Part shown: one piece after another, positions 1-64,000 of the stretch
Position numbering within the stretch: position 1 is the first letter of the stretch
Layout of the letters: the number at the start of each line of letters is the position of its first letter
NCBI GenBank assembly: GCA_022823185.1
Contig: JAJDXQ010000019.1
Coordinates: 1-64,000 of the forward strand
DNA from: Caldilineaceae bacterium
GTDB lineage: Bacteria; Chloroflexota; Anaerolineae; Caldilineales; Caldilineaceae
Length of the DNA: 64,000 nt
Direction of reading: 5' to 3'
Notes under the pieces: model-generated
Database searches by the model: none
What the model was told of the DNA's origin: nothing
What the model saw: the letters and a program-made list of their open reading frames with translations, nothing else
Position numbers and translations under genes: made by a program

Positions 1-65
1 GGCGGCAGACATACCCGTAAGGGTGGTGACACTCTGGCGGCGGGGCATGTTTTTGCGGGGGGCGT

Positions 66-86
66 TGCGGGGGGTGTCCCCCCGCA
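66..86. repeat. G-run/C-run hairpin in intergenic DNA
   Basis: Nine bases TGCGGGGGG at 66-74 are followed by TGT and the exact reverse complement CCCCCCGCA at 78-86, a perfect 9-bp stem with a 3-base loop. Similar GCGTTGCGGGG strings occur at about 24389 and 30254 in other intergenic spots. It may be a dispersed palindromic element or a terminator for a gene left of the window; there is no T-run after it. The rest of 1-226 shows no gene I can support. Confidence 0.45.
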
Positions 87-226
87 CAAGGGAAGCCGCT
101 TGCGGCTGACCGCCCCAGATGAGGAGAGAGAAACGGCCTCCGCGGGCGGCGATTGCCGCTTAGCGCGCGATCCATGTATGATGCGGGGAGAGGGATTCGT
201 CCGCTACGCCACTGAAAGGCCGCTCC

Positions 227-1945
227 ATGTCGAACTCGAAGTCGCGTCCCAATATCATCTTTGTGCTGACGGATGACCAGGGCTACGGCGACCTGTCCTG
301 CCTGGGCAATCCGATTTTGAAGACACCTGCGCTGGACCGCATCCACGCCGACAGCGTGCGTCTGACCGATTTTCACGTGGCTCCCATGTGTACGCCGACG
401 CGCGGCGAGCTGATGACGGGCCAGGATGCCCTGCGCAACGGGGCGACGTTCGTCTGCATGGGGCGTTCGCTGCTGCGCGCCGACCTGCCGACGATGGCCG
501 ATATCCTGGCGGACAACGGCTATCACACCGGTCATTTCGGCAAGTGGCACCTGGGCGACAACTACCCCTACCGGCCGCAGGACCGCGGTTTCCATGAAAC
601 GATCCACCATCCCGCCTTCGGCATCACCTCCGCGGCTGATTACTATGGGAACGACTATTTCGACGACCATTACCGCCATCGGGATGAGATCAAGCAGTAC
701 CGGGGCTACTGCACCAATGTCTGGTTCGAGGAGGCGATGCGATGGATGGAGGGCTGCCACAGGCGCGATGAGCCGTTTTTCGCCTACATTGCGACGAATG
801 CGCCGCACGGCCCGTATTGGGTTCCCGACGAATACCGGCAGCCCTATCTGGACGGCATCAAGCGGGATGAGGCCAGCTTTTTCGGCATGATCGCCAACAT
901 TGACGAGAATATGGCGCAGCTGGAGAAGTTCCTGCTGGATAACGAAATCCGCGACAACACGATCCTGATCTTCATGACCGACAACGGCACGGCCATGGGT
1001 GAGGAGATCTTTAACGCGGGGATGCGGGGCAGGAAGACTTCGCTCTATGAAGGCGGCCACCGGGTACCCTGTTTCATTCGCTGGCCGGAGGGAGGGCTTG
1101 AGGGCGGCCGCGATGTGGGCGGCGTGACGCGCGGGGTCGACATCCTGCCAACACTGATCGATCTCTGTGATCTGCAGGCGCCGGACGGCTGGACGTGCGA
1201 CGGCCTGTCGCTGGCTGCGCACATGCGGCGGCCAGACAAGACGGTGGCGGATCGCACGTCGGTGGTGCAGTACGGGCACGCCAACGAAGGGACCCAATTT
1301 GGTTTTACGGGCAGGGAACGGGCCGCGGTGATGTGGGGACAGTGGCGGCTGATCGATGGGCGGGAGCTCTACAACATCGGCGAGGACCCGGGCCAGCAGC
1401 GGGACGCGGCCGCGGCCAATCCGGAGCTTGTCAAGCAGCTGCGAGACCAATACGGCGCCTGGTGGGATGGCGTAAGCGATACAATAACGACGTATCAGCC
1501 GATTACGGTCGGCTCCGACGCCGAGAACCCGGCCCGGCTGTGCAGCTGCGACTGGGCGTGGGTCTATGCCGATAACCAGCGGGGCATTCGCGGGCCGGTG
1601 ATGGACAGCGGCACGTGGCACGTTGACGCGGCGCGCGCCGGGCTCTACAGCTTTACGCTGCGCCGCTGGCCGGAGGAGTCCGGCCTGGGCATCTCCGAAC
1701 CGGCGCCGGTGATGCAGGGCGTGGACGGCAGCTGGCCGGAAGGGAAGGCGTTGCCGGTCGCCTCAGCCTGGCTGCAGGTGGGCCGCAGCGAGCAGACGCT
1801 GCCGGTGCCGCCGGACGCCGTGGAACAGACCTTTGAAATGGCGTTGGAACGCGGGCCGACCACGGTGAGGAGCTGGTGGCATGACGAGCAGGGCGAGCCG
1901 CTGGCCGGGGCGTACTATCTGACCGCTGAACGGCTGCGGGAATGA
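227..1945 (+). CDS. Sulfatase (arylsulfatase family, formylglycine type)
   Basis: Hydrolyses sulfate esters, probably on polysaccharides. The N-terminus has the metal-binding Asp pair (residues 16-17, LTDDQGYGD), and the cysteine-type active-site motif C-T-P-T-R lies at 55-59, where Cys55 would be converted to formylglycine. The central FMTDNGT stretch near residue 250 supplies further metal ligands. At 572 residues it is slightly longer than a typical sulfatase; the region after about 430 looks like an extra beta-rich tail. No signal peptide is evident, so its location is uncertain. No formylglycine-generating enzyme is in the window. The start follows a modest purine-rich stretch. Family call is firm; substrate unknown. 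Confidence 0.93.
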   Translation: MSNSKSRPNIIFVLTDDQGYGDLSCLGNPILKTPALDRIHADSVRLTDFHVAPMCTPTRGELMTGQDALRNGATFVCMGRSLLRADLPTMADILADNGYHTGHFGKWHLGDNYPYRPQDRGFHETIHHPAFGITSAADYYGNDYFDDHYRHRDEIKQYRGYCTNVWFEEAMRWMEGCHRRDEPFFAYIATNAPHGPYWVPDEYRQPYLDGIKRDEASFFGMIANIDENMAQLEKFLLDNEIRDNTILIFMTDNGTAMGEEIFNAGMRGRKTSLYEGGHRVPCFIRWPEGGLEGGRDVGGVTRGVDILPTLIDLCDLQAPDGWTCDGLSLAAHMRRPDKTVADRTSVVQYGHANEGTQFGFTGRERAAVMWGQWRLIDGRELYNIGEDPGQQRDAAAANPELVKQLRDQYGAWWDGVSDTITTYQPITVGSDAENPARLCSCDWAWVYADNQRGIRGPVMDSGTWHVDAARAGLYSFTLRRWPEESGLGISEPAPVMQGVDGSWPEGKALPVASAWLQVGRSEQTLPVPPDAVEQTFEMALERGPTTVRSWWHDEQGEPLAGAYYLTAERLRE

Positions 1946-1950
1946 AACTG

Positions 1951-1989
1951 CAGTGGTCAGTGGTGAGTGGTCAGTGGTGAGTGGTCAGT
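1951..1989. repeat. Short tandem repeat of GTGGTCAGTGGTGA type
   Basis: Directly after the sulfatase stop codon the sequence repeats a 14-base unit, GTGGTCAGTGGTGA, about two and a half times. Degenerate versions (GGTCAGT or its complement ACTGACC) recur in other gaps: about 56139-56165, 57035-57055 and 63537-63568. It is therefore a dispersed intergenic family, not a one-off. Function unknown. Confidence 0.6.
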
Positions 1990-2026
1990 AACGGCGTTGA
2001 GTCTTTGCTGTGTGCGGGGCCGCTGG

Positions 2027-3724
2027 CTATTGGGATGAAGGCAGGTCGCGGCCATTGGTGAAGCCGGGCCCGCCGGCGGCCATGTGGCCGTAGCTGGCGC
2101 CGTTGGGGTCATCCGTCACCCAGAAAGAGAAGAGCTGCCCCGACTGCAGGTGGAAACGCAGCCTGCAGGGCTGACCGGCCAGCGCGGAGAGATCGGCGCC
2201 GGACGACCATTTCACCTCGGCGCAGGCGCTGTCTACACTGAGCGCGGCGCACGCATCGGCGCCCATCCCTTCAACAGTTCCCCCGTTAGCGTCCAACACC
2301 GACACCCTCAATTCCCCCTGCGGCGCATTGACGTTGACGAAGAGGCGGTCTCCGCGGAAGGTGACCGGTCGCGTCGTCAGCGTGCCGCCGCCCGCGCCGG
2401 CCTCCATGCGTGCGAAGCCGTCGCGGCGGAGGGTGGCCAGCCCTGTGCTGGCGCCGGCGTACATGACGCGCCGCGACAGGCCGTTATCCCCGACGTCGTT
2501 GGGCCCCAGGTTGGGCGACAGGCCGGAAAATCCGGCGAAGTAGAAGAAGATACGGTCGTGGACGACCAGGCAGAGGCCGCCGCAGGCATGGAGGTAGGCC
2601 CGGTTCCAGTCGCCTATTTTGCGGCTGGATGCCAGGAAGGGGGTGCGGTCCGGGCGGCTGAAATGGAAGCCGTCGCGGCTGTAGGCCAGCTCCAGGTCCA
2701 TGGTTTTGGGAACGCCCTCGGCGGCGCAGATGTCGTTCTCCGGGCCGCGGAAGATGGCGAACATCCCCAGCATGAGGCTTTCGTAGGGCGTCACGTTCAC
2801 GTCGTAGAGGGCGACGCGATGGTTGGGGCGGGCGGGGTCGGGCTGGTCGTGGTGGTCGATGCGCTGCCAGAAGACCTCGTCGGTCTCCATATCCCACTGC
2901 GCGCCTTGCAGGAAGTCGTCCGATTCTTTGTAGAAGCGGGCGCGCAGCCTGGTGGTTTCGTCGATGCGGGCGGCGCGTCGGATGCTCATGCACCATTTGC
3001 GGCGGAAGGGGTTGTAGAAAAAGGATGTGTTGTCGCCGACCTGCGTGGTGATGACGGGGTCGCTCCAGTGGATGCCGTCGGGCGAGACCTGCGCCCAGCC
3101 TTCGGAGACCATCTCCCCCTTGGCCATTTGCGCCGGCCAGTTTCCGGGCGGGATGGGGGGCTGCCCCGGCTTGGGCTTGTAGTGGCGGTAGTACTGGAAC
3201 ATCTTGAAGCGCTGCGCGGGGTCCGGTATGTCGTTGTCAAGCCAGACGAGACAGCCGTCGCGGTCGGACCCATCGTTGTTCGGCCACACCAGGTTGGCGC
3301 CCGGCATGACATCGAGTTGGGGGCGCTCCCAGTGGATGCCGTCAGCGCTGGTGGCCAGGGCGGTGCTGTGGAACCAACCGGGCATATACCAGAGTTTGAA
3401 CAGGTTGTCCTGCGGGTCGTACCAGGCGCCGTCGTTGAAAGGCGCGGCCATCGGGCAGTTGCCGGAATCCATCTCTTCGTCGGTTTCGGGGCTGAGAACC
3501 GGGCTTTGCGGGTGGATTTCCGGTTTGCCATAGACCCGTGTGAGGGATGTCTCTGCGATCAGGAAGTCGTCCACGAAAAGCTGGCGGCCCAAGTCGATGG
3601 GTATCACCTGCGGGGGATGGGAGAGATAGGGCACGGGGATCGGCTCGCGCGAGCCTTCGATCACATTACGCGGCGGCCAGGTCTGCGGAAGGGTGATGCC
3701 GTTGTGGAGTGTTTCGTTGGTCAT
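2027..3724 (-). CDS. Glycosidase-like beta-propeller protein (GH32/GH43-like fold)
   Basis: Predicted 565-residue protein with repeated blade-like motifs such as SADGIHWERP and SPDGIHWSDP, the pattern of five-bladed propeller glycosidase-like proteins. The early segment LFVDDFLIAET is typical of this uncharacterised family. The reading frame is open up to 3880, but the extra 52 residues are encoded by an AT-rich tandem repeat. I place the start at 3724, where GGAG precedes ATG by eight bases. A paralogue lies at 21470-23071. No secretion signal is visible after the chosen start. Likely acts on plant- or algal-type glycans together with the flanking sulfatases; the catalytic residues cannot be assigned from sequence alone. 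Confidence 0.75.
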   Translation of the reverse strand: MTNETLHNGITLPQTWPPRNVIEGSREPIPVPYLSHPPQVIPIDLGRQLFVDDFLIAETSLTRVYGKPEIHPQSPVLSPETDEEMDSGNCPMAAPFNDGAWYDPQDNLFKLWYMPGWFHSTALATSADGIHWERPQLDVMPGANLVWPNNDGSDRDGCLVWLDNDIPDPAQRFKMFQYYRHYKPKPGQPPIPPGNWPAQMAKGEMVSEGWAQVSPDGIHWSDPVITTQVGDNTSFFYNPFRRKWCMSIRRAARIDETTRLRARFYKESDDFLQGAQWDMETDEVFWQRIDHHDQPDPARPNHRVALYDVNVTPYESLMLGMFAIFRGPENDICAAEGVPKTMDLELAYSRDGFHFSRPDRTPFLASSRKIGDWNRAYLHACGGLCLVVHDRIFFYFAGFSGLSPNLGPNDVGDNGLSRRVMYAGASTGLATLRRDGFARMEAGAGGGTLTTRPVTFRGDRLFVNVNAPQGELRVSVLDANGGTVEGMGADACAALSVDSACAEVKWSSGADLSALAGQPCRLRFHLQSGQLFSFWVTDDPNGASYGHMAAGGPGFTNGRDLPSSQ

Positions 3725-3776
3725 TGCCTTATCTCCGAGAAGGTCTGGGCTGCAGTTGGATTGGCGCCGCGGGTTA

Positions 3777-3861
3777 CAGAATAAGCCCGGAATAAGCCCG
3801 GAATAAGCCAGAATAAGCCAGAATAAGCCATGAATAGGCCAGAATAAGCCATGAATAAGCC
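3777..3861. repeat. Tandem 10-11-bp repeat (AGAATAAGCC unit)
   Basis: About eight copies of an AGAATAAGCC / CGGAATAAGCC / ATGAATAAGCC unit sit head to tail upstream of the propeller gene. Most differ by one or two bases. Read on the minus strand it encodes a hydrophobic string that mimics a signal peptide, which is why the upstream frame stays open. It may affect expression of the downstream gene through copy number. Confidence 0.8.
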
Positions 3862-3882
3862 ACAAATTGGCCAGAAGCAACC

Positions 3883-4200
3883 TTACACGAGGCTCCAGCG
3901 CGCCCCGCGCCCATGTCCCGCGGACACGATAAGCTCCAGAGTGCGCAGGATGGCGAGATCCTCCCGTACCTGCCGCTGGGTGGCTTTGGGTTCAAGCTGC
4001 GCAATTATCTCCCGCAGCGCCAGACCGCGACCGGCTTGGTCGAGAAGGGCCAGAATCGCCTGCTGCCGTTCGGTCAAATCTCGCCCTACGCGTTGGGGCG
4101 GCACATAACGGCCGGGGCGAAAGCGCACGGTCACGCAACCACCTGCATCCTCGATCTCAGGCTGGGGCAGACCGGCCGATGTAGTCAACTCGCACGCTTC
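3883..4200 (-). pseudogene. C-terminal fragment of an AlbA_2/COG2865-type ATP-binding regulator
   Basis: The last 105 codons of a long minus-strand frame read like the C-terminus of divergent-AAA/AlbA_2 proteins. An ACELTTSAGLPQPEIEDAGG stretch is followed by VTVRFRPG, then a winged-helix segment with LTERQQAILALL and a second helix QRQVREDLAILRTLELI. The frame upstream is only the shadow of the hydrolase on the other strand, so the N-terminal AlbA and ATPase parts are missing. The fragment abuts the hydrolase ribosome-binding site at 4212. A complete member of the same broad family is at 57444-59132. I infer an old gene truncated by deletion or by insertion of the hydrolase gene. Confidence 0.6.
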
Positions 4201-4224
4201 ACCAAGCGAACAGGAGATGTCCCG

Positions 4225-5262
4225 ATGACCGATTCCCGATTTCTTCTGCAGACACATGTGGACGCCGTCTACGAGGCGGCGGCGAGAAAGCTTGCCTTCC
4301 GCGCGCGGACGCCGGCCGAGTTCCATGCCTGGCAGGCGGCGCTGCGCGGCAAGACGCTGGAGTTGCTTGGCCTGGCGGGCCGCACACCGCCGGAAGCTGT
4401 AGCCGCGGAGAAGCTGCAGGCGGTGGAGCGGGACGGCTACGTGGAAGAGAAGTACCTTCTGGACGCGGGCGAGGACGTGAGCATTCCCGCCTATCTGCTG
4501 GTCCCCAAGACGAAGCCGCCCTACCGGCCGGTGCTCGTCTTCCACGGGCACAACCCGTCGGTCCAGTGGATCCTGGGCAACTATCCCAGCGCGGAGGAGC
4601 GGGAGAGCAGGCTCAAGGTGGACAACAACTACGCGCAGGCACTGGCGCAGGCGGGTTATCTGGTCTGCGCGGTGGAGCAGCGCGGCTTCGGCGAACGCCA
4701 GACCGAGGACGGACGCGGCAGCGTACACGAGAACTCCTGCCGCCACCTGGCCTTCGCTTACCAGATGGCGGGCCGCAATCTGGTCGGCGAACGCTGCTGG
4801 GACGGCATGTGCGCGATCGCGTTTCTGAAGAGCCGGCCGGATGTTGCGCCGGGCGTTCTGGGCTGTACGGGCAACTCGGGCGGGGGCACGACCGCGCTGT
4901 GGCTGTCGGCAGTCGACGAGCGCATCACCGTCTCGGCGCCGGGCTGCTAACTCTGTTCGTTTCGGGCATCGATCTACAACCTGCGCCACTGCGAGTGCAA
5001 CTACGTGCCCGGCATCCTGGAGTGGGCGGAGATGGGAGACCTGGCGGCTCTGATCGCGCCGCGGCCGCTGCGGGCGATCGCGGGGGAACAGGATGACATC
5101 TTCCCCATCGACGCCGTGCGCGAGCAGTTCGCCGTCGCGGCGCGGGCATACGAGCTGCTGGGGGTGGCAGAGCGCTGCTCGCTGGGCGTGCATCCCGGTC
5201 CGCACGGGTACAATCACCGCTTGAGCCACGAGTGGTTCGGGGCGTGGCTGGGGACGGAATAG
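4225..5262 (+). pseudogene. Alpha/beta hydrolase (dienelactone hydrolase-like) with in-frame TAA
   Basis: The start is ATG at 4225 with AGGAG at 4212-4216. The frame encodes an alpha/beta hydrolase with nucleophile motif G-N-S-G-G (Ser at about residue 218). It is stopped by TAA at 4948-4950, codon 242. The same frame then continues without another stop to 5262, giving NLRHCECNYVPG and the acid and base regions GEQDDIFP (about 287-294) and HPGPHGYNH. The expected residue at the TAA is Tyr (TAC or TAT). A terminated product would lack the catalytic Asp and His. It is a recent nonsense mutation, a readthrough case or an assembly error; the rest looks well preserved. Confidence 0.85.
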
Positions 5263-5298
5263 GGCGTGGTGGGGGCGTGGTGGGGGCGTGGTGGGGGC
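5262..5298. repeat. Three perfect copies of GGGCGTGGTGG
   Basis: Units at 5262-5272, 5273-5283 and 5284-5294 are identical, followed by a partial GGGCG. The array begins at the last base of the hydrolase stop codon and lies between two convergent genes (hydrolase and sulfatase). Confidence 0.85.
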
Positions 5299-5342
5299 GC
5301 GACAGGGCTGCCATACGACAGGGCCTGCTTCGTGAGACGCCC

Positions 5343-6644
5343 TCAGATGCTCCTGAACGCCCGCATTCGAGCGGTGTACGCGGCCTGGGGAATGGGTCCT
5401 TCGAGCAGGGGATCGCCGGTCTCCTCCATCCAGTCGCGCAGGCGCCGCGCCAGATCATCTCTTATGCCGGCGTAGTCCGGGTTTTCGGCCAGGTTGTTCT
5501 TTTCCAATGGGTCCTTCTCCAGGTCGAACAGCTCGAAAGGCGGGTGATACATCTCCGTGTAGGGCATGTCCAGGGCCACGCTGGTCTCAGGATACCCCTT
5601 GGCGTTGCTGAGGTAGTCGGGCGGTGTCTCAATCGTCGGCGCGAACTCGAAATTGGCGATCAGTTTCCAGCGCTCCGTGCGGATGGCGCGCATGGGATCG
5701 TAGTAGGTGTGATAGGTCTTTTCAGCGAAGACGCAATCGCTCTCAGTATAGGGTTCTCCGCATAACAGACGCCAGTAGCTGCGCCCTTGCAGATTCTCCG
5801 GTGCATCAATCCCCAACATGTCAAGCACGGTGGGCACAAAGTCCACGTGCGTGACGAACTCCGAATAGCGCCGGCCCCCCGCCAACCCCGGGATGCGCAT
5901 GAGCAGCGGAACCTCGATGCCGGCGTCGTAGAGGCTCATCTTGGCCAGCGGGAAGGGGATGCCGTGGTCGGCGGTGAAGACAACGACCGTGTCGTCCGCG
6001 ACGCCCGCTGTTTCCAGCGCTTCGAGCACCCTGCCAAACGCCTTGTCGATCGAGGCAACCGAGGCCTCCATATCGACCATATCCTCGCGCACCTCGGGAA
6101 TGTCCGGCAGGTAAGGCGGCATGGCGACCGCATCAGCGTCGATCTTCTGCACGTCATGCGGGAAGGGACGGTGCGGCTCGGTAAAGCCGATCTGGGCGAA
6201 GAAGGGGGCCGCATCCGGCGCGCGCTGCGCCAGGAAACTGCAACACGCGGTTGCCAGCTCGGCGCAGCTTCCTCTGGGATGGACATGCTGATAGCCGCAG
6301 CGTTCCGGACTGTTGGCTTCATGTTGGGTACCGAAGAGACGGGTCTCGTATCCGTTCGCGGCGAGAAGCTGGGCGAGATGGCGCTCGTCCGGCTTCAGGT
6401 CATTTGCGAAGCCGGAATGGGCCAGCCCGACCACACCGTTGGCGTGCGGGTAGCGGCCGGTCCAAAGCGCCGCCCGCGACGGGCTGCACTGGGGCGCTAC
6501 GCAGAAGCTGTTTTCGAATTGGAGCGCGGATGCGGCGAAGGCGTCGATATGCGGTGTGCGGACGCCCGGAACGCCGTAGCAGCCCAGATAGCGGCCCAGG
6601 TCGTGGCAGATGAATACGAGGATGTTCGGTTGCTGCTCACTCAT
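5343..6644 (-). CDS. Sulfatase (formylglycine type)
   Basis: A 433-residue sulfatase. The N-terminal metal ligand region is FICHDLGRYLG, and the active-site motif C-S-P-S-R lies at about 53-57, ready for formylglycine formation. The VVFTADHG motif near residue 230 provides the second metal site, and AEKTYHTYYDPMRAIR is typical of the heparan/choline-sulfatase-like branch. There is no signal peptide. It is convergent with the broken hydrolase and does not closely resemble the sulfatase at 227. Likely removes sulfate from carbohydrate; the exact substrate is unknown. Confidence 0.93.
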   Translation of the reverse strand: MSEQQPNILVFICHDLGRYLGCYGVPGVRTPHIDAFAASALQFENSFCVAPQCSPSRAALWTGRYPHANGVVGLAHSGFANDLKPDERHLAQLLAANGYETRLFGTQHEANSPERCGYQHVHPRGSCAELATACCSFLAQRAPDAAPFFAQIGFTEPHRPFPHDVQKIDADAVAMPPYLPDIPEVREDMVDMEASVASIDKAFGRVLEALETAGVADDTVVVFTADHGIPFPLAKMSLYDAGIEVPLLMRIPGLAGGRRYSEFVTHVDFVPTVLDMLGIDAPENLQGRSYWRLLCGEPYTESDCVFAEKTYHTYYDPMRAIRTERWKLIANFEFAPTIETPPDYLSNAKGYPETSVALDMPYTEMYHPPFELFDLEKDPLEKNNLAENPDYAGIRDDLARRLRDWMEETGDPLLEGPIPQAAYTARMRAFRSI

Positions 6645-6790
6645 GGAAGCTGCCTCGCAGAATAGTGTGGCTGAGTGTCAGGTGGTGGATAAGGCAAACG
6701 GCTGGCGGTCTACTCAACGCCCGCCGAGGAAGTCGAGCGCCCGATGACCCGCAGGGACGGGGCTTTGCAAGCTGTGGCGTGATCTCTCCA

Positions 6791-7864
6791 CTACCGTCTG
6801 GAAAGGCTGGGGTGAACGCGGGTGTAAATGCGGCGCTCGTCGTCTGAAGTTGTGGCCAGGAGGTCCAGCTGGTCATAGGTGCCGAGAGCAATCAACTTAT
6901 CTTCGGCTTCCAGGGTGAAGTCCAAATTCGGATTTACCGCGATCTGCCCTGTCTGTCGGCGGACCGCCAGGATGCTGGCGCCTGTCGTTTTGCGGATTTC
7001 GGCTGCGGCCAAGGTCTGTCCGACAAGCGGCGAACGTTCGCTGACAAGGATGTCGCCAATCAGAATGCCCGGCTCTTCGCTATTCACGGTATCCGGTGGC
7101 ATCACCACATCCATGAACTCGACGATATTGGGCGAGAGCATCTGGCGCGCCATGCGATGACCGCTGGCCACGTAGGGGTTGATGATGTGATCCACGCCTG
7201 CGCTCTTCAATTTGCGCTCGCTGCCGTGACTGTTCGCGCGCGCGCTGATTGTCAGATTCGGGTTCAACCCGCGGGCCGCCAGCGCAACGTAGACATTGTC
7301 GGAGTCGTTGGGCAGGCAGCAGCAGATTCCTATTGCCTTCTCGATTCCCGCCTGTAACAGGATGTCGTCGTCGGTCGCGTCTCCTTCGACAAAGGTCGCC
7401 CCCAGGTTCTCCAACTCCGTACGCAGGCTTGCCTGAACATCGATCGCAACCAGCTCCGAATCGGCCTGAAGAAGCTCCTTGACCACTTGCCCCCCCAGGC
7501 GGCCGTATCCGCAGATGATGAAGTGCGCGTTTAACTTCCTGATGCGGTTCTGCATGCGTCTTCTCCGTATATGCCGGCGAAATTCACCGGTCACGAAAAA
7601 CTCCGCGACCGTGCTGAATGTATAGGCGGTGGCGCTGACGCCCATCACGATCATGACGCCTGTGAATATGCGTCCTGTCGGTGAAAGTTGGCGCACTTCG
7701 CCGAAACCGACGGTGCTGAGCGTGATTATGGTCATATAGAGACTGTCGGTCCAGGACCAGCCTTCGAGCAACATATAGCCAAGACTGCCGAAGGTCAGCA
7801 GCGCCAGAAAGATCACCAGGACCGTTATCAGGGTTCGATAGAAGTTCCGTTCAGCAACCGTCAA
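6791..7864 (-). CDS. Two-TM potassium channel with TrkA N and C domains
   Basis: Membrane K+ channel of the Ion_trans_2 type with a cytoplasmic RCK/TrkA regulatory part. Hydrophobic segments lie at about 10-32 and 66-90, with the selectivity filter T-V-G-F-G at 51-55 between them. After a basic linker (RRHIRRRR), a Rossmann NAD-binding TrkA_N domain starts with GYGRLG at about 119-124. A TrkA_C domain occupies the last 90 residues. The best start is a TTG at 7864 preceded by AAAGGA; no ATG fits better. It is a single gene with no clear operon partners. Role in K+ homeostasis is inferred from the family. Confidence 0.9.
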   Translation of the reverse strand: MTVAERNFYRTLITVLVIFLALLTFGSLGYMLLEGWSWTDSLYMTIITLSTVGFGEVRQLSPTGRIFTGVMIVMGVSATAYTFSTVAEFFVTGEFRRHIRRRRMQNRIRKLNAHFIICGYGRLGGQVVKELLQADSELVAIDVQASLRTELENLGATFVEGDATDDDILLQAGIEKAIGICCCLPNDSDNVYVALAARGLNPNLTISARANSHGSERKLKSAGVDHIINPYVASGHRMARQMLSPNIVEFMDVVMPPDTVNSEEPGILIGDILVSERSPLVGQTLAAAEIRKTTGASILAVRRQTGQIAVNPNLDFTLEAEDKLIALGTYDQLDLLATTSDDERRIYTRVHPSLSRR

Positions 7865-7990
7865 GCGTTCAGTCCTTTCTGATGGAGATTGGTCTCAGCG
7901 AGATTGAATGCCTGAGGACAACCTCTTTCCTGCCAACATCATTTTCCGCCTTGGACGGATTCTTACATCCTTCGAATTTGACCAGCCGGT

Positions 7991-8025
7991 GACAGGGCCG
8001 CCTGCCATTCCGCCGGCGCCCTGTC
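7991..8025 (-). terminator. Possible terminator hairpin downstream of MFS gene
   Basis: GACAGGGC at 7991-7998 pairs with GCCCTGTC at 8018-8025, with further partial G/C pairing inside. It lies about 60 bases after the stop of the minus-strand MFS gene. There is no U-tract, so it could be a 3'-end stabilising hairpin rather than a terminator. Confidence 0.35.
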
Positions 8026-8087
8026 TTTGGAAGGGGCGACTGAGTGGTCGGGACGGCGGCCTTGCAGGACTTTCCATTCAACGGCTC

Positions 8088-10223
8088 TCAGAGAGGCGAT
8101 TGAGGAGCCTTCGCCTCCGGCGGCACGTTATTCTTTGTGTCGATATTTTCGTCTGCCGATAGTTGCATCTGTGTGGTCATCTCTTCCATCAGCTCATCCA
8201 GCAGGGCTTCCCTGATCTGCGACTGGGGCTCTTCGGCCATCCCTTCCGCGACTTCGAAGGCAGCTTCCACCGCGTACATGACGGCCTCCCGCTCTGAAAG
8301 GCCGAGCTGGTCGGCGGATTCGCGGACTGCGTCAAGCGAACTGGCGACCACGTCGTCCAACTCCATATCACCTTCATTCGCCCCGTGGATAACACCGTAA
8401 ACGACGCCCTTGACCGCGTCCAATGGCCGGGCGCCGGCACTGCGCGTGGCGGTAAGGGCGCCACTGACGGCGGCCCCGACATAGCGGTTGCCGTGGGCCC
8501 CCCTGCCCGCGATGGAACGGATGGCTCCTTCTGTGGCGCCGAAGGCGATTTCGACGCCGTGACGGGTGATGTCGCGCGATCCGTGGCTGGCGCGGGCCAC
8601 GGCCTGGCCGACTTGCGCGCTGACCTGCCTGGCGGTGGCGCCGCCGAGGGCGATGCCGTCGACCGTGTAGCGGATGGAAGAGGCGATCTGGTAGGCGGTT
8701 ACACCGGCGGCGACATTCAGGCCGGGGATGGCTGGCAGGTAGCGAAGGCCCGCCAGCGGAAACTGGGAGATCGAACTCAGGCCCGGCACGAAGCTGAGCG
8801 CGCGCAGGTTTTCGCGCGTCTGCGCCATCAGCTCGTTCATGACAACTTCGTTCCTCGCCTCTCCTTCCTCCTGTATCCGTCCCAGCGCGCCCAGCGTAAG
8901 GAGACCGAGAAAGAATGCGATAATGAACAGAAAGTCATACCCTGTCAGAAAGACGGCGGGAAAGCTCACGATGCGGGCGGGGTCGATCCACCTGAAAATG
9001 ATCTCCAGTTGACGGGCATTGAGAAAGTCCACCAGCGCCCCTCCCAGCAGAGGGCTGATGCCGGCGCCCAGATTGATGGCAAGCGAGGACGCGGTCAGGA
9101 ACGCCGTCGCTCTGGCCGGCGGAGCCATCTTCATGCGGATCGCAGTGGAGGCCACTTCGATGCCGGCGGTGGCAACGCCGAGCAGGAAATGAAAGAAGAA
9201 AAGGAGAGGCATGGTGAGCGCGTGTCTGTCAGGATTCGTAGCGAAGGTCCACCCCAGGATAACCAGAAGAAAGAGGGGGGCGCAGATCGAAAGAATCGCC
9301 TTGCAGCCGAAGCGGTCGGCGTAAGCCCCCCAGACGCGCAGAAAGAGGACATTGGAGAGCTGGCTCAGCACACCGAGGCCGACGACGAGCGCAAGAGGCA
9401 GCTCCAGCCGGATCAGCATGTAGACGGCGAAGAACGGAACGGCGAGCTGCGCTACGAAATTCCAGGTAAAGAGGAAGAAGAGCAGCCTTCTGAAATTGTC
9501 ATCCTGCAAGGGCCCGGCAAGCATCTGTAGAATCGACGGCCTTGCGCCTTCCGGTTTCGCCATACGCGGTTCCGGGATCGCCGTGGTCACGGCGTCGGAA
9601 CAGAGGCCGAAGACGACGCTTCCAAAGAGGATCGCGTAGGAGTAGCCGAAGATGAGGTTTGGAGAAGGCGCGTTTGCTGCCCACCAGTCGATAAAGAGCG
9701 CGGCCGCCAGACCGGACAACGCCGCGGAAGCCGTTGCGGTCCGCAATCGCTGCGCAAAAAATCCGCCGATAGCGCCGGAGGGAGCCAGGTCGCGCAGCCA
9801 GCTGGTCCATCCGGTAATTTCAATGGCGTTGCCCGCGCCGCGAATTGCAGTCAAGAGCAACAGGAGCGTGACCGCGACCGGGCTCGGCGAGATGATCGCG
9901 AACGGGATCAGCCCTATCAACAGCCAGGAGAAATCGACCGCGACCGAAGCCGGAATCGTAACGGCTTTGCGCATGCGGATGCGTTCGATCATGACGACGG
10001 CCGCGATCTGGAGCGGCTGCATGATAAACGGAATCGCGATCAGGATGCCAATGTGAAAGTTGGATGCGCCGAGAGCCAGAGCGTACGCGGCCAGAAACCC
10101 CCCTGAGACCAGGCCGTCGATGGCGGAGGCGGCAATGGTACGCGTGGTCAGGGCCCTCATGCCGCGCCGGGGCAGCTCATTGGATTGCAGATCTTCGGGT
10201 TGAAACAGGGATAAGAAAGGCAC
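8088..10223 (-). CDS. MFS transporter with long Gly/Ala-rich C-terminal extension
   Basis: Residues about 20-460 form a 12-helix major-facilitator-like permease, with repeated hydrophobic blocks such as GGFLAAYALALGASNFHIGIL and YDFLFIIAFFLGLLTLG. After the last helix comes an unusual soluble region of about 240 residues. It has periodic G-A-x-x-G motifs (FGATEGAIRS, VVYGVIHGANEG) and a helix-rich end (SLDAVRESADQLGLSEREAV). The total of 711 residues is much longer than standard MFS proteins. A divergent paralogue lies at 10432-12489 with the same architecture. Substrate unknown. The two genes share a 208-bp promoter region. Confidence 0.85.
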   Translation of the reverse strand: MPFLSLFQPEDLQSNELPRRGMRALTTRTIAASAIDGLVSGGFLAAYALALGASNFHIGILIAIPFIMQPLQIAAVVMIERIRMRKAVTIPASVAVDFSWLLIGLIPFAIISPSPVAVTLLLLLTAIRGAGNAIEITGWTSWLRDLAPSGAIGGFFAQRLRTATASAALSGLAAALFIDWWAANAPSPNLIFGYSYAILFGSVVFGLCSDAVTTAIPEPRMAKPEGARPSILQMLAGPLQDDNFRRLLFFLFTWNFVAQLAVPFFAVYMLIRLELPLALVVGLGVLSQLSNVLFLRVWGAYADRFGCKAILSICAPLFLLVILGWTFATNPDRHALTMPLLFFFHFLLGVATAGIEVASTAIRMKMAPPARATAFLTASSLAINLGAGISPLLGGALVDFLNARQLEIIFRWIDPARIVSFPAVFLTGYDFLFIIAFFLGLLTLGALGRIQEEGEARNEVVMNELMAQTRENLRALSFVPGLSSISQFPLAGLRYLPAIPGLNVAAGVTAYQIASSIRYTVDGIALGGATARQVSAQVGQAVARASHGSRDITRHGVEIAFGATEGAIRSIAGRGAHGNRYVGAAVSGALTATRSAGARPLDAVKGVVYGVIHGANEGDMELDDVVASSLDAVRESADQLGLSEREAVMYAVEAAFEVAEGMAEEPQSQIREALLDELMEEMTTQMQLSADENIDTKNNVPPEAKAPQSPL

Positions 10224-10431
10224 AGAAGGGTATTCTATATCAGCCGCTTTGGCTCGCTCCGAATGATCTCGACTTGCATTGCAGCCAGGCAGGATAGCAC
10301 AGCCGGTCGGTGGCGATGGCTGGTTCCTCCGGCTCCGCAGACACCGGTAGAGAGATCTTAATTGTGGCGCTGATTTATCTCAGCCCTTGGCATATGGTAA
10401 CATGAATTCTACCACAACAGATTGATCACAG
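10224..10431. promoter_or_regulatory. Shared divergent promoter region of the two MFS paralogues
   Basis: The two paralogous transporters start at 10223 (minus) and 10432 (plus), so both promoters must lie in these 208 bases or in flanking coding DNA. The plus-strand side contains TTGGCA at about 10386 followed by an AT-rich stretch, but no pair of boxes with good spacing convinced me. Called from gene layout only. Confidence 0.45.
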
Positions 10432-12489
10432 ATGGCGATTCCCGGTTTTCTCCAACCCAGCATAGACCTGACCGAAGAGACGCGTCAACGCGGCCTCAAG
10501 ACGTTGACGTTCCAGGCGATCGCGGCTTCGGGGGCCGATGGCCTGATGTCGGGGGGATTTCTGGCTGCATTCGCCTTGCTGCTGGGCGCGTCCAACTTCC
10601 ACATCGGCATCCTTACAGCCCTGCCGTTCCTGATGCAGACAATCCAGATTATGGCGGTCGTCGTGGTTGAGCGTTTGCGCATGCGGAAGCTGATCGCGGT
10701 GCCGTCCTACTTTACCGTTTATATTTCCTGGGCGCCGATTGCCCTGATTCCCTTTATCGTCGACGTGCCCGATTCGCGTGCCGTCCTGTTGCTGTTGTTT
10801 TTCACGGGGATTCGCGGGGTGGGAAGCGCGCTGGTGAATACAAGCTGGACCAGCTGGCTGCGAGAGATGGCTTCGGCAGGGGCGATGGGGGATTTCTTCG
10901 CCCAGCGGTTGCGTGTTGCGACGATCGCCGCGGCGGCGAGCAGCCTGGCAGGCGCATTCTATATCGATTGGTGGAAGGGTATCGCGGCCGAGGAGAGTGT
11001 CGTCTTTGGCTACTCGTACGCGATGCTGTTTGGAAGCATCGGGCTTGGTATGGGCGCGGTTTTCATGATGGCGCGCACGCCTGAGCCGCGCATGGCAGCG
11101 CCCGAAGAGGTTCGGTCTTCGATCTTGCGCACGCTGGCGGCGCCGCTACGGGACGTCAACTACCGACAGATGGTCAGCTTCTTGACTTTGTGGAACTTTG
11201 TCGCGCATCTGGCGGCGCCGTTTTTCACCGTCTACATGCTGACGAAGCTGGAACTGTCGCTGTCGCTCGTGGTCGGGCTGGGCGTGTTGAGCCAGGCGGC
11301 GAACGTGCTGTTTCTGCGCGTGTGGGGCCCGCAGGTCGATCGCTATGGCTGCAAGGCGGTTCTTTCGATCTGTTCTTCCCTTTATTTCCTGGTAATCCTG
11401 GGATGGACCTTTACCACGTTGCCGGAAAAGCACGCGTTGACAATGCCGCTCCTGCTGTTTTTGCACTTTTTGATTGGAATCGCCAGCGCGGGCATTAACG
11501 TGGCATCAACGACGATTCGGATGAAGATGGCGCCGCAGGCGCAGGCGACCGTATTCCTGACCATGTCATCTTTGGCCGCCAATCTGGGCGCCGCGATCAG
11601 CCCCCTCCTGGGCGGCGCGTTTGTCGACTTTTTCAGTGTGCGGCACCTGAAGGTGGCGGTGGAGTGGGTCGACCCGGAACGGGTGGTGAGCTTCCCGGCG
11701 ATGTTTTTGACCGGCTACGACTTTCTGTTCACCGTTGCCTTCGTTCTGGGTCTGTTCACGTTGGGAACTCTTGCCCGAATCAAGGAGGAGGGAGAGGCGG
11801 AGAGCGAGGTTGTGCTCGAGGAGCTGATGTCGCAGACGAGGGAGAACCTGCGCGCGCTCAACTTTGTGCCGGGTTTGAGCTTTGTCACCCGGTTGCCCCT
11901 CGCGGGCCTGCGCTATCTCCCGCCGATTCCCGGGCTGAATGTCGCCGCCAATGTCACAGCCTATCAGATCGCTTCCTCAATCCGCTACACAGTAGAGGGG
12001 ATCGCGTTTGGGGCGGGAACGGCAAGGCAGGCCCAGAGCCGCATCAACCAGGTCGTCGCGCGCGCGGGACAGGAGTCGCGGGATATTTCGCGGCAGGGCG
12101 CTGCGATCGCGTTCGGCGCGACGCAGGGGTCGATGCGGGCCATCGCCAAAAGCGGCCTCGGAACGGGACGGTTGGTCAGAAGCTCGGTGCGAGGCGCCCT
12201 GACTGCGGTGAGCCGGGCGGGGGGCCATCCAGCGGACGCGGTGAGAGGCGCTGTTTCCGGAGCGATTCACGGGGCGAACGACGCCAATCTGGAGGTGGGG
12301 CAGGTGGTCGCCGAATCGCTTGACGCGGTACGGGAATCTGCCGCTGAGCTGGGCCTTTCCGAGCAGGAGGTCGTCAAGTATGCGACGGAGGCCGCGATCG
12401 GAGCGGCGGAGGAGCTGGCCCAGGAACACCAGGAGCAAGTGAGAGAGGCCGTTTTGGACGAACTCATGACCCATGCAGATGAGGGGTGA
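10432..12489 (+). CDS. MFS transporter with long Gly/Ala-rich C-terminal extension (paralogue)
   Basis: A 685-residue paralogue of the 8088-10223 protein. The N-terminal halves match closely (shared GASNFHIGIL; GGFLAA[FY]AL; ERxRMRK), as does the extension (LNVAAxVTAYQIASSIRYTV). The MFS part covers about residues 20-450. The tail after about 470 has the same G-A-x-x-G periodicity (FGATQGSMRA, AVSGAIHGAND) and a final amphipathic helix rich in Glu and Ala. ATG at 10432 has a weak ribosome-binding site. The gene arose by inverted duplication or was kept as a divergent pair. The tail probably has a cytoplasmic role, which is unknown. Confidence 0.85.
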   Translation: MAIPGFLQPSIDLTEETRQRGLKTLTFQAIAASGADGLMSGGFLAAFALLLGASNFHIGILTALPFLMQTIQIMAVVVVERLRMRKLIAVPSYFTVYISWAPIALIPFIVDVPDSRAVLLLLFFTGIRGVGSALVNTSWTSWLREMASAGAMGDFFAQRLRVATIAAAASSLAGAFYIDWWKGIAAEESVVFGYSYAMLFGSIGLGMGAVFMMARTPEPRMAAPEEVRSSILRTLAAPLRDVNYRQMVSFLTLWNFVAHLAAPFFTVYMLTKLELSLSLVVGLGVLSQAANVLFLRVWGPQVDRYGCKAVLSICSSLYFLVILGWTFTTLPEKHALTMPLLLFLHFLIGIASAGINVASTTIRMKMAPQAQATVFLTMSSLAANLGAAISPLLGGAFVDFFSVRHLKVAVEWVDPERVVSFPAMFLTGYDFLFTVAFVLGLFTLGTLARIKEEGEAESEVVLEELMSQTRENLRALNFVPGLSFVTRLPLAGLRYLPPIPGLNVAANVTAYQIASSIRYTVEGIAFGAGTARQAQSRINQVVARAGQESRDISRQGAAIAFGATQGSMRAIAKSGLGTGRLVRSSVRGALTAVSRAGGHPADAVRGAVSGAIHGANDANLEVGQVVAESLDAVRESAAELGLSEQEVVKYATEAAIGAAEELAQEHQEQVREAVLDELMTHADEG

Positions 12490-12673
12490 CTTCGACCCAT
12501 CGTAGCGGGCGCCTTACCAGCTGCCGCCAGCAGACAGCAGAGACGAAGAGAGCGCTTTACTCCCTCGCAGGACACCTCGCCTCGCCATCCAGGCAACGCT
12601 CGGAACGCCCAATGTGCCCCGGCAGGGGCCAAACGGAATGCGCTGATAACTGAAAATCGCTGAAAACGAACCG

Positions 12674-13924
12674 TTAGTGGTACGGGTCTGCCGCGTCGCG
12701 CAAACCGTCGCCGAAGAAGTTGAGCGCCAGGACGGTGATGATGACGAAGACGCCGGGCAGCAGCAGCCAAGGCGCCAGCGCGACCGAGCGCAGATTCTGG
12801 GATTCCCGCAGGAGGACGCCCCAACTGATCGTCGGAGGCCGCAGCCCCAGGCCCAGGAAGCTGAGCGAGGTTTCACTGAGGATCATCGCCGGGACGGCCA
12901 GCGTGGCCGAGGCGATCAGGTGGCTGAAGAATGAGGGCACCATGTGGCGCAGAATGATGCGCATCTCGCCGGCGCCGGCGAAGCGGGCCGCGAGGATGAA
13001 CTCCTCCTCGCGCATGGAAAGGAAGCGCCCGCGTACCGCGCGCGCCAGGAACGTCCAGCCGATCAGCGAGAGGATGATGGTGATGCCGAAATAGACCCTG
13101 ATGTTGGACCAGTCCTGCGGCAGGGAGGCGCTGAGGGCCATCCAGAGCGGGATGGAGGGCACCGAACGGATGAACTCGATGATGCGCTGGATCAGGACGT
13201 CGATTACGCCGCCGTAGAAGCCGGAGATGCCGCCGAGGACGACACCAAAGACGAAGCTGAGCGCGACGCCGATCAGGCCGATCGAAAGAGAGATGCGGGA
13301 TCCGTAGATGATGCGGGTGAACATGTCGCGGCCGAGCTTATCGGCGCCGAGCAGAAATATGGTGGAGAAGGACGTCTCTGCGGCCTCCCCGGCAGAGGCG
13401 TCGTATATCGGTTCGCCGATGCCGAAGAGGTGGCGGCTGTTCGGAATGACCCCCCAGAGCTTATAGGAATCTCCTTCGACCCAGAAGCGGACGGGGTAGC
13501 GCACGGTTTCGTCAATCTGGAATTCCATGCGCAGGGTGTCGGGGTTGCGGGCCTGGGTGAGGCCATAAACGAAGGGTGTCCCCTGGAACTCGCCGTTGTG
13601 GAAGAAGTGGAGCCGTTGCGGCGGCGCGTAGGTGAGGGCGACCTCGTAGGTTTCGGGATTGTAGGGGGCCAGAAACTCGGCGAAGATAGCGATCAGGTAG
13701 AGGAGGATGACGACGACACCGCCCGCGATGGCCATCTTGTGCTTGATGAAGCGCCACCACATCATCTGCAGCGGCGTAGCGATGTAGATGCGTTCTTCGT
13801 CTTCCTCGACAGAGAGATAGGTGTCGGTATCCTCGACGTCAGCGCCCAGAAGATCGCCCGTCGCGGCGGCAGAAGGCTCGGTGGTTGTCTGCGTTTGGCC
13901 GCTGAGAGATTGGTCAGCGCTCAT
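12674..13924 (-). CDS. Oligopeptide-type ABC permease (OppC/DppC family)
   Basis: Inner-membrane permease of the PepT family, 416 residues. The start is ATG at 13924 with GGGAGG just upstream, one base after the stop of the upstream permease, so the two are translationally coupled. One transmembrane helix (about 65-85) is followed by a long external insertion of about 110 residues. Then come LGADKLGRDMFTRIIYG and the BPD_transp_1 domain with EEFILAARFAGAGEMRIILRHM, the EAA loop that contacts the ATPase. The insertion makes it longer than E. coli OppC. It is the third gene of a binding protein-B-C operon that lacks its own ATPases. Confidence 0.93.
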   Translation of the reverse strand: MSADQSLSGQTQTTTEPSAAATGDLLGADVEDTDTYLSVEEDEERIYIATPLQMMWWRFIKHKMAIAGGVVVILLYLIAIFAEFLAPYNPETYEVALTYAPPQRLHFFHNGEFQGTPFVYGLTQARNPDTLRMEFQIDETVRYPVRFWVEGDSYKLWGVIPNSRHLFGIGEPIYDASAGEAAETSFSTIFLLGADKLGRDMFTRIIYGSRISLSIGLIGVALSFVFGVVLGGISGFYGGVIDVLIQRIIEFIRSVPSIPLWMALSASLPQDWSNIRVYFGITIILSLIGWTFLARAVRGRFLSMREEEFILAARFAGAGEMRIILRHMVPSFFSHLIASATLAVPAMILSETSLSFLGLGLRPPTISWGVLLRESQNLRSVALAPWLLLPGVFVIITVLALNFFGDGLRDAADPYH

Positions 13925-13925
13925 T

Positions 13926-14912
13926 TTACCCTCCCATCCGGATGCGGGGATCAAGCAGCGCCAGCATTATGTCCGAAATCAGCGTGCCGATGATGGTCAA
14001 GGTGCTAAGCATGAGCAGAAAGCTGGAGGCCAGGTACATATCCTGGGTCAGCAACGCACGCAACAGCAGCGGGCCGGTGGTGGGCAGGCTGAGCACCACT
14101 GAGACGATGATGGAGCCGGATACGAGTTGCGGCAAGGCCCAGCCCATGGTGCTGACGAAGGGGTTGAGGGCCACGCGGGTGGGATATTTGAACACCAGCC
14201 TCATCTCGTTGAGGCCCTTGGCTCGTCCGGTCTCCACATAGGGTTTGCTCAACTCGTCGAGCAGATTGGCGCGCATGGTGCGCACAAGACCGGCAGAGCC
14301 GGCCGTTCCCACGATGATGGCGGGCGCCCAAAGATGCTTGAGCATATCGCCAAACTTGGCAAAGCTCCAGGGTTGGTCGATAAACTCCGGCGAAAAGAGG
14401 CCTGAGATATTGGTGCCGAAATAGGCAAGGGCGACCCACATCATGATCAGGGCGAGCATGAAGTTGGGTGTGCCAAGCCCGACGAAACTGAGGGCCGTGA
14501 AGATATAGTCTCCGATCGAATATTGGTAGACAGCGGAGAATATACCGATCACAAGGCCGACGATCCATGAGAATATCAACGCAGCGAAGGCGACCACCAC
14601 CGTCAGGCCGAGCCGCTCCCAGATGAGGTCGCTCACAGGAAGCTGCCACTCAAAGGAGAAGCCGAAATTGCCCTGCATGACGTTGCCCAGCCACTTGGTG
14701 TAGCGTACCGGCGCCGGCTGGTCGAGACCGTACTGTTTGACGAGCGCGTCGATCTCGTCCTGGCGCACATCGTCACCCATCGCCATGCGATTGGCGATAT
14801 AGGAGGTCATATAGTCGCCGGGGGGCAGCTCGATGATGATGAAGGAGATCAAAGAGATCATGAACAGCGTCGGCACCATCAGGATGAGGCGGCGAAAGAT
14901 GAATGAGGACAT
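13926..14912 (-). CDS. Oligopeptide-type ABC permease (OppB/DppB family)
   Basis: A 328-residue permease with about six transmembrane helices. Features typical of OppB/DppB are the N-terminal RRLILMVPTLFMISLISF helix, IIELPPGDYM, and the EAA loop YVETGRAKGLNEMRLVFKY near residue 225. It is the second gene of the 17052-12674 operon, between the binding protein and the OppC-like gene. A spacer of about 150 bases separates it from the binding protein, and one base from the next gene. Likely imports peptides or oligosaccharides; both occur in this family. Confidence 0.95.
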   Translation of the reverse strand: MSSFIFRRLILMVPTLFMISLISFIIIELPPGDYMTSYIANRMAMGDDVRQDEIDALVKQYGLDQPAPVRYTKWLGNVMQGNFGFSFEWQLPVSDLIWERLGLTVVVAFAALIFSWIVGLVIGIFSAVYQYSIGDYIFTALSFVGLGTPNFMLALIMMWVALAYFGTNISGLFSPEFIDQPWSFAKFGDMLKHLWAPAIIVGTAGSAGLVRTMRANLLDELSKPYVETGRAKGLNEMRLVFKYPTRVALNPFVSTMGWALPQLVSGSIIVSVVLSLPTTGPLLLRALLTQDMYLASSFLLMLSTLTIIGTLISDIMLALLDPRIRMGG

Positions 14913-15063
14913 TGAACACCGGTGGTTAGTGGTTTATGGGCAGTGAAACACCGGCGGCCTGTGGTCGGCTGCCAGTGAATTCACCGGCAACCGACCACTT
15001 TGCGCTGAGCCGACGCCATCCGCCGGCCCTTGGCGAAGCGCAAATTACAACTGGCCGCTGAAG

Positions 15064-17052
15064 TTAAGAGCTCTTCAAGTAGTACTGCTCGGGCACGGTG
15101 CTGCCAGGCGTCTGCAGATGCCAGGAGGAGACCCCCTCGCGCGGGACGTTGCCCATGTTCTTGCTGACGACGACAGGCGCAGGCAGGCCGACCGCCATGC
15201 TGAACGTCCACAGATTCTCCGTGTTGAGATCGAGGATCTGCTGGAAGAGGCGCTTATGCTCTTCCACGTCCGGCGTGGCCTTGATCGCCTCGTAGAGATC
15301 GATGGTGGTGCGCAGGTCGCCTGTCGGCTCTACGCCGTTGACGCCGCCGGAATTGTACCAGAGGGCATGGCAGGCGACGTGGTGGGAGCTGCCCTGGGCA
15401 AAGGGCAGGAAGTGCCGCGGGTCGATCAGCGGGTTGAACTCGGCCGAGCCGGTCCAGACAGTCATATCGTGCTCGGAGGCCTGGACGCGCTGGCTCCAAA
15501 GCGGGCGGGCTTCCTCTTTCAACGTCAACTGAACGCCAACATCGGCCATATACTTCTGCATCAGCTCGCCAATGCTGCGCCAGGAGCCGAATACGGGCGC
15601 GTAGTTGAAGATAATGCTGAGCGGATCGCCGTCCGGGCGCAGGCGAATCCCGTCGGAGTTCGTCTCGGTCAGGCCCATCTCGTCGAGCATGGAGTTGGCC
15701 AGGTCCGGATTGAACTCGATGGCGTTCTTTGCCTGCACCTCATCGTAGAAGGGGGAGGTGGCAAGCGGCGACGGCTGCCCCGGCTCACCCTGGCCGAGGT
15801 AGACGGCCTCGATCACCTCATCGCGATTCATCGCGTGCGACATGGCGAAGCGGAAGCGCTTGTCGTTGAAGATCTCGTGCAGGACCGGATCCGGATGGCA
15901 GAGATTGAAGGAAATGACGGCATCGCTCGTTTCGCCGTACTTCCAGAGAAGGATCTCGTAGTTGCCGACCTCTTCGTTCTCTTTGAAGAGCGAGAAGTTC
16001 TCCATCAGGATGTGGCGGTGCTGCATGTCGATATCGCCGGCGACGGCGCGCAGATTCAGAACCTCGGAGTCCTCTACAATGTCGGTGGAGACCCGGTCGA
16101 TGTAGGGCAGCTGGTTGCCGGCGGTGTCCACCTTCCAGTAGTAAGGGTTGCGCTCCAGCACAACGGGGACTTCGGGCGTAATCTTGGTAAAGCGCCAGGC
16201 GAACAGGACCGGCACGTCGGTGTTGAGGCGCGGGGTGAGCCGGTTGTTGAAGTACTGATGCCAGAACTCGAACTCGTTCTCCTGCGCCTGCGCGTTCAAC
16301 TCCTCTTCGTCGGCGTAGTTGCGATGGAACTGGGTCAGGTAGTGCTTGGGATACCAGGTCATCGAAGCGCCGTTGGCGCCGGCCATCAAGGTCATGAAAA
16401 TGCCGTGTGGGCCAGGGAAGGTGAAGCGGATGGTGACATCATCCGGCGCGTCCATGACGACCGGCTCGCCGCCCACGGTCAGCCAGACGGGGAAGCTGGG
16501 GGCCAGGTCCTCATCGCCCAACACGTCCTCATACCAGAACATGAAGTCTTCGGAGGAATGGGGCGTGCCGTCCGACCACTTGACGCCTTCACGCAGGTGG
16601 AAGGTGTAGGTCGTGCCGTCATCGGAGACTTCCCAGGATTCGGCCAGATTGGGGCCCATATCGGAGCCGTCAATGTTGTAGCGCACCAGCTGCGGGTACA
16701 TGAGGCGATATCGGAAGATGCCGGCATCGCCAGGGCCGACGCCGATGCGGCGCCAGGTGCCGCCGTACTCGCCGACCTCATTCAAGGGCTCGATCACCAT
16801 CGGGTTGGAAGGCAGCCGCTCGTCCACAGGGGGGATTTCGCCGTTGGCGACCATATCGGCCAGCATCGGCGCTTCATTGTACTGGGATGCGGGCATCGCG
16901 TCGCCGCTGTCGGCTGCGGCCGGCTCTTCGGCAGCGGGCGCCTCAGCAGCGGCAGGCGCGTCGCCGCCGCCGCAGGCAGCCAGCACCGCGCCCGCGGTGG
17001 CAAAGGCGGATACCTGCAAAAACCTTCGTCGTGAAATGTGCCTCTGGGTCAT
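15064..17052 (-). CDS. ABC substrate-binding lipoprotein, family 5 (peptide/nickel type)
   Basis: Extracytoplasmic binding protein of 662 residues. The N-terminus has a twin-arginine stretch (SRRRF, residues 7-11), a hydrophobic core and the lipobox L-A-A-C with Cys27, followed by an Ala/Glu/Pro-rich linker. A family-5 body starts near residue 70 (LAESWEVSDDGTTYTFHLREG, and LRFAMSHAMNRDEVIEAVY further on). The ribosome-binding site GGAGG is seven bases before ATG. It is the first gene of the operon with the two permeases downstream. A candidate promoter lies about 310 bases upstream. Ligand could be a peptide or an oligosaccharide. Confidence 0.94.
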   Translation of the reverse strand: MTQRHISRRRFLQVSAFATAGAVLAACGGGDAPAAAEAPAAEEPAAADSGDAMPASQYNEAPMLADMVANGEIPPVDERLPSNPMVIEPLNEVGEYGGTWRRIGVGPGDAGIFRYRLMYPQLVRYNIDGSDMGPNLAESWEVSDDGTTYTFHLREGVKWSDGTPHSSEDFMFWYEDVLGDEDLAPSFPVWLTVGGEPVVMDAPDDVTIRFTFPGPHGIFMTLMAGANGASMTWYPKHYLTQFHRNYADEEELNAQAQENEFEFWHQYFNNRLTPRLNTDVPVLFAWRFTKITPEVPVVLERNPYYWKVDTAGNQLPYIDRVSTDIVEDSEVLNLRAVAGDIDMQHRHILMENFSLFKENEEVGNYEILLWKYGETSDAVISFNLCHPDPVLHEIFNDKRFRFAMSHAMNRDEVIEAVYLGQGEPGQPSPLATSPFYDEVQAKNAIEFNPDLANSMLDEMGLTETNSDGIRLRPDGDPLSIIFNYAPVFGSWRSIGELMQKYMADVGVQLTLKEEARPLWSQRVQASEHDMTVWTGSAEFNPLIDPRHFLPFAQGSSHHVACHALWYNSGGVNGVEPTGDLRTTIDLYEAIKATPDVEEHKRLFQQILDLNTENLWTFSMAVGLPAPVVVSKNMGNVPREGVSSWHLQTPGSTVPEQYYLKSS

Positions 17053-17494
17053 GGATTTTCCTCCAATGGTTGGGTTGTATACCGAAAACTGCTGTGCTTC
17101 GTTCTCAACGCCTGGTCTTTTCGTTGCGCCGCTCTCGCATACGTCGAACGGGGTAACGCAAAATCAGGAACTGAGTGGTAAAGACAGGGATCCATAGCCG
17201 GCGGCTCGGAAGCGGCCGCCAACTGCATCGGGGCAAAAACTACGTTAAAGACCTAAAACTTGGGATCAGGCTTTCACAAGCCGGGCAGCCGGAGAAGGCG
17301 CCGAAAAAGGGGGAAGGGTTCGGGTATCGCGATGTCCGGCATCAGCCGCATTGGCCGGTACGACATTTTATACACAACGAAAGATATAGGCAAATCTACC
17401 GAGACACAGCGCGAACAGCCGCAGCGGACCGCGGTTCCCCAGTGAACCAGAGGACGCCGCGCCCGCATTCAGCTCTTGCATTCAGCCTGGACAT
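17053..17494. other. Intergenic leader upstream of the binding-protein operon
   Basis: This 442-base gap holds no convincing gene. It lies between the binding protein (reading left) and a PhyH gene (also minus, ending at 17495). It contains a candidate promoter at 17366-17394, which would leave a leader of about 300 bases before the binding-protein start. I see no recognisable riboswitch core. Confidence 0.5.
17366..17394 (-). promoter_or_regulatory. Candidate sigma-70-type promoter for the family-5 ABC operon
   Basis: On the minus strand TTGCCT (17394-17389) is followed after 17 bases by TAAAAT (17371-17366), matching the consensus at 4/6 and 5/6. The stretch is the most AT-rich part of the gap. 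Spacing is ideal, but such matches arise by chance. Confidence 0.35.
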
Positions 17495-18217
17495 TCAGCG
17501 CAACACTTCGCGGACCTGGTGCTCGCCGTTGCCGGGCACGTTATAGGCGAAGGTGTTGGCCCAGCGGGGGTGGGGAGACTCGTTGGGCGCGGAGCCGTGG
17601 ATGACGAGAGATGTGAAGAAGATGCCGTCCCCAGGCTCCATCGGGACGGTCACGCCCTCGTCCCGCTTGTAGTAGTGGCCGGGCAGGAACCTGCCGAAGG
17701 TCTCCTGATGCCGCTCATGGTCCTGCAGTCCCCAGCGGTGGCTGCCAGGGATGAACTCCAGGCAACCGTTTGCGAGGGTCATGGGATCGATGGCGAGCTG
17801 GCAGTTGAGCATCATCGGCTGGTTCTCGTCGGTCTTCCAGTAGGCGTAGTCCTGGTGCCACGGGGTCGCCGCGCCGATGCCGGCCTCTTTGGGCAGGAGC
17901 TTGCTGTGGTAGAGGGCGACCTGAGGATGCATCAGTTCGGCCACGATATCGACGAGCGCGTCGCTGCGCAGGATGCGGTTGAGAGTGGGGCTGACCAGTT
18001 CGCTGTGCATCAGCTGGCGGATGATCTTGCTCTCGTCGGGCGCGTCCTCGTCCTCCCAGGCGACGTGGACTTCAGGCGGGGGATCAGCCACCATGCGCTG
18101 GTGTATGTCTGGCAATTCCTGGCGGATCTGCTTGATCTCCTGCTGGGAGACGAGACCTTTTTTTAGCAGGTAGCCGTTGGCTTCAAAGGATTCTCTTTCC
18201 TGGATAGTAAGGCTCAT
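17495..18217 (-). CDS. PhyH-family Fe(II)/2-oxoglutarate dioxygenase
   Basis: A 240-residue phytanoyl-CoA-dioxygenase-like enzyme that would use 2-oxoglutarate, O2 and iron to hydroxylate a small molecule. The iron-binding H-x-D is His121/Asp123 in TPWHQDYAYW. The distal His is in VIHGSAPNESPHPR, with the co-substrate Arg just after it. Length is normal for the family. It is preceded on the minus strand by a promoter-like sequence at 18300-18328, so it may be monocistronic. Substrate unknown; one of four intact PhyH genes here. Confidence 0.92.
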   Translation of the reverse strand: MSLTIQERESFEANGYLLKKGLVSQQEIKQIRQELPDIHQRMVADPPPEVHVAWEDEDAPDESKIIRQLMHSELVSPTLNRILRSDALVDIVAELMHPQVALYHSKLLPKEAGIGAATPWHQDYAYWKTDENQPMMLNCQLAIDPMTLANGCLEFIPGSHRWGLQDHERHQETFGRFLPGHYYKRDEGVTVPMEPGDGIFFTSLVIHGSAPNESPHPRWANTFAYNVPGNGEHQVREVLR

Positions 18218-18299
18218 AGGACTCCTCGATCTGTGTATTGCCTTTTCGGGTTCATTCGGGCTTTACAAATCGCAAACTCCCTGTCTTCGCTTCGCCATA

Positions 18300-18328
18300 A
18301 ATATATAGCGGACTGCGAATTGAAGCAA
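18300..18328 (-). promoter_or_regulatory. Candidate promoter for the PhyH gene at 18217
   Basis: Minus strand TTGCTT (18328-18323), 17 bases, then TATATT (18305-18300): a 3/6 plus 5/6 match with optimal spacing, 83 bases before the PhyH start codon. The surrounding DNA is locally AT-rich. Confidence 0.4.
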
Positions 18329-18435
18329 TCGCTGTTCACATGCGCAAGCCGGCGTTTGCACTGCCGGGAAGTATCAGCCTGGTTGCCCCTCGCCGCTGAA
18401 GTGTGCTTAAAATAGGGCTGGCTGGCAATTGTCGT

Positions 18436-19854
18436 TTAAGACAGTGGAAGACTGATCCGCACGGTTGTCCCTTGTCCAAGCCCGTTGCTGGTAACGGCAA
18501 TCGTACCATTATGCGCCTCGATTATGGCGCGGCCGATGGTCAGCCCCAGTCCCATGCCGCCAGTGCGGCGACTGCGAGACTGATCAGCGCGGTAGAGGCG
18601 GTTGAAGATATAGGGCAGATCGGCAGGGGCGATGCCTGCCCCATCATCCGTTACAGAAATCCCCACCCCCCCGCCCGCTTCGATGGTTGCCGCCACCGTG
18701 ACCCGGCCGCCCGCCTCCGTATGCTGGAGCGCATTGTAAATGACATTGCCCAACGCCTGACTCATCCGCATCCGGTCGAGATTGAGCACCGGCAGCTCAG
18801 GCAGCGTTTGCAGCGATAAGGTGATCTCGTGCATCTGCGCTTGCGGCTGCCAGCGTTCCACTTCGGCGGTGAGCAGTTGGCCGAGCGAGTACGGTTCACT
18901 CGTGAGCCGCAGCTCGTCGGATTCGGTTTCGGCCAGCCAGTTCAGGTCACGCGCCAAATTGCGGAGCAGCTTCACTTCCTGAATGATCTGGTCGGCTGCT
19001 TGTGCGGGCGTCTGCAACCCTTGGCGCAGCCCGTGCGCTTCCAATCGGATGACGCTCAAGGGCGTGTTCAGTTCATGCGAGATATCGTCGAGGAGCCGCT
19101 TGCGCAGGTCGCGTTGCGTTTGGAGGGCGGTCGTCATCCGGTTGAATGCCGCGCTCATCTGCCCAAGCTCGTCCGGGGAAGTAACCGGGAGCTGAACGGT
19201 ATCACTGCGTTGCGCGATGGACTGAGCGGCCTGGGTCAGCGCGGTGACAGGGGCGGTGATGCGTCTGGCGAGCCATACGGCCAGCAGGAACGCCATCGCA
19301 GCGGTCAACAGGCCGCCGATGGTCATGGTGTAAAGCAGGTTTCGAAGAAAACCATGCGATTCGGTCGCCCACAGTTCACGATTCACATCGACATAGGCAT
19401 ATCCCACAGACTGGCCGGTGCGCAGATCGAATATATCAACGCGCGGTCCATCCAATTCTGGCGCGACCTCACCCCAGCGCAGCTCGGCGAAATTATCCAG
19501 TAAGACATAGCCATCGACATCAGTAATGACAACGCGTATACGGTCTCTGTCAGACTCGCTATGGAAGAGTTCAGAGGCTTTTTCTTCAGTTTCTTCGGAG
19601 CGCTTTTGTTCCGCCCCGTGCTCGAAGAGATATCCTATCTCGTATAGAGCGGTTCCCAACGTTTCCCAGCCATCAGATGAAGTGTATGCCCGACTCAACT
19701 TAAGAGCTAGATCATTGGCTTGATCGCTGCTGAGCGCACCAATAAATGTGTTCAGTTGCGCCTGTGTCGTATAGTAGCCGACGCCCAAACTGAGCGAGAC
19801 AACAAGAACGATGAGCAGTATAAATGCGCCCAGAAAACGCCAGCGTAACGACAT
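18436..19854 (-). CDS. Sensor histidine kinase (HAMP-containing)
   Basis: Membrane sensor of about 472 residues. TM1 is at about 8-30, then an extracytoplasmic sensor region to about 160, TM2 near 165-190, and a HAMP domain. HisKA has the phospho-accepting His in DDISHELNTPLSVI. The HATPase domain has N-x-x-x-A-L-Q-H and the glycine boxes DDGAGI and GGMGLGLTIG. I use ATG at 19854, which overlaps the stop of the response regulator by one base (TGATG); a TTG one codon earlier is possible. It is coupled to the regulator gene, so the two form a classic two-component system. The signal is unknown. Confidence 0.95.
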   Translation of the reverse strand: MSLRWRFLGAFILLIVLVVSLSLGVGYYTTQAQLNTFIGALSSDQANDLALKLSRAYTSSDGWETLGTALYEIGYLFEHGAEQKRSEETEEKASELFHSESDRDRIRVVITDVDGYVLLDNFAELRWGEVAPELDGPRVDIFDLRTGQSVGYAYVDVNRELWATESHGFLRNLLYTMTIGGLLTAAMAFLLAVWLARRITAPVTALTQAAQSIAQRSDTVQLPVTSPDELGQMSAAFNRMTTALQTQRDLRKRLLDDISHELNTPLSVIRLEAHGLRQGLQTPAQAADQIIQEVKLLRNLARDLNWLAETESDELRLTSEPYSLGQLLTAEVERWQPQAQMHEITLSLQTLPELPVLNLDRMRMSQALGNVIYNALQHTEAGGRVTVAATIEAGGGVGISVTDDGAGIAPADLPYIFNRLYRADQSRSRRTGGMGLGLTIGRAIIEAHNGTIAVTSNGLGQGTTVRISLPLS

Positions 19855-20531
19855 CAACCATCCTCCGCCACAAATCTGTAGCCGGTGCCATAGACGGTCT
19901 GAATCGGCTGGCGCCCATCTACAGCAATCTGCCTGCGCAGGCGAGATACATGGCTGTCGATGGCACGATCGTAGCCATCATAGTCGTTATTGAAGGCGAG
20001 ATCGATTAGCTGGTCGCGAGTGAGCACCTGATTCGGATGACGCATGAAGGTAGCGAGCAGGAGGAATTGGGCATGGCTCAGGCTGATTGGTTGCTCGTTG
20101 ACCGTAACGCGCCGCGTCGTATCATCAATCGTAATGTGGCCGCAGGTCAATTCCTGCTGCACTTTATTATTACCCCGACGCAACACGGCTTTGGCGCGCG
20201 CCACGACTTCCTCCGGGTCGAACGGCTTGACAACATAATCATCTGCACCGCTTTCGAGCCCTCTGATGCGGTCGGTATGGGCTTCCCTGGCTGTGAGCAT
20301 GATGATGGGAACATCCGATTCGCGGCGCAAAATGCGACAGATCTCGATCCCATCGAGGCCGGGGAGCATCAAATCGAGCACGATCAGGTCGGGGGCAAGG
20401 GTGCGGGCGAGGTTGAGTCCTGCCCTGCCGTCATTAGCTGTTTCGGCCGTAAATCCTGCCTCCTCAAAGAAGATCTTCAGCCAGTTTGCGATCCGCGTAT
20501 CGTCTTCAACGATTAGAATCATGTGACTCAT
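19854..20531 (-). CDS. OmpR/PhoB-family response regulator
   Basis: The receiver domain occupies about residues 1-120, with acidic pocket E-D-D near the start, phospho-acceptor Asp in PDLIVLDLMLPGLDG, and the conserved Lys in DYVVKPFDPEEV. A winged-helix DNA-binding domain follows (LTRDQLIDLAFNNDYDGYDRAIDSHVSRLRRQI, YRFV near the end). Several start codons lie within six codons; I chose ATG at 20531, which follows GAGAAG. Its partner kinase is immediately downstream. The upstream lipoprotein gene, same strand, may be its target or a sensor accessory. Confidence 0.95.
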   Translation of the reverse strand: MSHMILIVEDDTRIANWLKIFFEEAGFTAETANDGRAGLNLARTLAPDLIVLDLMLPGLDGIEICRILRRESDVPIIMLTAREAHTDRIRGLESGADDYVVKPFDPEEVVARAKAVLRRGNNKVQQELTCGHITIDDTTRRVTVNEQPISLSHAQFLLLATFMRHPNQVLTRDQLIDLAFNNDYDGYDRAIDSHVSRLRRQIAVDGRQPIQTVYGTGYRFVAEDG

Positions 20532-20554
20532 CATCACTTCTCAACTGAAGCCAT

Positions 20555-20589
20555 TCAGACGCGGTGCCCGGTATGGACACCGCGTCTGA
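20555..20589. terminator. 12-bp perfect hairpin between lipoprotein and response regulator genes
   Basis: TCAGACGCGGTG at 20555-20566 is exactly complementary to CACCGCGTCTGA at 20578-20589, with an 11-base loop. No U-run follows on either strand. It may be an attenuator, an operator for the regulator or an mRNA-stabilising structure that separates lipoprotein expression from the two-component genes. Confidence 0.55.
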
Positions 20590-20643
20590 GTATCATACAT
20601 CTCCGCTAGTGAACAACTATCAGCCTCTTTCATCCCGCTCTCG

Positions 20644-21225
20644 TTAGCCGCCGCTACTGTGTTCGCCACCCTCTTCCCCATCTTCGCCGCCGGAACCGTG
20701 TTCACCCGCCTCTCCCCCGGTTCCAGGCCCTACTTCAGCGTGGGGCGTCCACCCGTCAAACGATTGGGCGGTTGCGGGGAGGGTAACGTCCACTATCTGA
20801 CCAGGAGCGAGGTCAACCGGCGTTGTCGGTCCGAGCTCGACGCCATTCGACAGGTGAACCTCAACCCGAACTTGCTCCAAGGTGCTGTCCGTGGTGTTTT
20901 CCACCGTGCCGCTAAAGGCGTTGCTATCGGCGTCGTAGACAAGAATCAGCCGGGCGCCCTTGCGAACGGTATCATAGCGCTCGGTCAGTGTCAGAGTCTT
21001 GCCTGATTCTTCGCCGTCGCTTTCGCTGACACCTTCACTGCTCTCGCCTTCACCGGTGCCGCCTTCACGTTCGTGTTCGCCCCGGCTCGTCTCTATGCCG
21101 CTTGAGCCATGATGCTCGCCCGTTCCGACAGTCATTACACAGCCACTGATGCCGATTGCCACCGTGACTGCAGTCAACGCTAACATCAGCACGAAATTCT
21201 TCGTCAACACCATCCTGTCTGCCAC
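20644..21225 (-). CDS. Small acidic lipoprotein with FxLYD-like domain, linked to two-component system
   Basis: The best start is GTG at 21225, seven bases after AGAGGTG; the frame further upstream is not supported. This gives 193 residues with a signal peptide (VLTKNFVLMLALTAVTVAIG) and lipobox-like I-S-G-C. A low-complexity Gly/Glu/Ser/His linker follows, then a compact beta-rich domain (LILVYDADSNAFSGTVEN, VHLSNGVELGP). It ends in a second Gly/Glu/His tail. Probably exported and lipid-anchored. The His- and Glu-rich ends could bind metal, but that is inference. It lies just upstream of the response regulator. Confidence 0.75.
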   Translation of the reverse strand: MADRMVLTKNFVLMLALTAVTVAIGISGCVMTVGTGEHHGSSGIETSRGEHEREGGTGEGESSEGVSESDGEESGKTLTLTERYDTVRKGARLILVYDADSNAFSGTVENTTDSTLEQVRVEVHLSNGVELGPTTPVDLAPGQIVDVTLPATAQSFDGWTPHAEVGPGTGGEAGEHGSGGEDGEEGGEHSSGG

Positions 21226-21469
21226 TGTTTCACCTCTTTTGATTGCGTTTCGTTTGCCTGAGGGCCTATCCCTCATACCTGCCAATGATAGAGGTGAAAT
21301 GTTGCACAAATATGTCAATCGAAAGACATAATCACGCGACAATTAAGACAAGGTCTTGATTGTTTTGGGAAGTCTCTCGGCCTGAGAATTGACTCTATAC
21401 ATCTGAAAGGGCCGATTGGGGGTGTTGGTCCTGCTGATGCCAGCCAGGTCATCTTGAAGAGCGGAGGAG

Positions 21470-23071
21470 TCAGGAGTTGAACGTGAAGCTGTACAGCTTG
21501 CTGCGATTGAGGAAAAAGCGGATCTGGACGGCGCCTTCGATCGCTGGCTCCCCATTCTGCCACCTGACCTGCCAGTGGAGGTCGTCGCTTTGCAGAGGGA
21601 GGCAGTCGGCGCGAGAGAAACCGTCGAGAACGCGTCCGTCCGGGCGGCACAGTTCGACGCGCAGCTGCCCGCCGGTCGCATCGGCGTTCACCTCGAGCGC
21701 GCCGGCGCCCGCGGGCAGCAGCAAGGGTTTGGTCGCGACCATCGCCTCGCCGGCCGCGGCGAGCGCGACGAAGCGGTCGCGCTGCCAGGTGGCGCGACCC
21801 AGCCGCTTGACTCGCTTCTCCATGTCCACTTCGCCGTGCGTATGCTCGCAGCCGGTGTAGTACCAGTGAACTTCGTCGCCTTCGATGATCGGCTCTTTGG
21901 CGGTGCCGATGATCATACCTCTGTCAAAGGCGTCGCCGGCGCCGCGCGGGAGCGCAACAGCGCGGGCGCGGTCGGCATGCTGCCAGTTGATGCCATCGCG
22001 GCTGTAAACGAACTGGCCGTCGATGGGGCCGTCACAGGGGATCTGGTTCTTTTCGCCCGGAATCTGTTCGGCGGTCACGCAGAGGACGCCCAGCAGACCG
22101 ATATGCACGTTACTGTAGCGAAAGGCGGAAAGGTTGTGGAACTCGGCGCGCAGCGCGCCGTACCTGCGCCGGGCGATCTCATCATCCCAGTGGCCCGGCT
22201 CCAGAATCGGGTAGGCGTCCTTCCAGGGGCCGGCCAGAGAGGGGCTTTCCGAGTAGCAGATGACGCGCCGTTTGTGGATGTCATCGAAACGCTGGAGTGA
22301 ATAGGCGCGGTAGAGGGAATCGACCGGATCCCAGGTTACGTTGAACGTGCCCTCGTTGCTGCGCTTCACCACCGGATCGAGACAGTTATGAACGCGCCCC
22401 TGCTCGGGCAGGGTCACGGTAACGTTGTCGTCCCAGTGGATGCCGTCGGGAGAGGTGAGCAGGAAGATGCTGCGGTAGCGGCGGCAGAAGCCGATCGCCT
22501 TGTAGCGCTTGTCCGGGTCCGCTTCGTCGCGGTCGATGAAGACGGAGGCGCCATGAAGGTCCCAGATGATATTGTTGGCGGAGCTGCCGTTGAATGTGAA
22601 GATGCCCAGCTCCGGCTTGGTCCAGTGGATGCCGTCGTCGCTCTCCGCGTAGAGGGTGAGGTCGCCGCGGTCGTTGTCGACGAAGGCGCGGCCGTAGCGG
22701 TCGGCGGTAACGCCGTTGCAGTGGAAGGGTCTCTCGTCGGTGCGGGGGACGTAGAGGCCGGGGATCTGGTAGTTGCCGTCCGGCACGCGCCAGTGGGGGC
22801 CCATGCGGCCGAAGTACCACATCCGGTACTTGCCTGCCAGATCGTCATAAAGGGCCGTGCCGTAGAGGTGGATGCGTTTGCTCATGCCGGGCCCGCAGGC
22901 CTCCCAGGGCTTGTCGGCGTCGGGCTCCATGACGAATGGGATCTTGGCGCAGGGCTGGACTTCGCGGGTGATGCCGTCTTCCTCCTGGATCAGGGCTTCG
23001 TCGAGGAGGAGGACGCTCTCCCCGCCGCGGAGTGGATAGGCGTTGGCGGTAGGGTCAGGGACTGTGTTCAT
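21470..23071 (-). CDS. Glycosidase-like beta-propeller protein (paralogue of 2027-3724)
   Basis: A 533-residue protein. Repeated blade motifs (YAESDDGIHWTKPELG, LLTSPDGIHWDDN, YSRDGINWQHADRA) and the start VLLLDEALIQEEDGI match the same family as the 2027-3724 protein. Short Asp-rich loops recur between blades as in GH32/GH43-type folds. There is no evident signal peptide. It lies just downstream, on the same strand, of a Gfo/Idh/MocA dehydrogenase, which supports a carbohydrate role. It may be a hydrolase or a binding protein; the catalytic acid residues cannot be fixed here. Confidence 0.75.
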   Translation of the reverse strand: MNTVPDPTANAYPLRGGESVLLLDEALIQEEDGITREVQPCAKIPFVMEPDADKPWEACGPGMSKRIHLYGTALYDDLAGKYRMWYFGRMGPHWRVPDGNYQIPGLYVPRTDERPFHCNGVTADRYGRAFVDNDRGDLTLYAESDDGIHWTKPELGIFTFNGSSANNIIWDLHGASVFIDRDEADPDKRYKAIGFCRRYRSIFLLTSPDGIHWDDNVTVTLPEQGRVHNCLDPVVKRSNEGTFNVTWDPVDSLYRAYSLQRFDDIHKRRVICYSESPSLAGPWKDAYPILEPGHWDDEIARRRYGALRAEFHNLSAFRYSNVHIGLLGVLCVTAEQIPGEKNQIPCDGPIDGQFVYSRDGINWQHADRARAVALPRGAGDAFDRGMIIGTAKEPIIEGDEVHWYYTGCEHTHGEVDMEKRVKRLGRATWQRDRFVALAAAGEAMVATKPLLLPAGAGALEVNADATGGQLRVELCRPDGRVLDGFSRADCLPLQSDDLHWQVRWQNGEPAIEGAVQIRFFLNRSKLYSFTFNS

Positions 23072-23156
23072 GGGCGGGCAAAGACTGATTGGATATGCTT
23101 CGGGCGCGATGGGCGAAGCGGTAGCGCATTTACTGTGTCCGCGCCGGTTATGTCCA

Positions 23157-24134
23157 TTAGAGTTTCACCGGCCGGTTGGCGCGCATGGACTCAATCGCTG
23201 CCTCGGCGATGAGCTGGGCCTGGTAGCCGTCCTGCAGCGAGGGCGAGACGGCCGCGCCGCTTTCGAGCGCGGTGATGAAGCCGTCAAGCGCGTAGGCGAA
23301 GCTCTCCTCGCCGTAGTAGTCGGGAAACCGGCTCTGCATAATGCCCGCGGCGCTGAACCGGACCAGATTCTCGGCGGGGCCGGAGCCGCCTTGCAGCATC
23401 CCTTTGGCGCCGAAAACTTCAACCCGGTCGTCAAAGCCGTAGGCCGCGCGCCGGCCGTTCTCTATCGTACACAGCGCGCCGCTGGGGAAGCGCAGGACCG
23501 CCACCGCGGTGTCGACGTCGCCCATCTGGCCCACAACGGGATCGATAAGGCAGGTGCCGGTTGCGTAGACCTCGGTCGGCCTCTCCGCGGCGAGCCATGG
23601 GGCCAGGTCGAAGTAGTGGATCATCTTGTCGCGCAGCAGGCCGCCGGACCGCTGCAGAAAGGCGAGAGAAGCCAGCGCAAAGTCGCGGGCCGTGATGCGG
23701 ATGGACTCGATCTGCCCGATTGCGCCATCTCTCAGCTGCCGCTGCATGGCGCGAAATTCAGGTTGGAAGCGGCGGCGGAACCCGATGAATATCGGCAGGT
23801 CGCACCCGGATGCTTCTTCCACGAACAGTCGCACCTTCTCGATGTCAAGATCGATCGGCTTCTCGCAGTAGGTGGGCCTGCCGGCCCGCATCGCCTGCCG
23901 CAGCAGGTCGACGTGCGTGTCGGTCGACGAGGCGATCAGGACGGCATCGACGTCGTCCGCTTCCCAGATCCGCTGCGCGCTGCGGGGCGCCTGCCCTCCG
24001 CGGGCGTCCGCCAGCCGCTGCGCCGCGGCCTGGTCGACGTCGAAGATGTAACCGAGTTCGGCGCGGGGATGGTTCGCGATGTTGCGGGCGTGGATCGTGC
24101 CGGCGCGGCCGGCGCCAAAGAGGGCAAATCGCAT
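23157..24134 (-). CDS. Gfo/Idh/MocA-family NAD(P) dehydrogenase (inositol dehydrogenase-like)
   Basis: A 325-residue oxidoreductase, most like myo-inositol 2-dehydrogenases. The Rossmann motif is ALFGAGRAGTIHARN at residues 4-18. The catalytic CEKPID motif lies near residue 95, and the C-terminal domain has IGFRRRFQPEF and the active-site region DKMIHYFDLAPWLA. ATG at 24134 is the start; the open frame continues upstream without support. The first 118 bases appear to be copied exactly in the chimeric remnant at 41093-41210. It probably oxidises a cyclitol or sugar and is cotranscribed with the propeller gene downstream. Confidence 0.92.
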   Translation of the reverse strand: MRFALFGAGRAGTIHARNIANHPRAELGYIFDVDQAAAQRLADARGGQAPRSAQRIWEADDVDAVLIASSTDTHVDLLRQAMRAGRPTYCEKPIDLDIEKVRLFVEEASGCDLPIFIGFRRRFQPEFRAMQRQLRDGAIGQIESIRITARDFALASLAFLQRSGGLLRDKMIHYFDLAPWLAAERPTEVYATGTCLIDPVVGQMGDVDTAVAVLRFPSGALCTIENGRRAAYGFDDRVEVFGAKGMLQGGSGPAENLVRFSAAGIMQSRFPDYYGEESFAYALDGFITALESGAAVSPSLQDGYQAQLIAEAAIESMRANRPVKL

Positions 24135-24426
24135 CAATTCGGTATCCGGTCGCCGGGGGCCACTAAATTCGAGACATTGGGAACTGTGAAGCGGATCCAG
24201 CCGAACACGCGCCAAGCAACCCAGAGGTTATGCGTCCTGCGGCGAGTTGGCGGCGACGCGCAGGTGAGTATACATAGCGGAGGTTGCGCATGTCAAACAG
24301 CGTTGCGATAGATGGAATGTTGGCTCGCCAGGGGTAAACCGCTTTCTGCTGGGAGAATCTGCCAAAACCCTCTAAGCATGACAAAGGGGGCGTTGCGGGG
24401 GGAGATCGGTCGTTCCGGGACGGCAG

Positions 24427-25446
24427 TCAGTTCCCAAATGTCTGACCCTGGACCTGTTCCGCATGATGGCAGGCGACCCAATGCTCTGCGTCCTGGCCCA
24501 GGTTGCGGAATTCGGGATCATCCTGCAAGCAGATCTCGGTTGCGTGGACGCAACGCGGATGGAAGTGGCAGCCGGACGGCGGATTGGCGGGATTGGGCAC
24601 ATCGCCCTCGAGGATGATCGGCTGCCGGGTCATCTCCACCTCCGGATCGGCGACCGGGATAGCCGACACAAGGGCCTGGGTATACGGGTGCAACGAGGAT
24701 CGGTACACATCCTCAGTCGACCCCATTTCGACGACCCGCCCCAGATACATCACGGCCACGCGGTCGCTGATGTAGCGCACCATCGACAGATCATGGGCGA
24801 TGAAGAGGTAGGTCAGACCGAACTCGTGTTTGAGGTCCCACAACAGGTTGACGACCTGGGCCTGGATCGATACGTCCAGGGCCGAGATCGGTTCATCGGC
24901 GACAACAAAGGTCGGATTGGTGGCCAGGGCGCGAGCGATGCCAATCCGCTGGCGCTGACCTCCTGAGAATTCATGGGGGTAGCGATTGATGAAACCGGGG
25001 TTGAGGCCGACGATCTCCAGCAGCTCCTGGACGCGCGCCCGCCGTTGGTCAGATGTGCCGATCTTATGCACTTCCAGCGGCTCCGAGACAATACTGCCAA
25101 CCGTCATACGCGGGTTGAGCGAGGCATAGGGGTCCTGAAAAATCATCTGAATGTGGCGACGCATCCGGCGCATCTCGCCATGCGCCAGGATGGACAGGTC
25201 CTGGCCTTGAAAACGCACCGAACCAGCGGTGGGTTCAAGATCGCGGATGATTGTCCAGCCGGTTGTGGATTTGCCGCCTCCCGATTCACCGACCAGGCCC
25301 AAAGTTTCGCCCTGATAGATGTCGAAGGAGACGCCGTCCACGGCCTTTATTTCGCCGACTTGACGCCGAAACAGGCCGCGGCGGATGGGAAAGTACTTCT
25401 TCAAATCCCGTACTTCAAGCAGAACTTCCTTCGTCACTTCGCTCAT
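24427..25446 (-). CDS. Peptide ABC transporter ATPase (OppF/DppF type)
   Basis: A 339-residue ATPase. Walker A is GESGGGKST, the signature is [15 protein letters not shown], and Walker B is [12 protein letters not shown]. The C-terminal oligopeptide extension contains the Cys cluster CHFHPRC...C typical of OppF/DppF. ATG at 25446 overlaps the OppD-like stop by four bases (ATGA). It is the last gene of the 16-kb peptide cluster, and it completes a full transporter with the genes at 25443-30216. It might also energise the ATPase-less permeases at 12674-14912. Confidence 0.95.
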
Positions 25447-26444
25447 GCCAGTTGCTCCGTCGCAGCGCGAACATCCTGCCAGCGCCAGCAAGCGGAATCG
25501 TGATTTGAGGCCACACGTTGCAGAGGTGGATTCTCCTGCCAGCATTGGTCCACGGCAAATTGACACCTGGGGGCAAACGGACAGTGGACCGGCGCCTGGA
25601 GCAGATCCGGCGGCGCCCCTTCAATCGGGATCAGCCGGTCGGTGGCGATGGTGGCATGGAGGGAAGGCAGCGACTGCAGCAGGCCGAGAGTGTAGGGGTG
25701 GCTGGTCTTCTTGTAAAGGTCGAGCACTGATGCAGATTCGACAATGAATCCGGCGTACATCACGATTACTCTATTGACCAGCCCCGCCACCACACCTAGA
25801 TCGTGGGTTATCCAGATGGTCGCCATGCCAAACTGTTCGCTCAACCGTTTGACCAGGTCGATAATCTGGGCCTGGATGGTGACGTCGAGCGCGGTTGTCG
25901 GTTCGTCAGCAATGAGAACGGATGGATTGCAGGCCAGGCTCATGGCAATCATAATGCGTTGGCGCTGGCCCCCGGAAAACTGGTGCGGGAAATCCTTGCG
26001 GCGGCTGGCGGCGTTGGGAATGCCCACCAACTCCATCAACTCGACTGTTCGCTCTGTAATCTCTTCCTGGGACAGGTTCAGGTGCGGGCGCATTATCTCG
26101 GCAATCTGGTAACCGACGGTCAGGACCGGGTTGAGAGAGGTCATCGGATCCTGGAAGATCATGGCGATCTCGCGCCCGCGAATGTCACGCAGCTGGTCAG
26201 CCGACAGCTTGAGCAGATCGTTGTCCGCGAAGAAGACCTCGCCGCGCTCGACACGTCCCGGCGGATCGGGTATCAGCCCCATCAGCGAGAGGACGCCGAC
26301 GGTCTTGCCTGAGCCGCTTTCGCCGACAATGCCCAAAGACTCCCCTTCATCGAGCGTGTAGGAGATGCCGTTAACGGCGTGTACGGCGCCGTCTTCGGTA
26401 TAGAAGCGGGTGACGAGATCGCGCACTTCAAGCAGATGGGCCAT
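25443..26444 (-). CDS. Peptide ABC transporter ATPase (OppD/DppD type)
   Basis: A 333-residue ATPase. Walker A is [10 protein letters not shown] (about 41-50), the signature is [15 protein letters not shown], and Walker B is [13 protein letters not shown] Cys-containing C-terminal oligopeptide region ([14 protein letters not shown]) follows. Coupled by a four-base overlap to the OppF-like gene, with which it would form the nucleotide-binding heterodimer. The upstream gap of 91 bases to the binding-protein gene contains a strong hairpin (26495-26528). Confidence 0.95.
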
Positions 26445-26494
26445 GGAGCAACCTTGGCAGAAGGTTTGAGCTGGAACTTGGCGATGGATTGGGG

Positions 26495-26528
26495 TGAGGA
26501 GGCGCAGAGTTGGCCCCGCGCCTCCTCA
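26495..26528 (-). terminator. Strong hairpin after the binding-protein gene (partial terminator or stabiliser)
   Basis: TGAGGAGGCGC at 26495-26505 pairs perfectly with GCGCCTCCTCA at 26518-26528 (11 bp, 12-base loop). It starts eight bases after the stop codon of the binding protein and precedes the ATPase genes. Such stems commonly keep binding-protein mRNA more abundant than downstream transporter mRNA. No T-run is present. Confidence 0.6.
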
Positions 26529-26535
26529 TGAATAA

Positions 26536-28194
26536 CTAGCGATCTTCGGGCGCAATGTAAGCATTGGAGAAGTACACGGGGCGTCCGGCGAAGGCCGGCC
26601 CCGCGACAACGCCTTGCACTCTGGGCCCAATCGATGGTCTGAACACACCGTCGGAGATCCAGACAGAGTAGGACTGCTCGGCGATATGGCAGTAAAGCTC
26701 ATTGATCGAACCCTGCAGATCCGGATGGTCCGAGGCCATCGCGCGGTTCTTTTCCAGCAGCGCATCGGTGATGGGATCATCAACGGCGGAGCGCATGGAA
26801 CCGGGCAGATCGCGCCCGGTGCTGGAGTGGTAGATGGCATACAGGTAGTCGTAGCTCGTCCAGCCGCCGCGGCGACCGTAGCCCATTTCGTAGTCACGTT
26901 CCGTGAGCCTCGGATAGAGGAGAGAGGGTTCTGTGCTTTCGATCGCGATGTCCAGACCGAGCTCCCGCCACATGGACTGCAGAACTTCCATATAAGCGGT
27001 GCCGCTGTCAACCGGTTCGCCGATCAGAGTCAGGCTGAAAGGCTCGCCGTCGGGCGTGATGAGCATGCCGTCGTCGCCATAGGTATAGCCAGCCTCCTGC
27101 ATAAGCTCCTTGGCCCGATCCAGGTCAAAGTGATAGCCGCACTCTTCTTCGATCTCAGGATCATAGCCCAGCATACCCGGGCTGATGGGACCGCGGCTGA
27201 GCTGGTCTGCCCCATCGGTGACGATCTGCGTGATCTCCTCGCGGTTCACGGCATAGTTCAGCGCTTGGCGCACACGCACGTCATCAAAGGGCGGGACATG
27301 GTTCTGAAGATAGATCATGCGCACCTGGCCGTACGGCGCCTGCTGAACGGTTACGCCGGCGGCCTCGAGAATGGCCACGTCGAGCGGATTGGAGATGCCG
27401 TTAACGTAGTCGATGTCTCCCGATTCCAGCGCCGCAATGCGGGTTGCCTCTTCGGGCAGAATCCTGAACTCGACGCTGTCGAAGTTGTATGGACCGGTGT
27501 TGGCGCCTTCGAAGAATTCGGGGCCCCAATTGTATTCGTCCCAGCGCTCCAGGGTAACCCCTTCGCCCGGCCGCACCTCAACCACCTTGTACGGACCTGT
27601 TCCGACCGGATTCAGCTCATACTCAGCGCCCAGCTCCTCTACCGCTCGCTGGGACATTGGCGCCATGTAGCCCCAATTCAGGAACTGCAACAGAGAGATG
27701 GCCGGAGTCGGGAAGTGGAACACCACCGTATAGTCGTCCGGCGCTTCAAAGGTCATTCCGGCCAGACGCCGACCCGTTCCGGGTGAAGCGAGATCGGGGT
27801 CCAGCGCGCGCTCATAGGTCCAGACAAAGTCGTGCGCCGTGACCGGATCCCCGTTATGGAACTTGACATCGTCCCGCAGGTGGAAGGTCCACATCAGCCC
27901 GTCGTCGGAGAATTCCCAGCTTTCGGCGAGATAGGGGATATATTCACCGTCGGAATTCTGGGTGATGAGGGTTGCGTTGAACCACTGCCCAACCACAAGC
28001 GCATCATCTCCTCTGGAGGTTTTGTGCAGATCCAGCGAGGTTACGTCTGCGGGAAGAGCGATACGCAGGGTCCCGCCCATCATGGAATCTGCCCCGGTTG
28101 ACTCCTCCATTTCGGCCGGAGCGACCGGAGCGCAGGCCGCAGCCAGGGCGAGCGCAAGCAGCGCCGCGAAGGCGAACAGAAATCTCTTGTTCAT
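26536..28194 (-). CDS. Dipeptide/oligopeptide ABC substrate-binding lipoprotein, family 5
   Basis: A 552-residue binding protein. The start is ATG at 28194, preceded by AGGAGG nine bases upstream; an in-frame extension to 28269 is not needed. Signal peptide MNKRFLFAFAALLALALAAA is followed by lipobox Cys21. The family-5 body shows LAESWEFSDDGLMWTFHLRDDVKFHNGDPV and VRQALNYAVNREEI. It follows the two permease genes and precedes both ATPases. Its neighbours are peptidases, so peptides are the likely ligands. Confidence 0.95.
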   Translation of the reverse strand: MNKRFLFAFAALLALALAAACAPVAPAEMEESTGADSMMGGTLRIALPADVTSLDLHKTSRGDDALVVGQWFNATLITQNSDGEYIPYLAESWEFSDDGLMWTFHLRDDVKFHNGDPVTAHDFVWTYERALDPDLASPGTGRRLAGMTFEAPDDYTVVFHFPTPAISLLQFLNWGYMAPMSQRAVEELGAEYELNPVGTGPYKVVEVRPGEGVTLERWDEYNWGPEFFEGANTGPYNFDSVEFRILPEEATRIAALESGDIDYVNGISNPLDVAILEAAGVTVQQAPYGQVRMIYLQNHVPPFDDVRVRQALNYAVNREEITQIVTDGADQLSRGPISPGMLGYDPEIEEECGYHFDLDRAKELMQEAGYTYGDDGMLITPDGEPFSLTLIGEPVDSGTAYMEVLQSMWRELGLDIAIESTEPSLLYPRLTERDYEMGYGRRGGWTSYDYLYAIYHSSTGRDLPGSMRSAVDDPITDALLEKNRAMASDHPDLQGSINELYCHIAEQSYSVWISDGVFRPSIGPRVQGVVAGPAFAGRPVYFSNAYIAPEDR

Positions 28195-28341
28195 CTTGTT
28201 CCTCCTGATGATTGAGTTACACGTGAACTTTTCAATACTGTGACGTATCCGCAGCGGTAAACACTCCATTGGCGTCTCCTTTCGTCCAGTATGGTCCAGG
28301 GATTGGAACAGATCGGATCACGATACCTCCGTGATAGCTGG

Positions 28342-29280
28342 CTACTTTCTCAGTTTGGGGTTGATGGCATCCTGCAACCCGTCACCGATCAAGTTGATGG
28401 AAAGAACGGCGATCACGATTGCCAAGCCCGGGAAAACAGGCATCCACCAGGCATGGCGCATGAATTCCCGGCCCAGATTCAGCATGGCGCCCCATTCCGG
28501 AGAGGGCGGCTGGGCGCCCAAACCGAGATAGCTCAGCCCTGCCGTGATCATGATAGCGATGCCCAGCCCCAGCGTGGCATAGACCAGGATCGGCCCGATC
28601 ACGTTGGGGAGAATGTGGCGGAACATGATGCGCCCGTTGCCGGCGCCAAGCACACGGGCGGCGCGGACATATTCGTTCTCCTTGGCCTCCAGCACGGAGC
28701 CGCGAATAAGGCGGGTATAGTCGGGGATATTGGCCAATCCGACGGCGAGCATCACCTGTACAAGGCCCGGCCCCAGAGCCCCGACCACGCTCAATGCCAG
28801 CAGAATGCCGGGGATGGCGAGCAGCACGTCCACACATCGCTGGATGAGGTTGTCTACCCAGCCACCTGCGAAGCCGGAAATCAACCCCAGAATTGTCCCG
28901 CCGCCCAGCCCAATCAGTACGACCAGGTAACCGGCCCGCAGCGATTCGCGCCCGCCCCAGATAACGCGGCCCAGCTGGTCCCGTCCGAGGTTGTCAGTGC
29001 CAAAGGGGTACGCCGCGCTGGGCGGCTGCAGCTTGGTCGCGTTAGAGACATTGATTATCTCTTCCCAGCTGAAGAGCCGGGGCGCGATAAGGGTGATCAG
29101 AATGATCAGCGCCATGATCAACAGCCCGGTCACCGCAAGGGGATCGCGGAAGAAGCGGAGCGCGGCCCTGCGCACTGGCGATCTGCTGGCCACCAGCCAG
29201 TCGCCGGCCGCTGGAGCGATTTCTATGCCTTCGGATGCTGCCGTCCCGCCTCGAGCCGCTTGGGGCTTGGTCCTGCTCAT
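28342..29280 (-). CDS. Peptide ABC permease (DppC/OppC type)
   Basis: A 312-residue permease with about six helices. The N-terminal cytoplasmic stretch is followed by FFRDPLAVTGLLIMALIIL, then FGTDNLGRDQLGRVIWGGRESL and the EAA loop KENEYVRAARVLGAGNGRIMFRHI. Start ATG at 29280 is preceded by GAGGGAAGG and is nine bases after the DppB-like gene, so the two are cotranscribed. It lacks the large external insertion of the paralogue at 12674-13924 and is of standard length. Confidence 0.95.
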   Translation of the reverse strand: MSRTKPQAARGGTAASEGIEIAPAAGDWLVASRSPVRRAALRFFRDPLAVTGLLIMALIILITLIAPRLFSWEEIINVSNATKLQPPSAAYPFGTDNLGRDQLGRVIWGGRESLRAGYLVVLIGLGGGTILGLISGFAGGWVDNLIQRCVDVLLAIPGILLALSVVGALGPGLVQVMLAVGLANIPDYTRLIRGSVLEAKENEYVRAARVLGAGNGRIMFRHILPNVIGPILVYATLGLGIAIMITAGLSYLGLGAQPPSPEWGAMLNLGREFMRHAWWMPVFPGLAIVIAVLSINLIGDGLQDAINPKLRK

Positions 29281-29289
29281 AGCCTTCCC

Positions 29290-30216
29290 TCATTCATACG
29301 TGATGCGTGGATCAATAACGCCGTACAGCAGATCGACGATCAGATTGACGAAGACATAGCCGGCGGCGACAAAGAGAATTCCCCCACGAATCTGCGGATA
29401 GTCCCTGGCGCTGATCGAATCAACCAGAAATCTTCCCAACCCCGGGCGGCCAAATACATTTTCCACAAACACCTGGCCTGAAAGAAGACTCCCGGCCAGT
29501 AGCCCCAGATAGGTCACGATTGGGATCAGGGCATTGCGAAAAATGTGCATGAATGTCACCAGAGACTCGCGAATACCCTTGGCGCGGGCGGTGCGGACGT
29601 AGTCCTCTTCCATCACCTCCAACATGCTGGCGCGTGTGAGGCGGGCCAGGACCCCGGCCGGAATCAGAGCCATCGCCGCAGCCGGCAGGACGAGGCTCTT
29701 GAGACCCTCATCACCTACCACTTTGAACCATCTCAACTCTACAGCGAAGATCAGAAGCAGGAGGAGGGCGGCATATACGCTGGGTATGGAAACGCCGACG
29801 AAGGCGAAGACCATGGTGAGTTTGTCGGGCAGGCCCCCGCGATAGAGGGCAGCCAGAACGCCCGCTGAGATACCCAACAGCATGGTCGCGATCAAACCGG
29901 CGATCGCCAGTTGGATCGTGCTGGGAAGTCTGGCCAGGATATCGTTCAGAACTGAACTCCCGCCGCGGAACGAAGTGCCCAGGTCGCCGCGCATTGCGTC
30001 CCAGAGAAAGTTCAGGTACTGCACGTGGAGGGGATCGTTCAGGTGAAGTTGCTCCCGGATTCGCTCAATGTCCTCGGCCGTATTCCCGTATTCTTCGCTG
30101 ACAACGGCTGCGAGCGGGTCTCCGGGCGCCAGAGCGAGGATTGCAAAGATAACCAGAGAGACCCCCAGGAGGGTCGGGAAGATCAACAGCAGTCGTCTGA
30201 GTGTGTAGACTAGCAT
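29290..30216 (-). CDS. Peptide ABC permease (DppB/OppB type)
   Basis: A 308-residue permease. The N-terminus LRRLLLIFPTLLGVSLVIF is followed by LAPGDPLAA and the six-helix BPD_transp_1 domain with the EAA loop EEDYVRTARAKGIRESLVTF. It is the first transporter gene of the cluster, 78 bases after an S9 peptidase gene, with all genes on the minus strand. A short GC-rich string TTGCGGGGTGTCCCTGC lies in the gap just upstream (about 30255). Forms the membrane channel with the DppC-like protein. Confidence 0.95.
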   Translation of the reverse strand: MLVYTLRRLLLIFPTLLGVSLVIFAILALAPGDPLAAVVSEEYGNTAEDIERIREQLHLNDPLHVQYLNFLWDAMRGDLGTSFRGGSSVLNDILARLPSTIQLAIAGLIATMLLGISAGVLAALYRGGLPDKLTMVFAFVGVSIPSVYAALLLLLIFAVELRWFKVVGDEGLKSLVLPAAAMALIPAGVLARLTRASMLEVMEEDYVRTARAKGIRESLVTFMHIFRNALIPIVTYLGLLAGSLLSGQVFVENVFGRPGLGRFLVDSISARDYPQIRGGILFVAAGYVFVNLIVDLLYGVIDPRITYE

Positions 30217-30294
30217 TGGCGATCCTGAATATCCATTGTGCCCGGATTGGCGGCATTGCGGGGTGTCCCTGCTTGCGCCAACACCCCAAGACGG

Positions 30295-32265
30295 CTATGC
30301 GATAACATACCGGTCCATCCAGTCGAGCAGGGCTTCGTTCTGCGCGCGCCTGATCTCCAGTGCGCCGGAGGTCGAGCCGCCATGCGAGCTGTTAGGCAGG
30401 CGCAGCATCTCCGCGATGCAGTCGTTCGCCTGCAGGACGGTATAGAACTGCTCAGACTGCTCCGCAGGGCAGCGCAGGTCTCGTTCAGCCTGAATCAGCA
30501 GAGTTGGGGTCGTGCAGCGATGGGCCAGGTGAATCGGTGAGGCGTTGCGGTAGGCGTCGAAGGCCCGGTGTGGGGGACCACCCATTGCTTCCCAAGGGAG
30601 AGCGATGGAGGAGAATATATCGGCCGCGCCATACCAGGATTCCCAGTTTGTGATCGGGTTTTCCGCCGCGGCGGCCTTGAACCGGTCGGTGTGGCAGACG
30701 GCCCAGCACGTGAGATAGCCGCCGTACGATGACCCGCACACGCCCAGGCGCTCCGGATCGGCCAACCCCAACTCGATACTGTGGTCGACACCGGCCATCA
30801 GGTCGGCGAACTCCAACTCGCCCATTCTGCGGTTGATCGCGGCCATGAAGGCGCCACCATAGCCAAGCGAGCCGCGATAGTTGACCAGCAGCACAGCGTA
30901 GCCTGCGCCGGCCAGCATCTGAAAATCGAGAGAGAATACGTTTCCCCAGGCCATGTCGGGGCCGCCATGGTTGAAGAGTATGGTGGGATAGGGCGGCTCC
31001 CCGGATGGCGGCAGCATGAGCCATCCCTCTATAGGCGTGCCGTCCTTGCTGGCAAATGTGAGATGCTTTACCGCAGGAAGGTCAAACTCTGCCAGCAGGG
31101 CACGATTGAAGGCGGTGACCTTCCGCCCATCTGTGCCGTCGGCATCAGCCAGATGGAGGTTGCCAGGTTCGTTAAAGGTGTTGACAGTCATCAAAACCTT
31201 GTCACCGTTCAACCCGACAACATCGCACACTCGCTCGCCGTCGACCACAGGCGCATAGTCCGTTTCCCCTGTAAGGGCGATGCGATAGATCGATTTTGTG
31301 CCGCCAATCTGAACAGGGACGTAGGCATCCTTCCCGTCGGCGGAAATATGCAGATTGGGCGCGTCACAGGCGATGATCGGCATATCGAACTGGAATTTCC
31401 CCGCCACATTATGCTGGATGCCGGTGGTGCGGCATTGCGGGGTTCCGCCCTGCTTGGGAACGACCCACAGATGCTTGTGGCTCTGCTTGGGGGCGTCCAC
31501 CGGGTTGCCGACAAAGACGATCCTCTCCCCGTCCGGCGTCCAGCCGGCTGAGGGAGGGTTGGTGGCATATCCCCAGTCCTTGACGACATCGCGCACCTCG
31601 CCGTTCAGGTCCACGACGCGCAGCGCGGCGAACCAGCGGTACGAAAAGGGATAGCAGGCGGTGGCAAGGAGGATCTCACGGCTGTCGGGGGACCAGACTG
31701 GGCCGGTGCGATAGCAATTGTAGGCGTCATCTTGGGTCAGGTTGCGTGCATCGCCTCCGCCGGCCGGCACAACAAACAGGTCGGGAGCTGTGTCATGCAG
31801 ATAGCCTTCGCCATCGAGACGATAGACCGTGCGGGTGACGCGATACGGTTTGTCAGGAAAGGCCGGGGCTGCTGTTGCTGAGGCGGAAAAGGCGATATAT
31901 CGGCCGTCGGGCGACCAAACCGGACCTCTGCGCACGCCCTGGGCAAGCTTGGTGAGCTGCCGCGGCGCGCCGCCGGAAACCGCCATAGCGTAAAGCTGCC
32001 GTCTGCCGGTGCGTGTCGAAAAGAAGGCCAGCTGCGCGCTGTCAGGAGACCATGCCGGATGGCTGTCCTGCGCCAGCCCGGCTGTCAATTTGCGCGCTTC
32101 ACCGGTATCGAGGGCAAGCAGCCAGATCGCGGCGCGTTCCTCGTCGCTTTCGGCATCAACGTGCGTGATGCAGTAGGCGACATGACTTCCGTCGGGCGAA
32201 AGTTTGGCATCCTGCAAGAACTGGAATCGAAACAGGTCTTCAGGCCGGACTGTGCGCTTAGTCAT
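30295..32265 (-). CDS. S9-family serine peptidase (acylaminoacyl-peptidase-like)
   Basis: A 656-residue cytoplasmic peptidase. An N-terminal WD40-like propeller (repeats WSPDSAQLAFFS, WSPDGRYIAFSA, WTPDGERIVFVG) spans residues 1 to about 390. It is followed by a prolyl-oligopeptidase catalytic domain with nucleophile motif G-S-S-Y-G-G, acid Asp in QAERDLRCP and His in NSSHGG. The start is ATG at 32265; no Shine-Dalgarno is obvious. It is a close paralogue of 33668-35641, and the pair flanks a serine hydrolase gene. Expected to trim imported peptides. There is no signal peptide. Confidence 0.94.
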   Translation of the reverse strand: MTKRTVRPEDLFRFQFLQDAKLSPDGSHVAYCITHVDAESDEERAAIWLLALDTGEARKLTAGLAQDSHPAWSPDSAQLAFFSTRTGRRQLYAMAVSGGAPRQLTKLAQGVRRGPVWSPDGRYIAFSASATAAPAFPDKPYRVTRTVYRLDGEGYLHDTAPDLFVVPAGGGDARNLTQDDAYNCYRTGPVWSPDSREILLATACYPFSYRWFAALRVVDLNGEVRDVVKDWGYATNPPSAGWTPDGERIVFVGNPVDAPKQSHKHLWVVPKQGGTPQCRTTGIQHNVAGKFQFDMPIIACDAPNLHISADGKDAYVPVQIGGTKSIYRIALTGETDYAPVVDGERVCDVVGLNGDKVLMTVNTFNEPGNLHLADADGTDGRKVTAFNRALLAEFDLPAVKHLTFASKDGTPIEGWLMLPPSGEPPYPTILFNHGGPDMAWGNVFSLDFQMLAGAGYAVLLVNYRGSLGYGGAFMAAINRRMGELEFADLMAGVDHSIELGLADPERLGVCGSSYGGYLTCWAVCHTDRFKAAAAENPITNWESWYGAADIFSSIALPWEAMGGPPHRAFDAYRNASPIHLAHRCTTPTLLIQAERDLRCPAEQSEQFYTVLQANDCIAEMLRLPNSSHGGSTSGALEIRRAQNEALLDWMDRYVIA

Positions 32266-32356
32266 GTTGTGCGAAATCGCGTATATCCTTGCTTTTTGGG
32301 AAGACCGATTGGGCGCATACTCATGCACAGACGGGGCTGGATGGCTCTCCTGTGTA

Positions 32357-33616
32357 TCAGGAGCGGGCCATATGAACCGCTTCAAACATCTCCTTCCACC
32401 AGTAGTAGGGCGCCCCGGTTCGCTGGTTCACCGTGCCGCAGAAATAGATACCGCTCTCCGGCTCAAAGTACATCTTGGCGCCATACGCGCCGGAATGGCC
32501 CAAAGCCACCCTTCCTTGTCCGCTTCCTTCGGCGAATATCCCTAATCCAACACCGGCTCGGGGTGGGCTGATTCCGGGACATGAGCGCCACTGCAACATC
32601 GCTGCCAGCGTGTCCGCATTCTGGAACAGCTGGCCGTCCATCAACGCGCGCAGGAATCGAATCACATCGGCCGCGGTGGAGACGACGCCGCCGCCGCCGC
32701 GATCAAACGAAACGTTGATGCGGCTGGTCACATAAGGGACATCTCCGAGATAGAAGTCGGAAACCTCGTATATCCACGGTTCAGGCTCAGGATCTCTGGC
32801 GTAGGCCAGATAGCTCTTGTCCATGCCAAGCGGGTCGAAGATACGTTCCCGCCACTGCCGGTGCAGGCTCTTGCCGGAGAGCTTCTCCGACAGCAGCCCA
32901 AGGATTACATACCCGGTATCGCTGTAGTGGAACGCCTCGCCGGGCGGGGTGAGCGAGGCCGCTGCGGTACCGCTGGCCAGAAACCAGTTTATGACCCCTG
33001 CTTCCTTGTCTTCGGGGCAAGCTGGATCCCACATGGTCCACTCTTTGCTCGTGATCAGGACGGAAATGTCGCAAGCCGGATCGGCCAGGCAGGCCAGATG
33101 CGCAGGGATAGCCTTTCTGAGCCGCGCGCCGTATGAACCGGGGGCCGGCTCGCCGTAGTCGTGCGCCGTGCCGGTGGCATCATCCACGACAGCATCCTTG
33201 ATGCCGGCGGTATGTGTCAGCAGATGGCGAACGGTGATCTTCTTGCCGTAGCTGACGCCGTCGATCATGTTCAGCCGCGCCGCGATCTCTTCATCGAAAA
33301 GAGCGAGGTCGGCCAGGGCGGTATCCAATCCACGCGGCCCCAGAGCCCCTTCTTCCCACAGCTGCAGCAGGAGTGTCGCGGTCATCGTCTTGGCCACGCT
33401 GGCCAGATGGAACTGGTGGCCAGGTGTCATCGGCGCATCCGAATCGGCGTTGGCCTTGCCCACCGCTGCCTCGTGAACAAAGCCCAGGTCCGGAATCTCC
33501 ACGCGCAGTACTGCGTTCTTGACGCCAGGCCCTGCGCTGACGCCCCCGCCGGCAAACAACCGCGCCAGCGCCTGATCCAGATTTGACCGTGCCTGGTCTT
33601 CCTTGAATGATCTCAT
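32357..33616 (-). CDS. Serine hydrolase, beta-lactamase class C / D-aminopeptidase-like
   Basis: A 419-residue enzyme of the penicillin-binding/beta-lactamase superfamily. Motif 1 S-x-x-K is SVAK in LASVAKTMTATLL, motif 2 is Y-S-D in FHYSDTGYVILG, and motif 3 is H-S-G in ALGHSGAYGA. No signal peptide is present, unusual for a lactamase or PBP and more like a cytoplasmic esterase or D-stereospecific aminopeptidase. It sits between two S9 peptidase genes in the peptide cluster, which favours a peptide or D-amino-acid substrate. That is inference from context. Confidence 0.9.
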   Translation of the reverse strand: MRSFKEDQARSNLDQALARLFAGGGVSAGPGVKNAVLRVEIPDLGFVHEAAVGKANADSDAPMTPGHQFHLASVAKTMTATLLLQLWEEGALGPRGLDTALADLALFDEEIAARLNMIDGVSYGKKITVRHLLTHTAGIKDAVVDDATGTAHDYGEPAPGSYGARLRKAIPAHLACLADPACDISVLITSKEWTMWDPACPEDKEAGVINWFLASGTAAASLTPPGEAFHYSDTGYVILGLLSEKLSGKSLHRQWRERIFDPLGMDKSYLAYARDPEPEPWIYEVSDFYLGDVPYVTSRINVSFDRGGGGVVSTAADVIRFLRALMDGQLFQNADTLAAMLQWRSCPGISPPRAGVGLGIFAEGSGQGRVALGHSGAYGAKMYFEPESGIYFCGTVNQRTGAPYYWWKEMFEAVHMARS

Positions 33617-33667
33617 AGGAAACGCCCTGCCCGGAGAACGCGTCACCGGGAACAGTTGCCTGAAGCT

Positions 33668-35641
33668 CTATCCGGCAGCCGGCACATATCGATTCATCCA
33701 GTCTAACAGCGCCTCATTCTGGGCGCGGCGAATCTCCAGCGGGCCGCCGACTGATCCGCTGTGGGGGCTTTCAGGCAGGCGCAGCATCTCGACTGTACAG
33801 CCATTGGCCCGCAGCACCGTGTAAAACTGTTCTGACTGCTCCGTTGGCACGCGCAGATCCTTCTCCCCCTGAATTAATAATGTCGGCGTCGTGCAGCGAT
33901 GGGCGTAGGTGATCGATGAACAGCGCCGGTAGGCTTCCGGGACTTCAAACAGATGGCCTCCAATGGATTCAGGATGGGTGGGCCCCATGTCGCTGACTCC
34001 ATACCAGGTAGCCCGATTGATGACCGCGTTTTCAGGTACGGCGGCTTTGAAGCGATCGGTATGCGTTATGATCCAGCAGGATAGACATCCCCCATAGGAG
34101 AGGCCGCAGACGCCCATTTGATCGGGGTCGGCCAGACCCTCTTCAATCACATGGTCGACCGCTGCCATCAGGTCGGCATACTCCAACTCCATCAGATGGG
34201 GGCCATTGATAGCGTTGCTGAAATCGTCGCCGTATCCGGTTGAACCGCGATAGTTGACCAGCAGGACAGCATAGCCCGCGCCCGCGAGCATTTGAAAGTC
34301 GAAGGAGAAGATGTGCCCCCAGCCGTGGTGCGGTCCCCCGTGAATATAGAGAATGGTGGGATATGGCGGCGCGCCGCCAGGCGGTTTCATCAACCATCCT
34401 TCCACCGGAACGCCATCGCTGCTGGCACAGGACAAGCGGACCGTCTCTGGCTGCGCCACACCCGCCAGCAGTTCGGCATTGAAATGCGTGAGTTGCCGTT
34501 CATGGGCCCCGTCCACATCTACCTGGTAAAGATTGGGCGGCACGTTGAGGTTGGAGGCCGACATCAGCAGGCGGCCGTCATGCAGGCCGATAGGATAACA
34601 GGCGCGGTCGCCGCCCACCACCATTTCACAGTCGATATCCCCGTCAAGGGCGACCCGATACACCTGCATTTTTCCGCCATCCTGTATGCGCACATAGGCG
34701 TTCCGCCCATCGTCGGCAACCTGGAATTTCGGGTAATCGCGGTAGCCAACCGGCATATCTGCCTGCAGAGGGCCTTCGATATTGCCAACCAGCCCGGTTG
34801 TGCGGCACTCGGGCGCGCCTCCCTTGCTATCAACCACCCACAGGTGGTTCTGGGCGCTGAAGGGCGCATCGATCTGGTTGCCGACGAAGATCACGCGCGC
34901 CCCGTCTGGCGACCAGACCGCGGAGTAGGCGGCATATCCCCATTCCCTGACCAGATCGCGCACCTCGCCGTTCAGATTGGCCACCCGCAGCGCAGCGAAG
35001 AAACGATATTCATCTGGGAAGAATGTGGTCGTGAACAGGATCTCCTGGCTGTCGGGAGACCATTCCGGCGCTGTGTAGCGGCAGTTGTGATTCTCGTCCT
35101 GGGTCAGGTTGCGCGCCTCTCCTCCTGTGGCCGGTACAACATAGAGGTCATGTACGGCGTTGTGAAGATAGCCCATCGCGTCGAGCCTGTAGATCTTCCG
35201 AGTTACCCGGTAGGGCTTGGTGGGGAAAACCGGTTCAGAAGTTGCTCGCGCTGAGAAAGCGATATGCTTCCCATCAGGTGACCAGGCCGGGCCGCGACCA
35301 ACGCCTTGCGGCAGATTCGTCAGCATTCGCATTTCGCCGCCGTCTACAGAAATCGTATGAAGTTGCTTTACACCGCTACGGTTTGAAAAAAAAGCGATCT
35401 GGGTTTCATCGGGCGACCAGAAAGGATTGCTATCGACGGCTTGGCCGTCCGTGAGCTGCCGCGCTTCACCGGTCTGAGGCGAAAGGATCCAGATGGCGCA
35501 GTACTCCTCGTCTATGTCCGTGTCGACATGCGAAATACAGTAAGCAGCCTGCGTTCCGCTAGGGGACAACTTGGCATCCTGCAGGAACTGAAGTTGAAAC
35601 AGGTCTTCTGGCTGCAAGGTGCGCTGGGTTTCGCTGGACAT
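33668..35641 (-). CDS. S9-family serine peptidase (acylaminoacyl-peptidase-like, paralogue)
   Basis: A 657-residue paralogue of the 30295-32265 peptidase; both begin with PEDLFxxQFLQDAKLSP. The propeller region has WSPDETQIAFFS, WSPDGKHIAFSA and WSPDGARVIFVG. The catalytic domain has G-L-S-Y-G-G as nucleophile elbow, Asp in QGEKDLRVP and His in ESPHSG. AAAGGA lies upstream of ATG at 35641. The tandem arrangement S9, serine hydrolase, S9 suggests a local duplication followed by specialisation for different peptides. Cytoplasmic, since no export signal is seen. Confidence 0.94.
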   Translation of the reverse strand: MSSETQRTLQPEDLFQLQFLQDAKLSPSGTQAAYCISHVDTDIDEEYCAIWILSPQTGEARQLTDGQAVDSNPFWSPDETQIAFFSNRSGVKQLHTISVDGGEMRMLTNLPQGVGRGPAWSPDGKHIAFSARATSEPVFPTKPYRVTRKIYRLDAMGYLHNAVHDLYVVPATGGEARNLTQDENHNCRYTAPEWSPDSQEILFTTTFFPDEYRFFAALRVANLNGEVRDLVREWGYAAYSAVWSPDGARVIFVGNQIDAPFSAQNHLWVVDSKGGAPECRTTGLVGNIEGPLQADMPVGYRDYPKFQVADDGRNAYVRIQDGGKMQVYRVALDGDIDCEMVVGGDRACYPIGLHDGRLLMSASNLNVPPNLYQVDVDGAHERQLTHFNAELLAGVAQPETVRLSCASSDGVPVEGWLMKPPGGAPPYPTILYIHGGPHHGWGHIFSFDFQMLAGAGYAVLLVNYRGSTGYGDDFSNAINGPHLMELEYADLMAAVDHVIEEGLADPDQMGVCGLSYGGCLSCWIITHTDRFKAAVPENAVINRATWYGVSDMGPTHPESIGGHLFEVPEAYRRCSSITYAHRCTTPTLLIQGEKDLRVPTEQSEQFYTVLRANGCTVEMLRLPESPHSGSVGGPLEIRRAQNEALLDWMNRYVPAAG

Positions 35642-35740
35642 GTTGCTCTGTTCCTTTGAAATATGACTGAATCGTTAGAGATGGGGGCCCCGCAGTCGGC
35701 AACGTTTTTCAAGTCCGTTGCCGGAGTTGCCCCTTGCCGG

Positions 35741-36973
35741 CTAGTCTTCCAGCATGGCGATCTCCTCCGGGATCTGAAGGGCAGCGTTGGGAAAGACCGA
35801 GACAGCGGCCTCGTTCCCGTGGCGTCTTCTCAGTTCTGCGACCACTTCCGGCCAACTGTTGAAGAGACATGTGTCCTGCGGAAATTCCTCAATATCCGCA
35901 TAGGAAAGATTGGGCGAAAAGATGATCAGCCCGTTCTTTCCCAGATGGATTTTCTCGCGTTTGAGCGGACCATGCGCGCGCATGCCGCTGCTGAGGAGAT
36001 AGTGAATGCCGGCGCCGTGCGTGCAGGCGGTGGCCAGCACCGCTGAACCGGCCGGCTTGATCGCACGTCTGAGATCCCGCGCCACGGCATTCATCGAGTT
36101 GAGCACTTGCACCAGGTCGGTGTCCTTGGGATAGGCGTTGAAGACCGCGATGTCGGCCGGAGGCGGAAACCTGGTACTATAGACTTTGCGCGCAAACCTG
36201 ACGCCGGCGCGGTGGGCTGCCACCGGGTCACCGGCGAAAAGGGCGACCAGTTCGCGACGCGAATTGACCACTGTATTGACCGCAAAACGATGGCCTACCT
36301 TGCGGCCGATCTCCTCCAAATCTGCGCGCAGTTCATTGCCCTCTATACGACCCGCCATGGAGTGCGGCAGCCTGTAGGCGATGGTGTGGTTGGCATGCAG
36401 CGTCTCGATACCGGCCATGCCCACCGCCACCGTCTTGACCCCGCCGGCAAACCCTGCATGGCCGTGGGGCACAATTGTGCCGATGCTGAGCCGCAGGTCA
36501 GCCTCCAAAAAGAAAGCGTTGGTATAGATCGGTGTCCCGCGCTGGGTTTCGCCCAGATATTTGCGGTTTTCGTGGGGCTGATTCTGATAGATGGGGAAAT
36601 CTTCCACGATCGAGCGACCCAGTTTCAAGATTAACTCCTGGCGGCGCATCGGCGTATGCGCGCCCAGGCCAATGATGAAACGGATATTCTCGGGATCGAG
36701 GCCGCCCGCTTGCAGTTCGGCGATCACCAGGGACGCAATATGCCCCAGAGGGGAGGGGCGCGTGATGTCCTCAACAACAATTGCAGCCTGCGTGCTTGTT
36801 CCGGCCAGTTCCTGCAGGGTTGGCGCGCCGATCGGTTGCCGCAGCCTTTCAGCCAGGGAATCCGGCTCAGCCGGCGCAGCGTCAGCCATCTGCACTTTTT
36901 CCACACGCCAGGTTTCCGGAAAGTCCAGCTCGATTTCCCGGTCTCCATACCATGCCTGCCAGAGGATCTTCAT
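35741..36973 (-). CDS. LarA-like nickel-pincer racemase/epimerase (DUF2088)
   Basis: A 410-residue member of the lactate racemase (LarA) family, enzymes that interconvert 2-hydroxyacid stereoisomers using a nickel-pincer nucleotide. Family landmarks are VVEDITRPSPLG, GLGAHTPMRRQEL (cofactor-region His) and the VPHGHAGFAGGVKTVAVG segment, which holds the conserved His and Lys that bind the cofactor. It is in a run of peptide-degrading genes and next to an aminotransferase. The cofactor genes larB, larC and larE are absent from the window. The substrate need not be lactate: many LarA homologues act on other hydroxyacids. Confidence 0.88.
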   Translation of the reverse strand: MKILWQAWYGDREIELDFPETWRVEKVQMADAAPAEPDSLAERLRQPIGAPTLQELAGTSTQAAIVVEDITRPSPLGHIASLVIAELQAGGLDPENIRFIIGLGAHTPMRRQELILKLGRSIVEDFPIYQNQPHENRKYLGETQRGTPIYTNAFFLEADLRLSIGTIVPHGHAGFAGGVKTVAVGMAGIETLHANHTIAYRLPHSMAGRIEGNELRADLEEIGRKVGHRFAVNTVVNSRRELVALFAGDPVAAHRAGVRFARKVYSTRFPPPADIAVFNAYPKDTDLVQVLNSMNAVARDLRRAIKPAGSAVLATACTHGAGIHYLLSSGMRAHGPLKREKIHLGKNGLIIFSPNLSYADIEEFPQDTCLFNSWPEVVAELRRRHGNEAAVSVFPNAALQIPEEIAMLED

Positions 36974-37130
36974 CCACTCACTCTCCCCTCAAATTGCCGA
37001 AAGTACAGAAAAGGGCGCTAGCTCATCCACTCTTGGGTCTTTTGAGCAGCCCAGTGTACGAACAGAGATTCCGAACTGAATCCGGGCCTGCGTGTGACAC
37101 AGCAGACGCGCTCCTGATTGCATAGACGCG

Positions 37131-38516
37131 TCAGTCCTGCAAGAGGTGGGGTGTATGTTCGATCATATAGGGCCTGACTACGTCCAGACTCTGCGCCATC
37201 ACAGCGGCAGCCGCATCGATCTCGCGCTCGGTCATCGGCGTGGAGATTGCGAACTGGCATCGAGGCGCGCTGAATATGCCCCGGTTCATCAACTCCAAGT
37301 GCAAGAGTTTGGGCAGATCCCGGGCGGCATCCTGCGCGGCCTTTGCCTCCCGCGCCGTTCGTATTTCGCCTTCACCCCAGTGGATGCGGATGATCGATCC
37401 CAGACCCGCGGCGCGGGCCCTCATGCCTGCCGCCTGAAATGCCCGGTTGAACCCGTCCTTCAGCCGCTGGCCCAGGTCGTTGATCCGCACCACCTCTTCG
37501 GCCCCATACGCCTTCATCGTCGCCATACCCGCGGCCATGGTGATGTTGTTGCCGTTGAACGTGCCGTTGTGGGGGATGGTTTGGGGGTGTGTCGGGGCAA
37601 ACGGCGCCATGATATCCTGCCGGCCCCCAAACGCGCCCAGGGGCAGCCCGCCTCCTATGAACTTGGCTACCGACGTCAGATCCGGTGTCACGCCGACAGA
37701 GGCCTGAACGCCGCCTACGTCAAGTCGAAATGTCAGAATCTCATCGAAGATCAGCAGCACGTCATAGGTGTCCGCCAGCTGCCTGACGCCTTGCAGGTAT
37801 CCTTGTTCCGGTTCGACGCCCCCACCGGAGCCGAGTACAGGTTCCAGAATGATGGCGGCGATCCCATCGCTGTGGACGCGCAAGAGATTCTCCAGGGCAT
37901 CGAGATCATTGAACGGCGCCACGCGCATTCCTTCCAGCACCGCCGCCGGCACACCCCTGGTGGTAATCCGCGGTCGCGGCAGACCATCCTCAGCAGCGTC
38001 GGACTGGACGTTTACCTGTACATAGTCATGGGAGCCGTGGTAGCCGCCGTCCATCTTGACGATGGTGTCTTTGCCTGTGAATGCCCGCGCCGCGCGCATG
38101 GCCAAATGTGTCGCTTCGGTTCCGGAATTGCAGTAGCGCACGCTCTCCAGGCTGGACACGCGGCTGCACAGCATCTCAGCATGTTCAACCGTCACTTCGG
38201 CGGCGGAACCGAGAACGGTTCCCCTGGCCGCCTGCTCCTGGATTGCGCTGACCGTGGCGGGGTGTGCGTGCCCATGGATCAGAGAGGTATAGTTGTTTAG
38301 GAAGTCGATGTACCTGTTTTCATCCAAGTCATAGAGGTAGCACCCTTCGCCGCGCGCCATGTATGCAGGATAGGGGGTGTAGTATGAGGCTGCCCTGGTG
38401 TCCCCGCCGGGCATCGACTTCTTGGCGCGCGCGTCCCACTCGCCGGATGCGTGGGTGCGCTGCATGAACGTTTCGATGACTGTGCTGGCGGCATTCTCGT
38501 CTACATTGGAACTCAC
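37131..38516 (-). CDS. Class-III PLP aminotransferase (glutamate-1-semialdehyde mutase-like)
   Basis: A 461-residue PLP enzyme. Motifs include SGTEATHLAMRAARAFTG and KMDGGYHGSHDY. The PLP-binding Asp is in LIFDEILTFR, and the Schiff-base Lys in SVAKFIGGGLPLGAFGG. The best start is GTG at 38516, with GGAGG ten bases upstream. It resembles HemL, but its place in a catabolic peptide cluster and the altered active-site surroundings make an amino-acid or beta-amino-acid transaminase or aminomutase more likely than heme synthesis. Located between an S9 peptidase and the LarA-like gene. Confidence 0.9.
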   Translation of the reverse strand: MSSNVDENAASTVIETFMQRTHASGEWDARAKKSMPGGDTRAASYYTPYPAYMARGEGCYLYDLDENRYIDFLNNYTSLIHGHAHPATVSAIQEQAARGTVLGSAAEVTVEHAEMLCSRVSSLESVRYCNSGTEATHLAMRAARAFTGKDTIVKMDGGYHGSHDYVQVNVQSDAAEDGLPRPRITTRGVPAAVLEGMRVAPFNDLDALENLLRVHSDGIAAIILEPVLGSGGGVEPEQGYLQGVRQLADTYDVLLIFDEILTFRLDVGGVQASVGVTPDLTSVAKFIGGGLPLGAFGGRQDIMAPFAPTHPQTIPHNGTFNGNNITMAAGMATMKAYGAEEVVRINDLGQRLKDGFNRAFQAAGMRARAAGLGSIIRIHWGEGEIRTAREAKAAQDAARDLPKLLHLELMNRGIFSAPRCQFAISTPMTEREIDAAAAVMAQSLDVVRPYMIEHTPHLLQD

Positions 38517-38685
38517 AGCAGGCCTCCATGTGGGCGGCGTTCAGACGCCGCGCGCTCTCTGAGGGCTGAACGGGGAGCCGCAAGCCTGAAGGGCAACGAT
38601 GAGCTCAATCTGCCGCCTGGCATTCTTCTCGAATATGGGCGAGAGCGAGAGAATCCGGTCTTCCCTGCCGGCTACTGCAGGCTGG

Positions 38686-40644
38686 TCACTCGTTCGTGTT
38701 GCGAGAAAAGCCCTCCAGGTTGTCGATATGCAGAGGCGGCAGATCGTCGGCGGGCTCGAACCCGAAAATCTGACCGAAGAATGCCAGCTCCGTCTGGTGA
38801 ACGCGGACGTTCGTCTCGAAGAAACGGAACCCATGCGCCTCGCCTTCGAATTCGATATGCACCACCGGCACCCCCCTGGCGCGCAGGGCTTCGGCAACAA
38901 AACGGGACTGGTTGGGCGGCACAATCTTATCTTCGAGCCCTTGAAATATGAGCAACGGCGCGTTGATTTCGCCGGCTCTATGAATCGGTGAGCGCTCCTG
39001 ATAAAGAGCCCTCTGCTCGGGATAGGGCCCGATCAGGGCGCTGGCATAGTGGGCTTCGAATTTGTGCGTCTCCTGATCCCAGAATTCAAGGTCGCTGATA
39101 CCGTAGTGGCTTGAGCCCGCCTTGAACTCGTCGCGGAAGGCAAGTGCGGCAAAGGTAGTATAGCCGCCCGCGCTGCCGCCTCGTACGATGGTTCGCGCTT
39201 TATCCGCAAGCCCTTGTTCCGCCAGGTGGCGCGCGCCGTTGACGGCATCGTCGACGTCAACGACACCCCACTTTCCCCGCAGCCGATTCCGATATTCCCG
39301 GCCGTAACCCGCGCTGCCGCCGTAATTGATTTCCAACACGGCAAACCCGCGGCTTGTGTAAAACTGCACCCCCATATCCAGCGCGTGTTTGACCGAACCG
39401 GTCGGGCCACCGTGCGCGTTGACGATCAGAGGCGGCAGCTCACCTTCGGGCGCCACATAATCCGGGTTGTGCGGCGGATGGTAATACCCATGGGCTTGAA
39501 GACCATTTTCAGTTGGGTAGGAGATGTGCGCGCTCGGAGAGATATACGCCTCCGAAACCGCATCCTGCACCGAACTTGCCAGGCAGGTGTATGCCCCGCT
39601 TCTCAGGTCAATCTTAAACAGAGAACGCGGTGTGCCTGGCGATGCCGCCACGACGAAAGCGTGATCACCGACCACCTCCAGATGGATAATATATGTGAAG
39701 TCGGTGTTGAGTTCCCTGCGTGCACCTGTCTCCGTATCGATCTGCCCGAGATGCCACGTGCCATTCTCATTGTAGGCGGCCAGAACCCGGGATGGCGTGA
39801 GAAAACGGTACATCGTCTTGCCGATATTCCAATAGGGATTGCCCAGCTCTGCCTCCATTGGAGACACCGCCGTGATCTCGCCATCATGCCAGCGATAGAG
39901 GTTCCACCAATTTGAGCGATCGGAGCAGAAGTAGAGGTCTCCGTTTGGAGACCAGCGGGGATCGGTAACGCTCTCCTCCCGCTCCGGCACGATCTGCTGA
40001 ACGTTCGCCAGGCTGCCATCCTCGTCCACATCCGCGGCCCAAAGGCTGCTGGAAAAGAAGGGCATGTTGGGGTGGTTCCAGGCGACCCAGGCCAATTTGC
40101 GGCCATCCTCATTCAGAACGGGGAAGGCGACGAAATCTGTCTGATCGAACAGGACAGCGCCAAACTCGTCACCGTCGAGATTGACCGCAGCGATGGTGTG
40201 TTTGGGTTCGCCTGTGGGCGTGTGATCTTCACGGATGCAGATCAGCCGGTTGCGCCTGTGGTCGATGACCAGGTCGGCGTAACGCATTGCGCCTTCGGCT
40301 GTAATAGGTCGGGGAGATTCGCCGGGCAGGTGGCGATACAGGCGGTCGTCGGGAAAGTTGGAGAAGTAGATTACGCCGTCTTTAACGGCGAAGCAGCTGC
40401 CGCCGTACTCATATACCCGCGTCCGTGCATCGAAAGTCGCCGGCGTCAGTTGCTCAATGTGCCCATCCGCAAGCAAGCGGGCGACGGCGCTCCGACCGCC
40501 CTGTTCGGGGATACGTAAAAGTATGTAGATATTATCGCTTGCCGCATAGAGTTGGTTGATCCAGTGCTGTGAACTGGCAGCCACCAGTCCAGCGCTGATT
40601 GGGGAACGCCAGCTTCCATACGGCGCGCTCCGCTTTTGTGCCAT
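38686..40644 (-). CDS. S9-family peptidase (dipeptidyl/acylaminoacyl-peptidase)
   Basis: A 652-residue peptidase, only distantly related to the other two in the cluster. The propeller covers about residues 20-380 (VTDPRWSPNGDLYFCSD, FFSSSLWAADV). The catalytic domain has nucleophile elbow G-G-S-A-G-G, Asp in GLEDKIVPP and His in EGEAHGFR. There is no signal peptide. ATG at 40644 is the first gene after the promoter at 40819-40846, so it probably leads the 16-kb peptide operon. Known relatives release dipeptides or acylated residues. Confidence 0.93.
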   Translation of the reverse strand: MAQKRSAPYGSWRSPISAGLVAASSQHWINQLYAASDNIYILLRIPEQGGRSAVARLLADGHIEQLTPATFDARTRVYEYGGSCFAVKDGVIYFSNFPDDRLYRHLPGESPRPITAEGAMRYADLVIDHRRNRLICIREDHTPTGEPKHTIAAVNLDGDEFGAVLFDQTDFVAFPVLNEDGRKLAWVAWNHPNMPFFSSSLWAADVDEDGSLANVQQIVPEREESVTDPRWSPNGDLYFCSDRSNWWNLYRWHDGEITAVSPMEAELGNPYWNIGKTMYRFLTPSRVLAAYNENGTWHLGQIDTETGARRELNTDFTYIIHLEVVGDHAFVVAASPGTPRSLFKIDLRSGAYTCLASSVQDAVSEAYISPSAHISYPTENGLQAHGYYHPPHNPDYVAPEGELPPLIVNAHGGPTGSVKHALDMGVQFYTSRGFAVLEINYGGSAGYGREYRNRLRGKWGVVDVDDAVNGARHLAEQGLADKARTIVRGGSAGGYTTFAALAFRDEFKAGSSHYGISDLEFWDQETHKFEAHYASALIGPYPEQRALYQERSPIHRAGEINAPLLIFQGLEDKIVPPNQSRFVAEALRARGVPVVHIEFEGEAHGFRFFETNVRVHQTELAFFGQIFGFEPADDLPPLHIDNLEGFSRNTNE

Positions 40645-40818
40645 GATTCCCGTACAAGCTGGTTTGCCGGCTGTCGAAAACAGCTAAACGATCGCAGGCT
40701 CACGTCTTTCTACAGAGATATGGCCCGGCTGAACACCTGTCGGCATGACCGTCAAGCAAAGCCCAGCGTTCAGGCATCGTATTGACCAGATCTGACGACA
40801 GGAGCCCAAGATAAAATA

Positions 40819-40846
40819 ATTATATATATGTTTCTGTGAATTGCAA
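40819..40846 (-). promoter_or_regulatory. Promoter of the peptide-utilisation cluster
   Basis: Minus strand TTGCAA (40846-40841) is followed after 16 bases by a perfect TATAAT (40824-40819), inside an AT-rich patch in otherwise GC-rich DNA. It lies 175 bases before the first peptidase gene and immediately downstream of an intrinsic terminator, exactly where an operon promoter is expected. Confidence 0.6.
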
Positions 40847-40852
40847 TGCGCG

Positions 40853-40890
40853 AAAAATCCTCTGGGATTCCAGCATTTGGAATCCCAGAG
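40853..40890 (-). terminator. Intrinsic terminator (13-bp stem plus T-run)
   Basis: On the minus strand CTCTGGGATTCCA and TGGAATCCCAGAG (plus coordinates 40878-40890 and 40860-40872) form a perfect 13-bp stem with a five-base loop, followed by GATTTTT. It ends transcription arriving from the remnant and nucleotidyltransferase side, and it insulates the peptide operon promoter. Confidence 0.85.
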
Positions 40891-40918
40891 ACAGTCAGAA
40901 AATCGTTCCTGTGTTGGG

Positions 40919-41210
40919 CTAAGCCGAGAGATGTTCGCCGGGGATGCGCGAGCGCGCGTACTCCCGGTTGGCGTCGCGGTTGGCAAGTACTTCAGGGATC
41001 TCGCCCTCCCAGTAGCCGGGGGAGTTGTCCCAATCGTCGTCGCGCCGCCGGTGCCAGGCAAGGATCAGCGTCCGGCGCTCATCGGTCAGGCTGCTGCGCC
41101 GCGGCCTGGTCGACGTCGAAGATGTAACCGAGTTCGGCGCGGGGATGGTTCGCGATGTTGCGGGCGTGGATCGTGCCGGCGCGGCCGGCGCCAAAGAGGG
41201 CAAATCGCAT
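40919..41210 (-). pseudogene. Chimeric remnant: Gfo/Idh/MocA 5' end joined to PhyH 3' end
   Basis: Read on the minus strand, bases 41210 to 41093 (118 bp) look identical to the first 118 bases of the dehydrogenase gene at 24134-24017, beginning exactly at its ATG. At a short shared GCTGCG-type junction this gives way to the last 170 bases of a PhyH gene. That part encodes LTDERRTLILAWHRRRDD and EIPEVLANRDANREYARSRI, similar but not identical to the 3' end of the PhyH gene at 41804. The halves are in different frames, so the dehydrogenase frame stops soon after the junction. No functional product is expected. The PhyH part keeps a terminator downstream. Confidence 0.85.
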
Positions 41211-41291
41211 GGACCCTGTTTCCAGTGGACAGTGATGAGAAGTGAAAAGTCAGGAGCGGGAAATAAGAGCTCCTTTCTGAAATTCACACCT

Positions 41292-41609
41292 TTAGGCGTC
41301 TTGGGTGTAGCCCGCGCCATACTGAATTACGGCTGAATCGACAATCGCTTCCTTGAATAGAGGGTTCAGGCTTTTCTCGACACCCTTATAGGTCAGCAGA
41401 TGGGTTGAACGGTCAAGCGCTTCGCTCAACTCCTTTTCCATACGCGCCAGGTGCAATAACCCTACCTTTACGCCCGAGTCAAACTCGACGATAAGATCCA
41501 AGTCTTCCTCCGACGCAGGACTCTTTTGTATAAGAGCCAAACGACGGATTTGGTGACGCTGACAGAAATCAGCAACAACGTCTTTAGGGATCTCAATCTG
41601 TGCCTTCAT
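41292..41609 (-). CDS. MNT-type nucleotidyltransferase-fold protein, degenerate active site
   Basis: A 105-residue protein of the minimal-nucleotidyltransferase (MNT) group, usually the antitoxin partner of a HEPN toxin. The second motif D-L-D-L-I-V-E-F at about 36-43 and the LLHLARMEKELSEALDR helix are well conserved. The first motif, normally G-S-x-x-R after the strand LALF, reads LALIQKSPASEE and lacks the glycine-serine. No HEPN gene is adjacent. It is either a decayed orphan antitoxin or a variant with altered chemistry. It lies between the chimeric remnant and a PhyH gene. Confidence 0.75.
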   Translation of the reverse strand: MKAQIEIPKDVVADFCQRHQIRRLALIQKSPASEEDLDLIVEFDSGVKVGLLHLARMEKELSEALDRSTHLLTYKGVEKSLNPLFKEAIVDSAVIQYGAGYTQDA

Positions 41610-41803
41610 TGGTGTATTCCAGAAAATCAGCCTGACCGCGGAAGCGAAGCCGATGGGACATACACGACCGCGTCACTGCTTGAGCGCAGCATAACACGCG
41701 CTTGAAATTACGATCGTTCGCAACATCTACGCACTGAAAGGCAGGAGTCTCTCCTGCTTTCGCAAACTCCTGGCCCCTTTGGGATATCTCTTAGCATAGC
41801 ACC

Positions 41804-42613
41804 CTACTGGCCGCTGAATTCGAGATGTTCGCCGGGGATGCGCGAGCGTTCGTATTCCCGGTCGGCGTCGCGGTTGGCAAGGACTTCAGGAATCTCACCC
41901 TCCCAGTAGGCCGGGGGGTCGTGCCAAACGTCGTCGCGCCGCCGGTGCCAGGCCAGAATCAGCGTCCGCCGCTCATCGGTCAGGTTCTGCCGCGCCGAGT
42001 GCAGCACACGGGCGTCCGCCAGCACAAAGGACCGGGCGCGCACGCAGACGTCGACCTGGTCGGGATGGTCGCCGAACATGACCGGATGGTCCTCTTCGAT
42101 GTAGCGCGCGCCCTGTTCGTGCGCGGGCACAAGCTCATCGTGCAGCTCAATTCGCTTGTGGTGCGTGCCGGGGATGACCTTGAGACAGCCGTTCTCGACG
42201 CTGGTGTCGCTCAGATAGTAGGAGACGAAGATCTGCTGCGGCCAGGGCGTGACGCTGATCGGGTCCTCCCAGCTCGCCCAGTCCTGGTGCCAGTATAGGG
42301 CCGGTTCGCCCGGGTCTTTGGTGAGGATGATGATGCCGCCGGTGCTCTCGAAATCGCCGAATCCCATCTCATCGAGCGCCTGCCGCGCCGGCTGCCATTC
42401 CAGGAGCCTCCTGATGACGTCGTTCTCCTCACCGTGTACATTCACGTGCTGGCCCTGGTACCGCACGTCGGGCGGGGGGACGTGAGCGGCGATGAGGCGC
42501 TCCGATTCTTCGCGCAGCTCCTGCAGGAACTCTTCGGTCAGGATGTCGTCAACAAAGCAGTAACCGTCCTTCAGCATCTGTTCTCGTTTGGCCAGCGCGA
42601 TTTCGGGTTGCAT
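41804..42613 (-). CDS. PhyH-family Fe(II)/2-oxoglutarate dioxygenase
   Basis: A 269-residue PhyH enzyme. Iron ligands are His109 and Asp111 in YWHQDWASW, with the distal His in ARVLHSARQNLTDERR; the nearby Arg binds 2-oxoglutarate. The C-terminus AWHRRRDDVWHDPPAYWEGEIPEV is duplicated in diverged form in the remnant at 40919. AGGAG precedes ATG at 42613. It is the third gene after DegT and another PhyH gene on the minus strand, likely cotranscribed from the 45131 promoter. Substrate unknown; a sugar-derived or amino-acid-like small molecule is plausible. Confidence 0.93.
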   Translation of the reverse strand: MQPEIALAKREQMLKDGYCFVDDILTEEFLQELREESERLIAAHVPPPDVRYQGQHVNVHGEENDVIRRLLEWQPARQALDEMGFGDFESTGGIIILTKDPGEPALYWHQDWASWEDPISVTPWPQQIFVSYYLSDTSVENGCLKVIPGTHHKRIELHDELVPAHEQGARYIEEDHPVMFGDHPDQVDVCVRARSFVLADARVLHSARQNLTDERRTLILAWHRRRDDVWHDPPAYWEGEIPEVLANRDADREYERSRIPGEHLEFSGQ

Positions 42614-42717
42614 TGCATTCTCCTACTGAAACTAAAGTGGTTGGTGCCAGATAGCCAGTTACAACCAGCTCGTTACGGTAACCCCGCAGTCAAGGAGCGA
42701 AGGATGTTTACTCTCTT

Positions 42718-42755
<38 letters not shown>

Positions 42756-42765
42756 GTTCTTGCCG

Positions 42766-43596
42766 TTACAGCCGTTCCGGGTCGAGCGCGCCGTCGCCGA
42801 AGATCAACGAGTACGCATGGTTGTGGGAATCGACGGTGGCGGCATCCATGTAACAGACGCTGAAGGCGCGACGGGCAATCGCGGTGCTGTTCACGCCAGA
42901 GGTGTGCGGCAGATAGTTGTGGAGCAACACCGCCTCGCCGGCCTCCATTTCGAGCGGGACCGTCTCTGCTTCGGCCACCAGGGCCTGGGCCTGATCATCG
43001 GTCATAAAGCCGGAGACGTGGCTGGGATTGATCAGGGCGTGATGGCGGCGGGGCGCAATGTGGACGCAGCCGTTGGCGACGGTGGCCGGGTCGAGCGCGG
43101 TCCAGATCGTGATCAGGGGATCGCGGTCGAAGTAGGTCCAGCGATCCTGGTGCCAGACGAGGTTGGTGCCGCCGACAGACTGCCCCGCTTTCCCGTCGGC
43201 GTCCGCGGGGTCGGCCGCCGGCTTGTTCATGAACATGGCGCGCATGCAGGAGACCGGCGTGTCCGCGCCGTATACCATGCTACAGATGTGGCGGAAGAGC
43301 GGCTTCTGCATATAGCGCAGGAAGAGCGGATCGAACTCCAGATCCTGGATCTTGCGATAGTGCAGGGTGGCGCCTTTGTGCCCTTTGGAGCCCGGTCCGG
43401 GCGCATCGGTCTTGCCGGGGATGCGGTCCAGCTGCATCATCATGCGGCTGTAGTCGACCGGCGCGGTGCCGAGCATGATCCCGTCCATGCGTTGCTGTAT
43501 CGCGGCCAGCTCATCGTCGGTCATACAGCGCCCCAGGCGCAGATAGCCTTCACGCTCGTACCCCTGCCACTGGGCATGGCTCAATTTTTCCAGCAT
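42766..43596 (-). CDS. PhyH-family Fe(II)/2-oxoglutarate dioxygenase
   Basis: A 276-residue PhyH enzyme. The iron site is His149/Asp151 in LVWHQDRWTYFDRD, with the distal His in VLLHNYLPHTSGVN and a conserved Arg pair AIARRAFSV. It is clearly different from the PhyH protein at 41804, so these are not recent duplicates. GGAG precedes ATG at 43596. It lies 67 bases after the DegT aminotransferase gene. This suggests that the aminosugar or related product of one enzyme is hydroxylated by the next, though that is a guess. Confidence 0.93.
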   Translation of the reverse strand: MLEKLSHAQWQGYEREGYLRLGRCMTDDELAAIQQRMDGIMLGTAPVDYSRMMMQLDRIPGKTDAPGPGSKGHKGATLHYRKIQDLEFDPLFLRYMQKPLFRHICSMVYGADTPVSCMRAMFMNKPAADPADADGKAGQSVGGTNLVWHQDRWTYFDRDPLITIWTALDPATVANGCVHIAPRRHHALINPSHVSGFMTDDQAQALVAEAETVPLEMEAGEAVLLHNYLPHTSGVNSTAIARRAFSVCYMDAATVDSHNHAYSLIFGDGALDPERL

Positions 43597-43663
43597 TGAA
43601 ATATCTCCAATCTCAGTGCGCGCATACTGCGCAGCGGTTGCGCTTGGCCTCCGCGGCCAGCTG

Positions 43664-44947
43664 TTAGTCGACCTGAAAGCCTTCCAGGTCGCCGATATTG
43701 TCGACCACCTTGGTCACGGCGTCCAGGTACAGCTCCATCTGGTCGGGCCCGTTGGGGGCGGAGAGATCCGGTTGCAGGAAGTTGAACTCCCGGTCCACCA
43801 ACTCCTCGGTTACGGGCAGCGAGCCGATCGAGTAGTCCGCTTCGCCGTCATAATGGGGGCATTGGAAGGGGCAGCCGTGCCCGTACACGTTCTTCTCCTG
43901 GAAGATGGCGCGGTGGTGGATCGGCCCGGACGGCATCGGTTTGCCACCGGGGTGGAAAAGGAAGTTGGCGCTGTTGACGTAGGTGAGAGCGGTGACGCCT
44001 TCAGCGTTGATCGCCTTGACGAACGTCTCCCTGGGCACGCCCAACTCTTCTTCGTTGTAGAGGCTGGAATACATGTGGTAGACGTGCTTGTTCCCGGGCG
44101 CGACGTAGGGCGGCGTGATCCCCTTCACCTTGCTCAGCTCCTGGGTGAGGAGCTCGCAGTTGGCGATGCGGGCGTCGTTGGCCTCCTCGAAGGTCTCCAG
44201 CGCCTCGTAAGCGACGGTCATCGCGTAGCGGTCGATGCGGTGGTTGTCGCCGTAACCGCCGGTTGACGCGTACTTGAGCAGATCGGAGTTGGTGAGGATC
44301 TTGGACAGCGTAGAGGGATGCTGCCCGCCCAGCGCGCCGCGCTCGTAGTATTCGCGGCTGTTGGTCGTCATCACCCCGCCGCTGGTGGCGGCGATCGGTT
44401 TGCCGGCGAAGCTGAAACAGGTGATGTCGGCGATGCCGCCGATGATCTGTCCGTCCACGTAGGCGCCGGTGGCCTGCGCGGAGTCTTCGATGAGCACGAT
44501 ATCGTGTTCGCGGGCGATGGCGAGCAGCTCCTTCAGATCGACCGGATGGCCGTAGAGATCGACCGCGATGATCGCCTTTGTGCGGTGGGTGATCTTGCGG
44601 CGCACGTCCTCCGGGTCGAGCGTGAAGGTCTTGGGATCGACGTCGGCGAAGATCGGCACCGCGTTGTTGTGCATGATGCAGCTTACGCTGGCGATCCAGG
44701 TAAAGGAGGGCACGATCACCTCATCCCCCGGGCCGGCCTGCGCGGCCGTGAGGGCCGAGTTCAGCGCCACCTGTCCGGACGAGACGGGCAGGGCGTATTC
44801 GACCTGCATCTTCCTGGCGAACGCTTCCGAAAACTCTTCCCAGCTTGGCGCGTCGCCCCGCTCCCACATCGGCGACCGCATGTGCGGGCCCGATTGCGGC
44901 TCGGTGGTGACGGCCTTCTCGCCGCCGAGTAGGGCTAACTTGCTCAT
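43664..44947 (-). CDS. DegT/DnrJ/EryC1/StrS-family PLP aminotransferase
   Basis: A 427-residue sugar aminotransferase-type enzyme. Hallmarks are ALPVSSGQVALNSALTAAQAGPGDEVIVPSF near residue 55-85, VLIEDSAQATGAYVDGQ (PLP ring-stacking region), and the Schiff-base Lys in CFSFAGKPIAATSGG. AGGAGCTGCAG precedes ATG at 44947. It begins a three-gene minus-strand unit with two PhyH oxygenases and faces the CUT1 sugar transporter across back-to-back promoters. It probably aminates a keto-sugar or cyclitol; the substrate is unknown. Confidence 0.93.
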   Translation of the reverse strand: MSKLALLGGEKAVTTEPQSGPHMRSPMWERGDAPSWEEFSEAFARKMQVEYALPVSSGQVALNSALTAAQAGPGDEVIVPSFTWIASVSCIMHNNAVPIFADVDPKTFTLDPEDVRRKITHRTKAIIAVDLYGHPVDLKELLAIAREHDIVLIEDSAQATGAYVDGQIIGGIADITCFSFAGKPIAATSGGVMTTNSREYYERGALGGQHPSTLSKILTNSDLLKYASTGGYGDNHRIDRYAMTVAYEALETFEEANDARIANCELLTQELSKVKGITPPYVAPGNKHVYHMYSSLYNEEELGVPRETFVKAINAEGVTALTYVNSANFLFHPGGKPMPSGPIHHRAIFQEKNVYGHGCPFQCPHYDGEADYSIGSLPVTEELVDREFNFLQPDLSAPNGPDQMELYLDAVTKVVDNIGDLEGFQVD

Positions 44948-45130
44948 CTGCAGCTCCTGTGTGTGGTGGTTTGCGGCCGGCGCCCCGTCTGCGCTTCACC
45001 GGCTAGGGGTGTTGGACAACGCATGGAAAAACGAGAAAGTGATAAAGTCAAGAACTGTTCACACTCCTGGGGTCTCGTACTCCTCGTTCAGGGGAACAAA
45101 GGCTTATAGAGCAGCGTGCGCGCTCGGACC

Positions 45131-45158
45131 ATCATAGCATAGGGAGTCGGCAAGTCAA
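45131..45158 (-). promoter_or_regulatory. Promoter of the DegT-PhyH-PhyH unit
   Basis: Minus strand TTGACT (45158-45153), 16 bases, TATGAT (45136-45131): 5/6 matches to both consensus boxes. It lies 184 bases upstream of the DegT start codon. Confidence 0.6.
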
Positions 45159-45183
45159 CCGCTGCGCAACAGAATTACGGCGA

Positions 45184-45212
45184 TAGACAAAGAGTACCCA
45201 TCCGATTATACT
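45184..45212 (+). promoter_or_regulatory. Promoter of the CUT1 sugar transporter operon
   Basis: Plus strand TAGACA (45184-45189), 17 bases, TATACT (45207-45212): 5/6 matches to both boxes with ideal spacing. It lies 215 bases before the binding-protein start. Confidence 0.6.
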
Positions 45213-45427
45213 TACGCCGCGTTCCAGTGGAGCAAAAACACGTCGCCCAACCCCTTCAGCGCTACAGGAGGGTCGATTCCAGTAGAAAACCGACAGTTCC
45301 TCCGATTCACCAGGTCAAGCGACAATTGGCTGCGGGCCTCACCGTTGGTGGCCTGCACCGTTGACCGAATCCATGCCGGCTCAGACCGGAATTCCTATTT
45401 CACAATCTTACAGAAAGGAAAGGAACG

Positions 45428-46924
45428 ATGACAGACCGTGCAGTTTCTCGACGCGCATTTCTTAAGACGGCAGGTGTCGCGACATTAGGGGTAGGCTTGG
45501 CGGCCTGCCAGGCGCCGATGGCCCCCGCGGGCGGCGACGACGACGGCGCGATGGGCGAGCCCAAGGAGTTGGTTACGTATTGGGGCGGCTGGACGCCCAC
45601 CCAGAGCATGGAACGTTCCGAAGACAACCCGCTGCCGCACAACAAGGTCCTTGAGGTGCTGGACGGGTACACGGAGCAACACCCCGACGTGAGCATCGAG
45701 TGGATCCGCGTTCCCCAGGGCATCAGCGGCCGTGAATGGACGATCGCGCAGCAGACCGCGGGGACGATTCCCCACATCACCACACACCCGCACTGGCACA
45801 TCAAGGACGACTTGGATAAGAACTGGTGGACAGATCTGACGCCTTACTTCAACCAGCCGAACCCCTACATCCCGGCGGGCGACCCCGGCAGCGAGAAGTG
45901 GGTCGACCAGTTCTACCCGATCCCAACCGGTGAAACGCTGATGCGCGGCGGTTACTACAACATCGTCTTCGGCCTCATCACCACCTTCTTCTACTACAAC
46001 GTCGACTGGTTCAACGATCTGGGCGTTGACGAGCCCAAGAACTACGCCGAATTCCTCTCCGTCTGCCAGGCCTTCCGCGATGAAGGTATTGACGCCTATG
46101 GCGGCTGGACCGGCCCCGTTGACGATACCGACCACTGGTACCGCCTGCAAATGGGCGGGATGCTCATGGCCGGCGAGATCGAGCCGCAGGTCAACCCCGA
46201 CCGCGGCACGGCCACCCGCGAGGAGGTTGCCTGCGCCGTTGAAAATGGCATCTACCACGCCCACCTGCCCCAATACCGGGATTGGATGGAGCTGTGGAAA
46301 GAAAATGTGCAGTACCGGCCTGCGGACTGGACCACCCGCGCCACCGACTCCCATTCGCGCTTCCTCAACAAGATCGAGCCGATCATGGAAAACGGCACCT
46401 GGTCCTTCCCCCGCCTGCAGTACGATCCGCTGGTCGACTTCGAGTGGAGCACCTTCTTCGCGCCGGTTGTGACCAAAGAGAGCAGCGCCTATGCCACCGA
46501 CCCGCCGACACCTGCCTGGCCCATTGGCGGTCCCGTGGGCGACCAGGTGGCAGTCACCACCCGTTCCGAGAAGGACGGCGTGATCGATACCGCAATCGAC
46601 CTGATGCGCTGGATTTCGGTGCCGGACAATCTGTATACGATCCAGTCCGAGATCGGCACCACCATGCCCAATGTCAAGAACGTACCGGTCGACCCCCGCT
46701 TCGGGGATGCGTTTGAACTGCTGACGCAGCAGATTGGTGAGTCGCAGATGTTCGTGTACGAAGTGGTGACGATGGACGGAGAGTCGGCGGAGCAGACCGG
46801 CCAGGCCTGGCGCTCCTACATGCTGGATCAGATGGACCTGGACACCGCCCTGGACATCATCCAGGAGTCTTTCGCCGCCTACGCTGACCGCTTCATCGAA
46901 GTGGAAGGGTTGGACTGTTCGTAA
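45428..46924 (+). CDS. Sugar ABC substrate-binding lipoprotein (family 1, CUT1)
   Basis: A 498-residue extracytoplasmic binding protein. It has the twin-arginine motif SRRAFLK (residues 7-13), a hydrophobic core and lipobox L-A-A-C with Cys27, then a Gly/Asp linker. The family-1 body has VTYWGGWTP, SRFLNKIEPIMENGTWSFP and many Trp and Tyr residues typical of sugar stacking. AAAGGAAAGGA precedes the ATG. It is the first gene of an operon of binding protein, PhyH and two permeases, followed by a strong hairpin at 46933-46982. Ligand is probably a mono- or oligosaccharide. Confidence 0.94.
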   Translation: MTDRAVSRRAFLKTAGVATLGVGLAACQAPMAPAGGDDDGAMGEPKELVTYWGGWTPTQSMERSEDNPLPHNKVLEVLDGYTEQHPDVSIEWIRVPQGISGREWTIAQQTAGTIPHITTHPHWHIKDDLDKNWWTDLTPYFNQPNPYIPAGDPGSEKWVDQFYPIPTGETLMRGGYYNIVFGLITTFFYYNVDWFNDLGVDEPKNYAEFLSVCQAFRDEGIDAYGGWTGPVDDTDHWYRLQMGGMLMAGEIEPQVNPDRGTATREEVACAVENGIYHAHLPQYRDWMELWKENVQYRPADWTTRATDSHSRFLNKIEPIMENGTWSFPRLQYDPLVDFEWSTFFAPVVTKESSAYATDPPTPAWPIGGPVGDQVAVTTRSEKDGVIDTAIDLMRWISVPDNLYTIQSEIGTTMPNVKNVPVDPRFGDAFELLTQQIGESQMFVYEVVTMDGESAEQTGQAWRSYMLDQMDLDTALDIIQESFAAYADRFIEVEGLDCS

Positions 46925-46932
46925 CGAGGATT

Positions 46933-46982
46933 GAGGTGAGAGGAGTGGGAGGTATGCAACTGCCTCTCGCTCCTCTTGCCTC
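46933..46982 (+). terminator. 21-bp G-U-tolerant hairpin after the sugar-binding-protein gene
   Basis: Arm GAGGTGAGAGGAGTGGGAGG(T) at 46933-46953 can pair along its whole length with 46962-46982, using 16 Watson-Crick and 5 G-U pairs, with loop ATGCAACT. It starts eight bases after the binding-protein stop codon. It is likely an mRNA stabiliser that raises binding-protein levels relative to the genes downstream. No T-run. Confidence 0.6.
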
Positions 46983-46996
46983 TTTGCAGGGATTTA

Positions 46997-47791
46997 ATGA
47001 AAACGGAACTTTCCGCACGACAGGTCGAATTCTACCGGGAGGACGGTTACCTCGTCATTGGTGATCTGTTGGATGGTGAGGAGTTGGGGAGATGGCGCGC
47101 AGCGCTGGCCGACGGCATGGCGCGCCACTTCAGGATCAACGGGCGCCACAACCAGGGACGCGACGACCACTACGAAGGTGTCTTCGTCCAGTGCGTGAAC
47201 TTGTGGAAAACGAGCGAGGAGATCAAGACGCTGGTGACCGACCGGCGGCTGGGGAGACTGGCCACCGAGTTGGCAGGCGTCAATGGCGTCCGCTTGTACC
47301 ACGACCACGCCTTGGTAAAGGAGCCTTGGGCGCATCCGACCAACTGGCACGTGGACAACGCGATGGACCCCTTCCATTCGCGGCAGTCGATCATGCTGTG
47401 GGTGGCGCTCGACGACGCCACGCTGCAGAACGGCTGCATGTATTTTCTGCCGGGGACGCATAATAGCAGCCGCTTTGATGTGACCGGCAACCTGAACGAG
47501 GCGAAGATCGACGGCCTGTTGGAGGAATATCCCGAGTGGAGGGAGATCGAGCCGGCCGCGGCGGAGGTCAAGGCGGGCGGCGGCGTCTTCATCAATGGGA
47601 TGATCGCCCATGCGGCCGGCCCCAACATGACGACCCAGCCGCGGCGCGCGCTGTCGATGCTGTTCATGCCCGAAGGCGCGCTGTACAACGGCCGGCCGGC
47701 TGCGCTGCCGGCGGAGGTGGCCGAGCGGCTGCGCGTGGGTGATGTGATTGCAGACGACGAATATCTGCCCCTGATTTACGCAAATGACTAG
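46997..47791 (+). CDS. PhyH-family Fe(II)/2-oxoglutarate dioxygenase inside a sugar ABC operon
   Basis: A 264-residue PhyH enzyme. The iron site is His118/Asp120 in TNWHVDNAMDPF; the distal His is in GMIAHAAGPNMTTQPRRA with the 2-oxoglutarate-binding Arg after it. Start ATG at 46997; an upstream in-frame start at 46976 would lie in the hairpin and is unlikely. It lies between the binding-protein and the permease genes, with the next gene starting 51 bases after its stop codon. That position suggests the imported ligand, or a product derived from it, is its substrate. Confidence 0.93.
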   Translation: MKTELSARQVEFYREDGYLVIGDLLDGEELGRWRAALADGMARHFRINGRHNQGRDDHYEGVFVQCVNLWKTSEEIKTLVTDRRLGRLATELAGVNGVRLYHDHALVKEPWAHPTNWHVDNAMDPFHSRQSIMLWVALDDATLQNGCMYFLPGTHNSSRFDVTGNLNEAKIDGLLEEYPEWREIEPAAAEVKAGGGVFINGMIAHAAGPNMTTQPRRALSMLFMPEGALYNGRPAALPAEVAERLRVGDVIADDEYLPLIYAND

Positions 47792-47842
47792 CGGTTGGCA
47801 CAGTTCACGATTCACGAACCACTGAAGGATGAGGATGCGCTG

Positions 47843-48802
47843 ATGGCTGTAAAAGAGATGCCCGCCCTGCCCGAAACCGCGGTCCAAGCCGCGGACGTAC
47901 AGGAACGCAGAAAGCCGCTCGGAAAACGAATCTACGAAGGGCGCGTCGCCTACACGATGCTCGCCCCCACCTTCGTCTTCCTCATCGTCTTCATGTACTA
48001 TCCCGCCCTGTTGGGGCTGTACAGGTCGGTGTACAAGTGGGCTCCGGGCTTGTCTGCGGATTTTGTGGGCCTGGGCAACTTTGTCCAACTCTTCACCAAA
48101 GACCGTGTATTCCTGAACTCGATGGACCACATGCTGCAGCTGGCGGCCTGGTATGTTGTCTCCACGGTAGGCGTATCTCTTTTTATCGCGGTTCTGATCC
48201 ACCGGCTGCGGGGCGGGAGGGCGCAGTATACGTTCCGGTTGGGGATGATTCTGCCGGTGGTTATTCCTGCGATCGTGCCGCTGATGCTGTGGAAATTCAT
48301 CTACGATGTCAAGGTCGGCCCGCTGAATGCGATTCTGATATGGGCAGGATTGGAAGAGTGGACGCGAGCGTGGCTGTCGGACCCGAATGTGGCGCTGTAT
48401 GCAGTGATGCTGCGCAACTTCCCGTGGGTGGACGGGGTAGCCATCCTGATTCTGCTGGCGGGCCTGCAGGCGATCCCTTACGAGATCGTCGAAAGCGCGA
48501 TGATCGACGGGGCCTCAGAGATGCGGCGTTTCTGGTCGATCGAGCTGCCGCTGATCGCCGGCCAGATCAAGCTGATTTCGGTGCTGACGATCATGTGGGG
48601 TGTCCAGGAATTTACCGCCGTCTTTGCAATGACGCAGGGCGGGCCGATCAACAGCACGATGGTGCCGGGGATGTGGATGTTCTTTAACGCCTTCCGCATC
48701 AACAAGATGGGCTACGCTTCCGCCATCGGCGTCGTCTTGTTCCTCCTCACCCTGGTGCTGACGCTGATCAATATGAAATACATTACAACTGAGGAATACT
48801 AA
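47843..48802 (+). CDS. Sugar ABC permease (MalF/UgpA type)
   Basis: A 319-residue permease with about six helices. It has the cytoplasmic N-terminal region, AYTMLAPTFVFLIVFMYYPALLGLYRSVYKW, and the EAA loop EIVESAMIDGASEMRRFWSIELP near residue 230. The most likely start is ATG at 47843 (GAGG eight bases upstream); a TTG at 47795 is in frame but poorer. It pairs with the permease at 48905. No MsmK/MalK-type ATPase gene is in the window, so a shared ATPase elsewhere is expected. Confidence 0.94.
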   Translation: MAVKEMPALPETAVQAADVQERRKPLGKRIYEGRVAYTMLAPTFVFLIVFMYYPALLGLYRSVYKWAPGLSADFVGLGNFVQLFTKDRVFLNSMDHMLQLAAWYVVSTVGVSLFIAVLIHRLRGGRAQYTFRLGMILPVVIPAIVPLMLWKFIYDVKVGPLNAILIWAGLEEWTRAWLSDPNVALYAVMLRNFPWVDGVAILILLAGLQAIPYEIVESAMIDGASEMRRFWSIELPLIAGQIKLISVLTIMWGVQEFTAVFAMTQGGPINSTMVPGMWMFFNAFRINKMGYASAIGVVLFLLTLVLTLINMKYITTEEY

Positions 48803-48904
48803 AATCAGTTTTTGGTTGTCAGTTTCTGGTTTGTGGTAACACCCGCTGGTGCGGGGAAAGAACGAAAAAGACGAAACGATACACTGCGGTTGGGAGTTAA
48901 TGCG

Positions 48905-49783
48905 ATGAGTGCGGCGCGAACGGAGACGAGAGAACTATACAGACGCAGCAGGAGCGAGCAGGTGGGCGTTTTCCTGCGCGGGGACTGGTGGCGGATTCTG
49001 TTATTGGGTCTGTTCCTGGTGGGGGGAATTGCGCCGCTGGTGATGGCCTTCCTGATTTCGCTGAAGACGATCCCGCAGTTTGCCCGGCAGCCATTTGCGC
49101 TGACATTCCCGCTGCACTGGGAGAACTACGGGTTTGCCTTTGAGATCGTGCTGGAATTCATCAAGAACAGCATGATCGTTAGCGGCGTGACGGTGATAGG
49201 CGTCCTGTTGCTGGCGTCGCTGTCGGCCTATGCGTTCGGGATACTGGAATTTCCGGCGCGGCAGGTGCTGTTCTACCTGGTGCTGTCGCTGATGATGGTG
49301 CCTTCGGCGATGACGCTGATCCCCTCGTTTGTGCTGGTGAAGGATCTCGGTCTGATGAATACGTATTGGGCGATGATCCTGCCATGGATCGCGAGCGGAC
49401 AGGTCTTTGCGATGTTTATCCTGCGCACTTTCTTTGAAAGCCTGCCGAAAGAGCTGTTCGACGCCGCGCGCATTGACGGCGCCAGCGAGTGGCAGGGTTA
49501 CTGGCGGATTGCGCTGCCGCTCAGCAAGTCGATGCTGGGCGTGGCCGCGATTCTGAACATTCTGGGCACGTGGAACAACCTGATCTGGCCCTACCTGACC
49601 ATCCAGAAGCAGGCGCTCCTGCCTCTGACGCCGGGTCTGTGGGCCTATCAGACGGAGTACTTCACCCGCTACGGGCTGACGATGGCAGGACTGTTGCTCG
49701 GCTCGATCCCTCTGGTTATCCTCTTCGTCTTTACCAGCCGCTGGTTCGTCGCCGGCCTCACTTCAGGCGCGATTAAGGTCTGA
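48905..49783 (+). CDS. Sugar ABC permease (MalG/UgpE type)
   Basis: A 292-residue permease. The first helix is WRILLLGLFLVGGIAPLVMAFLISLK, followed by FALTFPLHWENYGFAFE, and the EAA loop is PKELFDAARIDGASEWQGYWRIALP near residue 190. Start ATG at 48905 follows GGGAG; the in-frame extension upstream to 48812 is not plausible. It ends the operon. The gap before it includes TCAGTTTTTGGTTGTCAGTTTCTGG, a degenerate member of the GGTCAGT intergenic family. Confidence 0.94.
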   Translation: MSAARTETRELYRRSRSEQVGVFLRGDWWRILLLGLFLVGGIAPLVMAFLISLKTIPQFARQPFALTFPLHWENYGFAFEIVLEFIKNSMIVSGVTVIGVLLLASLSAYAFGILEFPARQVLFYLVLSLMMVPSAMTLIPSFVLVKDLGLMNTYWAMILPWIASGQVFAMFILRTFFESLPKELFDAARIDGASEWQGYWRIALPLSKSMLGVAAILNILGTWNNLIWPYLTIQKQALLPLTPGLWAYQTEYFTRYGLTMAGLLLGSIPLVILFVFTSRWFVAGLTSGAIKV

Positions 49784-50006
49784 TTTTCTCGCAACCGCTT
49801 CGCCCCCGAATCGGTCATCAACCACCCCGCGTCAAATCTGACCGCCGCGGCATCGTCAATAACGCCGACCGCAAGGCGGGCAACAGACCAAGAGAGATAG
49901 ACACAGACGTCGAATCGGGGGAGTTCGACCTGGTCCGACGTTTTCGCGTTAGGTACTGTACAGGAGAGTCTGAGAAATGTGATTCAGACCTGCATCGGAG
50001 GAGGAA

Positions 50007-50771
50007 ATGACCCGCAGAATCAAGCTTGTAGTCGTTGCCATTGCATTCTATCTGCTTGGCATCGGAACGACAGTAGCAGTGGCCCAAGGAAATCTTACCC
50101 TGGAGGGGCTGGCAGAGAGCTTGGCCGCTCTTACAGGGAGGGTGGACAGAATAGAGAAAAGGTTGTCGGCCTTGGAAGAATCACCGGAGCCAACGTCAAC
50201 GCGGAGGCCAACGTCGACCCGAAGACCTACTTCCACGCGAAGACCGACGTCTACGCCACAGGCGAACACAATCACAATCAACAGAACTTCGAATGTTCGC
50301 AGCGGGCCAGGTACGAATTACAACGTTGTCGGCCAGTCGGAAGTAGGCACTGTGTACCGGGTAACGGGCAGGAACGCCTCCGGAGACTGGTATCGCATCG
50401 ACTACAGAGGGCAAGTGGCTTGGATATGGTCCGGATTGGCGAACAATCGCAGTCTGACAGTGCCAATTGTAAGGACGCCGGTACCGCCACCCAGCAGCCA
50501 GCCCGCCCCGACTCCCGCGCGTGACACACAGAGAATAATCATTGAAGAGACCCGCCAGTCCTATTGGGCTGCTCCGTCTGAAACTGACTGGCGAGGAACA
50601 CTCATTCCCGGACCGGGGAAATACGCCGTACCTCCCGGTGAGTACGTCTATGTATGCACAAAGACGGGTAATCGCTTCTGGCACAAGATACTTGTGCCTG
50701 GGGCTCCTGACGGTTGGGTTTGGATCAGGGCAGTCGTCTATTTTCTGGACGAAGTCTACTGCGATCAGTAA
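50007..50771 (+). CDS. Exported SH3-domain protein with Thr/Arg/Pro linker repeats
   Basis: A 254-residue protein. An N-terminal hydrophobic segment (LVVVAIAFYLLGIGTTVAVAQG) is a signal peptide or anchor. It is followed by a short coiled-coil-like stretch (LAALTGRVDRIEKRLSALEES), three perfect TSTRRP repeats, and a bacterial SH3 domain (about 90-150, with SNVRSGPGTNYNVVGQ and GDWYRIDYRGQVAWIW). A Pro-rich linker leads to a C-terminal beta-rich domain ending in YCDQ. GGAGGAGG precedes the ATG. Cell-envelope binding is likely for SH3_3 domains. It is followed at once by a perfect hairpin (50783-50810). Not obviously linked to its neighbours. Confidence 0.85.
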   Translation: MTRRIKLVVVAIAFYLLGIGTTVAVAQGNLTLEGLAESLAALTGRVDRIEKRLSALEESPEPTSTRRPTSTRRPTSTRRPTSTPQANTITINRTSNVRSGPGTNYNVVGQSEVGTVYRVTGRNASGDWYRIDYRGQVAWIWSGLANNRSLTVPIVRTPVPPPSSQPAPTPARDTQRIIIEETRQSYWAAPSETDWRGTLIPGPGKYAVPPGEYVYVCTKTGNRFWHKILVPGAPDGWVWIRAVVYFLDEVYCDQ

Positions 50772-50782
50772 GTTTTTCCTCA

Positions 50783-50810
50783 CGGAGCGCTTGTATAAGC
50801 AAGCGCTCCG
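50783..50810 (+). terminator. Hairpin terminator of the SH3 protein gene
   Basis: CGGAGCGCTTG (50783-50793), loop TATAAG, CAAGCGCTCCG (50800-50810): an 11-bp perfect stem starting 12 bases after the stop codon. No T-run follows, so it may stop transcription inefficiently. Confidence 0.6.
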
Positions 50811-50851
50811 AACCTCTCCCACCGCCAGCGGTCCTTCTCCCGGCAACAGGT

Positions 50852-50880
50852 TTGAAAGCCTCATCGCCTGCGATTACAAT
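50852..50880 (+). promoter_or_regulatory. Promoter of the rhamnosidase/deoxysugar cluster
   Basis: TTGAAA (50852-50857), 17 bases, TACAAT (50875-50880): 5/6 matches to both boxes with ideal spacing. It lies just after the SH3 gene hairpin and 180 bases before the rhamnosidase start. Confidence 0.55.
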
Positions 50881-51059
50881 GAAGGCCGTCCCTCAGTTCA
50901 CATACGGCTATCTATACCTCCGCCACATGTTCTGCTCCTTGGCCTACAATGTAGCACCTGCCTGCAGCAGCGTCCTTCTGCAATTACCCAGCAGCCGCAT
51001 TCCAGGAGTCTCTCTCCCGCTTCAGCAGACCCCAAAACGCAAAACCTAGAGCTCCCAAA

Positions 51060-54000
51060 ATGACCACTCCATCCTACTCCTCCCTGCTGCAACTTTTCCA
51101 CCATCCGCCCCTCGACTATAGCGAGTTCGTCACCTGGTTCTGGGAAACGGGCGAACTGGACAAGCAGCGCCTCACCTGGCAGCTGGAGGAACTGAAGAAA
51201 AAGGGCGTCGGCGGCACCTGGTACTATCCGCGCTATCTTGACGGCGAGCGCTACGGGACGCAGCCAACCTATTTCAGCGAGGAATGGTGGGAGTTCTTCC
51301 GCCACTCCGTGGCTGAGCACGAGCGCCTTGGGCTGGAAGCGTGGTTTTCCGGCTGGGAAGGGCGCGAATACTGGCAGGATCTGCTGCGCGCCGAGCGCGC
51401 GACGCGACCGGAGCTGGAGGGCCGCCGCCTGGTCATCCACGAGGCGCGCTCGCACGATAGCGGCACGATGCAACTCCATGTACCGGCGGGAGAGACGGTT
51501 CTGACGGCCGCGGCATACCGCTTGGACGGTGAGCGGCTCGATCCGGCATCGTACCAGGATCTCAGTGCGGCTGTGCAGGGGCAGCAGATAGCCTGGACCG
51601 CGCCGGACGCCGGTTGGCTGCTGGCGGCGGTTGCCAGCCAGCCGCACGATCTCGACTACCTCAACCCCCATGTCGCCGCGCGCTATCTCGAAATCTACTG
51701 GCAGGAACACGAAGAGCGGCTGCGTGAATTTATACCCGGCGCCCTCTCCCTCTACGGCCAGGACGAACTCTATGCGCTCAACGGCAACATCCTCTACGCG
51801 CCGGAGCTGGCAGAGCGGTTCAAGGCGGAGAAGGGATATGACCCAGCGCCCCACCTGGTCGGCCTCTTCCACGACATCGGCGGCTTCACCGACAAGATCC
51901 GCTGCGACTACTACGAGGTGATGTCCGCCGCACTGGAGGAAAACCTCTACCGGCCGCTGTGCGAATGGCACGAAGAGCGGGGCATGCGCTACGGCACGAT
52001 CGCCACTTGGGGCCGGCAGGATATGCTGGGGCAGACGTGGCATTACGGCGACTTTTTCCGCCTGATGCGCTGGTTCCACGTCACCGGCAACGAGGACCCC
52101 GGCGCCAGTCTGCCCGGCGAGCGCTGTTTCATCGACGCCAAGCTCTCCAGTTCAATCATGCATATTTACGAGCGCGAGCGGGCCTCCATGTGCGTCTACT
52201 GGGGGTCGGGCTGGGGCATGACCCAGGAGCAAAATGTCGCCTGGACGAACGAGAACTACGCCTACGGGTTGAATCATTACAATCAACACGGCGGGCTGTA
52301 CAACACGCTGGGCGGCTGGTACGAGTGGGTGCCGCCGTCGATTCACTGGCGCCAGCCCTACTGGGAACACTGGCAGACCTTCGTGGACTATGTGTCGCGC
52401 CTGAGCGCGGTGATGAGCCAGGGAACGCATGTAGCCGACGTGGCGCTGCTCTACCCGCTGACGACGGTACACGCCAACTGGCTGCGGGGGGACTCGTTCA
52501 CGAGCGCGGCCGACGACTGCGCGATGACCACCTTTTCGCTCGCCCGCCAGATCTACGAGGCGGGGATCGACTTCGATTTCGTTGACGATAACCTTCTCAG
52601 CCAGGCCGTGGTGCGCGACGGGACGCTGGAGATAGCCGGCATCGGGTTCCGGGCCGTGCTGCTGCCGCCGATGACGACGATCCGGCGCCGTACGCTGGCG
52701 AAGCTCCAGGAGTTCTATGACGGGGGCGGCACGGTTGTCGCCTTCCGCCGGCTGCCGGCCGCGTCACAGGAGCACGGTCGCGATGATCAAGAAGTGCGCG
52801 CGCTGTTGCAGCATATCTTCGGCATCGCGTCCAGCGAGGAGGCCGCCCACCGTTCCGAGGCGCATAGCCAGGCCCGCGACAGCATCTACCGGCAGAGCAA
52901 CGAACGGGGCGGGCAAGGCATCTTCCTGCCCGGCCAGGAGACGGCGCGCACGCCCCATGCCGCGCAGCGGGGAGTCGACGCCGCGGCTGTCATCTCGGCC
53001 GCGATCGACCGCGACGTGATCGCCTCGGGGAGGAACGTCTTTCACACGCACCAGAAGATCGGCGAGCTGGACGTCTACTTCCTCTACAACGTCGAGTCGG
53101 TGCGGAGGGAGCTGACCTTTACCCTGCGCGTGCGCGGCGAACCGGAGATCTGGGACTGCTGGAGCGGCGAGGTGTTGCCCTATCACCGCTTCTCCTGCAC
53201 CGATGACAGGACGACGGTGCGGCTGACGATGGAGGCCAACCAGGGCATCGTCCTGGTTATGCGCCCGCCCAGGGGGAGGCCGTCGGTGACGGAGGACAAT
53301 CTGGAGAATATCACGCATGTGGAAGTGTCCGGCGATAGCGTTGCGGTGCAGGGCACCGTCGAAGACGCGGGCCTCAAGTCGGCGCGTGTGCGCCATGCGG
53401 GGCGGGAGTACGGCGCCCGCGCCCGCTTCGCGCCGGCGCCGGGCCCGCTGCGCCTGACGGGCGACTGGTCGTTCCGGTTGACGCCGACGATGGACAACCG
53501 CTGGGGCGATTTCCGCCATCCACCCAGCGATGAACACATCGCCGCAGAGGCGCGCCAGTTCCGCTACCGGGAGGAGGAGACGCCGGGCACTGCTTCAGGC
53601 ACTGTTTCAGGCTCTGCGCTGGGCTGGCACAGCCCCGACTGTGACGACGGCAGCTGGCCTGTTTTCACCTATACGTTCGGCCCTTACTGGCGGGCCAGCG
53701 ACCCATTCAAGCGCGGGAAGGCCCCGCCGGAACTGGCGGCATTAATGGCCGGGGACACAGATGCCCTGGACGCCGGAGAGATGGACTGGGAAACGGTCTG
53801 TTACTCACAGGAGTTCGGACAGCCGGGCACCGACGTATGGGGCGGCAGCCACGGCGTCGGGGACTCGTTTCTCTGTTTCGATGTTGCCGACGAACACGAA
53901 GAGAGCGTGCGCTACCTCTGCACCCATGTGCGTGCGCCGAAGGACGGACGCTGGGTCCTGCATCTGGGGGCCGGCAGCGGGCAGGTGGAGCAGGTGTGGC

Positions 54001-54893
54001 TGAATGGGGGAGCCCTGCTGCCGGACAGTTCCGGGGAGCCGGCGCCGGAGACGATAGAGGTCGACCTGCAGGAGGGGCTGAACCTCCTCCTGCTCGCTTG
54101 TGTGCAGCCGCCCGGCCAGCCCCTGCGAGCGTATGCTGCGCTTCTGGAACCGTCGACGACGCCGGTGCGGGACCGTGCCGCGGCGCGGCTGACCTGGTTC
54201 GCCGAGCCTTGCGAACTGGCATATGAGGTCGCGCCGCACAGAGAGCGCCGCGTCGGCTGGTACAGATGCGAAGCGCCCGCGGGGACGCACACGCTCCATC
54301 TGGACGTGGATGCCGAAAGCGTTCAGGTCTGGGTCAACGGCGTGGAAGCGGAGTTCCGGGACGGACAGATCCGACTGAATGCTCCGGTGGCGGATGTCTC
54401 CCAGGTGGCGCTCCGAGTCGCACAGAAGCCGGGCGTCTACGCCGGCGCGGCCATCCGCAGTCCGGTTCGCTTCGAGTGCGCTGAAGCGTTCCTGCCCGTG
54501 GGCGATTGGAGCCAGTACGCGTTGGAGAGCTACTCCGGCGGGGCGGTATACAAGAAGAGTTTTTCGCTCGAAAGCGAGCAGCTGCAGGGTGAAGTCATTC
54601 TCGACCTGGGCGCAGTAAACACGACGGCGGAGGTAACTGTCAACGGGCAGAACGTGGGTGTCCGGTTGGCGCGCCCCTACCGCTTCGACATCACCGGCCA
54701 GGCGCGCGAAGGGGAGAACGAGCTGGAAGTGACCGTCTACAATACGCTGGCCAACTACTTCAGCACGGGGCCCTATGAGTCCGAGTACGTCTTCCCGGGG
54801 CAGACGGTTTCGGGGCTGCTTGGCCCCGTCACGGTCAGCTTTCCGGCGCGGGCAACGCTGGCGGCCAAGCCGGTGGTGAACGGCAGTTTTTGA
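51060..54893 (+). CDS. GH106-like alpha-L-rhamnosidase
   Basis: A 1277-residue multidomain glycosidase. The start matches the GH106 pattern: FVTWFWETGELDKQRLTWQLEELKKKGVGGTW. The catalytic barrel continues with SLYGQDELYALNGNILY and KLSSSIMHIYERERA. The C-terminal half holds several beta-sandwich modules: a jelly-roll with VSGDSVAVQGTVEDAG, a carbohydrate-binding-like WVLHLGAGSGQVEQVWLNGG, and a final GH2-type sandwich with VILDLGAVNTTAEVTVNGQNVG. There is no signal peptide, so it would work in the cytoplasm on imported oligosaccharides. ATG at 51060 follows a weak ribosome-binding site. A rhamnose mutarotase is downstream, supporting L-rhamnosides as substrate. Confidence 0.85.
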   Translation: MTTPSYSSLLQLFHHPPLDYSEFVTWFWETGELDKQRLTWQLEELKKKGVGGTWYYPRYLDGERYGTQPTYFSEEWWEFFRHSVAEHERLGLEAWFSGWEGREYWQDLLRAERATRPELEGRRLVIHEARSHDSGTMQLHVPAGETVLTAAAYRLDGERLDPASYQDLSAAVQGQQIAWTAPDAGWLLAAVASQPHDLDYLNPHVAARYLEIYWQEHEERLREFIPGALSLYGQDELYALNGNILYAPELAERFKAEKGYDPAPHLVGLFHDIGGFTDKIRCDYYEVMSAALEENLYRPLCEWHEERGMRYGTIATWGRQDMLGQTWHYGDFFRLMRWFHVTGNEDPGASLPGERCFIDAKLSSSIMHIYERERASMCVYWGSGWGMTQEQNVAWTNENYAYGLNHYNQHGGLYNTLGGWYEWVPPSIHWRQPYWEHWQTFVDYVSRLSAVMSQGTHVADVALLYPLTTVHANWLRGDSFTSAADDCAMTTFSLARQIYEAGIDFDFVDDNLLSQAVVRDGTLEIAGIGFRAVLLPPMTTIRRRTLAKLQEFYDGGGTVVAFRRLPAASQEHGRDDQEVRALLQHIFGIASSEEAAHRSEAHSQARDSIYRQSNERGGQGIFLPGQETARTPHAAQRGVDAAAVISAAIDRDVIASGRNVFHTHQKIGELDVYFLYNVESVRRELTFTLRVRGEPEIWDCWSGEVLPYHRFSCTDDRTTVRLTMEANQGIVLVMRPPRGRPSVTEDNLENITHVEVSGDSVAVQGTVEDAGLKSARVRHAGREYGARARFAPAPGPLRLTGDWSFRLTPTMDNRWGDFRHPPSDEHIAAEARQFRYREEETPGTASGTVSGSALGWHSPDCDDGSWPVFTYTFGPYWRASDPFKRGKAPPELAALMAGDTDALDAGEMDWETVCYSQEFGQPGTDVWGGSHGVGDSFLCFDVADEHEESVRYLCTHVRAPKDGRWVLHLGAGSGQVEQVWLNGGALLPDSSGEPAPETIEVDLQEGLNLLLLACVQPPGQPLRAYAALLEPSTTPVRDRAAARLTWFAEPCELAYEVAPHRERRVGWYRCEAPAGTHTLHLDVDAESVQVWVNGVEAEFRDGQIRLNAPVADVSQVALRVAQKPGVYAGAAIRSPVRFECAEAFLPVGDWSQYALESYSGGAVYKKSFSLESEQLQGEVILDLGAVNTTAEVTVNGQNVGVRLARPYRFDITGQAREGENELEVTVYNTLANYFSTGPYESEYVFPGQTVSGLLGPVTVSFPARATLAAKPVVNGSF

Positions 54894-54902
54894 CTGCCGT
54901 TC
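54878..54902 (+). other. Hairpin overlapping the rhamnosidase stop codon
   Basis: GAACGGCAG (54878-54886) pairs with CTGCCGTTC (54894-54902) around the loop TTTTTGA, which contains the stop codon TGA. It may modulate translation or transcription into the downstream genes; no T-run follows. Confidence 0.4.
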
Positions 54903-55005
54903 TTAGTAGTCGGTTTCCAGTTTTTCGTGACACCGCGTTCTCGCGTATTCGCCTTGTTGCCAAGGACGACTGCCTGGAATTCAAGAATATAACGAGGACA
55001 CAGCC

Positions 55006-56133
55006 ATGAAGATCCGCACAGTTGAGGCATACGCGCTCGCCTATCCGGAACCCCACTATAAGGGCATTGAACGCTACATCACCCTGGCGCGGGTTGAGGC
55101 CGATGACGGCACCGTCGGTTGGGGCGAGTGCATCTCCCAGTTTCGCGAGGCTGCGCTGGCGACGAAGCTGATCATCGAGGAGGGCCTGGCGCCGCTGCTG
55201 ATCGGCGAGGACGCGCGTGATGTCGAGCGCGCCTGGCACAAGATGCTGGCCCATGTCTGGTGGTACGGCCCGGAGGGGATAGCTGCCTTTGGCGTGAGCG
55301 CAATCGATATGGCGCTGTGGGACCTGAAGGGCAAGGCGCTGGGGCTGCCGGTCTGCCAGCTTCTGGGGGGCAAGCTGCATGACAAGGTCGTGGCGATGGC
55401 CTCGATCATCTTCGACATGGAGGACCTGGACTGGACGTTGAACGAGTTTCGCTGGATGGTGGAGCAGGGCTACCACTACGTCAAGGCGGGCTGGGGCATG
55501 CACCCGGGCGCGGTCTTCGGGCAGGACGCCGCGCGCGATATCGAGTACGTGCGCCGCATCCGCGAGGTGATCGGCCCTGAACGCGAGCTGATTGTGGACA
55601 CGCCGGGCGCGCGCAATCTGTGGGACGTGCCGACCGCGATCCAGCGCTTTCGCCAGCTTGAACCGTACCGCCTGCGCTGGATCGAGCAGCCGCTCCTGCC
55701 GAGTGATCTGGAGGGGCATGCCCGGCTGCGGGCCGCGGTGGCCACGCCGATCGGGACCGGTGAGGATGAGTGGGATGTCGAGAGCTACGGGCGCCTGATC
55801 CGCAGCGGCGGCGTGGATGTGGTCCAGATCGACCCGGGCCGCAGCCATGGCATCACCGGCTCGCGCGAGGTGATCCGGCTGCTGGAAGTGGAAAATCTCC
55901 AGTTCAGCCTGCACACGTGGAGCAGCGCGCTCAACACCGCGGCCAGCGTCCATCTGCTCGCCATCTCCGACCGCGGGGTCAGCATGGACCTCAAGCCGCA
56001 TGAATCGCCGATGCAGCATGAGCTGGTCAGCGATCCCTGGGTGCAGGAGGGAGGCTATCTGGCCTTGCGCGACACCCCCGGACTGGGCGTCCACGTGCGG
56101 GAAGAGATTGTGCGCAAATATTCGTTGGGGTAA
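55006..56133 (+). CDS. Enolase-superfamily sugar acid dehydratase (MR/MLE type)
   Basis: A 375-residue mandelate-racemase/muconate-lactonising subgroup protein. Conserved elements are GWGECISQ, AIDMALWDLKGKALGLPVCQLLGG, the VKAGWG strand near residue 165 (second Lys of the usual K-x-K absent), metal ligands in IVDTPGARNLWD, WIEQPLLP and GTGEDEW, and the His/Asp dyad in VVQIDPGRSHG and SLHTWSSALN. Cotranscribed after the rhamnosidase and before an SDR and a rhamnose mutarotase. It could act as L-rhamnonate (or another deoxysugar acid) dehydratase in the non-phosphorylated pathway. Confidence 0.9.
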   Translation: MKIRTVEAYALAYPEPHYKGIERYITLARVEADDGTVGWGECISQFREAALATKLIIEEGLAPLLIGEDARDVERAWHKMLAHVWWYGPEGIAAFGVSAIDMALWDLKGKALGLPVCQLLGGKLHDKVVAMASIIFDMEDLDWTLNEFRWMVEQGYHYVKAGWGMHPGAVFGQDAARDIEYVRRIREVIGPERELIVDTPGARNLWDVPTAIQRFRQLEPYRLRWIEQPLLPSDLEGHARLRAAVATPIGTGEDEWDVESYGRLIRSGGVDVVQIDPGRSHGITGSREVIRLLEVENLQFSLHTWSSALNTAASVHLLAISDRGVSMDLKPHESPMQHELVSDPWVQEGGYLALRDTPGLGVHVREEIVRKYSLG

Positions 56134-56206
56134 ACGGCAGTGGTCGTTGGCCGGTGGTCAGCAGCTTTGATATTCGGTCCTGTAAACGTTTGGAGGAGGG
56201 GAGACG

Positions 56207-57013
56207 GTGTCAGAAATTCAGAGTGGGCCGCGGCGGGCGTTGATCACCGGCGGGGCGAGCGGATTCGGGCTGGGGATTGCGGAGGCGTTGCTGGCGCGCG
56301 GCGCGCAGGTCGCGATTGGGGACATCGATCGCGACCGCCTGCAGGAGGCCGAGCGCGACCTCGACAGCGACGATCTGCTGGCCATTGAACTGGATGTGAC
56401 GTCGCCGGCGTCGGCCGCGGCCGCGGTGGCGGTCTGCGAAGCGCGTTTCGGCGGCCTGGACACCCTGGTCAACTCGGCCGGTGTCATCGCCTTCAACCCG
56501 CTGACGGAGATCAGCGAAGCGGAGTGGGACTGGGTTCTCGACGTGGACCTGAAGGGCACCTTTCTCTGCTGCCAGGCCGCCGCGCCGCTGCTGTGCGCCA
56601 GCGGTCGCGGCCGCATCGTCAACATCGGGTCCGACGCGTCCAAGGTGGGATTCCCGCTGCTGGCCCACTACTGCGCGGCCAAATTCGGGGTTGTTGGGCT
56701 GACCAAGGTGCTGGCGGGTGAGCTGGGGTCGCGCCAGGTTACGGTCAACTGCGTCTGCCCGGTCGGCGTATCGGGAACCGGCATGGGACAGGATATTCTC
56801 GACCTGAAGACAGCGGCCACGGGCATGCAGCCGCAGGAGATCCTGGCCGCCACGGCCGCCGACATCCCCCTGCAGCGCAACCCGACGGTGCAGGATATCG
56901 TCAATGCGGTCCTCTTCTTCATCTCCGACGAAGCCGCCTTCCTGACCGGGTCGGCGCTCGACGTCGACGGCGGCATGCGGAGCACAATCCCGGTGCCCGG
57001 CATGGAAGTGTGA
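56207..57013 (+). CDS. Short-chain dehydrogenase/reductase (SDR)
   Basis: A 268-residue NAD(P) oxidoreductase. Gly-rich ITGGASGFGLGIAEAL (about 13-28), VNSAGV in place of N-A-G, catalytic Ser in RIVNIGSDASKVG, Tyr-x-x-x-Lys as Y-C-A-A-K, and a C-terminal FLTGSALDVDGGM. GTG at 56207 is the start, with GGAGGAGGGGAG upstream. It lies between the enolase-superfamily gene and the mutarotase. This fits L-rhamnose 1-dehydrogenase or 2-keto-3-deoxy-L-rhamnonate dehydrogenase; either is inference from context. Confidence 0.93.
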   Translation: MSEIQSGPRRALITGGASGFGLGIAEALLARGAQVAIGDIDRDRLQEAERDLDSDDLLAIELDVTSPASAAAAVAVCEARFGGLDTLVNSAGVIAFNPLTEISEAEWDWVLDVDLKGTFLCCQAAAPLLCASGRGRIVNIGSDASKVGFPLLAHYCAAKFGVVGLTKVLAGELGSRQVTVNCVCPVGVSGTGMGQDILDLKTAATGMQPQEILAATAADIPLQRNPTVQDIVNAVLFFISDEAAFLTGSALDVDGGMRSTIPVPGMEV

Positions 57014-57069
57014 ACTTGCATTGGCTGTTGATGTTTCTGACCACTGACCACTGAAAACCGGGGTACTCG

Positions 57070-57447
57070 ATGCAACGGGTTGCCTTTGTCATGCACGTCA
57101 AAGAGGGGGAGGAGGAAGAGTACCGGCGGCGCCACAGGGAGGTCTGGCCTGATGTGCTGGCCGACCTGGAGCGGGCGGGCGTGCGCAGCATGAGCATCTT
57201 CATGGCCGACCGGCAGCTCTTCTTGTATATGGAGACGGAGGACTACGCCGAGGCGGTCCGCATCCTGGCGGAAAGTCCCGAATCGGTGCGCTGGGAGGAG
57301 TACATGGCGCCGATCATGGAGGACGAGAGCGGCGACGCCTACGACCCGCACGACGCCTATCCGGAAGGGATGCCTGAGGTGTTCCACTGGCAGGTTGGCG
57401 GCGGCGGGAATGGGTGCGATACTGTCTCCGAGGAGGTCAAGACATGA
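57070..57447 (+). CDS. rhaM: L-rhamnose mutarotase family protein, altered C-terminus
   Basis: A 125-residue member of the RhaM/RhaU family, which interconverts alpha and beta anomers of L-rhamnose or L-fucose. Conserved features are FVMHVKEGEEEEYRRRHREVWPD, SIFMADRQLFLYMETEDY and W-x-x-x-M, and the family ending YPEGMPEVFHWQV. After that the protein runs on with GGGGNGCDTVSEEVKT. A closely related remnant at 59757-59819 ends GGGGR and stops there, so the tail is probably acquired DNA. The last four bases overlap the start of the AlbA_2 gene. Confidence 0.88.
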   Translation: MQRVAFVMHVKEGEEEEYRRRHREVWPDVLADLERAGVRSMSIFMADRQLFLYMETEDYAEAVRILAESPESVRWEEYMAPIMEDESGDAYDPHDAYPEGMPEVFHWQVGGGGNGCDTVSEEVKT

Positions 57448-59132
57448 CAGCCAGTCAAGATCATGATAGTCGTCTCGTTCATCTTGTGGATGAACTGTGT
57501 CAATTATCGCGCGAGACCGAGTGGGTTGAATTCAAGAAGAATTTCCACCCGCCGCAGACGATAGGTGAGTACATCTCCGCTCTGGCGAACGCGGCGTGCC
57601 TGAAGTACAAGCCGAAGGCATACCTCTTTTACGGCATCGAGGACGGAACGCACGAGGTTGTCGGAACGTCCTTCGATCCCTACACTGAAAAGGGCAAGGG
57701 CAACCAGGATCTGCTGCCCTGGATCACGGCTGGACTGATCCCGAACCCAGGTTTCGAAGTCTCTATCGTAAGACACCCCCGTGGGCGTGTTGTTGTCTTT
57801 GAGATCGAACCTGCCCGCGGGAGGCCAGTCAGGTTCTACGGCGAGTCTTTCGTCAGGGTTGGATCCAGCAAGACAAACTTGAAGCGGCATCCCGTTAAAG
57901 AGGGCGCGATATGGTCGCGAGGAAGTGACTGGTCCGCGGAGATATGCGAGGACGCGACGATCGATGATCTCGACCCGGAGGCTGTCGCAAAAGCGCGAGA
58001 GCAGTTCGCTATCACGCACCCTTCTCAAGCGGACGAAGTGGCTGATTGGAACGACATCACTTTCCTCAACAAAGCTCGCGTCTTGAAGCAAGGCAAGGTA
58101 ACACGCACCGCGCTCCTTCTCCTGGGCCGCGCCGAGTCACCTACACTACTCTCGCCCGCAGTGGCAAAAATCTCGTGGATCCTGAAAGACGCCGACAACC
58201 GGGAACTTGACTATGAACACTTTGGCCCGCCCTTTTTGCTTGCGGGAGACAGGTTGCAAAACCGAATCCGAAATCTGAATGTGCGCGCCATGCCAAGCGG
58301 GACACTTTTTCCGGTGGAATTTACGCAGTATGACTTCTGGGTAATCCGGGAAGCGCTGCACAACTGCATCGCTCACCAGGATTACCAATTGCGCGGTCGT
58401 ATCATCGTCGTAGAATTTCCCGACCGCGTGATTTTGACTAACGTCGGCGACTTTCTTCCCGGCGACATAGAGACGGTAATCCGGCAAGACGCCCCACAAT
58501 CTTTCTACCGCAACAATTTCCTGGCGGATGCGATGGTCCAGTTGAATCTGATCGACACACAGGGCGGCGGGATCAAACGCATGTTTGAAACTCAGCGTAA
58601 ACGGTCGTTCCCTTTGCCGGACTATGATCTGACTAAGCCGGGTTCGGTAATCGTGAAACTCGACGGACGGATTCTGGATGAACGTTACACTCGGCTGCTT
58701 CTGGAGCGGATTGATCTCGATCTTGAACAGGTAATTTTGCTCGACCGAGTGCAGAAAGGACTACCCATTGAGAAAAACGAACGCCGCTCACTCAGAAATG
58801 CAGGCTTGATAGAAGGACGCCATCCCAACCTGATGGTGGCGGACGTTGTCGCTAAGGCGACTGGAAAAATAGGCGAATACGTTCTCGAAAGCGGTTTCGA
58901 CAATCTGTATTATAGAGACTTGATTCTGAAACTGGTGCGTGAGCATGGGCCGGTAAGCCGCAAGGATATTGATGAAACGTTGTTGACTAAACTACCTGAC
59001 CGACTCAATCGGCAACAAAAGCGGACAAAAATCCGCAATCTAATCCAGAGGCTCCGCATCTCTGGCAGTATCGCAAATCAAGGAACGCGGAAGCAACCAG
59101 AATGGATATTTTTGAAAGCTCTGGATGATTGA
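57444..59132 (+). CDS. AlbA_2 (Schlafen-like) divergent ATPase/winged-helix protein
   Basis: A 562-residue protein. An AlbA_2 putative DNA/RNA-binding domain covers about 20-145 (TEWVEFKKN, NAACLKYKPKAYLFYGIEDG, FVRVGSS). A divergent ATPase-like region follows with REALHNCIAHQDYQLRGR and LIDTQGGGIKRM. A C-terminal winged helix (REHGPVSRKDIDETLLTKLP) precedes WIFLK. Start ATG at 57444 has AGGAGG nine bases upstream and overlaps rhaM by four bases. Base composition is visibly less GC-rich than its neighbours, and it does not fit the sugar cluster. It is probably a mobile regulator or defence gene; some relatives act against phage. A C-terminal fragment of a cousin lies at 3883-4200. Confidence 0.9.
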   Translation: MTASQDHDSRLVHLVDELCQLSRETEWVEFKKNFHPPQTIGEYISALANAACLKYKPKAYLFYGIEDGTHEVVGTSFDPYTEKGKGNQDLLPWITAGLIPNPGFEVSIVRHPRGRVVVFEIEPARGRPVRFYGESFVRVGSSKTNLKRHPVKEGAIWSRGSDWSAEICEDATIDDLDPEAVAKAREQFAITHPSQADEVADWNDITFLNKARVLKQGKVTRTALLLLGRAESPTLLSPAVAKISWILKDADNRELDYEHFGPPFLLAGDRLQNRIRNLNVRAMPSGTLFPVEFTQYDFWVIREALHNCIAHQDYQLRGRIIVVEFPDRVILTNVGDFLPGDIETVIRQDAPQSFYRNNFLADAMVQLNLIDTQGGGIKRMFETQRKRSFPLPDYDLTKPGSVIVKLDGRILDERYTRLLLERIDLDLEQVILLDRVQKGLPIEKNERRSLRNAGLIEGRHPNLMVADVVAKATGKIGEYVLESGFDNLYYRDLILKLVREHGPVSRKDIDETLLTKLPDRLNRQQKRTKIRNLIQRLRISGSIANQGTRKQPEWIFLKALDD

Positions 59133-59588
59133 GCAATGAGATTCGCTCCAGATAAGCCCGCAAAATACAGTGAGGATGCCGCAGCAAGTCATATAGCGGT
59201 TGTATATTGCTGACACTGCGCTTAGTCCTTTACTATTCTCTGGTTTGTTCAGAGTTGCAAGTAAAGGATTAAGGTTAGCCGCGAAGCCATATCCAGTGTG
59301 CGGATTTCCATTGACATCCGAATGCGAGGAAAGAGGCGTAAGAAACACCTTTGCTCACCCCGTTCAGATTCGCGAAACGGCGATGGCTTAGCAGTTACTC
59401 TCTGCCAGAAATCTTTTACTTATCCGTGGTAGAATTCGGCTCGTAAGTAAAGTATTTAGACATAAACTAAGTAAAAGATTCAAGATATAGGCGATTCTAC
59501 CCGGTTCGTTCCAGGATTTCGGTGGCTGTACCCAACTCAGTGATAGGGTGTTGCCAGACTAAGCGCCGGATACGATTTGGCGATAGAA
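59133..59588. other. AT-richer intergenic segment with a repeat family
   Basis: This 456-base gap has no convincing gene; the open frames in it are short and unlike known proteins. It is visibly AT-richer than its neighbours and carries five copies of a 12-13-base motif in both orientations (59226-59480). Together with the AlbA_2 gene upstream it looks like foreign DNA inserted into the deoxysugar cluster. Confidence 0.6.
59226..59480. repeat. Direct and inverted repeat family AAGTAAA(G/A)xATT
   Basis: Forward copies: AAGTAAAGGATT (59259-59270), TAAGTAAAGTATT (59444-59456), TAAGTAAAAGATT (59468-59480). Reverse copies: TCCTTTACT (59226-59234) and AATCTTTTACTTA (59410-59422). The last is the exact 13-bp reverse complement of the 59468 copy. 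Could be protein-binding sites or element ends. Confidence 0.75.
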
Positions 59589-59819
59589 GTGACCGCCATG
59601 GAACTCGCCTGCGCGGCCTGACCTGCGTGGAGGCCAGTTTATCGGAAGCGGCCGCGATATTGCAGGCGATGGTCCTGATCGCCGCGCCCGGCAGGCTGCC
59701 TTGACTCGCAGGAGATCGAACGCGATCCCCCAGAGCAGGCCCGGCGCGTGAGCGGGGACGCCTACCCTGAAGGGCTGCCGGAGGTGTTCCACCGGCAGGC
59801 TGGCGGCGGCGGGCGTTGA
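59589..59819 (+). pseudogene. Chimeric remnant: isomerase 5' part joined to rhamnose-mutarotase 3' end
   Basis: From GTG at 59589 the sequence follows the first 160 or so bases of the TIM-barrel isomerase gene at 60577 (CTCGC.GGCGCGGCCTG; ASLSEAAAI; EIERDPPEQARRV). It has an early TGA, a deletion and a frameshift. At 59757 it switches in frame to the last 57 bases of the rhamnose mutarotase (DAYPEGLPEVFHRQAGGGG), matching 57352-57408 at 51 of 57 bases, and stops at TGA 59817-59819. No functional product is expected. Confidence 0.85.
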
Positions 59820-59904
59820 GAAGAGATATCGACAAAGGAGTTACGGAGTCGAAAACGGCGGAGGACAATGACAGTTGCCATGTTACTCTCAAAGGATGGT
59901 GCGC

Positions 59905-60492
59905 ATGAACGAAGAGAGGACTAAGGAAGGGCTGCAGATGGTCTGGCCCAGGTCCCTCCTCGATTCTCCGCCTGAGGTTCACGTGCCAATCGGCTACACG
60001 CTGCGGACCTACCAACCCGGCGACGAAGCCGCCTTCTACAAGCTGATGGACCTGGCCGGTTTCAAAGATTGGGACGATGAGGTCTTGCGTCCCTGGTTCA
60101 CCATGATTCTGCCGGACGGCTGGTATTTCATCGTGGACCGCGCCAGCAACGAGCTTGTAGCCACTGCAATGGCCCATCACAGGCCGGATGCGAGTCATCC
60201 CTTTGCCGGCTCGTTGGGCTGGCTCGCCGGCCATCCCAATCATGCCGGCAAGGGGCTGGGCATGGCCGTGAGCGCGGCTGTTGTGCGCCGCCTTCTCCAG
60301 GCCGGCTACCGGAACATCTATCTCTTCACAGAGGACTGGCGGCTGGCCGCCCTGAAAATCTATCTGACGCTGGGTTGGGCGCCTCTCCTGTATATGCCGG
60401 ATATGAAAGGACGCTGGCGCACCGTCTGCGAGAAAATCGGCTGGGTGTTTACACCGGATGAATGGCCCAGTCAGCAGTATTGGGTTTTCTGA
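59905..60492 (+). CDS. GNAT-family N-acetyltransferase
   Basis: About 195 residues with the GNAT fold. The N-terminal YTLRTYQPGDEAAFYKLMDLAGF is followed by the strand WYFIVDRASNELVATAMA. The acetyl-CoA-binding motif is LGWLAGHPNHAGKGLGMAVSAAV, and IYLFTEDWRLAALKIYLTLGWAPLLY closes the domain. Several start codons are possible (59896, 59905, 59938); 59905 follows AAGG at a fair distance. It sits between the remnant and the isomerase gene on the plus strand. Substrate unknown. Cytoplasmic. Confidence 0.85.
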   Translation: MNEERTKEGLQMVWPRSLLDSPPEVHVPIGYTLRTYQPGDEAAFYKLMDLAGFKDWDDEVLRPWFTMILPDGWYFIVDRASNELVATAMAHHRPDASHPFAGSLGWLAGHPNHAGKGLGMAVSAAVVRRLLQAGYRNIYLFTEDWRLAALKIYLTLGWAPLLYMPDMKGRWRTVCEKIGWVFTPDEWPSQQYWVF

Positions 60493-60576
60493 TTTGCCGC
60501 CTGTGCAACTGAGAGATACGATGACAAGAATTTCGTTGAAAAGCCATGACCTTCTACGCAATTGATGGAGACAACC

Positions 60577-61437
60577 ATGACCACCATTAAACTCGCTGGC
60601 GCGGCCTGGTCCTTCGTGGGCGCCAGCTTGTCGGAATCGGCCGCGATATGGCAGGCGCTGGGAATCGAGGCGATGGACCTGATGGCCGTGCCCGGCGGCT
60701 TGCTCGATTCGCGCGAGATCGAACGCGATCCAGAGGGGCAAGCCCGCCGCGTAACCGGGGCCGGCCTTCCGCTCAACAATCTGCTCTACTTCTTCGGGGA
60801 TGGATTCGACGACAGGCCGGTCAATTCTGTCGATGAAAGCGTTCGCGCCGCCAACCGGGAAACCTTCAAGCGCGTCCTCCAGTTCTGCAAAGCCGCACGT
60901 ATTTCGTCGGTGCTGGTGCTGCCGGGCGTAGAACAGGCGGGCATCACGCACGAAGAGGCATTGAAGCTGTCCGCAGCCGCGATGAACGACCTCGCCGCGC
61001 TGGCAGCCGCCGAGGATGTACTGTTTCTGTTCGAGCCGCACGTCGAGTCGGTGCTGGAAAGCCCCTTCGAAACGTTGACATTTATGCAGCAGAATCCCGC
61101 GCTCAGAATCGTGCTCGATTATTCCCACTTCATGGCGCAGGGCTATGATCCGGGAACCGTGGATCCCCTCGGCCCCTATGCCGGCCATGTCCATCTGCGG
61201 CATTCCTGCAACGGCAAGCTGCAGGCGCGCTGGGATGACGGGGAGCTTGACCTGCACGCCGTGGTCGAAGTGCTCGAGGCCGCGGACTACAACGGCTACC
61301 TGACGCTGGAGTATGAACACGATCCGTGGATGGACTGTGACCAGGTGGATGTGATGACCGAGACGATCAAGATGCGGGATGAGATGAGACACCTGCTGCC
61401 GGCCGACGCCGCCTGGCGGCATGGGCACGGTGGCTAG
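60577..61437 (+). CDS. Xylose-isomerase-like TIM-barrel sugar isomerase/epimerase
   Basis: A 286-residue AP-endonuclease-2-type TIM barrel. Motifs include KLAGAAWSFVGASLSESAAIWQALG, LVLPGVEQAG, LFEPHVES (metal Glu), IVLDYSHFMAQG (Asp/His), HVHLRHSCNG (His) and YLTLEYEHDPW (Glu). ATG at 60577 has GGAG six bases upstream. A degenerate copy of its first part lies about 1 kb upstream in the 59589 remnant. Next to a Gfo/Idh/MocA dehydrogenase, a pairing common in inositol and sugar catabolism. Epimerase or isomerase of a keto-sugar is likely. Confidence 0.9.
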   Translation: MTTIKLAGAAWSFVGASLSESAAIWQALGIEAMDLMAVPGGLLDSREIERDPEGQARRVTGAGLPLNNLLYFFGDGFDDRPVNSVDESVRAANRETFKRVLQFCKAARISSVLVLPGVEQAGITHEEALKLSAAAMNDLAALAAAEDVLFLFEPHVESVLESPFETLTFMQQNPALRIVLDYSHFMAQGYDPGTVDPLGPYAGHVHLRHSCNGKLQARWDDGELDLHAVVEVLEAADYNGYLTLEYEHDPWMDCDQVDVMTETIKMRDEMRHLLPADAAWRHGHGG

Positions 61438-61517
61438 AAGTTCAGTCGCCGCGATTCACTCGTATTCCAGATCGAACTTGACAATTAGAGACTGAGCGCC
61501 GGAAACTGGAACCTTCC

Positions 61518-62597
61518 ATGCCTGAAACAGCCCGAATCGCCGTTATCGGAACCGGATGGTGGTCCACGACCGCCCATATTCCCGCGCTGCAGGCCAATCC
61601 GAACGCGGACCTCGCCGCCCTGGCCGACGTCCGCGCCGACGTGCTGGACAAAGCGGCCCGGCACTTCGGTGTGGAGCGGACCTATACCGACTTGGGCGAG
61701 ATGCTGGCGCAGGAGCGGCTGGACGGCGTCGTGATCGCGGTCTGGCATGCCGCCCATTACGAGGCCGCGCGCGCCTGCCTGGAGCAGGGCCTGCATGTGG
61801 TCCTCGAAAAGCCGATGACGCTGCTCGCGGCGCACGCCCGCCATCTGACCGAACTCAGCCGCGAGCGCGGCTGCCAGTTGATCATCGGCTACCCCTGGAA
61901 CTACAACCCCCATGTGCTGCGGGTCAAGGAGGCGCTCGGCTCGGGGCGGCTGGGCGGGATCCGCTATATCAACAACATGTTCGCCTCCAGCGTCATTTCG
62001 CTGTACCGGGGTGATGACAGCGTCCACGACGACCTGTACCGGTACACGGTTACCGGACCGGGCGACGTTTACAGCGATCCGGAGCGCTCGGGCGGCGGCC
62101 AGGGCCATCTGCAGGCGACCCATTCGGTGGCGCTGATGCTGCATATGACAGGACTGAGACCGGCCAGTGTGATGGCGCTGATGGACAACCTCGATACACG
62201 GGTGGACGTCATTGACGCGATGATCGTACAGATGGACAACGGCGCGCTGGCCAATGTCGGCAGCTCCGGCACGCTCCATGCCGGCGGCCCGGAGCAGGAG
62301 ATGGTGGTGCAGATCTACTGTGACCAGGGGTGGATCATCGCCGACATTATCCACAGGCGTTGCGCAATTTACTATGCAGACGGCTCTGTGGAGGAGTTGC
62401 CGCCGATAACGGCTGAGCAGAGCTATCCGCAGTCGGCGCCGGCGGACAACCTTGTCGACGTCATCGTCCGCGGCGCGCCCAACCGGTCGCCGCCGGAAGT
62501 CGGCTGGCGCACGGTCGAGCTTCTCGACGCGGCCTACCGCTCGGCAGCAGACGAAGGGCGCCGGGTGCCGGTCAGTTCGCTGTATGGCGCTGATTGA
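61518..62597 (+). CDS. Gfo/Idh/MocA-family NAD(P) dehydrogenase
   Basis: A 359-residue oxidoreductase. Rossmann motif AVIGTGWWSTTAHIPALQ at 8-25, V-L-E-K-P-M near residue 96 with the catalytic Lys, and GYPWNYNPHVLRVKEALGSGRLGGIRYI in place of the usual H-N-x-R-F region. GGGQGHLQATHSVALMLHMTG supplies the active-site His. Only distantly like the 23157-24134 enzyme. It follows the TIM-barrel isomerase gene at a distance of 80 bases and probably oxidises a sugar or cyclitol in the same route. Confidence 0.93.
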   Translation: MPETARIAVIGTGWWSTTAHIPALQANPNADLAALADVRADVLDKAARHFGVERTYTDLGEMLAQERLDGVVIAVWHAAHYEAARACLEQGLHVVLEKPMTLLAAHARHLTELSRERGCQLIIGYPWNYNPHVLRVKEALGSGRLGGIRYINNMFASSVISLYRGDDSVHDDLYRYTVTGPGDVYSDPERSGGGQGHLQATHSVALMLHMTGLRPASVMALMDNLDTRVDVIDAMIVQMDNGALANVGSSGTLHAGGPEQEMVVQIYCDQGWIIADIIHRRCAIYYADGSVEELPPITAEQSYPQSAPADNLVDVIVRGAPNRSPPEVGWRTVELLDAAYRSAADEGRRVPVSSLYGAD

Positions 62598-62735
62598 CAG
62601 CAGCTGCACACTGGACCCGCGGGACGCCGCGCCCGCACTCTTGTCTTAAGGAAGCCCTGGAAACCTGCACGCGGCCGCTGGCGCCACCAAAAGCTGAAGA
62701 CTGACTACTCAAAACTGCCCTTCGGAGCCTCAACC

Positions 62736-63530
62736 GTGAAAATCTTTATGGTAACCGACATGGAGGGCGTGGCCGGGGTCGTCTCCTTCGCGGACCAGTC
62801 CTTTCCCGACGGCCGCTACTACGATGCCGGCAAGAAGCTGGTCACCGGTGAGGTCAACGCCGCGGTGGACGGCCTGCTGGACGCCGGGGTGGCGGAGGTC
62901 CTCGTCTGGGACGGACACGGCGCCGGCGGCATCGACTTTGACACGTTGCATCCGGCCGCGCTGCTGCTGCATGGCCGGCCCTCGCCGCCTTGGAGCCGGT
63001 TGCAGGAGGTGATCCGGCGCTACGACGCCTTCGTCATCGTCGGCCAGCACGCCATGGCCGGCGTCGTCACCAGCAACCAGAACCACACACAGAACAGCCG
63101 CACCGTGGACGCCTACCGGCTCAACGGCAGACCGATCGGCGAGATCGGACAGCTCGCTCTCTTCATGGGCGGGCTGGGGCTGCCGCTGCTCTTCCTGAGC
63201 GGCGAACAGGACGCCTGCAAGGAGGCGGAGGCGCTGGCGCCGGAGATCACCACGGCGGCGGTGAAGGAGGGGCTGGGGCGCGGTTCGGCCATCTCACTCT
63301 CCGCGCAGGCGGCGCGGCAGCGCATCCGCGAAAGCATCGCCGCGGCCATAGCCAAACACCGTCAGGACCCGATCGCGCCCCTGGTCTGGCCCGCCCCCTA
63401 CGTGCTGGAGAAGCGCTTCTTCCACACCGACACCGCCGACGCGGAGATGAACAAAGCGGGCGCCGAACGGGTGGACGCGCAACGCGTGCGCTTCCGCAGC
63501 GACAATATTCTCGATATCGTTTACAGGTGA
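62736..63530 (+). CDS. M55-family D-aminopeptidase (DppA-like)
   Basis: A 264-residue zinc peptidase. Metal-site signatures of the DppA family are present: TDMEGVAGV at 7-15, WDGHGAGG near 67, VGQHAMAGV near 103 and NQNHTQNS after it. The acidic IGEIGQLALFMGGLGLPLLFLSGEQDACKEAEAL block is also typical. GTG at 62736 is the start, with GGAG upstream. DppA cuts D-Ala-D-Ala-type dipeptides. With the beta-lactamase-like hydrolase and LarA-like racemase of the other cluster it adds a second possible D-amino-acid link. Located at the end of the deoxysugar run. Confidence 0.92.
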   Translation: MKIFMVTDMEGVAGVVSFADQSFPDGRYYDAGKKLVTGEVNAAVDGLLDAGVAEVLVWDGHGAGGIDFDTLHPAALLLHGRPSPPWSRLQEVIRRYDAFVIVGQHAMAGVVTSNQNHTQNSRTVDAYRLNGRPIGEIGQLALFMGGLGLPLLFLSGEQDACKEAEALAPEITTAAVKEGLGRGSAISLSAQAARQRIRESIAAAIAKHRQDPIAPLVWPAPYVLEKRFFHTDTADAEMNKAGAERVDAQRVRFRSDNILDIVYR

Positions 63531-63536
63531 ACTGCA

Positions 63537-63568
63537 GTGGCCAGTGGTCGGTGGTCAGTGATCAGCGA
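63537..63568. repeat. GGTCAGT-type intergenic repeat
   Basis: CAGTGGCCAGTGGTCGGTGGTCAGTGATCAG repeats a degenerate GTGGTCA unit, as seen after the first sulfatase (1951-1989) and at 56139-56165 and 57035-57055. It lies between convergent genes. Confidence 0.55.
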
Positions 63569-63585
63569 CTTCACTTGCCGCCGCT

Positions 63586-64000
63586 CTAGTAGAGGCCCGG
63601 GCCCATGTCGGGCGGCAGGCGCAGCTGGCCGTCGGTGACCTGGAAGTAGTCCGGGTGGGCGGCCTGTTCGCGGGAACGCGACAGGGGCATGAACTGACGG
63701 TGGTTGCCCTCGAAACAGGCCGCGTTCAGGCGCAGATGGGCGCAGAAGTTGGCGCTGTGGACGAGCGCGAGGCCCGGGTTGGTGAGGTCCTGCAGCGTAA
63801 GATAGAGGCGGTGATGGCGGCCCCAGCAGTAGGCCAGCAGCGAGTGCGTATGGCCTTTGCAGGTCTTCACCGCCAGCCCGGACCAGCCCAGACGGTGGAT
63901 CCAGTCGAGATTGTCGAGGTCATCCAGGCTTTCGTCGACGACCACCGGCACGCGCGCGGCCACCTCGTGGAGCGTGTCGGTATAGGCCCCCAGGTCGCGA
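63586..64000 (-). CDS. Enolase-superfamily-like protein, C-terminal part (runs off the window)
   Basis: The minus-strand frame is open to the window edge, so the N-terminus is missing; an internal GTG at 63963 is not a supported start. The visible 137 residues include VVDESLDDLDNLDWIH, the LAVKTCKGHTHSLL strand and DLTNPGLALVHSANFCAHL. These resemble the barrel end of mandelate-racemase/muconate-lactonising-type proteins (V-D-E-S, K-T). The tail PPDMGPGLY is a common ending in that superfamily. Convergent with the M55 peptidase gene. Function uncertain beyond the superfamily. Confidence 0.65.
   Translation of the reverse strand, partial: RDLGAYTDTLHEVAARVPVVVDESLDDLDNLDWIHRLGWSGLAVKTCKGHTHSLLAYCWGRHHRLYLTLQDLTNPGLALVHSANFCAHLRLNAACFEGNHRQFMPLSRSREQAAHPDYFQVTDGQLRLPPDMGPGLY

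Follow-up and report, generated by a model that had tools for sequence, protein, structure and literature searches.

A predicted 22-residue-repeat solenoid extends paired MFS transporters of Chloroflexota and may connect them to ion homeostasis

The window, a 64,000-nt stretch of a Caldilineaceae genome, encodes two divergently oriented MFS transporters (P0001 and P0002), each extended beyond its last membrane helix by 230-256 residues in which a conserved hydrophobic junction precedes a predicted cytosolic helical solenoid. Our preferred reading, with a rough probability of 0.5, is that the solenoid regulates the transporter within an ion-homeostasis gene neighbourhood, in a manner comparable to ProP. 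The locus is organized as follows:

6791..7864, minus strand: ion channel with TrkA-N and TrkA-C domains (Ion_trans_2, TrkA_N and TrkA_C above the Pfam cut-offs), on the same strand as P0001 and downstream of it
8088..8186, minus strand: variable C-terminal extension of P0001, ~32 residues plus stop
8187..8666, minus strand: 22-residue helical repeat of P0001, residues 520-679, matching tail profile A1
8667..8861, minus strand: PGL junction of P0001, residues 455-519
8862..10223, minus strand: MFS transporter part of P0001, residues 1-454
10224..10431, no strand: intergenic stretch of the divergent genes (ORF coordinates; sequence read)
10432..11793, plus strand: MFS transporter part of P0002, residues 1-454
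11794..11988, plus strand: PGL junction of P0002, residues 455-519 (alignment A3)
11989..12462, plus strand: 22-residue helical repeat of P0002, residues 520-677, an alpha-alpha solenoid in the model

As the preliminary description had it, the two genes form a divergent pair of MFS paralogues. P0001 (8088-10223, minus strand, GTG start, 711 aa) and P0002 (10432-12489, plus strand, ATG start, 685 aa) lie 208 bases apart and share 424 of 674 residues (63%) in a gap-free alignment, with 62% identity over the MFS part. MFS_1 (PF07690) was the sole Pfam family above cut-off in both proteins (56 and 49.7 bits, gathering cut-off 33.4; E 4e-15 for P0001 and 3.3e-13 for P0002), and Foldseek matched the MFS part of P0002 to solved MFS transporters, these matches being generic. 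A simple hydropathy and charge scan, used instead of a dedicated topology predictor, returned 12 peaks within residues 34-450 of each protein and an extra weak peak at 475-493; Lys/Arg counts alternate between the loops of P0002, with an excess in the inside loops that fits a cytosolic location of both termini. These sequence features give good support to each protein being an MFS secondary transporter of 12 helices whose two termini are cytosolic, transport itself being predicted. The two genes are a duplicated pair in their clade, and searches of the window's own genome found no third copy.

The tail spans residues 455-711 in P0001 and 455-685 in P0002 and is built of two parts, a 65-residue PGL-rich hydrophobic junction and, after it, a helical repeat whose period is 22 residues. 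The junction, ~80% identical between the paralogues, is the most constrained stretch of the tail. Periodicity of the repeat stood out against 1000 shuffles (z 4.9 in P0002 and 4.1 in P0001), with further Gly/Ala lags at 4 and 44, and lag 22 ranked within the top three in 9 of 10 MFS tails and in 6/6 of the other carriers tested; the lag analysis did not reveal it in the tail of L029. The Gly/Ala periodicity initially ascribed to the tail holds for the repeat but not for the first 65 residues of the tail, which constitute the conserved, non-periodic junction. Likewise, the Glu-rich helix proposed to close the tail is present as the last helix of P0002 (residues 664-680), but P0001 continues for ~32 additional residues that are variable in the alignment and missing from P0002.

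Structure prediction of P0002 yielded helices at pLDDT mostly 78-94 over residues 552-680, the C-terminal 129 residues of the repeat, and no confident structure (pLDDT < 50) for junction residues 455-512. The monomer model shows a solenoid instead of a single long coil, and the stacked tandem helix-turn-helix units of an alpha-solenoid are evident in the prediction from the pLDDT, the 22/44 period and the matches to designed repeats. The modelling therefore gives good support to a predicted cytosolic alpha-alpha solenoid of 22-residue helix-plus-turn units. Its best solved match was the de novo designed helical repeat DHR4 (5cwb; VIA-align Z 15.5, rmsd 3.3, 178 aligned, Foldseek E 1.1e-3), and a second designed protein, DHR7 (5cwd), also matched (Z 10.7, Foldseek E 8.7e-4), bearing in mind that helical repeats reach Z values of ~13 through their common arrangement. 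Both are designed, not natural, and share 12-21% identity with the tail, a likeness of fold only. Natural fold matches of the tail model comprised eIF2B-epsilon, eIF5 and Pdcd4 (Z 8-9, identity 3-10%). HEAT-like repeats (PF13513; MA3/eIF5C-type folds) resemble the tail in stacking helical hairpins in tandem, the hairpin measuring 44 residues in the tail versus about 40 in HEAT (PMC11514114).

Searches of Pfam, NCBIfam, PHROGs and PDB sequences assigned the tail to no known family above cut-off. No Pfam repeat model of the HEAT, ARM or TPR type exceeded its cut-off either: HEAT_EZ reached a best E of 0.014 among 24 tails and 11.7-16.1 bits among the matches listed (cut-off 27), and TPR or ARM were absent among the families listed for the tails. 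P5CR_dimer, Toxofilin-like and SpoIIID, all sub-threshold matches, were rejected as identities of the tail.

Tails of this kind are conserved beyond the window, both in further families of Chloroflexota and in the phylum Latescibacterota. Across 400 Chloroflexota genomes, the tail was present in 17/17 MFS matches with at least 44% identity and in 0/34 of those at or below 33%. In 13 orthologue pairs, dN/dS ranged from 0.04 to 0.22 for the repeat and from 0 to 0.07 for the junction (0.03-0.07 for three pairs of the P0001 type and 0 for four of the P0002 type), which confirms, at the sequence level, the purifying selection earlier surmised from conservation between the paralogues. The repeat is predicted to be folded and is conserved in orthologues, rather than being a disordered and unconserved extension. 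Between families it diverges faster than the MFS part, the tails of g2 being just 17-21% identical to P0002 over the repeat; two phyla keep the period and the aligned glycines in most alignment rows. Two loci were left out before the alignments, L006 (cut at a contig end) and L020 (a truncated MFS part with a separate tail fragment).

The preliminary description had also raised the question of whether the tail exists apart from the transporter. It does: the repeat was found alone in six proteins (L050, L053, L060, L117, L118 and L119) and behind a radical SAM domain in one (L112). The MFS-tail profile scored 33-44 bits on these proteins, the best shuffled score being 6.4 bits (500 shuffles for each of 6/7 carriers) and 8.7 bits across all ORFs shuffled alongside, and hhalign related the MFS tails to the stand-alones with 96.4% probability over 136 columns. 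Like the MFS tails, the 6/7 tested display the 22-residue period; unlike them, these proteins have no MFS part. A solenoid module existing on MFS transporters, alone and behind radical SAM is thereby well supported. L060 had no match above threshold in Pfam, NCBIfam or PHROGs, a search of plasmids with a stand-alone protein gave no match, and the PHROGs hits of L117 to phage tape-measure proteins (E 1.5e-5) were attributed to shared helical composition. We set aside as chance or convergence the one-hairpin matches (41-59 model positions) in 7 of the 25 Chloroflexota genomes found with the tail profile (E 1e-4 to 6e-4) and in G499; these are excluded from the repeat counts, as is a 72-codon partial ORF of G120 from the stand-alone count. 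The short protein behind those matches in the seven genomes and G499 looks, by eye, like an HD-domain hydrolase.

Gene neighbours suggest a connection to ion homeostasis. In 5 of the 14 genomes tested, belonging to three families (G122 and G266; G258 and G210; G301), the sole CorA gene adjoins the MFS-tail gene or is one gene away. The only CorA of G004, G002 and G371 sits on a different contig from the MFS-tail gene, and CorA is absent from G055, G339, G448, G447 and G000. G138, a genome without CorA, has its only MgtE gene ending 9 bases upstream of the MFS-tail gene, although MgtE adjoins such a gene in just 1/7 genomes that have it. Four neighbour positions in about 1,700-3,000 genes and 3/5 genera with CorA give a chance of ~1e-7 for the CorA adjacency, a rough hand estimate before correction for choosing the family, and post hoc because the adjacency was noticed after looking. 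In the window, as in L001-L005, the MFS gene(s) have a TrkA-type K+ channel gene as neighbour, a linkage seen across a single genus and therefore counted as one event. Neither this tail nor an MFS-CorA pairing was described in the titles and abstract beginnings of the literature searched, which is no proof of absence.

By analogy, we infer that the solenoid may have a regulatory role: on binding a partner, or in answer to ion conditions, it would signal via the junction to the transporter, much as ProP and BetP are controlled by C-terminal domains of their own in the cytosol (PMC10710835). The protein would serve cytosolic cation homeostasis, to which the CorA, MgtE and TrkA-type neighbours point.

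A possible alternative, if on balance an improbable one, is that the solenoid does no sensing and is a docking scaffold for a CorA or channel complex, or for P0001/P0002 homo- or heterodimers. HEAT-type alpha-solenoids are described as protein-binding in PMC11514114, and 8/9 neighbouring CorA proteins carry an extra tail of 40-95 residues past the second membrane helix, with a common motif, that could be the partner; the CorA of L070, however, lacks it. The window, L001, L002 and L005 retain the two paralogues as a pair, but in L003 and L004 the channel is accompanied by the P0002-type only, which means that pairing of P0001 with P0002 as a heterodimer cannot be a general feature. Unlikely, in our estimation, is the more specific proposal of a family of unrecognised Mg2+-channel partners, whose MFS part would move a cation or a Mg2+/K+-linked counter-ion or osmolyte and whose solenoid would sense ions or dock, forming one module with CorA/MgtE or the K+ channel; the repeat would then represent an alpha-solenoid family that occurs in nature, is so far uncatalogued and resembles helical-repeat proteins made by design.

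We consider it still less probable that the tail forms an amphipathic domain, membrane-associated or phasin-like, that lies on a lipid surface or senses membrane state. The PGL motifs of the junction and its borderline hydrophobic peak (475-493, value 1.2) would suit such a role, as would the membrane association at rest described for the ProP C-terminal domain (PMC10710835), yet no 19-residue window of the tail exceeds about 1.2, and the repeat is modelled with high confidence as a compact solenoid. Stand-alone relatives matched Phasin_2 (PF09361) at E 0.15-0.38, but their 11.4-12.7 bits fall far under the cut-off of 24.9, and P0001 and P0002 gave no Phasin_2 match. Finally, an ordinary helical extension, non-specific and retained through descent with no dedicated function, seems highly improbable as an account of the tail: Gly/Ala-rich helical sequence may arise easily and across families the repeat varies more quickly than the MFS part, but the low dN/dS of repeat and junction already disfavours it, as do the retention of the tail in all 17 closer homologues and the period and aligned glycines shared by two phyla.

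Collectively, a domain unnamed in Pfam and NCBIfam turns up attached to MFS transporters, attached to a radical SAM protein and on its own, three settings for a natural 22-residue repeat close in fold to designed proteins. Its neighbourhoods offer a testable idea, Mg2+/K+ homeostasis, for MFS proteins otherwise merely called transporters. Among known systems, regulation by the solenoid would most resemble that of ProP of E. coli, an osmosensory MFS transporter that, like the window pair, has an extended cytosolic C-terminal domain, which is described in PMC10710835 as controlling activity according to osmolarity and K+. The ProP domain forms a coiled coil according to that source, whereas the window tail is a predicted seven-helix solenoid of 22-residue period, ProP being compared by description. 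If our reading is true, the C-terminal-domain regulation known from ProP and BetP would extend to a different fold.

The two genes under study are divergently oriented, and each encodes an MFS transporter part followed by a C-terminal tail:

8088-10223, minus strand: P0001, 711 residues
10432-12489, plus strand: P0002, 685 residues

Both open reading frames, MFS_1 as the sole Pfam family passing the cut-off in either product, and 63% identity across 674 residues with no gaps bear out the preliminary description of a pair of divergent MFS paralogues. A hydropathy scan of P0002 resolved 12 peaks, all by residue 450, and the Lys/Arg excess on alternate loops places both ends inside. Foldseek matches of the MFS part were scattered across SPNS2, VMAT, NupG, NorA and others, indicating no one substrate; this part would move a solute that the matches do not name.

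Past approximately residue 455, P0002 carries ~230 additional residues and P0001 carries 256, the final ~32 of the latter being variable in the alignment. The profile search of the tail alone, suggested at the outset, returned no known family, with nothing above any cut-off in Pfam, NCBIfam, PHROGs or PDB sequences; a Pfam scan of all 24 tails in the alignment behind our tail profile yielded weak matches only, all scores shown being sub-cut-off. As aligned, the tail opens with a 65-residue junction, in which two PGL motifs and a GLxVAAxVTAYQ segment occur, and continues as a Gly/Ala-rich repeat. Identity to P0002 in most relatives outside its clade was 55-81% in the junction, 38-58% in the repeat and 61-73% in the MFS part, and much lower in a divergent group (L028-L030), whose repeat reached 17-21%. 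Across 13 orthologue pairs, dN/dS stayed within 0-0.07 in the junction, against 0.04-0.22 in the repeat and 0.05-0.15 in the MFS part, which upholds the earlier proposal that the tail is conserved and hence selected, and marks the junction, at the sequence level, as its most constrained stretch. AlphaFold2 assigned pLDDT <50 to most of the junction; this stretch may pack against the membrane or some partner, or too shallow an alignment may be the cause.

Self-similarity of the repeat peaked at lag 22, with 44 and 4 as well. Lag 22 was among the top three in nine of 10 MFS tails picked from the 30 rows of a second alignment (the exception being L029) and in all six other carriers tested, so that the Gly/Ala periodicity noted originally holds for the repeat. 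The tail-alone model predicted helices of ~14-23 residues separated by short turns, with pLDDT mostly 78-94 over P0002 residues 552-680. The solved structures matching best were helical-repeat proteins designed de novo (DHR4, Z 15.5, 178 residues, 3.3 A), followed by natural HEAT-like folds (Z 8-9); since helical repeats may reach Z ~13 without kinship, as the tool warns, we claim for the modelled repeat only the class of alpha-alpha solenoid.

The tail also occurs without the MFS part, as the preliminary description had proposed to check. Six stand-alone proteins (L050, L053, L060, L117, L118 and L119) scored 33-44 bits against the MFS-tail profile, as did a radical SAM protein (Radical_SAM, E 4.5e-23) through its terminal part, which consists of the same 22-residue helical repeats:

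L112:1394-3298: radical SAM protein with repeat tail

With 500 shuffles apiece, the L112 tail and the five distinct stand-alones (L050, a near-copy of L060, being left out) reached at most 6.4 bits; the maximum over all ORFs shuffled was 8.7. In reverse, a stand-alone profile recovered MFS tails in five of 301 genomes plus the six stand-alone proteins, and profile-profile comparison of the two sets gave 96.4% probability over 136 columns. Weak phage tape-measure matches of L117:245-874 (best E 1.5e-5, PHROGs) probably reflect common helical composition. In two close genomes, stand-alone repeat proteins (L073, ~8946-9390; L074, ~9945-10346) lie near a gene that by eye resembles GroEL, and short proteins resembling HD-domain hydrolases by eye (L051-L052, L054-L058, L113) end in one hairpin similar to a tail unit.

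Scanning species genomes yielded 20 loci, from Chloroflexota and Latescibacterota; within the window's family 9/46 genomes carry the tail, and within its genus 6/17. Among 400 Chloroflexota genomes, 25 matched the tail profile, 16 via an MFS protein and three via a short stand-alone protein (G096 has both); seven with a weak one-hairpin match only were set aside. The MFS part alone retrieved 51 matches in 50 of 400 genomes of the phylum: 17 at >=44% identity, identical with the 17 tail carriers from the tail-profile search, and 34 at <=33%, in ORFs of 411-575 codons with no tail match. Of 64 genomes from the phylum to which the Latescibacterota genome G448 belongs, seven matched (five MFS, one radical SAM, one weak one-hairpin). 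Nesting of Latescibacterota proteins among Chloroflexota rows in a midpoint-rooted tree suggests inter-phylum transfer. Inside the genus, the P0001 type and the P0002 type form sister clades and so appear to stem from a duplication at that level; only the P0002 type is retained in L003 and L004.

CorA (PF01544), a Mg2+ channel singled out post hoc once neighbourhoods had been seen, adjoins the MFS gene or lies one gene off at nine loci (Pfam-confirmed for L007, L012, L070 and L077). Eight of these proteins carry an extra C-terminal stretch past the second membrane helix with a shared motif:

L007:4248-5354: CorA with extra stretch
L012:8261-9526: CorA with extra stretch
L013:8245-9504: CorA with extra stretch
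L014:4611-5870: CorA with extra stretch
L016:8261-9526: CorA with extra stretch
L018:8240-9493: CorA with extra stretch
L019:8261-9526: CorA with extra stretch
L077:6990-8264: CorA with extra stretch

The stretch spans 40-95 residues, its motif resembling RFVPTAVDPxRLT; the L070 CorA, which lacks it, is of another family. CorA occurred as a single gene in eight of 14 genomes tested and in none of the other six; it neighbours the MFS-tail gene in five, from three families (G122, G266, G258, G210, G301), and lies on another contig in three (G004, G002, G371). The Mg2+ channel MgtE, present once in 7/14 genomes, adjoins the MFS gene solely in G138, where its stop codon precedes the MFS ATG by 9 bases and CorA is absent. 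At L001-L005 and in the window itself, a TrkA-domain ion channel takes the neighbouring place; its family has three channels in each of six genus genomes. The variation in orientation and neighbour gene across families favours a functional link, with the reservation that CorA was chosen post hoc. By eye, the window also holds a sulfatase-like ORF adjoining this channel (5343-6644, minus strand) and, downstream of P0002, three oligopeptide ABC transporter-like ORFs (12674-17052, minus strand; two permeases and a binding protein).

Collectively, these data define the tail as a real, conserved and uncatalogued helical-repeat domain, probably folded, on a distinct MFS subfamily. Most likely, a cytosolic solenoid joined to the last membrane helix through the constrained junction would regulate the transporter or couple it to a partner. 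The neighbour genes point to a putative role in cation homeostasis, the tie to Mg2+/K+ transport being promising but unproven. The nearest functional precedent is ProP, whose extended cytosolic C-terminal domain, according to an excerpt of PMC10710835, governs activity with osmolarity and K+.

Follow-up and report, generated by a model that had tools for sequence, protein, structure and literature searches.

How does the start of a gene come to lie, without a single difference, 17 kb away from the gene to which it belongs, and why does the likeness stop at the start codon? The question is raised by a locus of a Caldilineaceae genome (G000; 5.17 Mb, 46 contigs), whose contig C3 begins with the window analysed here, a stretch of 64 kb. 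Positions 41093-41210 and 24017-24134 of this window are equal at 118 of 118 positions on the same strand, as a sequence-only reading had claimed, and the similarity is strong where an alignment might have shown it to be weak: BLAST extends the repeat to 24014-24134 and 41090-41210, 121 bp with one mismatch (E about 1e-55). The same reading had recognised in it the first 118 bases of a Gfo/Idh/MocA oxidoreductase gene, and the end of the repeat does coincide with the complement of the ATG of this gene (23157-24134, minus strand), to which we add that the leaders still align weakly over the 16 bp or so that precede the ATG (10/16 matches, counted by eye) before the similarity ends. Judged from these alignments, the ATG marks the stop of the identity rather than a clean cut.

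The right member of the repeat (Gfo', 41093-41210, minus strand) is joined to PhyH' (40928-41101, minus strand), a 3'-terminal fragment of a second PhyH allele, which is 89% identical to 41822-41997 (176 bases), the corresponding part of the intact PhyH gene. The description of the locus as a mosaic remnant, with a diverged PhyH 3' end beside the copied gene start, is borne out by these two gene fragments. The reading frame opened by the ATG at 41210 runs for 43 codons to a stop, and the Gfo' and PhyH' halves are not in one frame. Neither half has a further copy elsewhere in the 5.17 Mb of the G000 genome.

The G000 locus reads, in order, PhyH, MNT, P, Gfo' (118 bp) fused to PhyH' (tail), d, cluster, u and Gfo. 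The intact PhyH gene (41804-42613, minus strand; 269 aa, PF05721) and the intact Gfo gene (325 aa, Pfam PF01408, PF02894 and PF22725), whose first 118 bp at 24017-24134 (minus strand) are the left member of the repeat, form the two borders. Between them, the first slot carries an MNT-type nucleotidyltransferase gene (41292-41609, minus strand; 105 aa, PF01909) and P (41211-41291), an ancestral-type Gfo leader whose homologue stands on the intact Gfo of the relative G010 (85%). The second slot carries a 17-kb peptide-ABC-transporter/S9-peptidase cluster (24427-40644, minus strand), in which Pfam identifies two peptide-ABC ATPases, an SBP_bac_5 protein, two permeases and three S9 peptidases, together with a beta-lactamase-fold serine hydrolase, a LarA-like protein and a class-III aminotransferase. 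It is preceded by d (40783-40927), an intergenic stretch with a 73% homologue downstream of the intact PhyH of G009, and followed by u (24135-24426), the Gfo leader of the cluster-type allele, which is 96% identical to G009 over 168 bp and is also present in G015. No HepT partner of the MNT gene was found in the G000 locus, so that this gene appears to be an orphan; G006 has a HepT-like PF01934 gene (L105:13092-13466).

The PhyH-Gfo interval as a cargo slot

The comparison set consists of 17 Caldilineaceae genomes of one genus, i.e. G000 and 16 others. A Gfo orthologue is present in all 17 (69-98% identical), and full-length PhyH maps beside the slot. In every genome with both genes mapped on one contig, a single interval separates PhyH from Gfo, which follows downstream on the same strand. 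This interval is short in G002 (33 bp), G007 (199 bp), G009 (517 bp) and G010 (592 bp), measures about 0.8-1.1 kb with an MNT gene in G004, G005, G008, G011 and G014, is of middle size in G013 (2.6 kb), G001 (3.9 kb) and G016 (4.5 kb), and reaches 17.5-17.8 kb in G000, G006, G012 and G015; the G003 locus is divided among contigs, yet has the same cluster. The range from 33 bp to 17.8 kb leads us to regard the interval as a cargo slot. A Gfo homologue, 58% identical, was also met outside the Chloroflexota, in a MAG titled Immundisolibacterales (L077 917-1891).

Which of the two 118-bp segments stands at the original place? Gfo adjoins a homologue of the sequence from 41211 onwards in G010, G008, G005 and G013, and a shorter stretch of it in G004. 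Since the Gfo start of the relatives lies beside the homologue of 41211-41804, 41093-41210 is the ancestral position of the Gfo start and the cluster is the addition. Judged by this gene order, the Gfo start originally met its upstream region at 41210, from which the 17-kb second slot now separates the Gfo gene. The polarity assumed from the sequence alone, in which the Gfo gene 17 kb away was the donor and 41093-41210 the copy, is thus reversed. Furthermore, the sequence that recombination between the repeats is predicted to leave can be aligned without interruption, over 2378 bp at 94%, to G010, the nearest-arranged relative, which is in the single-slot state without the cluster; relative to this predicted empty site, G000 has a net gain of DNA. 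Other genomes also lack the cluster here. It occupies the same site in G003, G006, G012 and G015, and the other genus genomes hold no comparably close match. Across the tree, this distribution is scattered (G000; G015; G003/G006/G012) and needs several losses or exchanges, which counts against the model proposed below.

Two side observations concern the window from 45266 onwards. About 296 bp of sequence homologous to 45266-45558 have been copied, in inverted orientation, into the PhyH-Gfo slot of G001 (C115:17652-17940, L111) and of G013 (C1:5216164-5216452, L110). This copy comprises the upstream region and the start of an SBP_bac_1 gene, another displaced gene start. In addition, G010 and G000 are 93-97% alike in neighbouring segments and only 85% alike at 45.3-46.9 kb (45266-46920), which suggests that either G000 or G010 has had this segment replaced.

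Proposed stacking of two alleles at the slot

The model we propose, to which we give a probability of about 0.8, is that the feature would be the scar of an additive recombination at the PhyH-Gfo cargo slot by which two alleles were stacked. It is built on the arrangement itself, the junction word, the comparable scars of the relatives, the two leaders and the single-slot state of G010. The starting point would be two versions of one region, the resident PhyH-MNT-P-Gfo and a second, presumably foreign PhyH-d-cluster-u-Gfo, which may have entered by transformation, by conjugation or as a circle. The two alleles would be joined in tandem, one end being exchanged by homology within Gfo and the other end being joined at a short common word, located around base 110-134 of Gfo and around base 590-630 of PhyH. 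The outcome would be PhyH-MNT-P-Gfo'|PhyH'-d-cluster-u-Gfo, with the border genes intact on the outside and their fused fragments in the middle, and the 118-bp repeats would, somewhat more likely than not, later have been made identical by gene conversion. The order of these events is one that we infer.

The join lies at 41089-41101 (minus strand). Read in gene orientation, its sequence CGGCGCAGCAG combines CGGCGCAGCGG of Gfo with CGGCGCGGCAG of PhyH, and two bases have been lost after it. The two genes have here an 11-bp word in near-identical, hence imperfect, versions, of which the join is an exact hybrid. No exact word common to PhyH and Gfo in G000 is longer than GCTGGCGGACGCCCG, of 15 bp, which begins one base past the 118-bp copy; the same word is the longest in G010, PhyH and Gfo of both genomes encoding LADAR there, and in 60 codon-shuffled gene pairs the longest common word never exceeded 14 bp. 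In other genomes, the longest word can sit elsewhere. The join of G001 falls in the same region as the 15-bp word. Two routes to the G000 join would agree with its sequence, namely direct joining at the 11-bp word and a slippage deletion of 36 bp that started from a join like that of G001, and in both readings the Gfo'-PhyH' fusion would have been in frame before the 2-bp loss, without any function attached to it.

The abrupt end of the identity had been considered hard to explain at a start codon. It is accounted for by two different leaders attached to the same conserved coding sequence: the allele of cluster type has u, 96% identical to the leader of G009, and the allele of MNT type has P, similar to the leader of G010. 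The ATG is not a universal breakpoint, since both Gfo copies of G015 share about 15 bp upstream of it. We reject the clean ATG boundary as the signal of a special process on these two grounds.

Comparable scars are found in the relatives, as in the case of the PhyH' tail that stands at the end of the cluster in all five cluster-bearing genomes (G000, G003, G006, G012 and G015). Double slots with fragments of both border genes occur in G012 (PhyH' of 150 bp with stops, Gfo' of 79 bp) and G015 (PhyH' of about 46 bp, Gfo' of about 59 bp), and the PhyH' part alone remains in G003 and G006, followed in the latter by the HepT-like gene and MNT. G001 has a double slot without the cluster. Each of its slots contains an MNT gene or what remains of one, and between them Gfo' (45 codons) and PhyH' (codons 198-269) are joined in frame at the common word GACGCCCG. 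A related but separate case is the more distant G016, with the order PhyH, internal Gfo fragment, two-component genes, PhyH tail and Gfo; its stack (L074 4765-10984) holds an intact PhyH, tandem 28-bp intergenic units, the internal Gfo fragment, the two-component system, a near-identical PhyH tail and an intact Gfo. The scars of the relatives are decaying by stops and deletions. The junction points vary among genomes, which fits a common origin with later deletions as well as a repeated origin near the same word. Related genomes had been proposed as the place to look for the same junction and for an intact PhyH donor. Scars of this kind exist in several relatives. The second allele alone (intact PhyH-d-cluster-u-Gfo) was found in none of the 17 genus genomes, which counts against the model, so that the donor allele is one that we infer.

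The structure resembles homology-facilitated illegitimate recombination, in which homology integrates one end and illegitimate joining the other (PMC3240628). One junction is homologous, the Gfo body being homologous and intact, and the other is microhomologous, at the 11-bp word in G000 and at GACGCCCG in G001; the net addition of DNA and the partial duplication of the border genes are likewise shared features. Unlike the cases described there, both ends of the DNA added in G000 are alleles of the same locus, and the G000 case is deduced from end products alone, so that its membership is one of structure only. The same class of recombination has been proposed for the stacked effector-immunity arrays of Vibrio cholerae T6SS clusters (PMC5361080), which share with G000 the new alleles beside old ones, the conserved borders and the displaced remnants; the G000 cargo, in contrast, lies between metabolic genes and consists of an MNT gene and a peptide transporter/peptidase cluster, and its scar is a fused 5'/3' pair of two border genes. 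The merodiploids of Streptococcus pneumoniae that arise by transformation, with duplications of about 100-900 kb and repeats such as incomplete IS861 copies (PMC3784515), have a similar tandem structure, due there to unequal exchange during DNA uptake, whereas the G000 units differ in cargo and are joined at a short word. The plasmid collection searched with the remnant gave no match, and a literature search on gene conversion and truncated duplicates yielded nothing specific. The G000 scar is a tidy case of an already known kind of event, with no new shuffling machine.

Age of the scar and identity of the copies

The identity of the 118 bp is a separate matter. We lean towards gene conversion between the direct repeats of an old scar, the sequence-only reading having already put forward recent gene conversion, which stands as a serious candidate. 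The cluster is 86-90% identical between genomes, which equals the divergence of the flanking genes, and the trees of cluster and flanks have their main groups in common. These two findings indicate that the presence of the cluster at the PhyH-Gfo site is probably old, and a perfect repeat then needs a later homogenisation. A recent horizontal transfer of the cluster between clades is not favoured, the cluster being no more alike than the flanks. If the scars of G000, G012 and G015 share one origin, the perfect match of G000 would require gene conversion, with a tract bounded by heterology at both ends: Gfo' differs from the Gfo of its own genome at 0/118 positions in G000, 10/79 in G012 and 4/59 in G015.

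If the G000 stack were a separate and younger event, no conversion would be needed. This alternative, which we regard as possible though doubtful, places a single recent event in the G000 lineage after its split from G009/G010, the 118 bp being identical for lack of time. It agrees with the absence of differences between copies of a gene start that differs by 1 in G010 and by 4 in G009, with the unstacked state of G010, and with the 15-bp word present in both G000 and G010. It has to contend, however, with the related scars of G012 and G015, which lie at the same place beside the same cluster at a divergence equal to that of the core, and with G009, which retains leader u at 96% and the d region at 73% and so probably descends from a carrier of the second allele. 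The private non-silent changes of PhyH' are a further objection: outside the junction edge it has 4 private changes (3 non-silent) and Gfo' has 0, a weak contrast, as (160/278)^4 is about 0.11. The private changes of PhyH' are distributed 2/3/1 over the codon positions, against mostly third positions in the intact genes, and two of them, at the junction edge, may stem from the 2-bp loss; as a sign of decay, this pattern would be only suggestive.

Other origins and consequences of the stack

A plain tandem duplication within one genome, by slippage or by unequal sister crossover at the PhyH/Gfo word, followed by the replacement of the cargo of one slot, is unlikely, although it predicts exactly the observed order of the pieces and agrees with the MNT gene or remnant in both slots of G001. 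It requires the replacement as a second step, and the PhyH' sequences speak against it: that of G000 has 21 differences in 171 bp from its own PhyH and 17-29 from those of other species, and the G001 tail is closest to that of G015, at 3 amino-acid changes, its own PhyH being 6 changes away. Being about as far from its own PhyH as from the others in G000 and nearest to G015 in the case of G001, PhyH' points to a foreign allele.

An assembly chimera, conceivable in an assembly of 46 contigs, is very improbable, as in our judgement an assembler could not have made the join on an imperfect word of 11 bp, and G012, G001 and the single-contig chromosome of G015 have related scars, each with breakpoints of its own. 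Still less credible is the diversity-generating or programmed shuffling of gene starts that the sequence-only reading had entertained: gene-end fragments do lie in the slot of several genomes, but the G000 copies have 0 differences and hence none of the adenine-directed differences of a diversity-generating retroelement over the 118 bp, the G000 remnant is out of frame, the scars of the relatives decay, with stops in G012, and neither a reverse transcriptase nor a recombinase is among those genes of the stretch from 18.4 to 46.9 kb that were scanned.

Two kinds of integration were also considered and rejected. The block has no integrase, transposase or relaxase gene, its genes belonging by Pfam to transporter, peptidase and metabolic families only, which speaks against an integrative element with site-specific integration; tRNA-associated integration is set aside, there being no tRNA in the 64-kb window. 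A special process is not needed for the perfect copy. Under the stacking of two alleles, the puzzle of a perfect copy of a gene start becomes a readable history made of two stacked alleles, a join at an 11-bp word and a 118-bp repeat.

Homologous recombination between the 118-bp repeats would be expected to delete the 17-kb cluster cleanly and to restore Gfo beside its old leader. Could the PhyH-Gfo interval be a recurrent hotspot of allele stacking, in which duplicated border fragments, kept alike by gene conversion, act as recombination handles and allow lineages to toggle between the stacked and the single-slot state without the enzyme of a mobile element? We put this forward tentatively, and if it were true, the 17-kb cluster or the MNT slot could drop out precisely. 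The apparent hotspot, with several independent or variously eroded stacks among 17 genomes, is the most interesting residue of the analysis. The 17 related Caldilineaceae genomes form a small natural series in which a 17-kb metabolic cluster can be traced through stacking, decay and what looks like a clean loss, in a block without an integrase or transposase gene.

Elsewhere in the window, a 57-bp direct repeat, 89% identical, is present at 57352-57408 and 59757-59813, beside a Schlafen/AlbA_2 gene and within a 643-aa ORF without a Pfam match, which itself repeats about 187 bp internally (74%).
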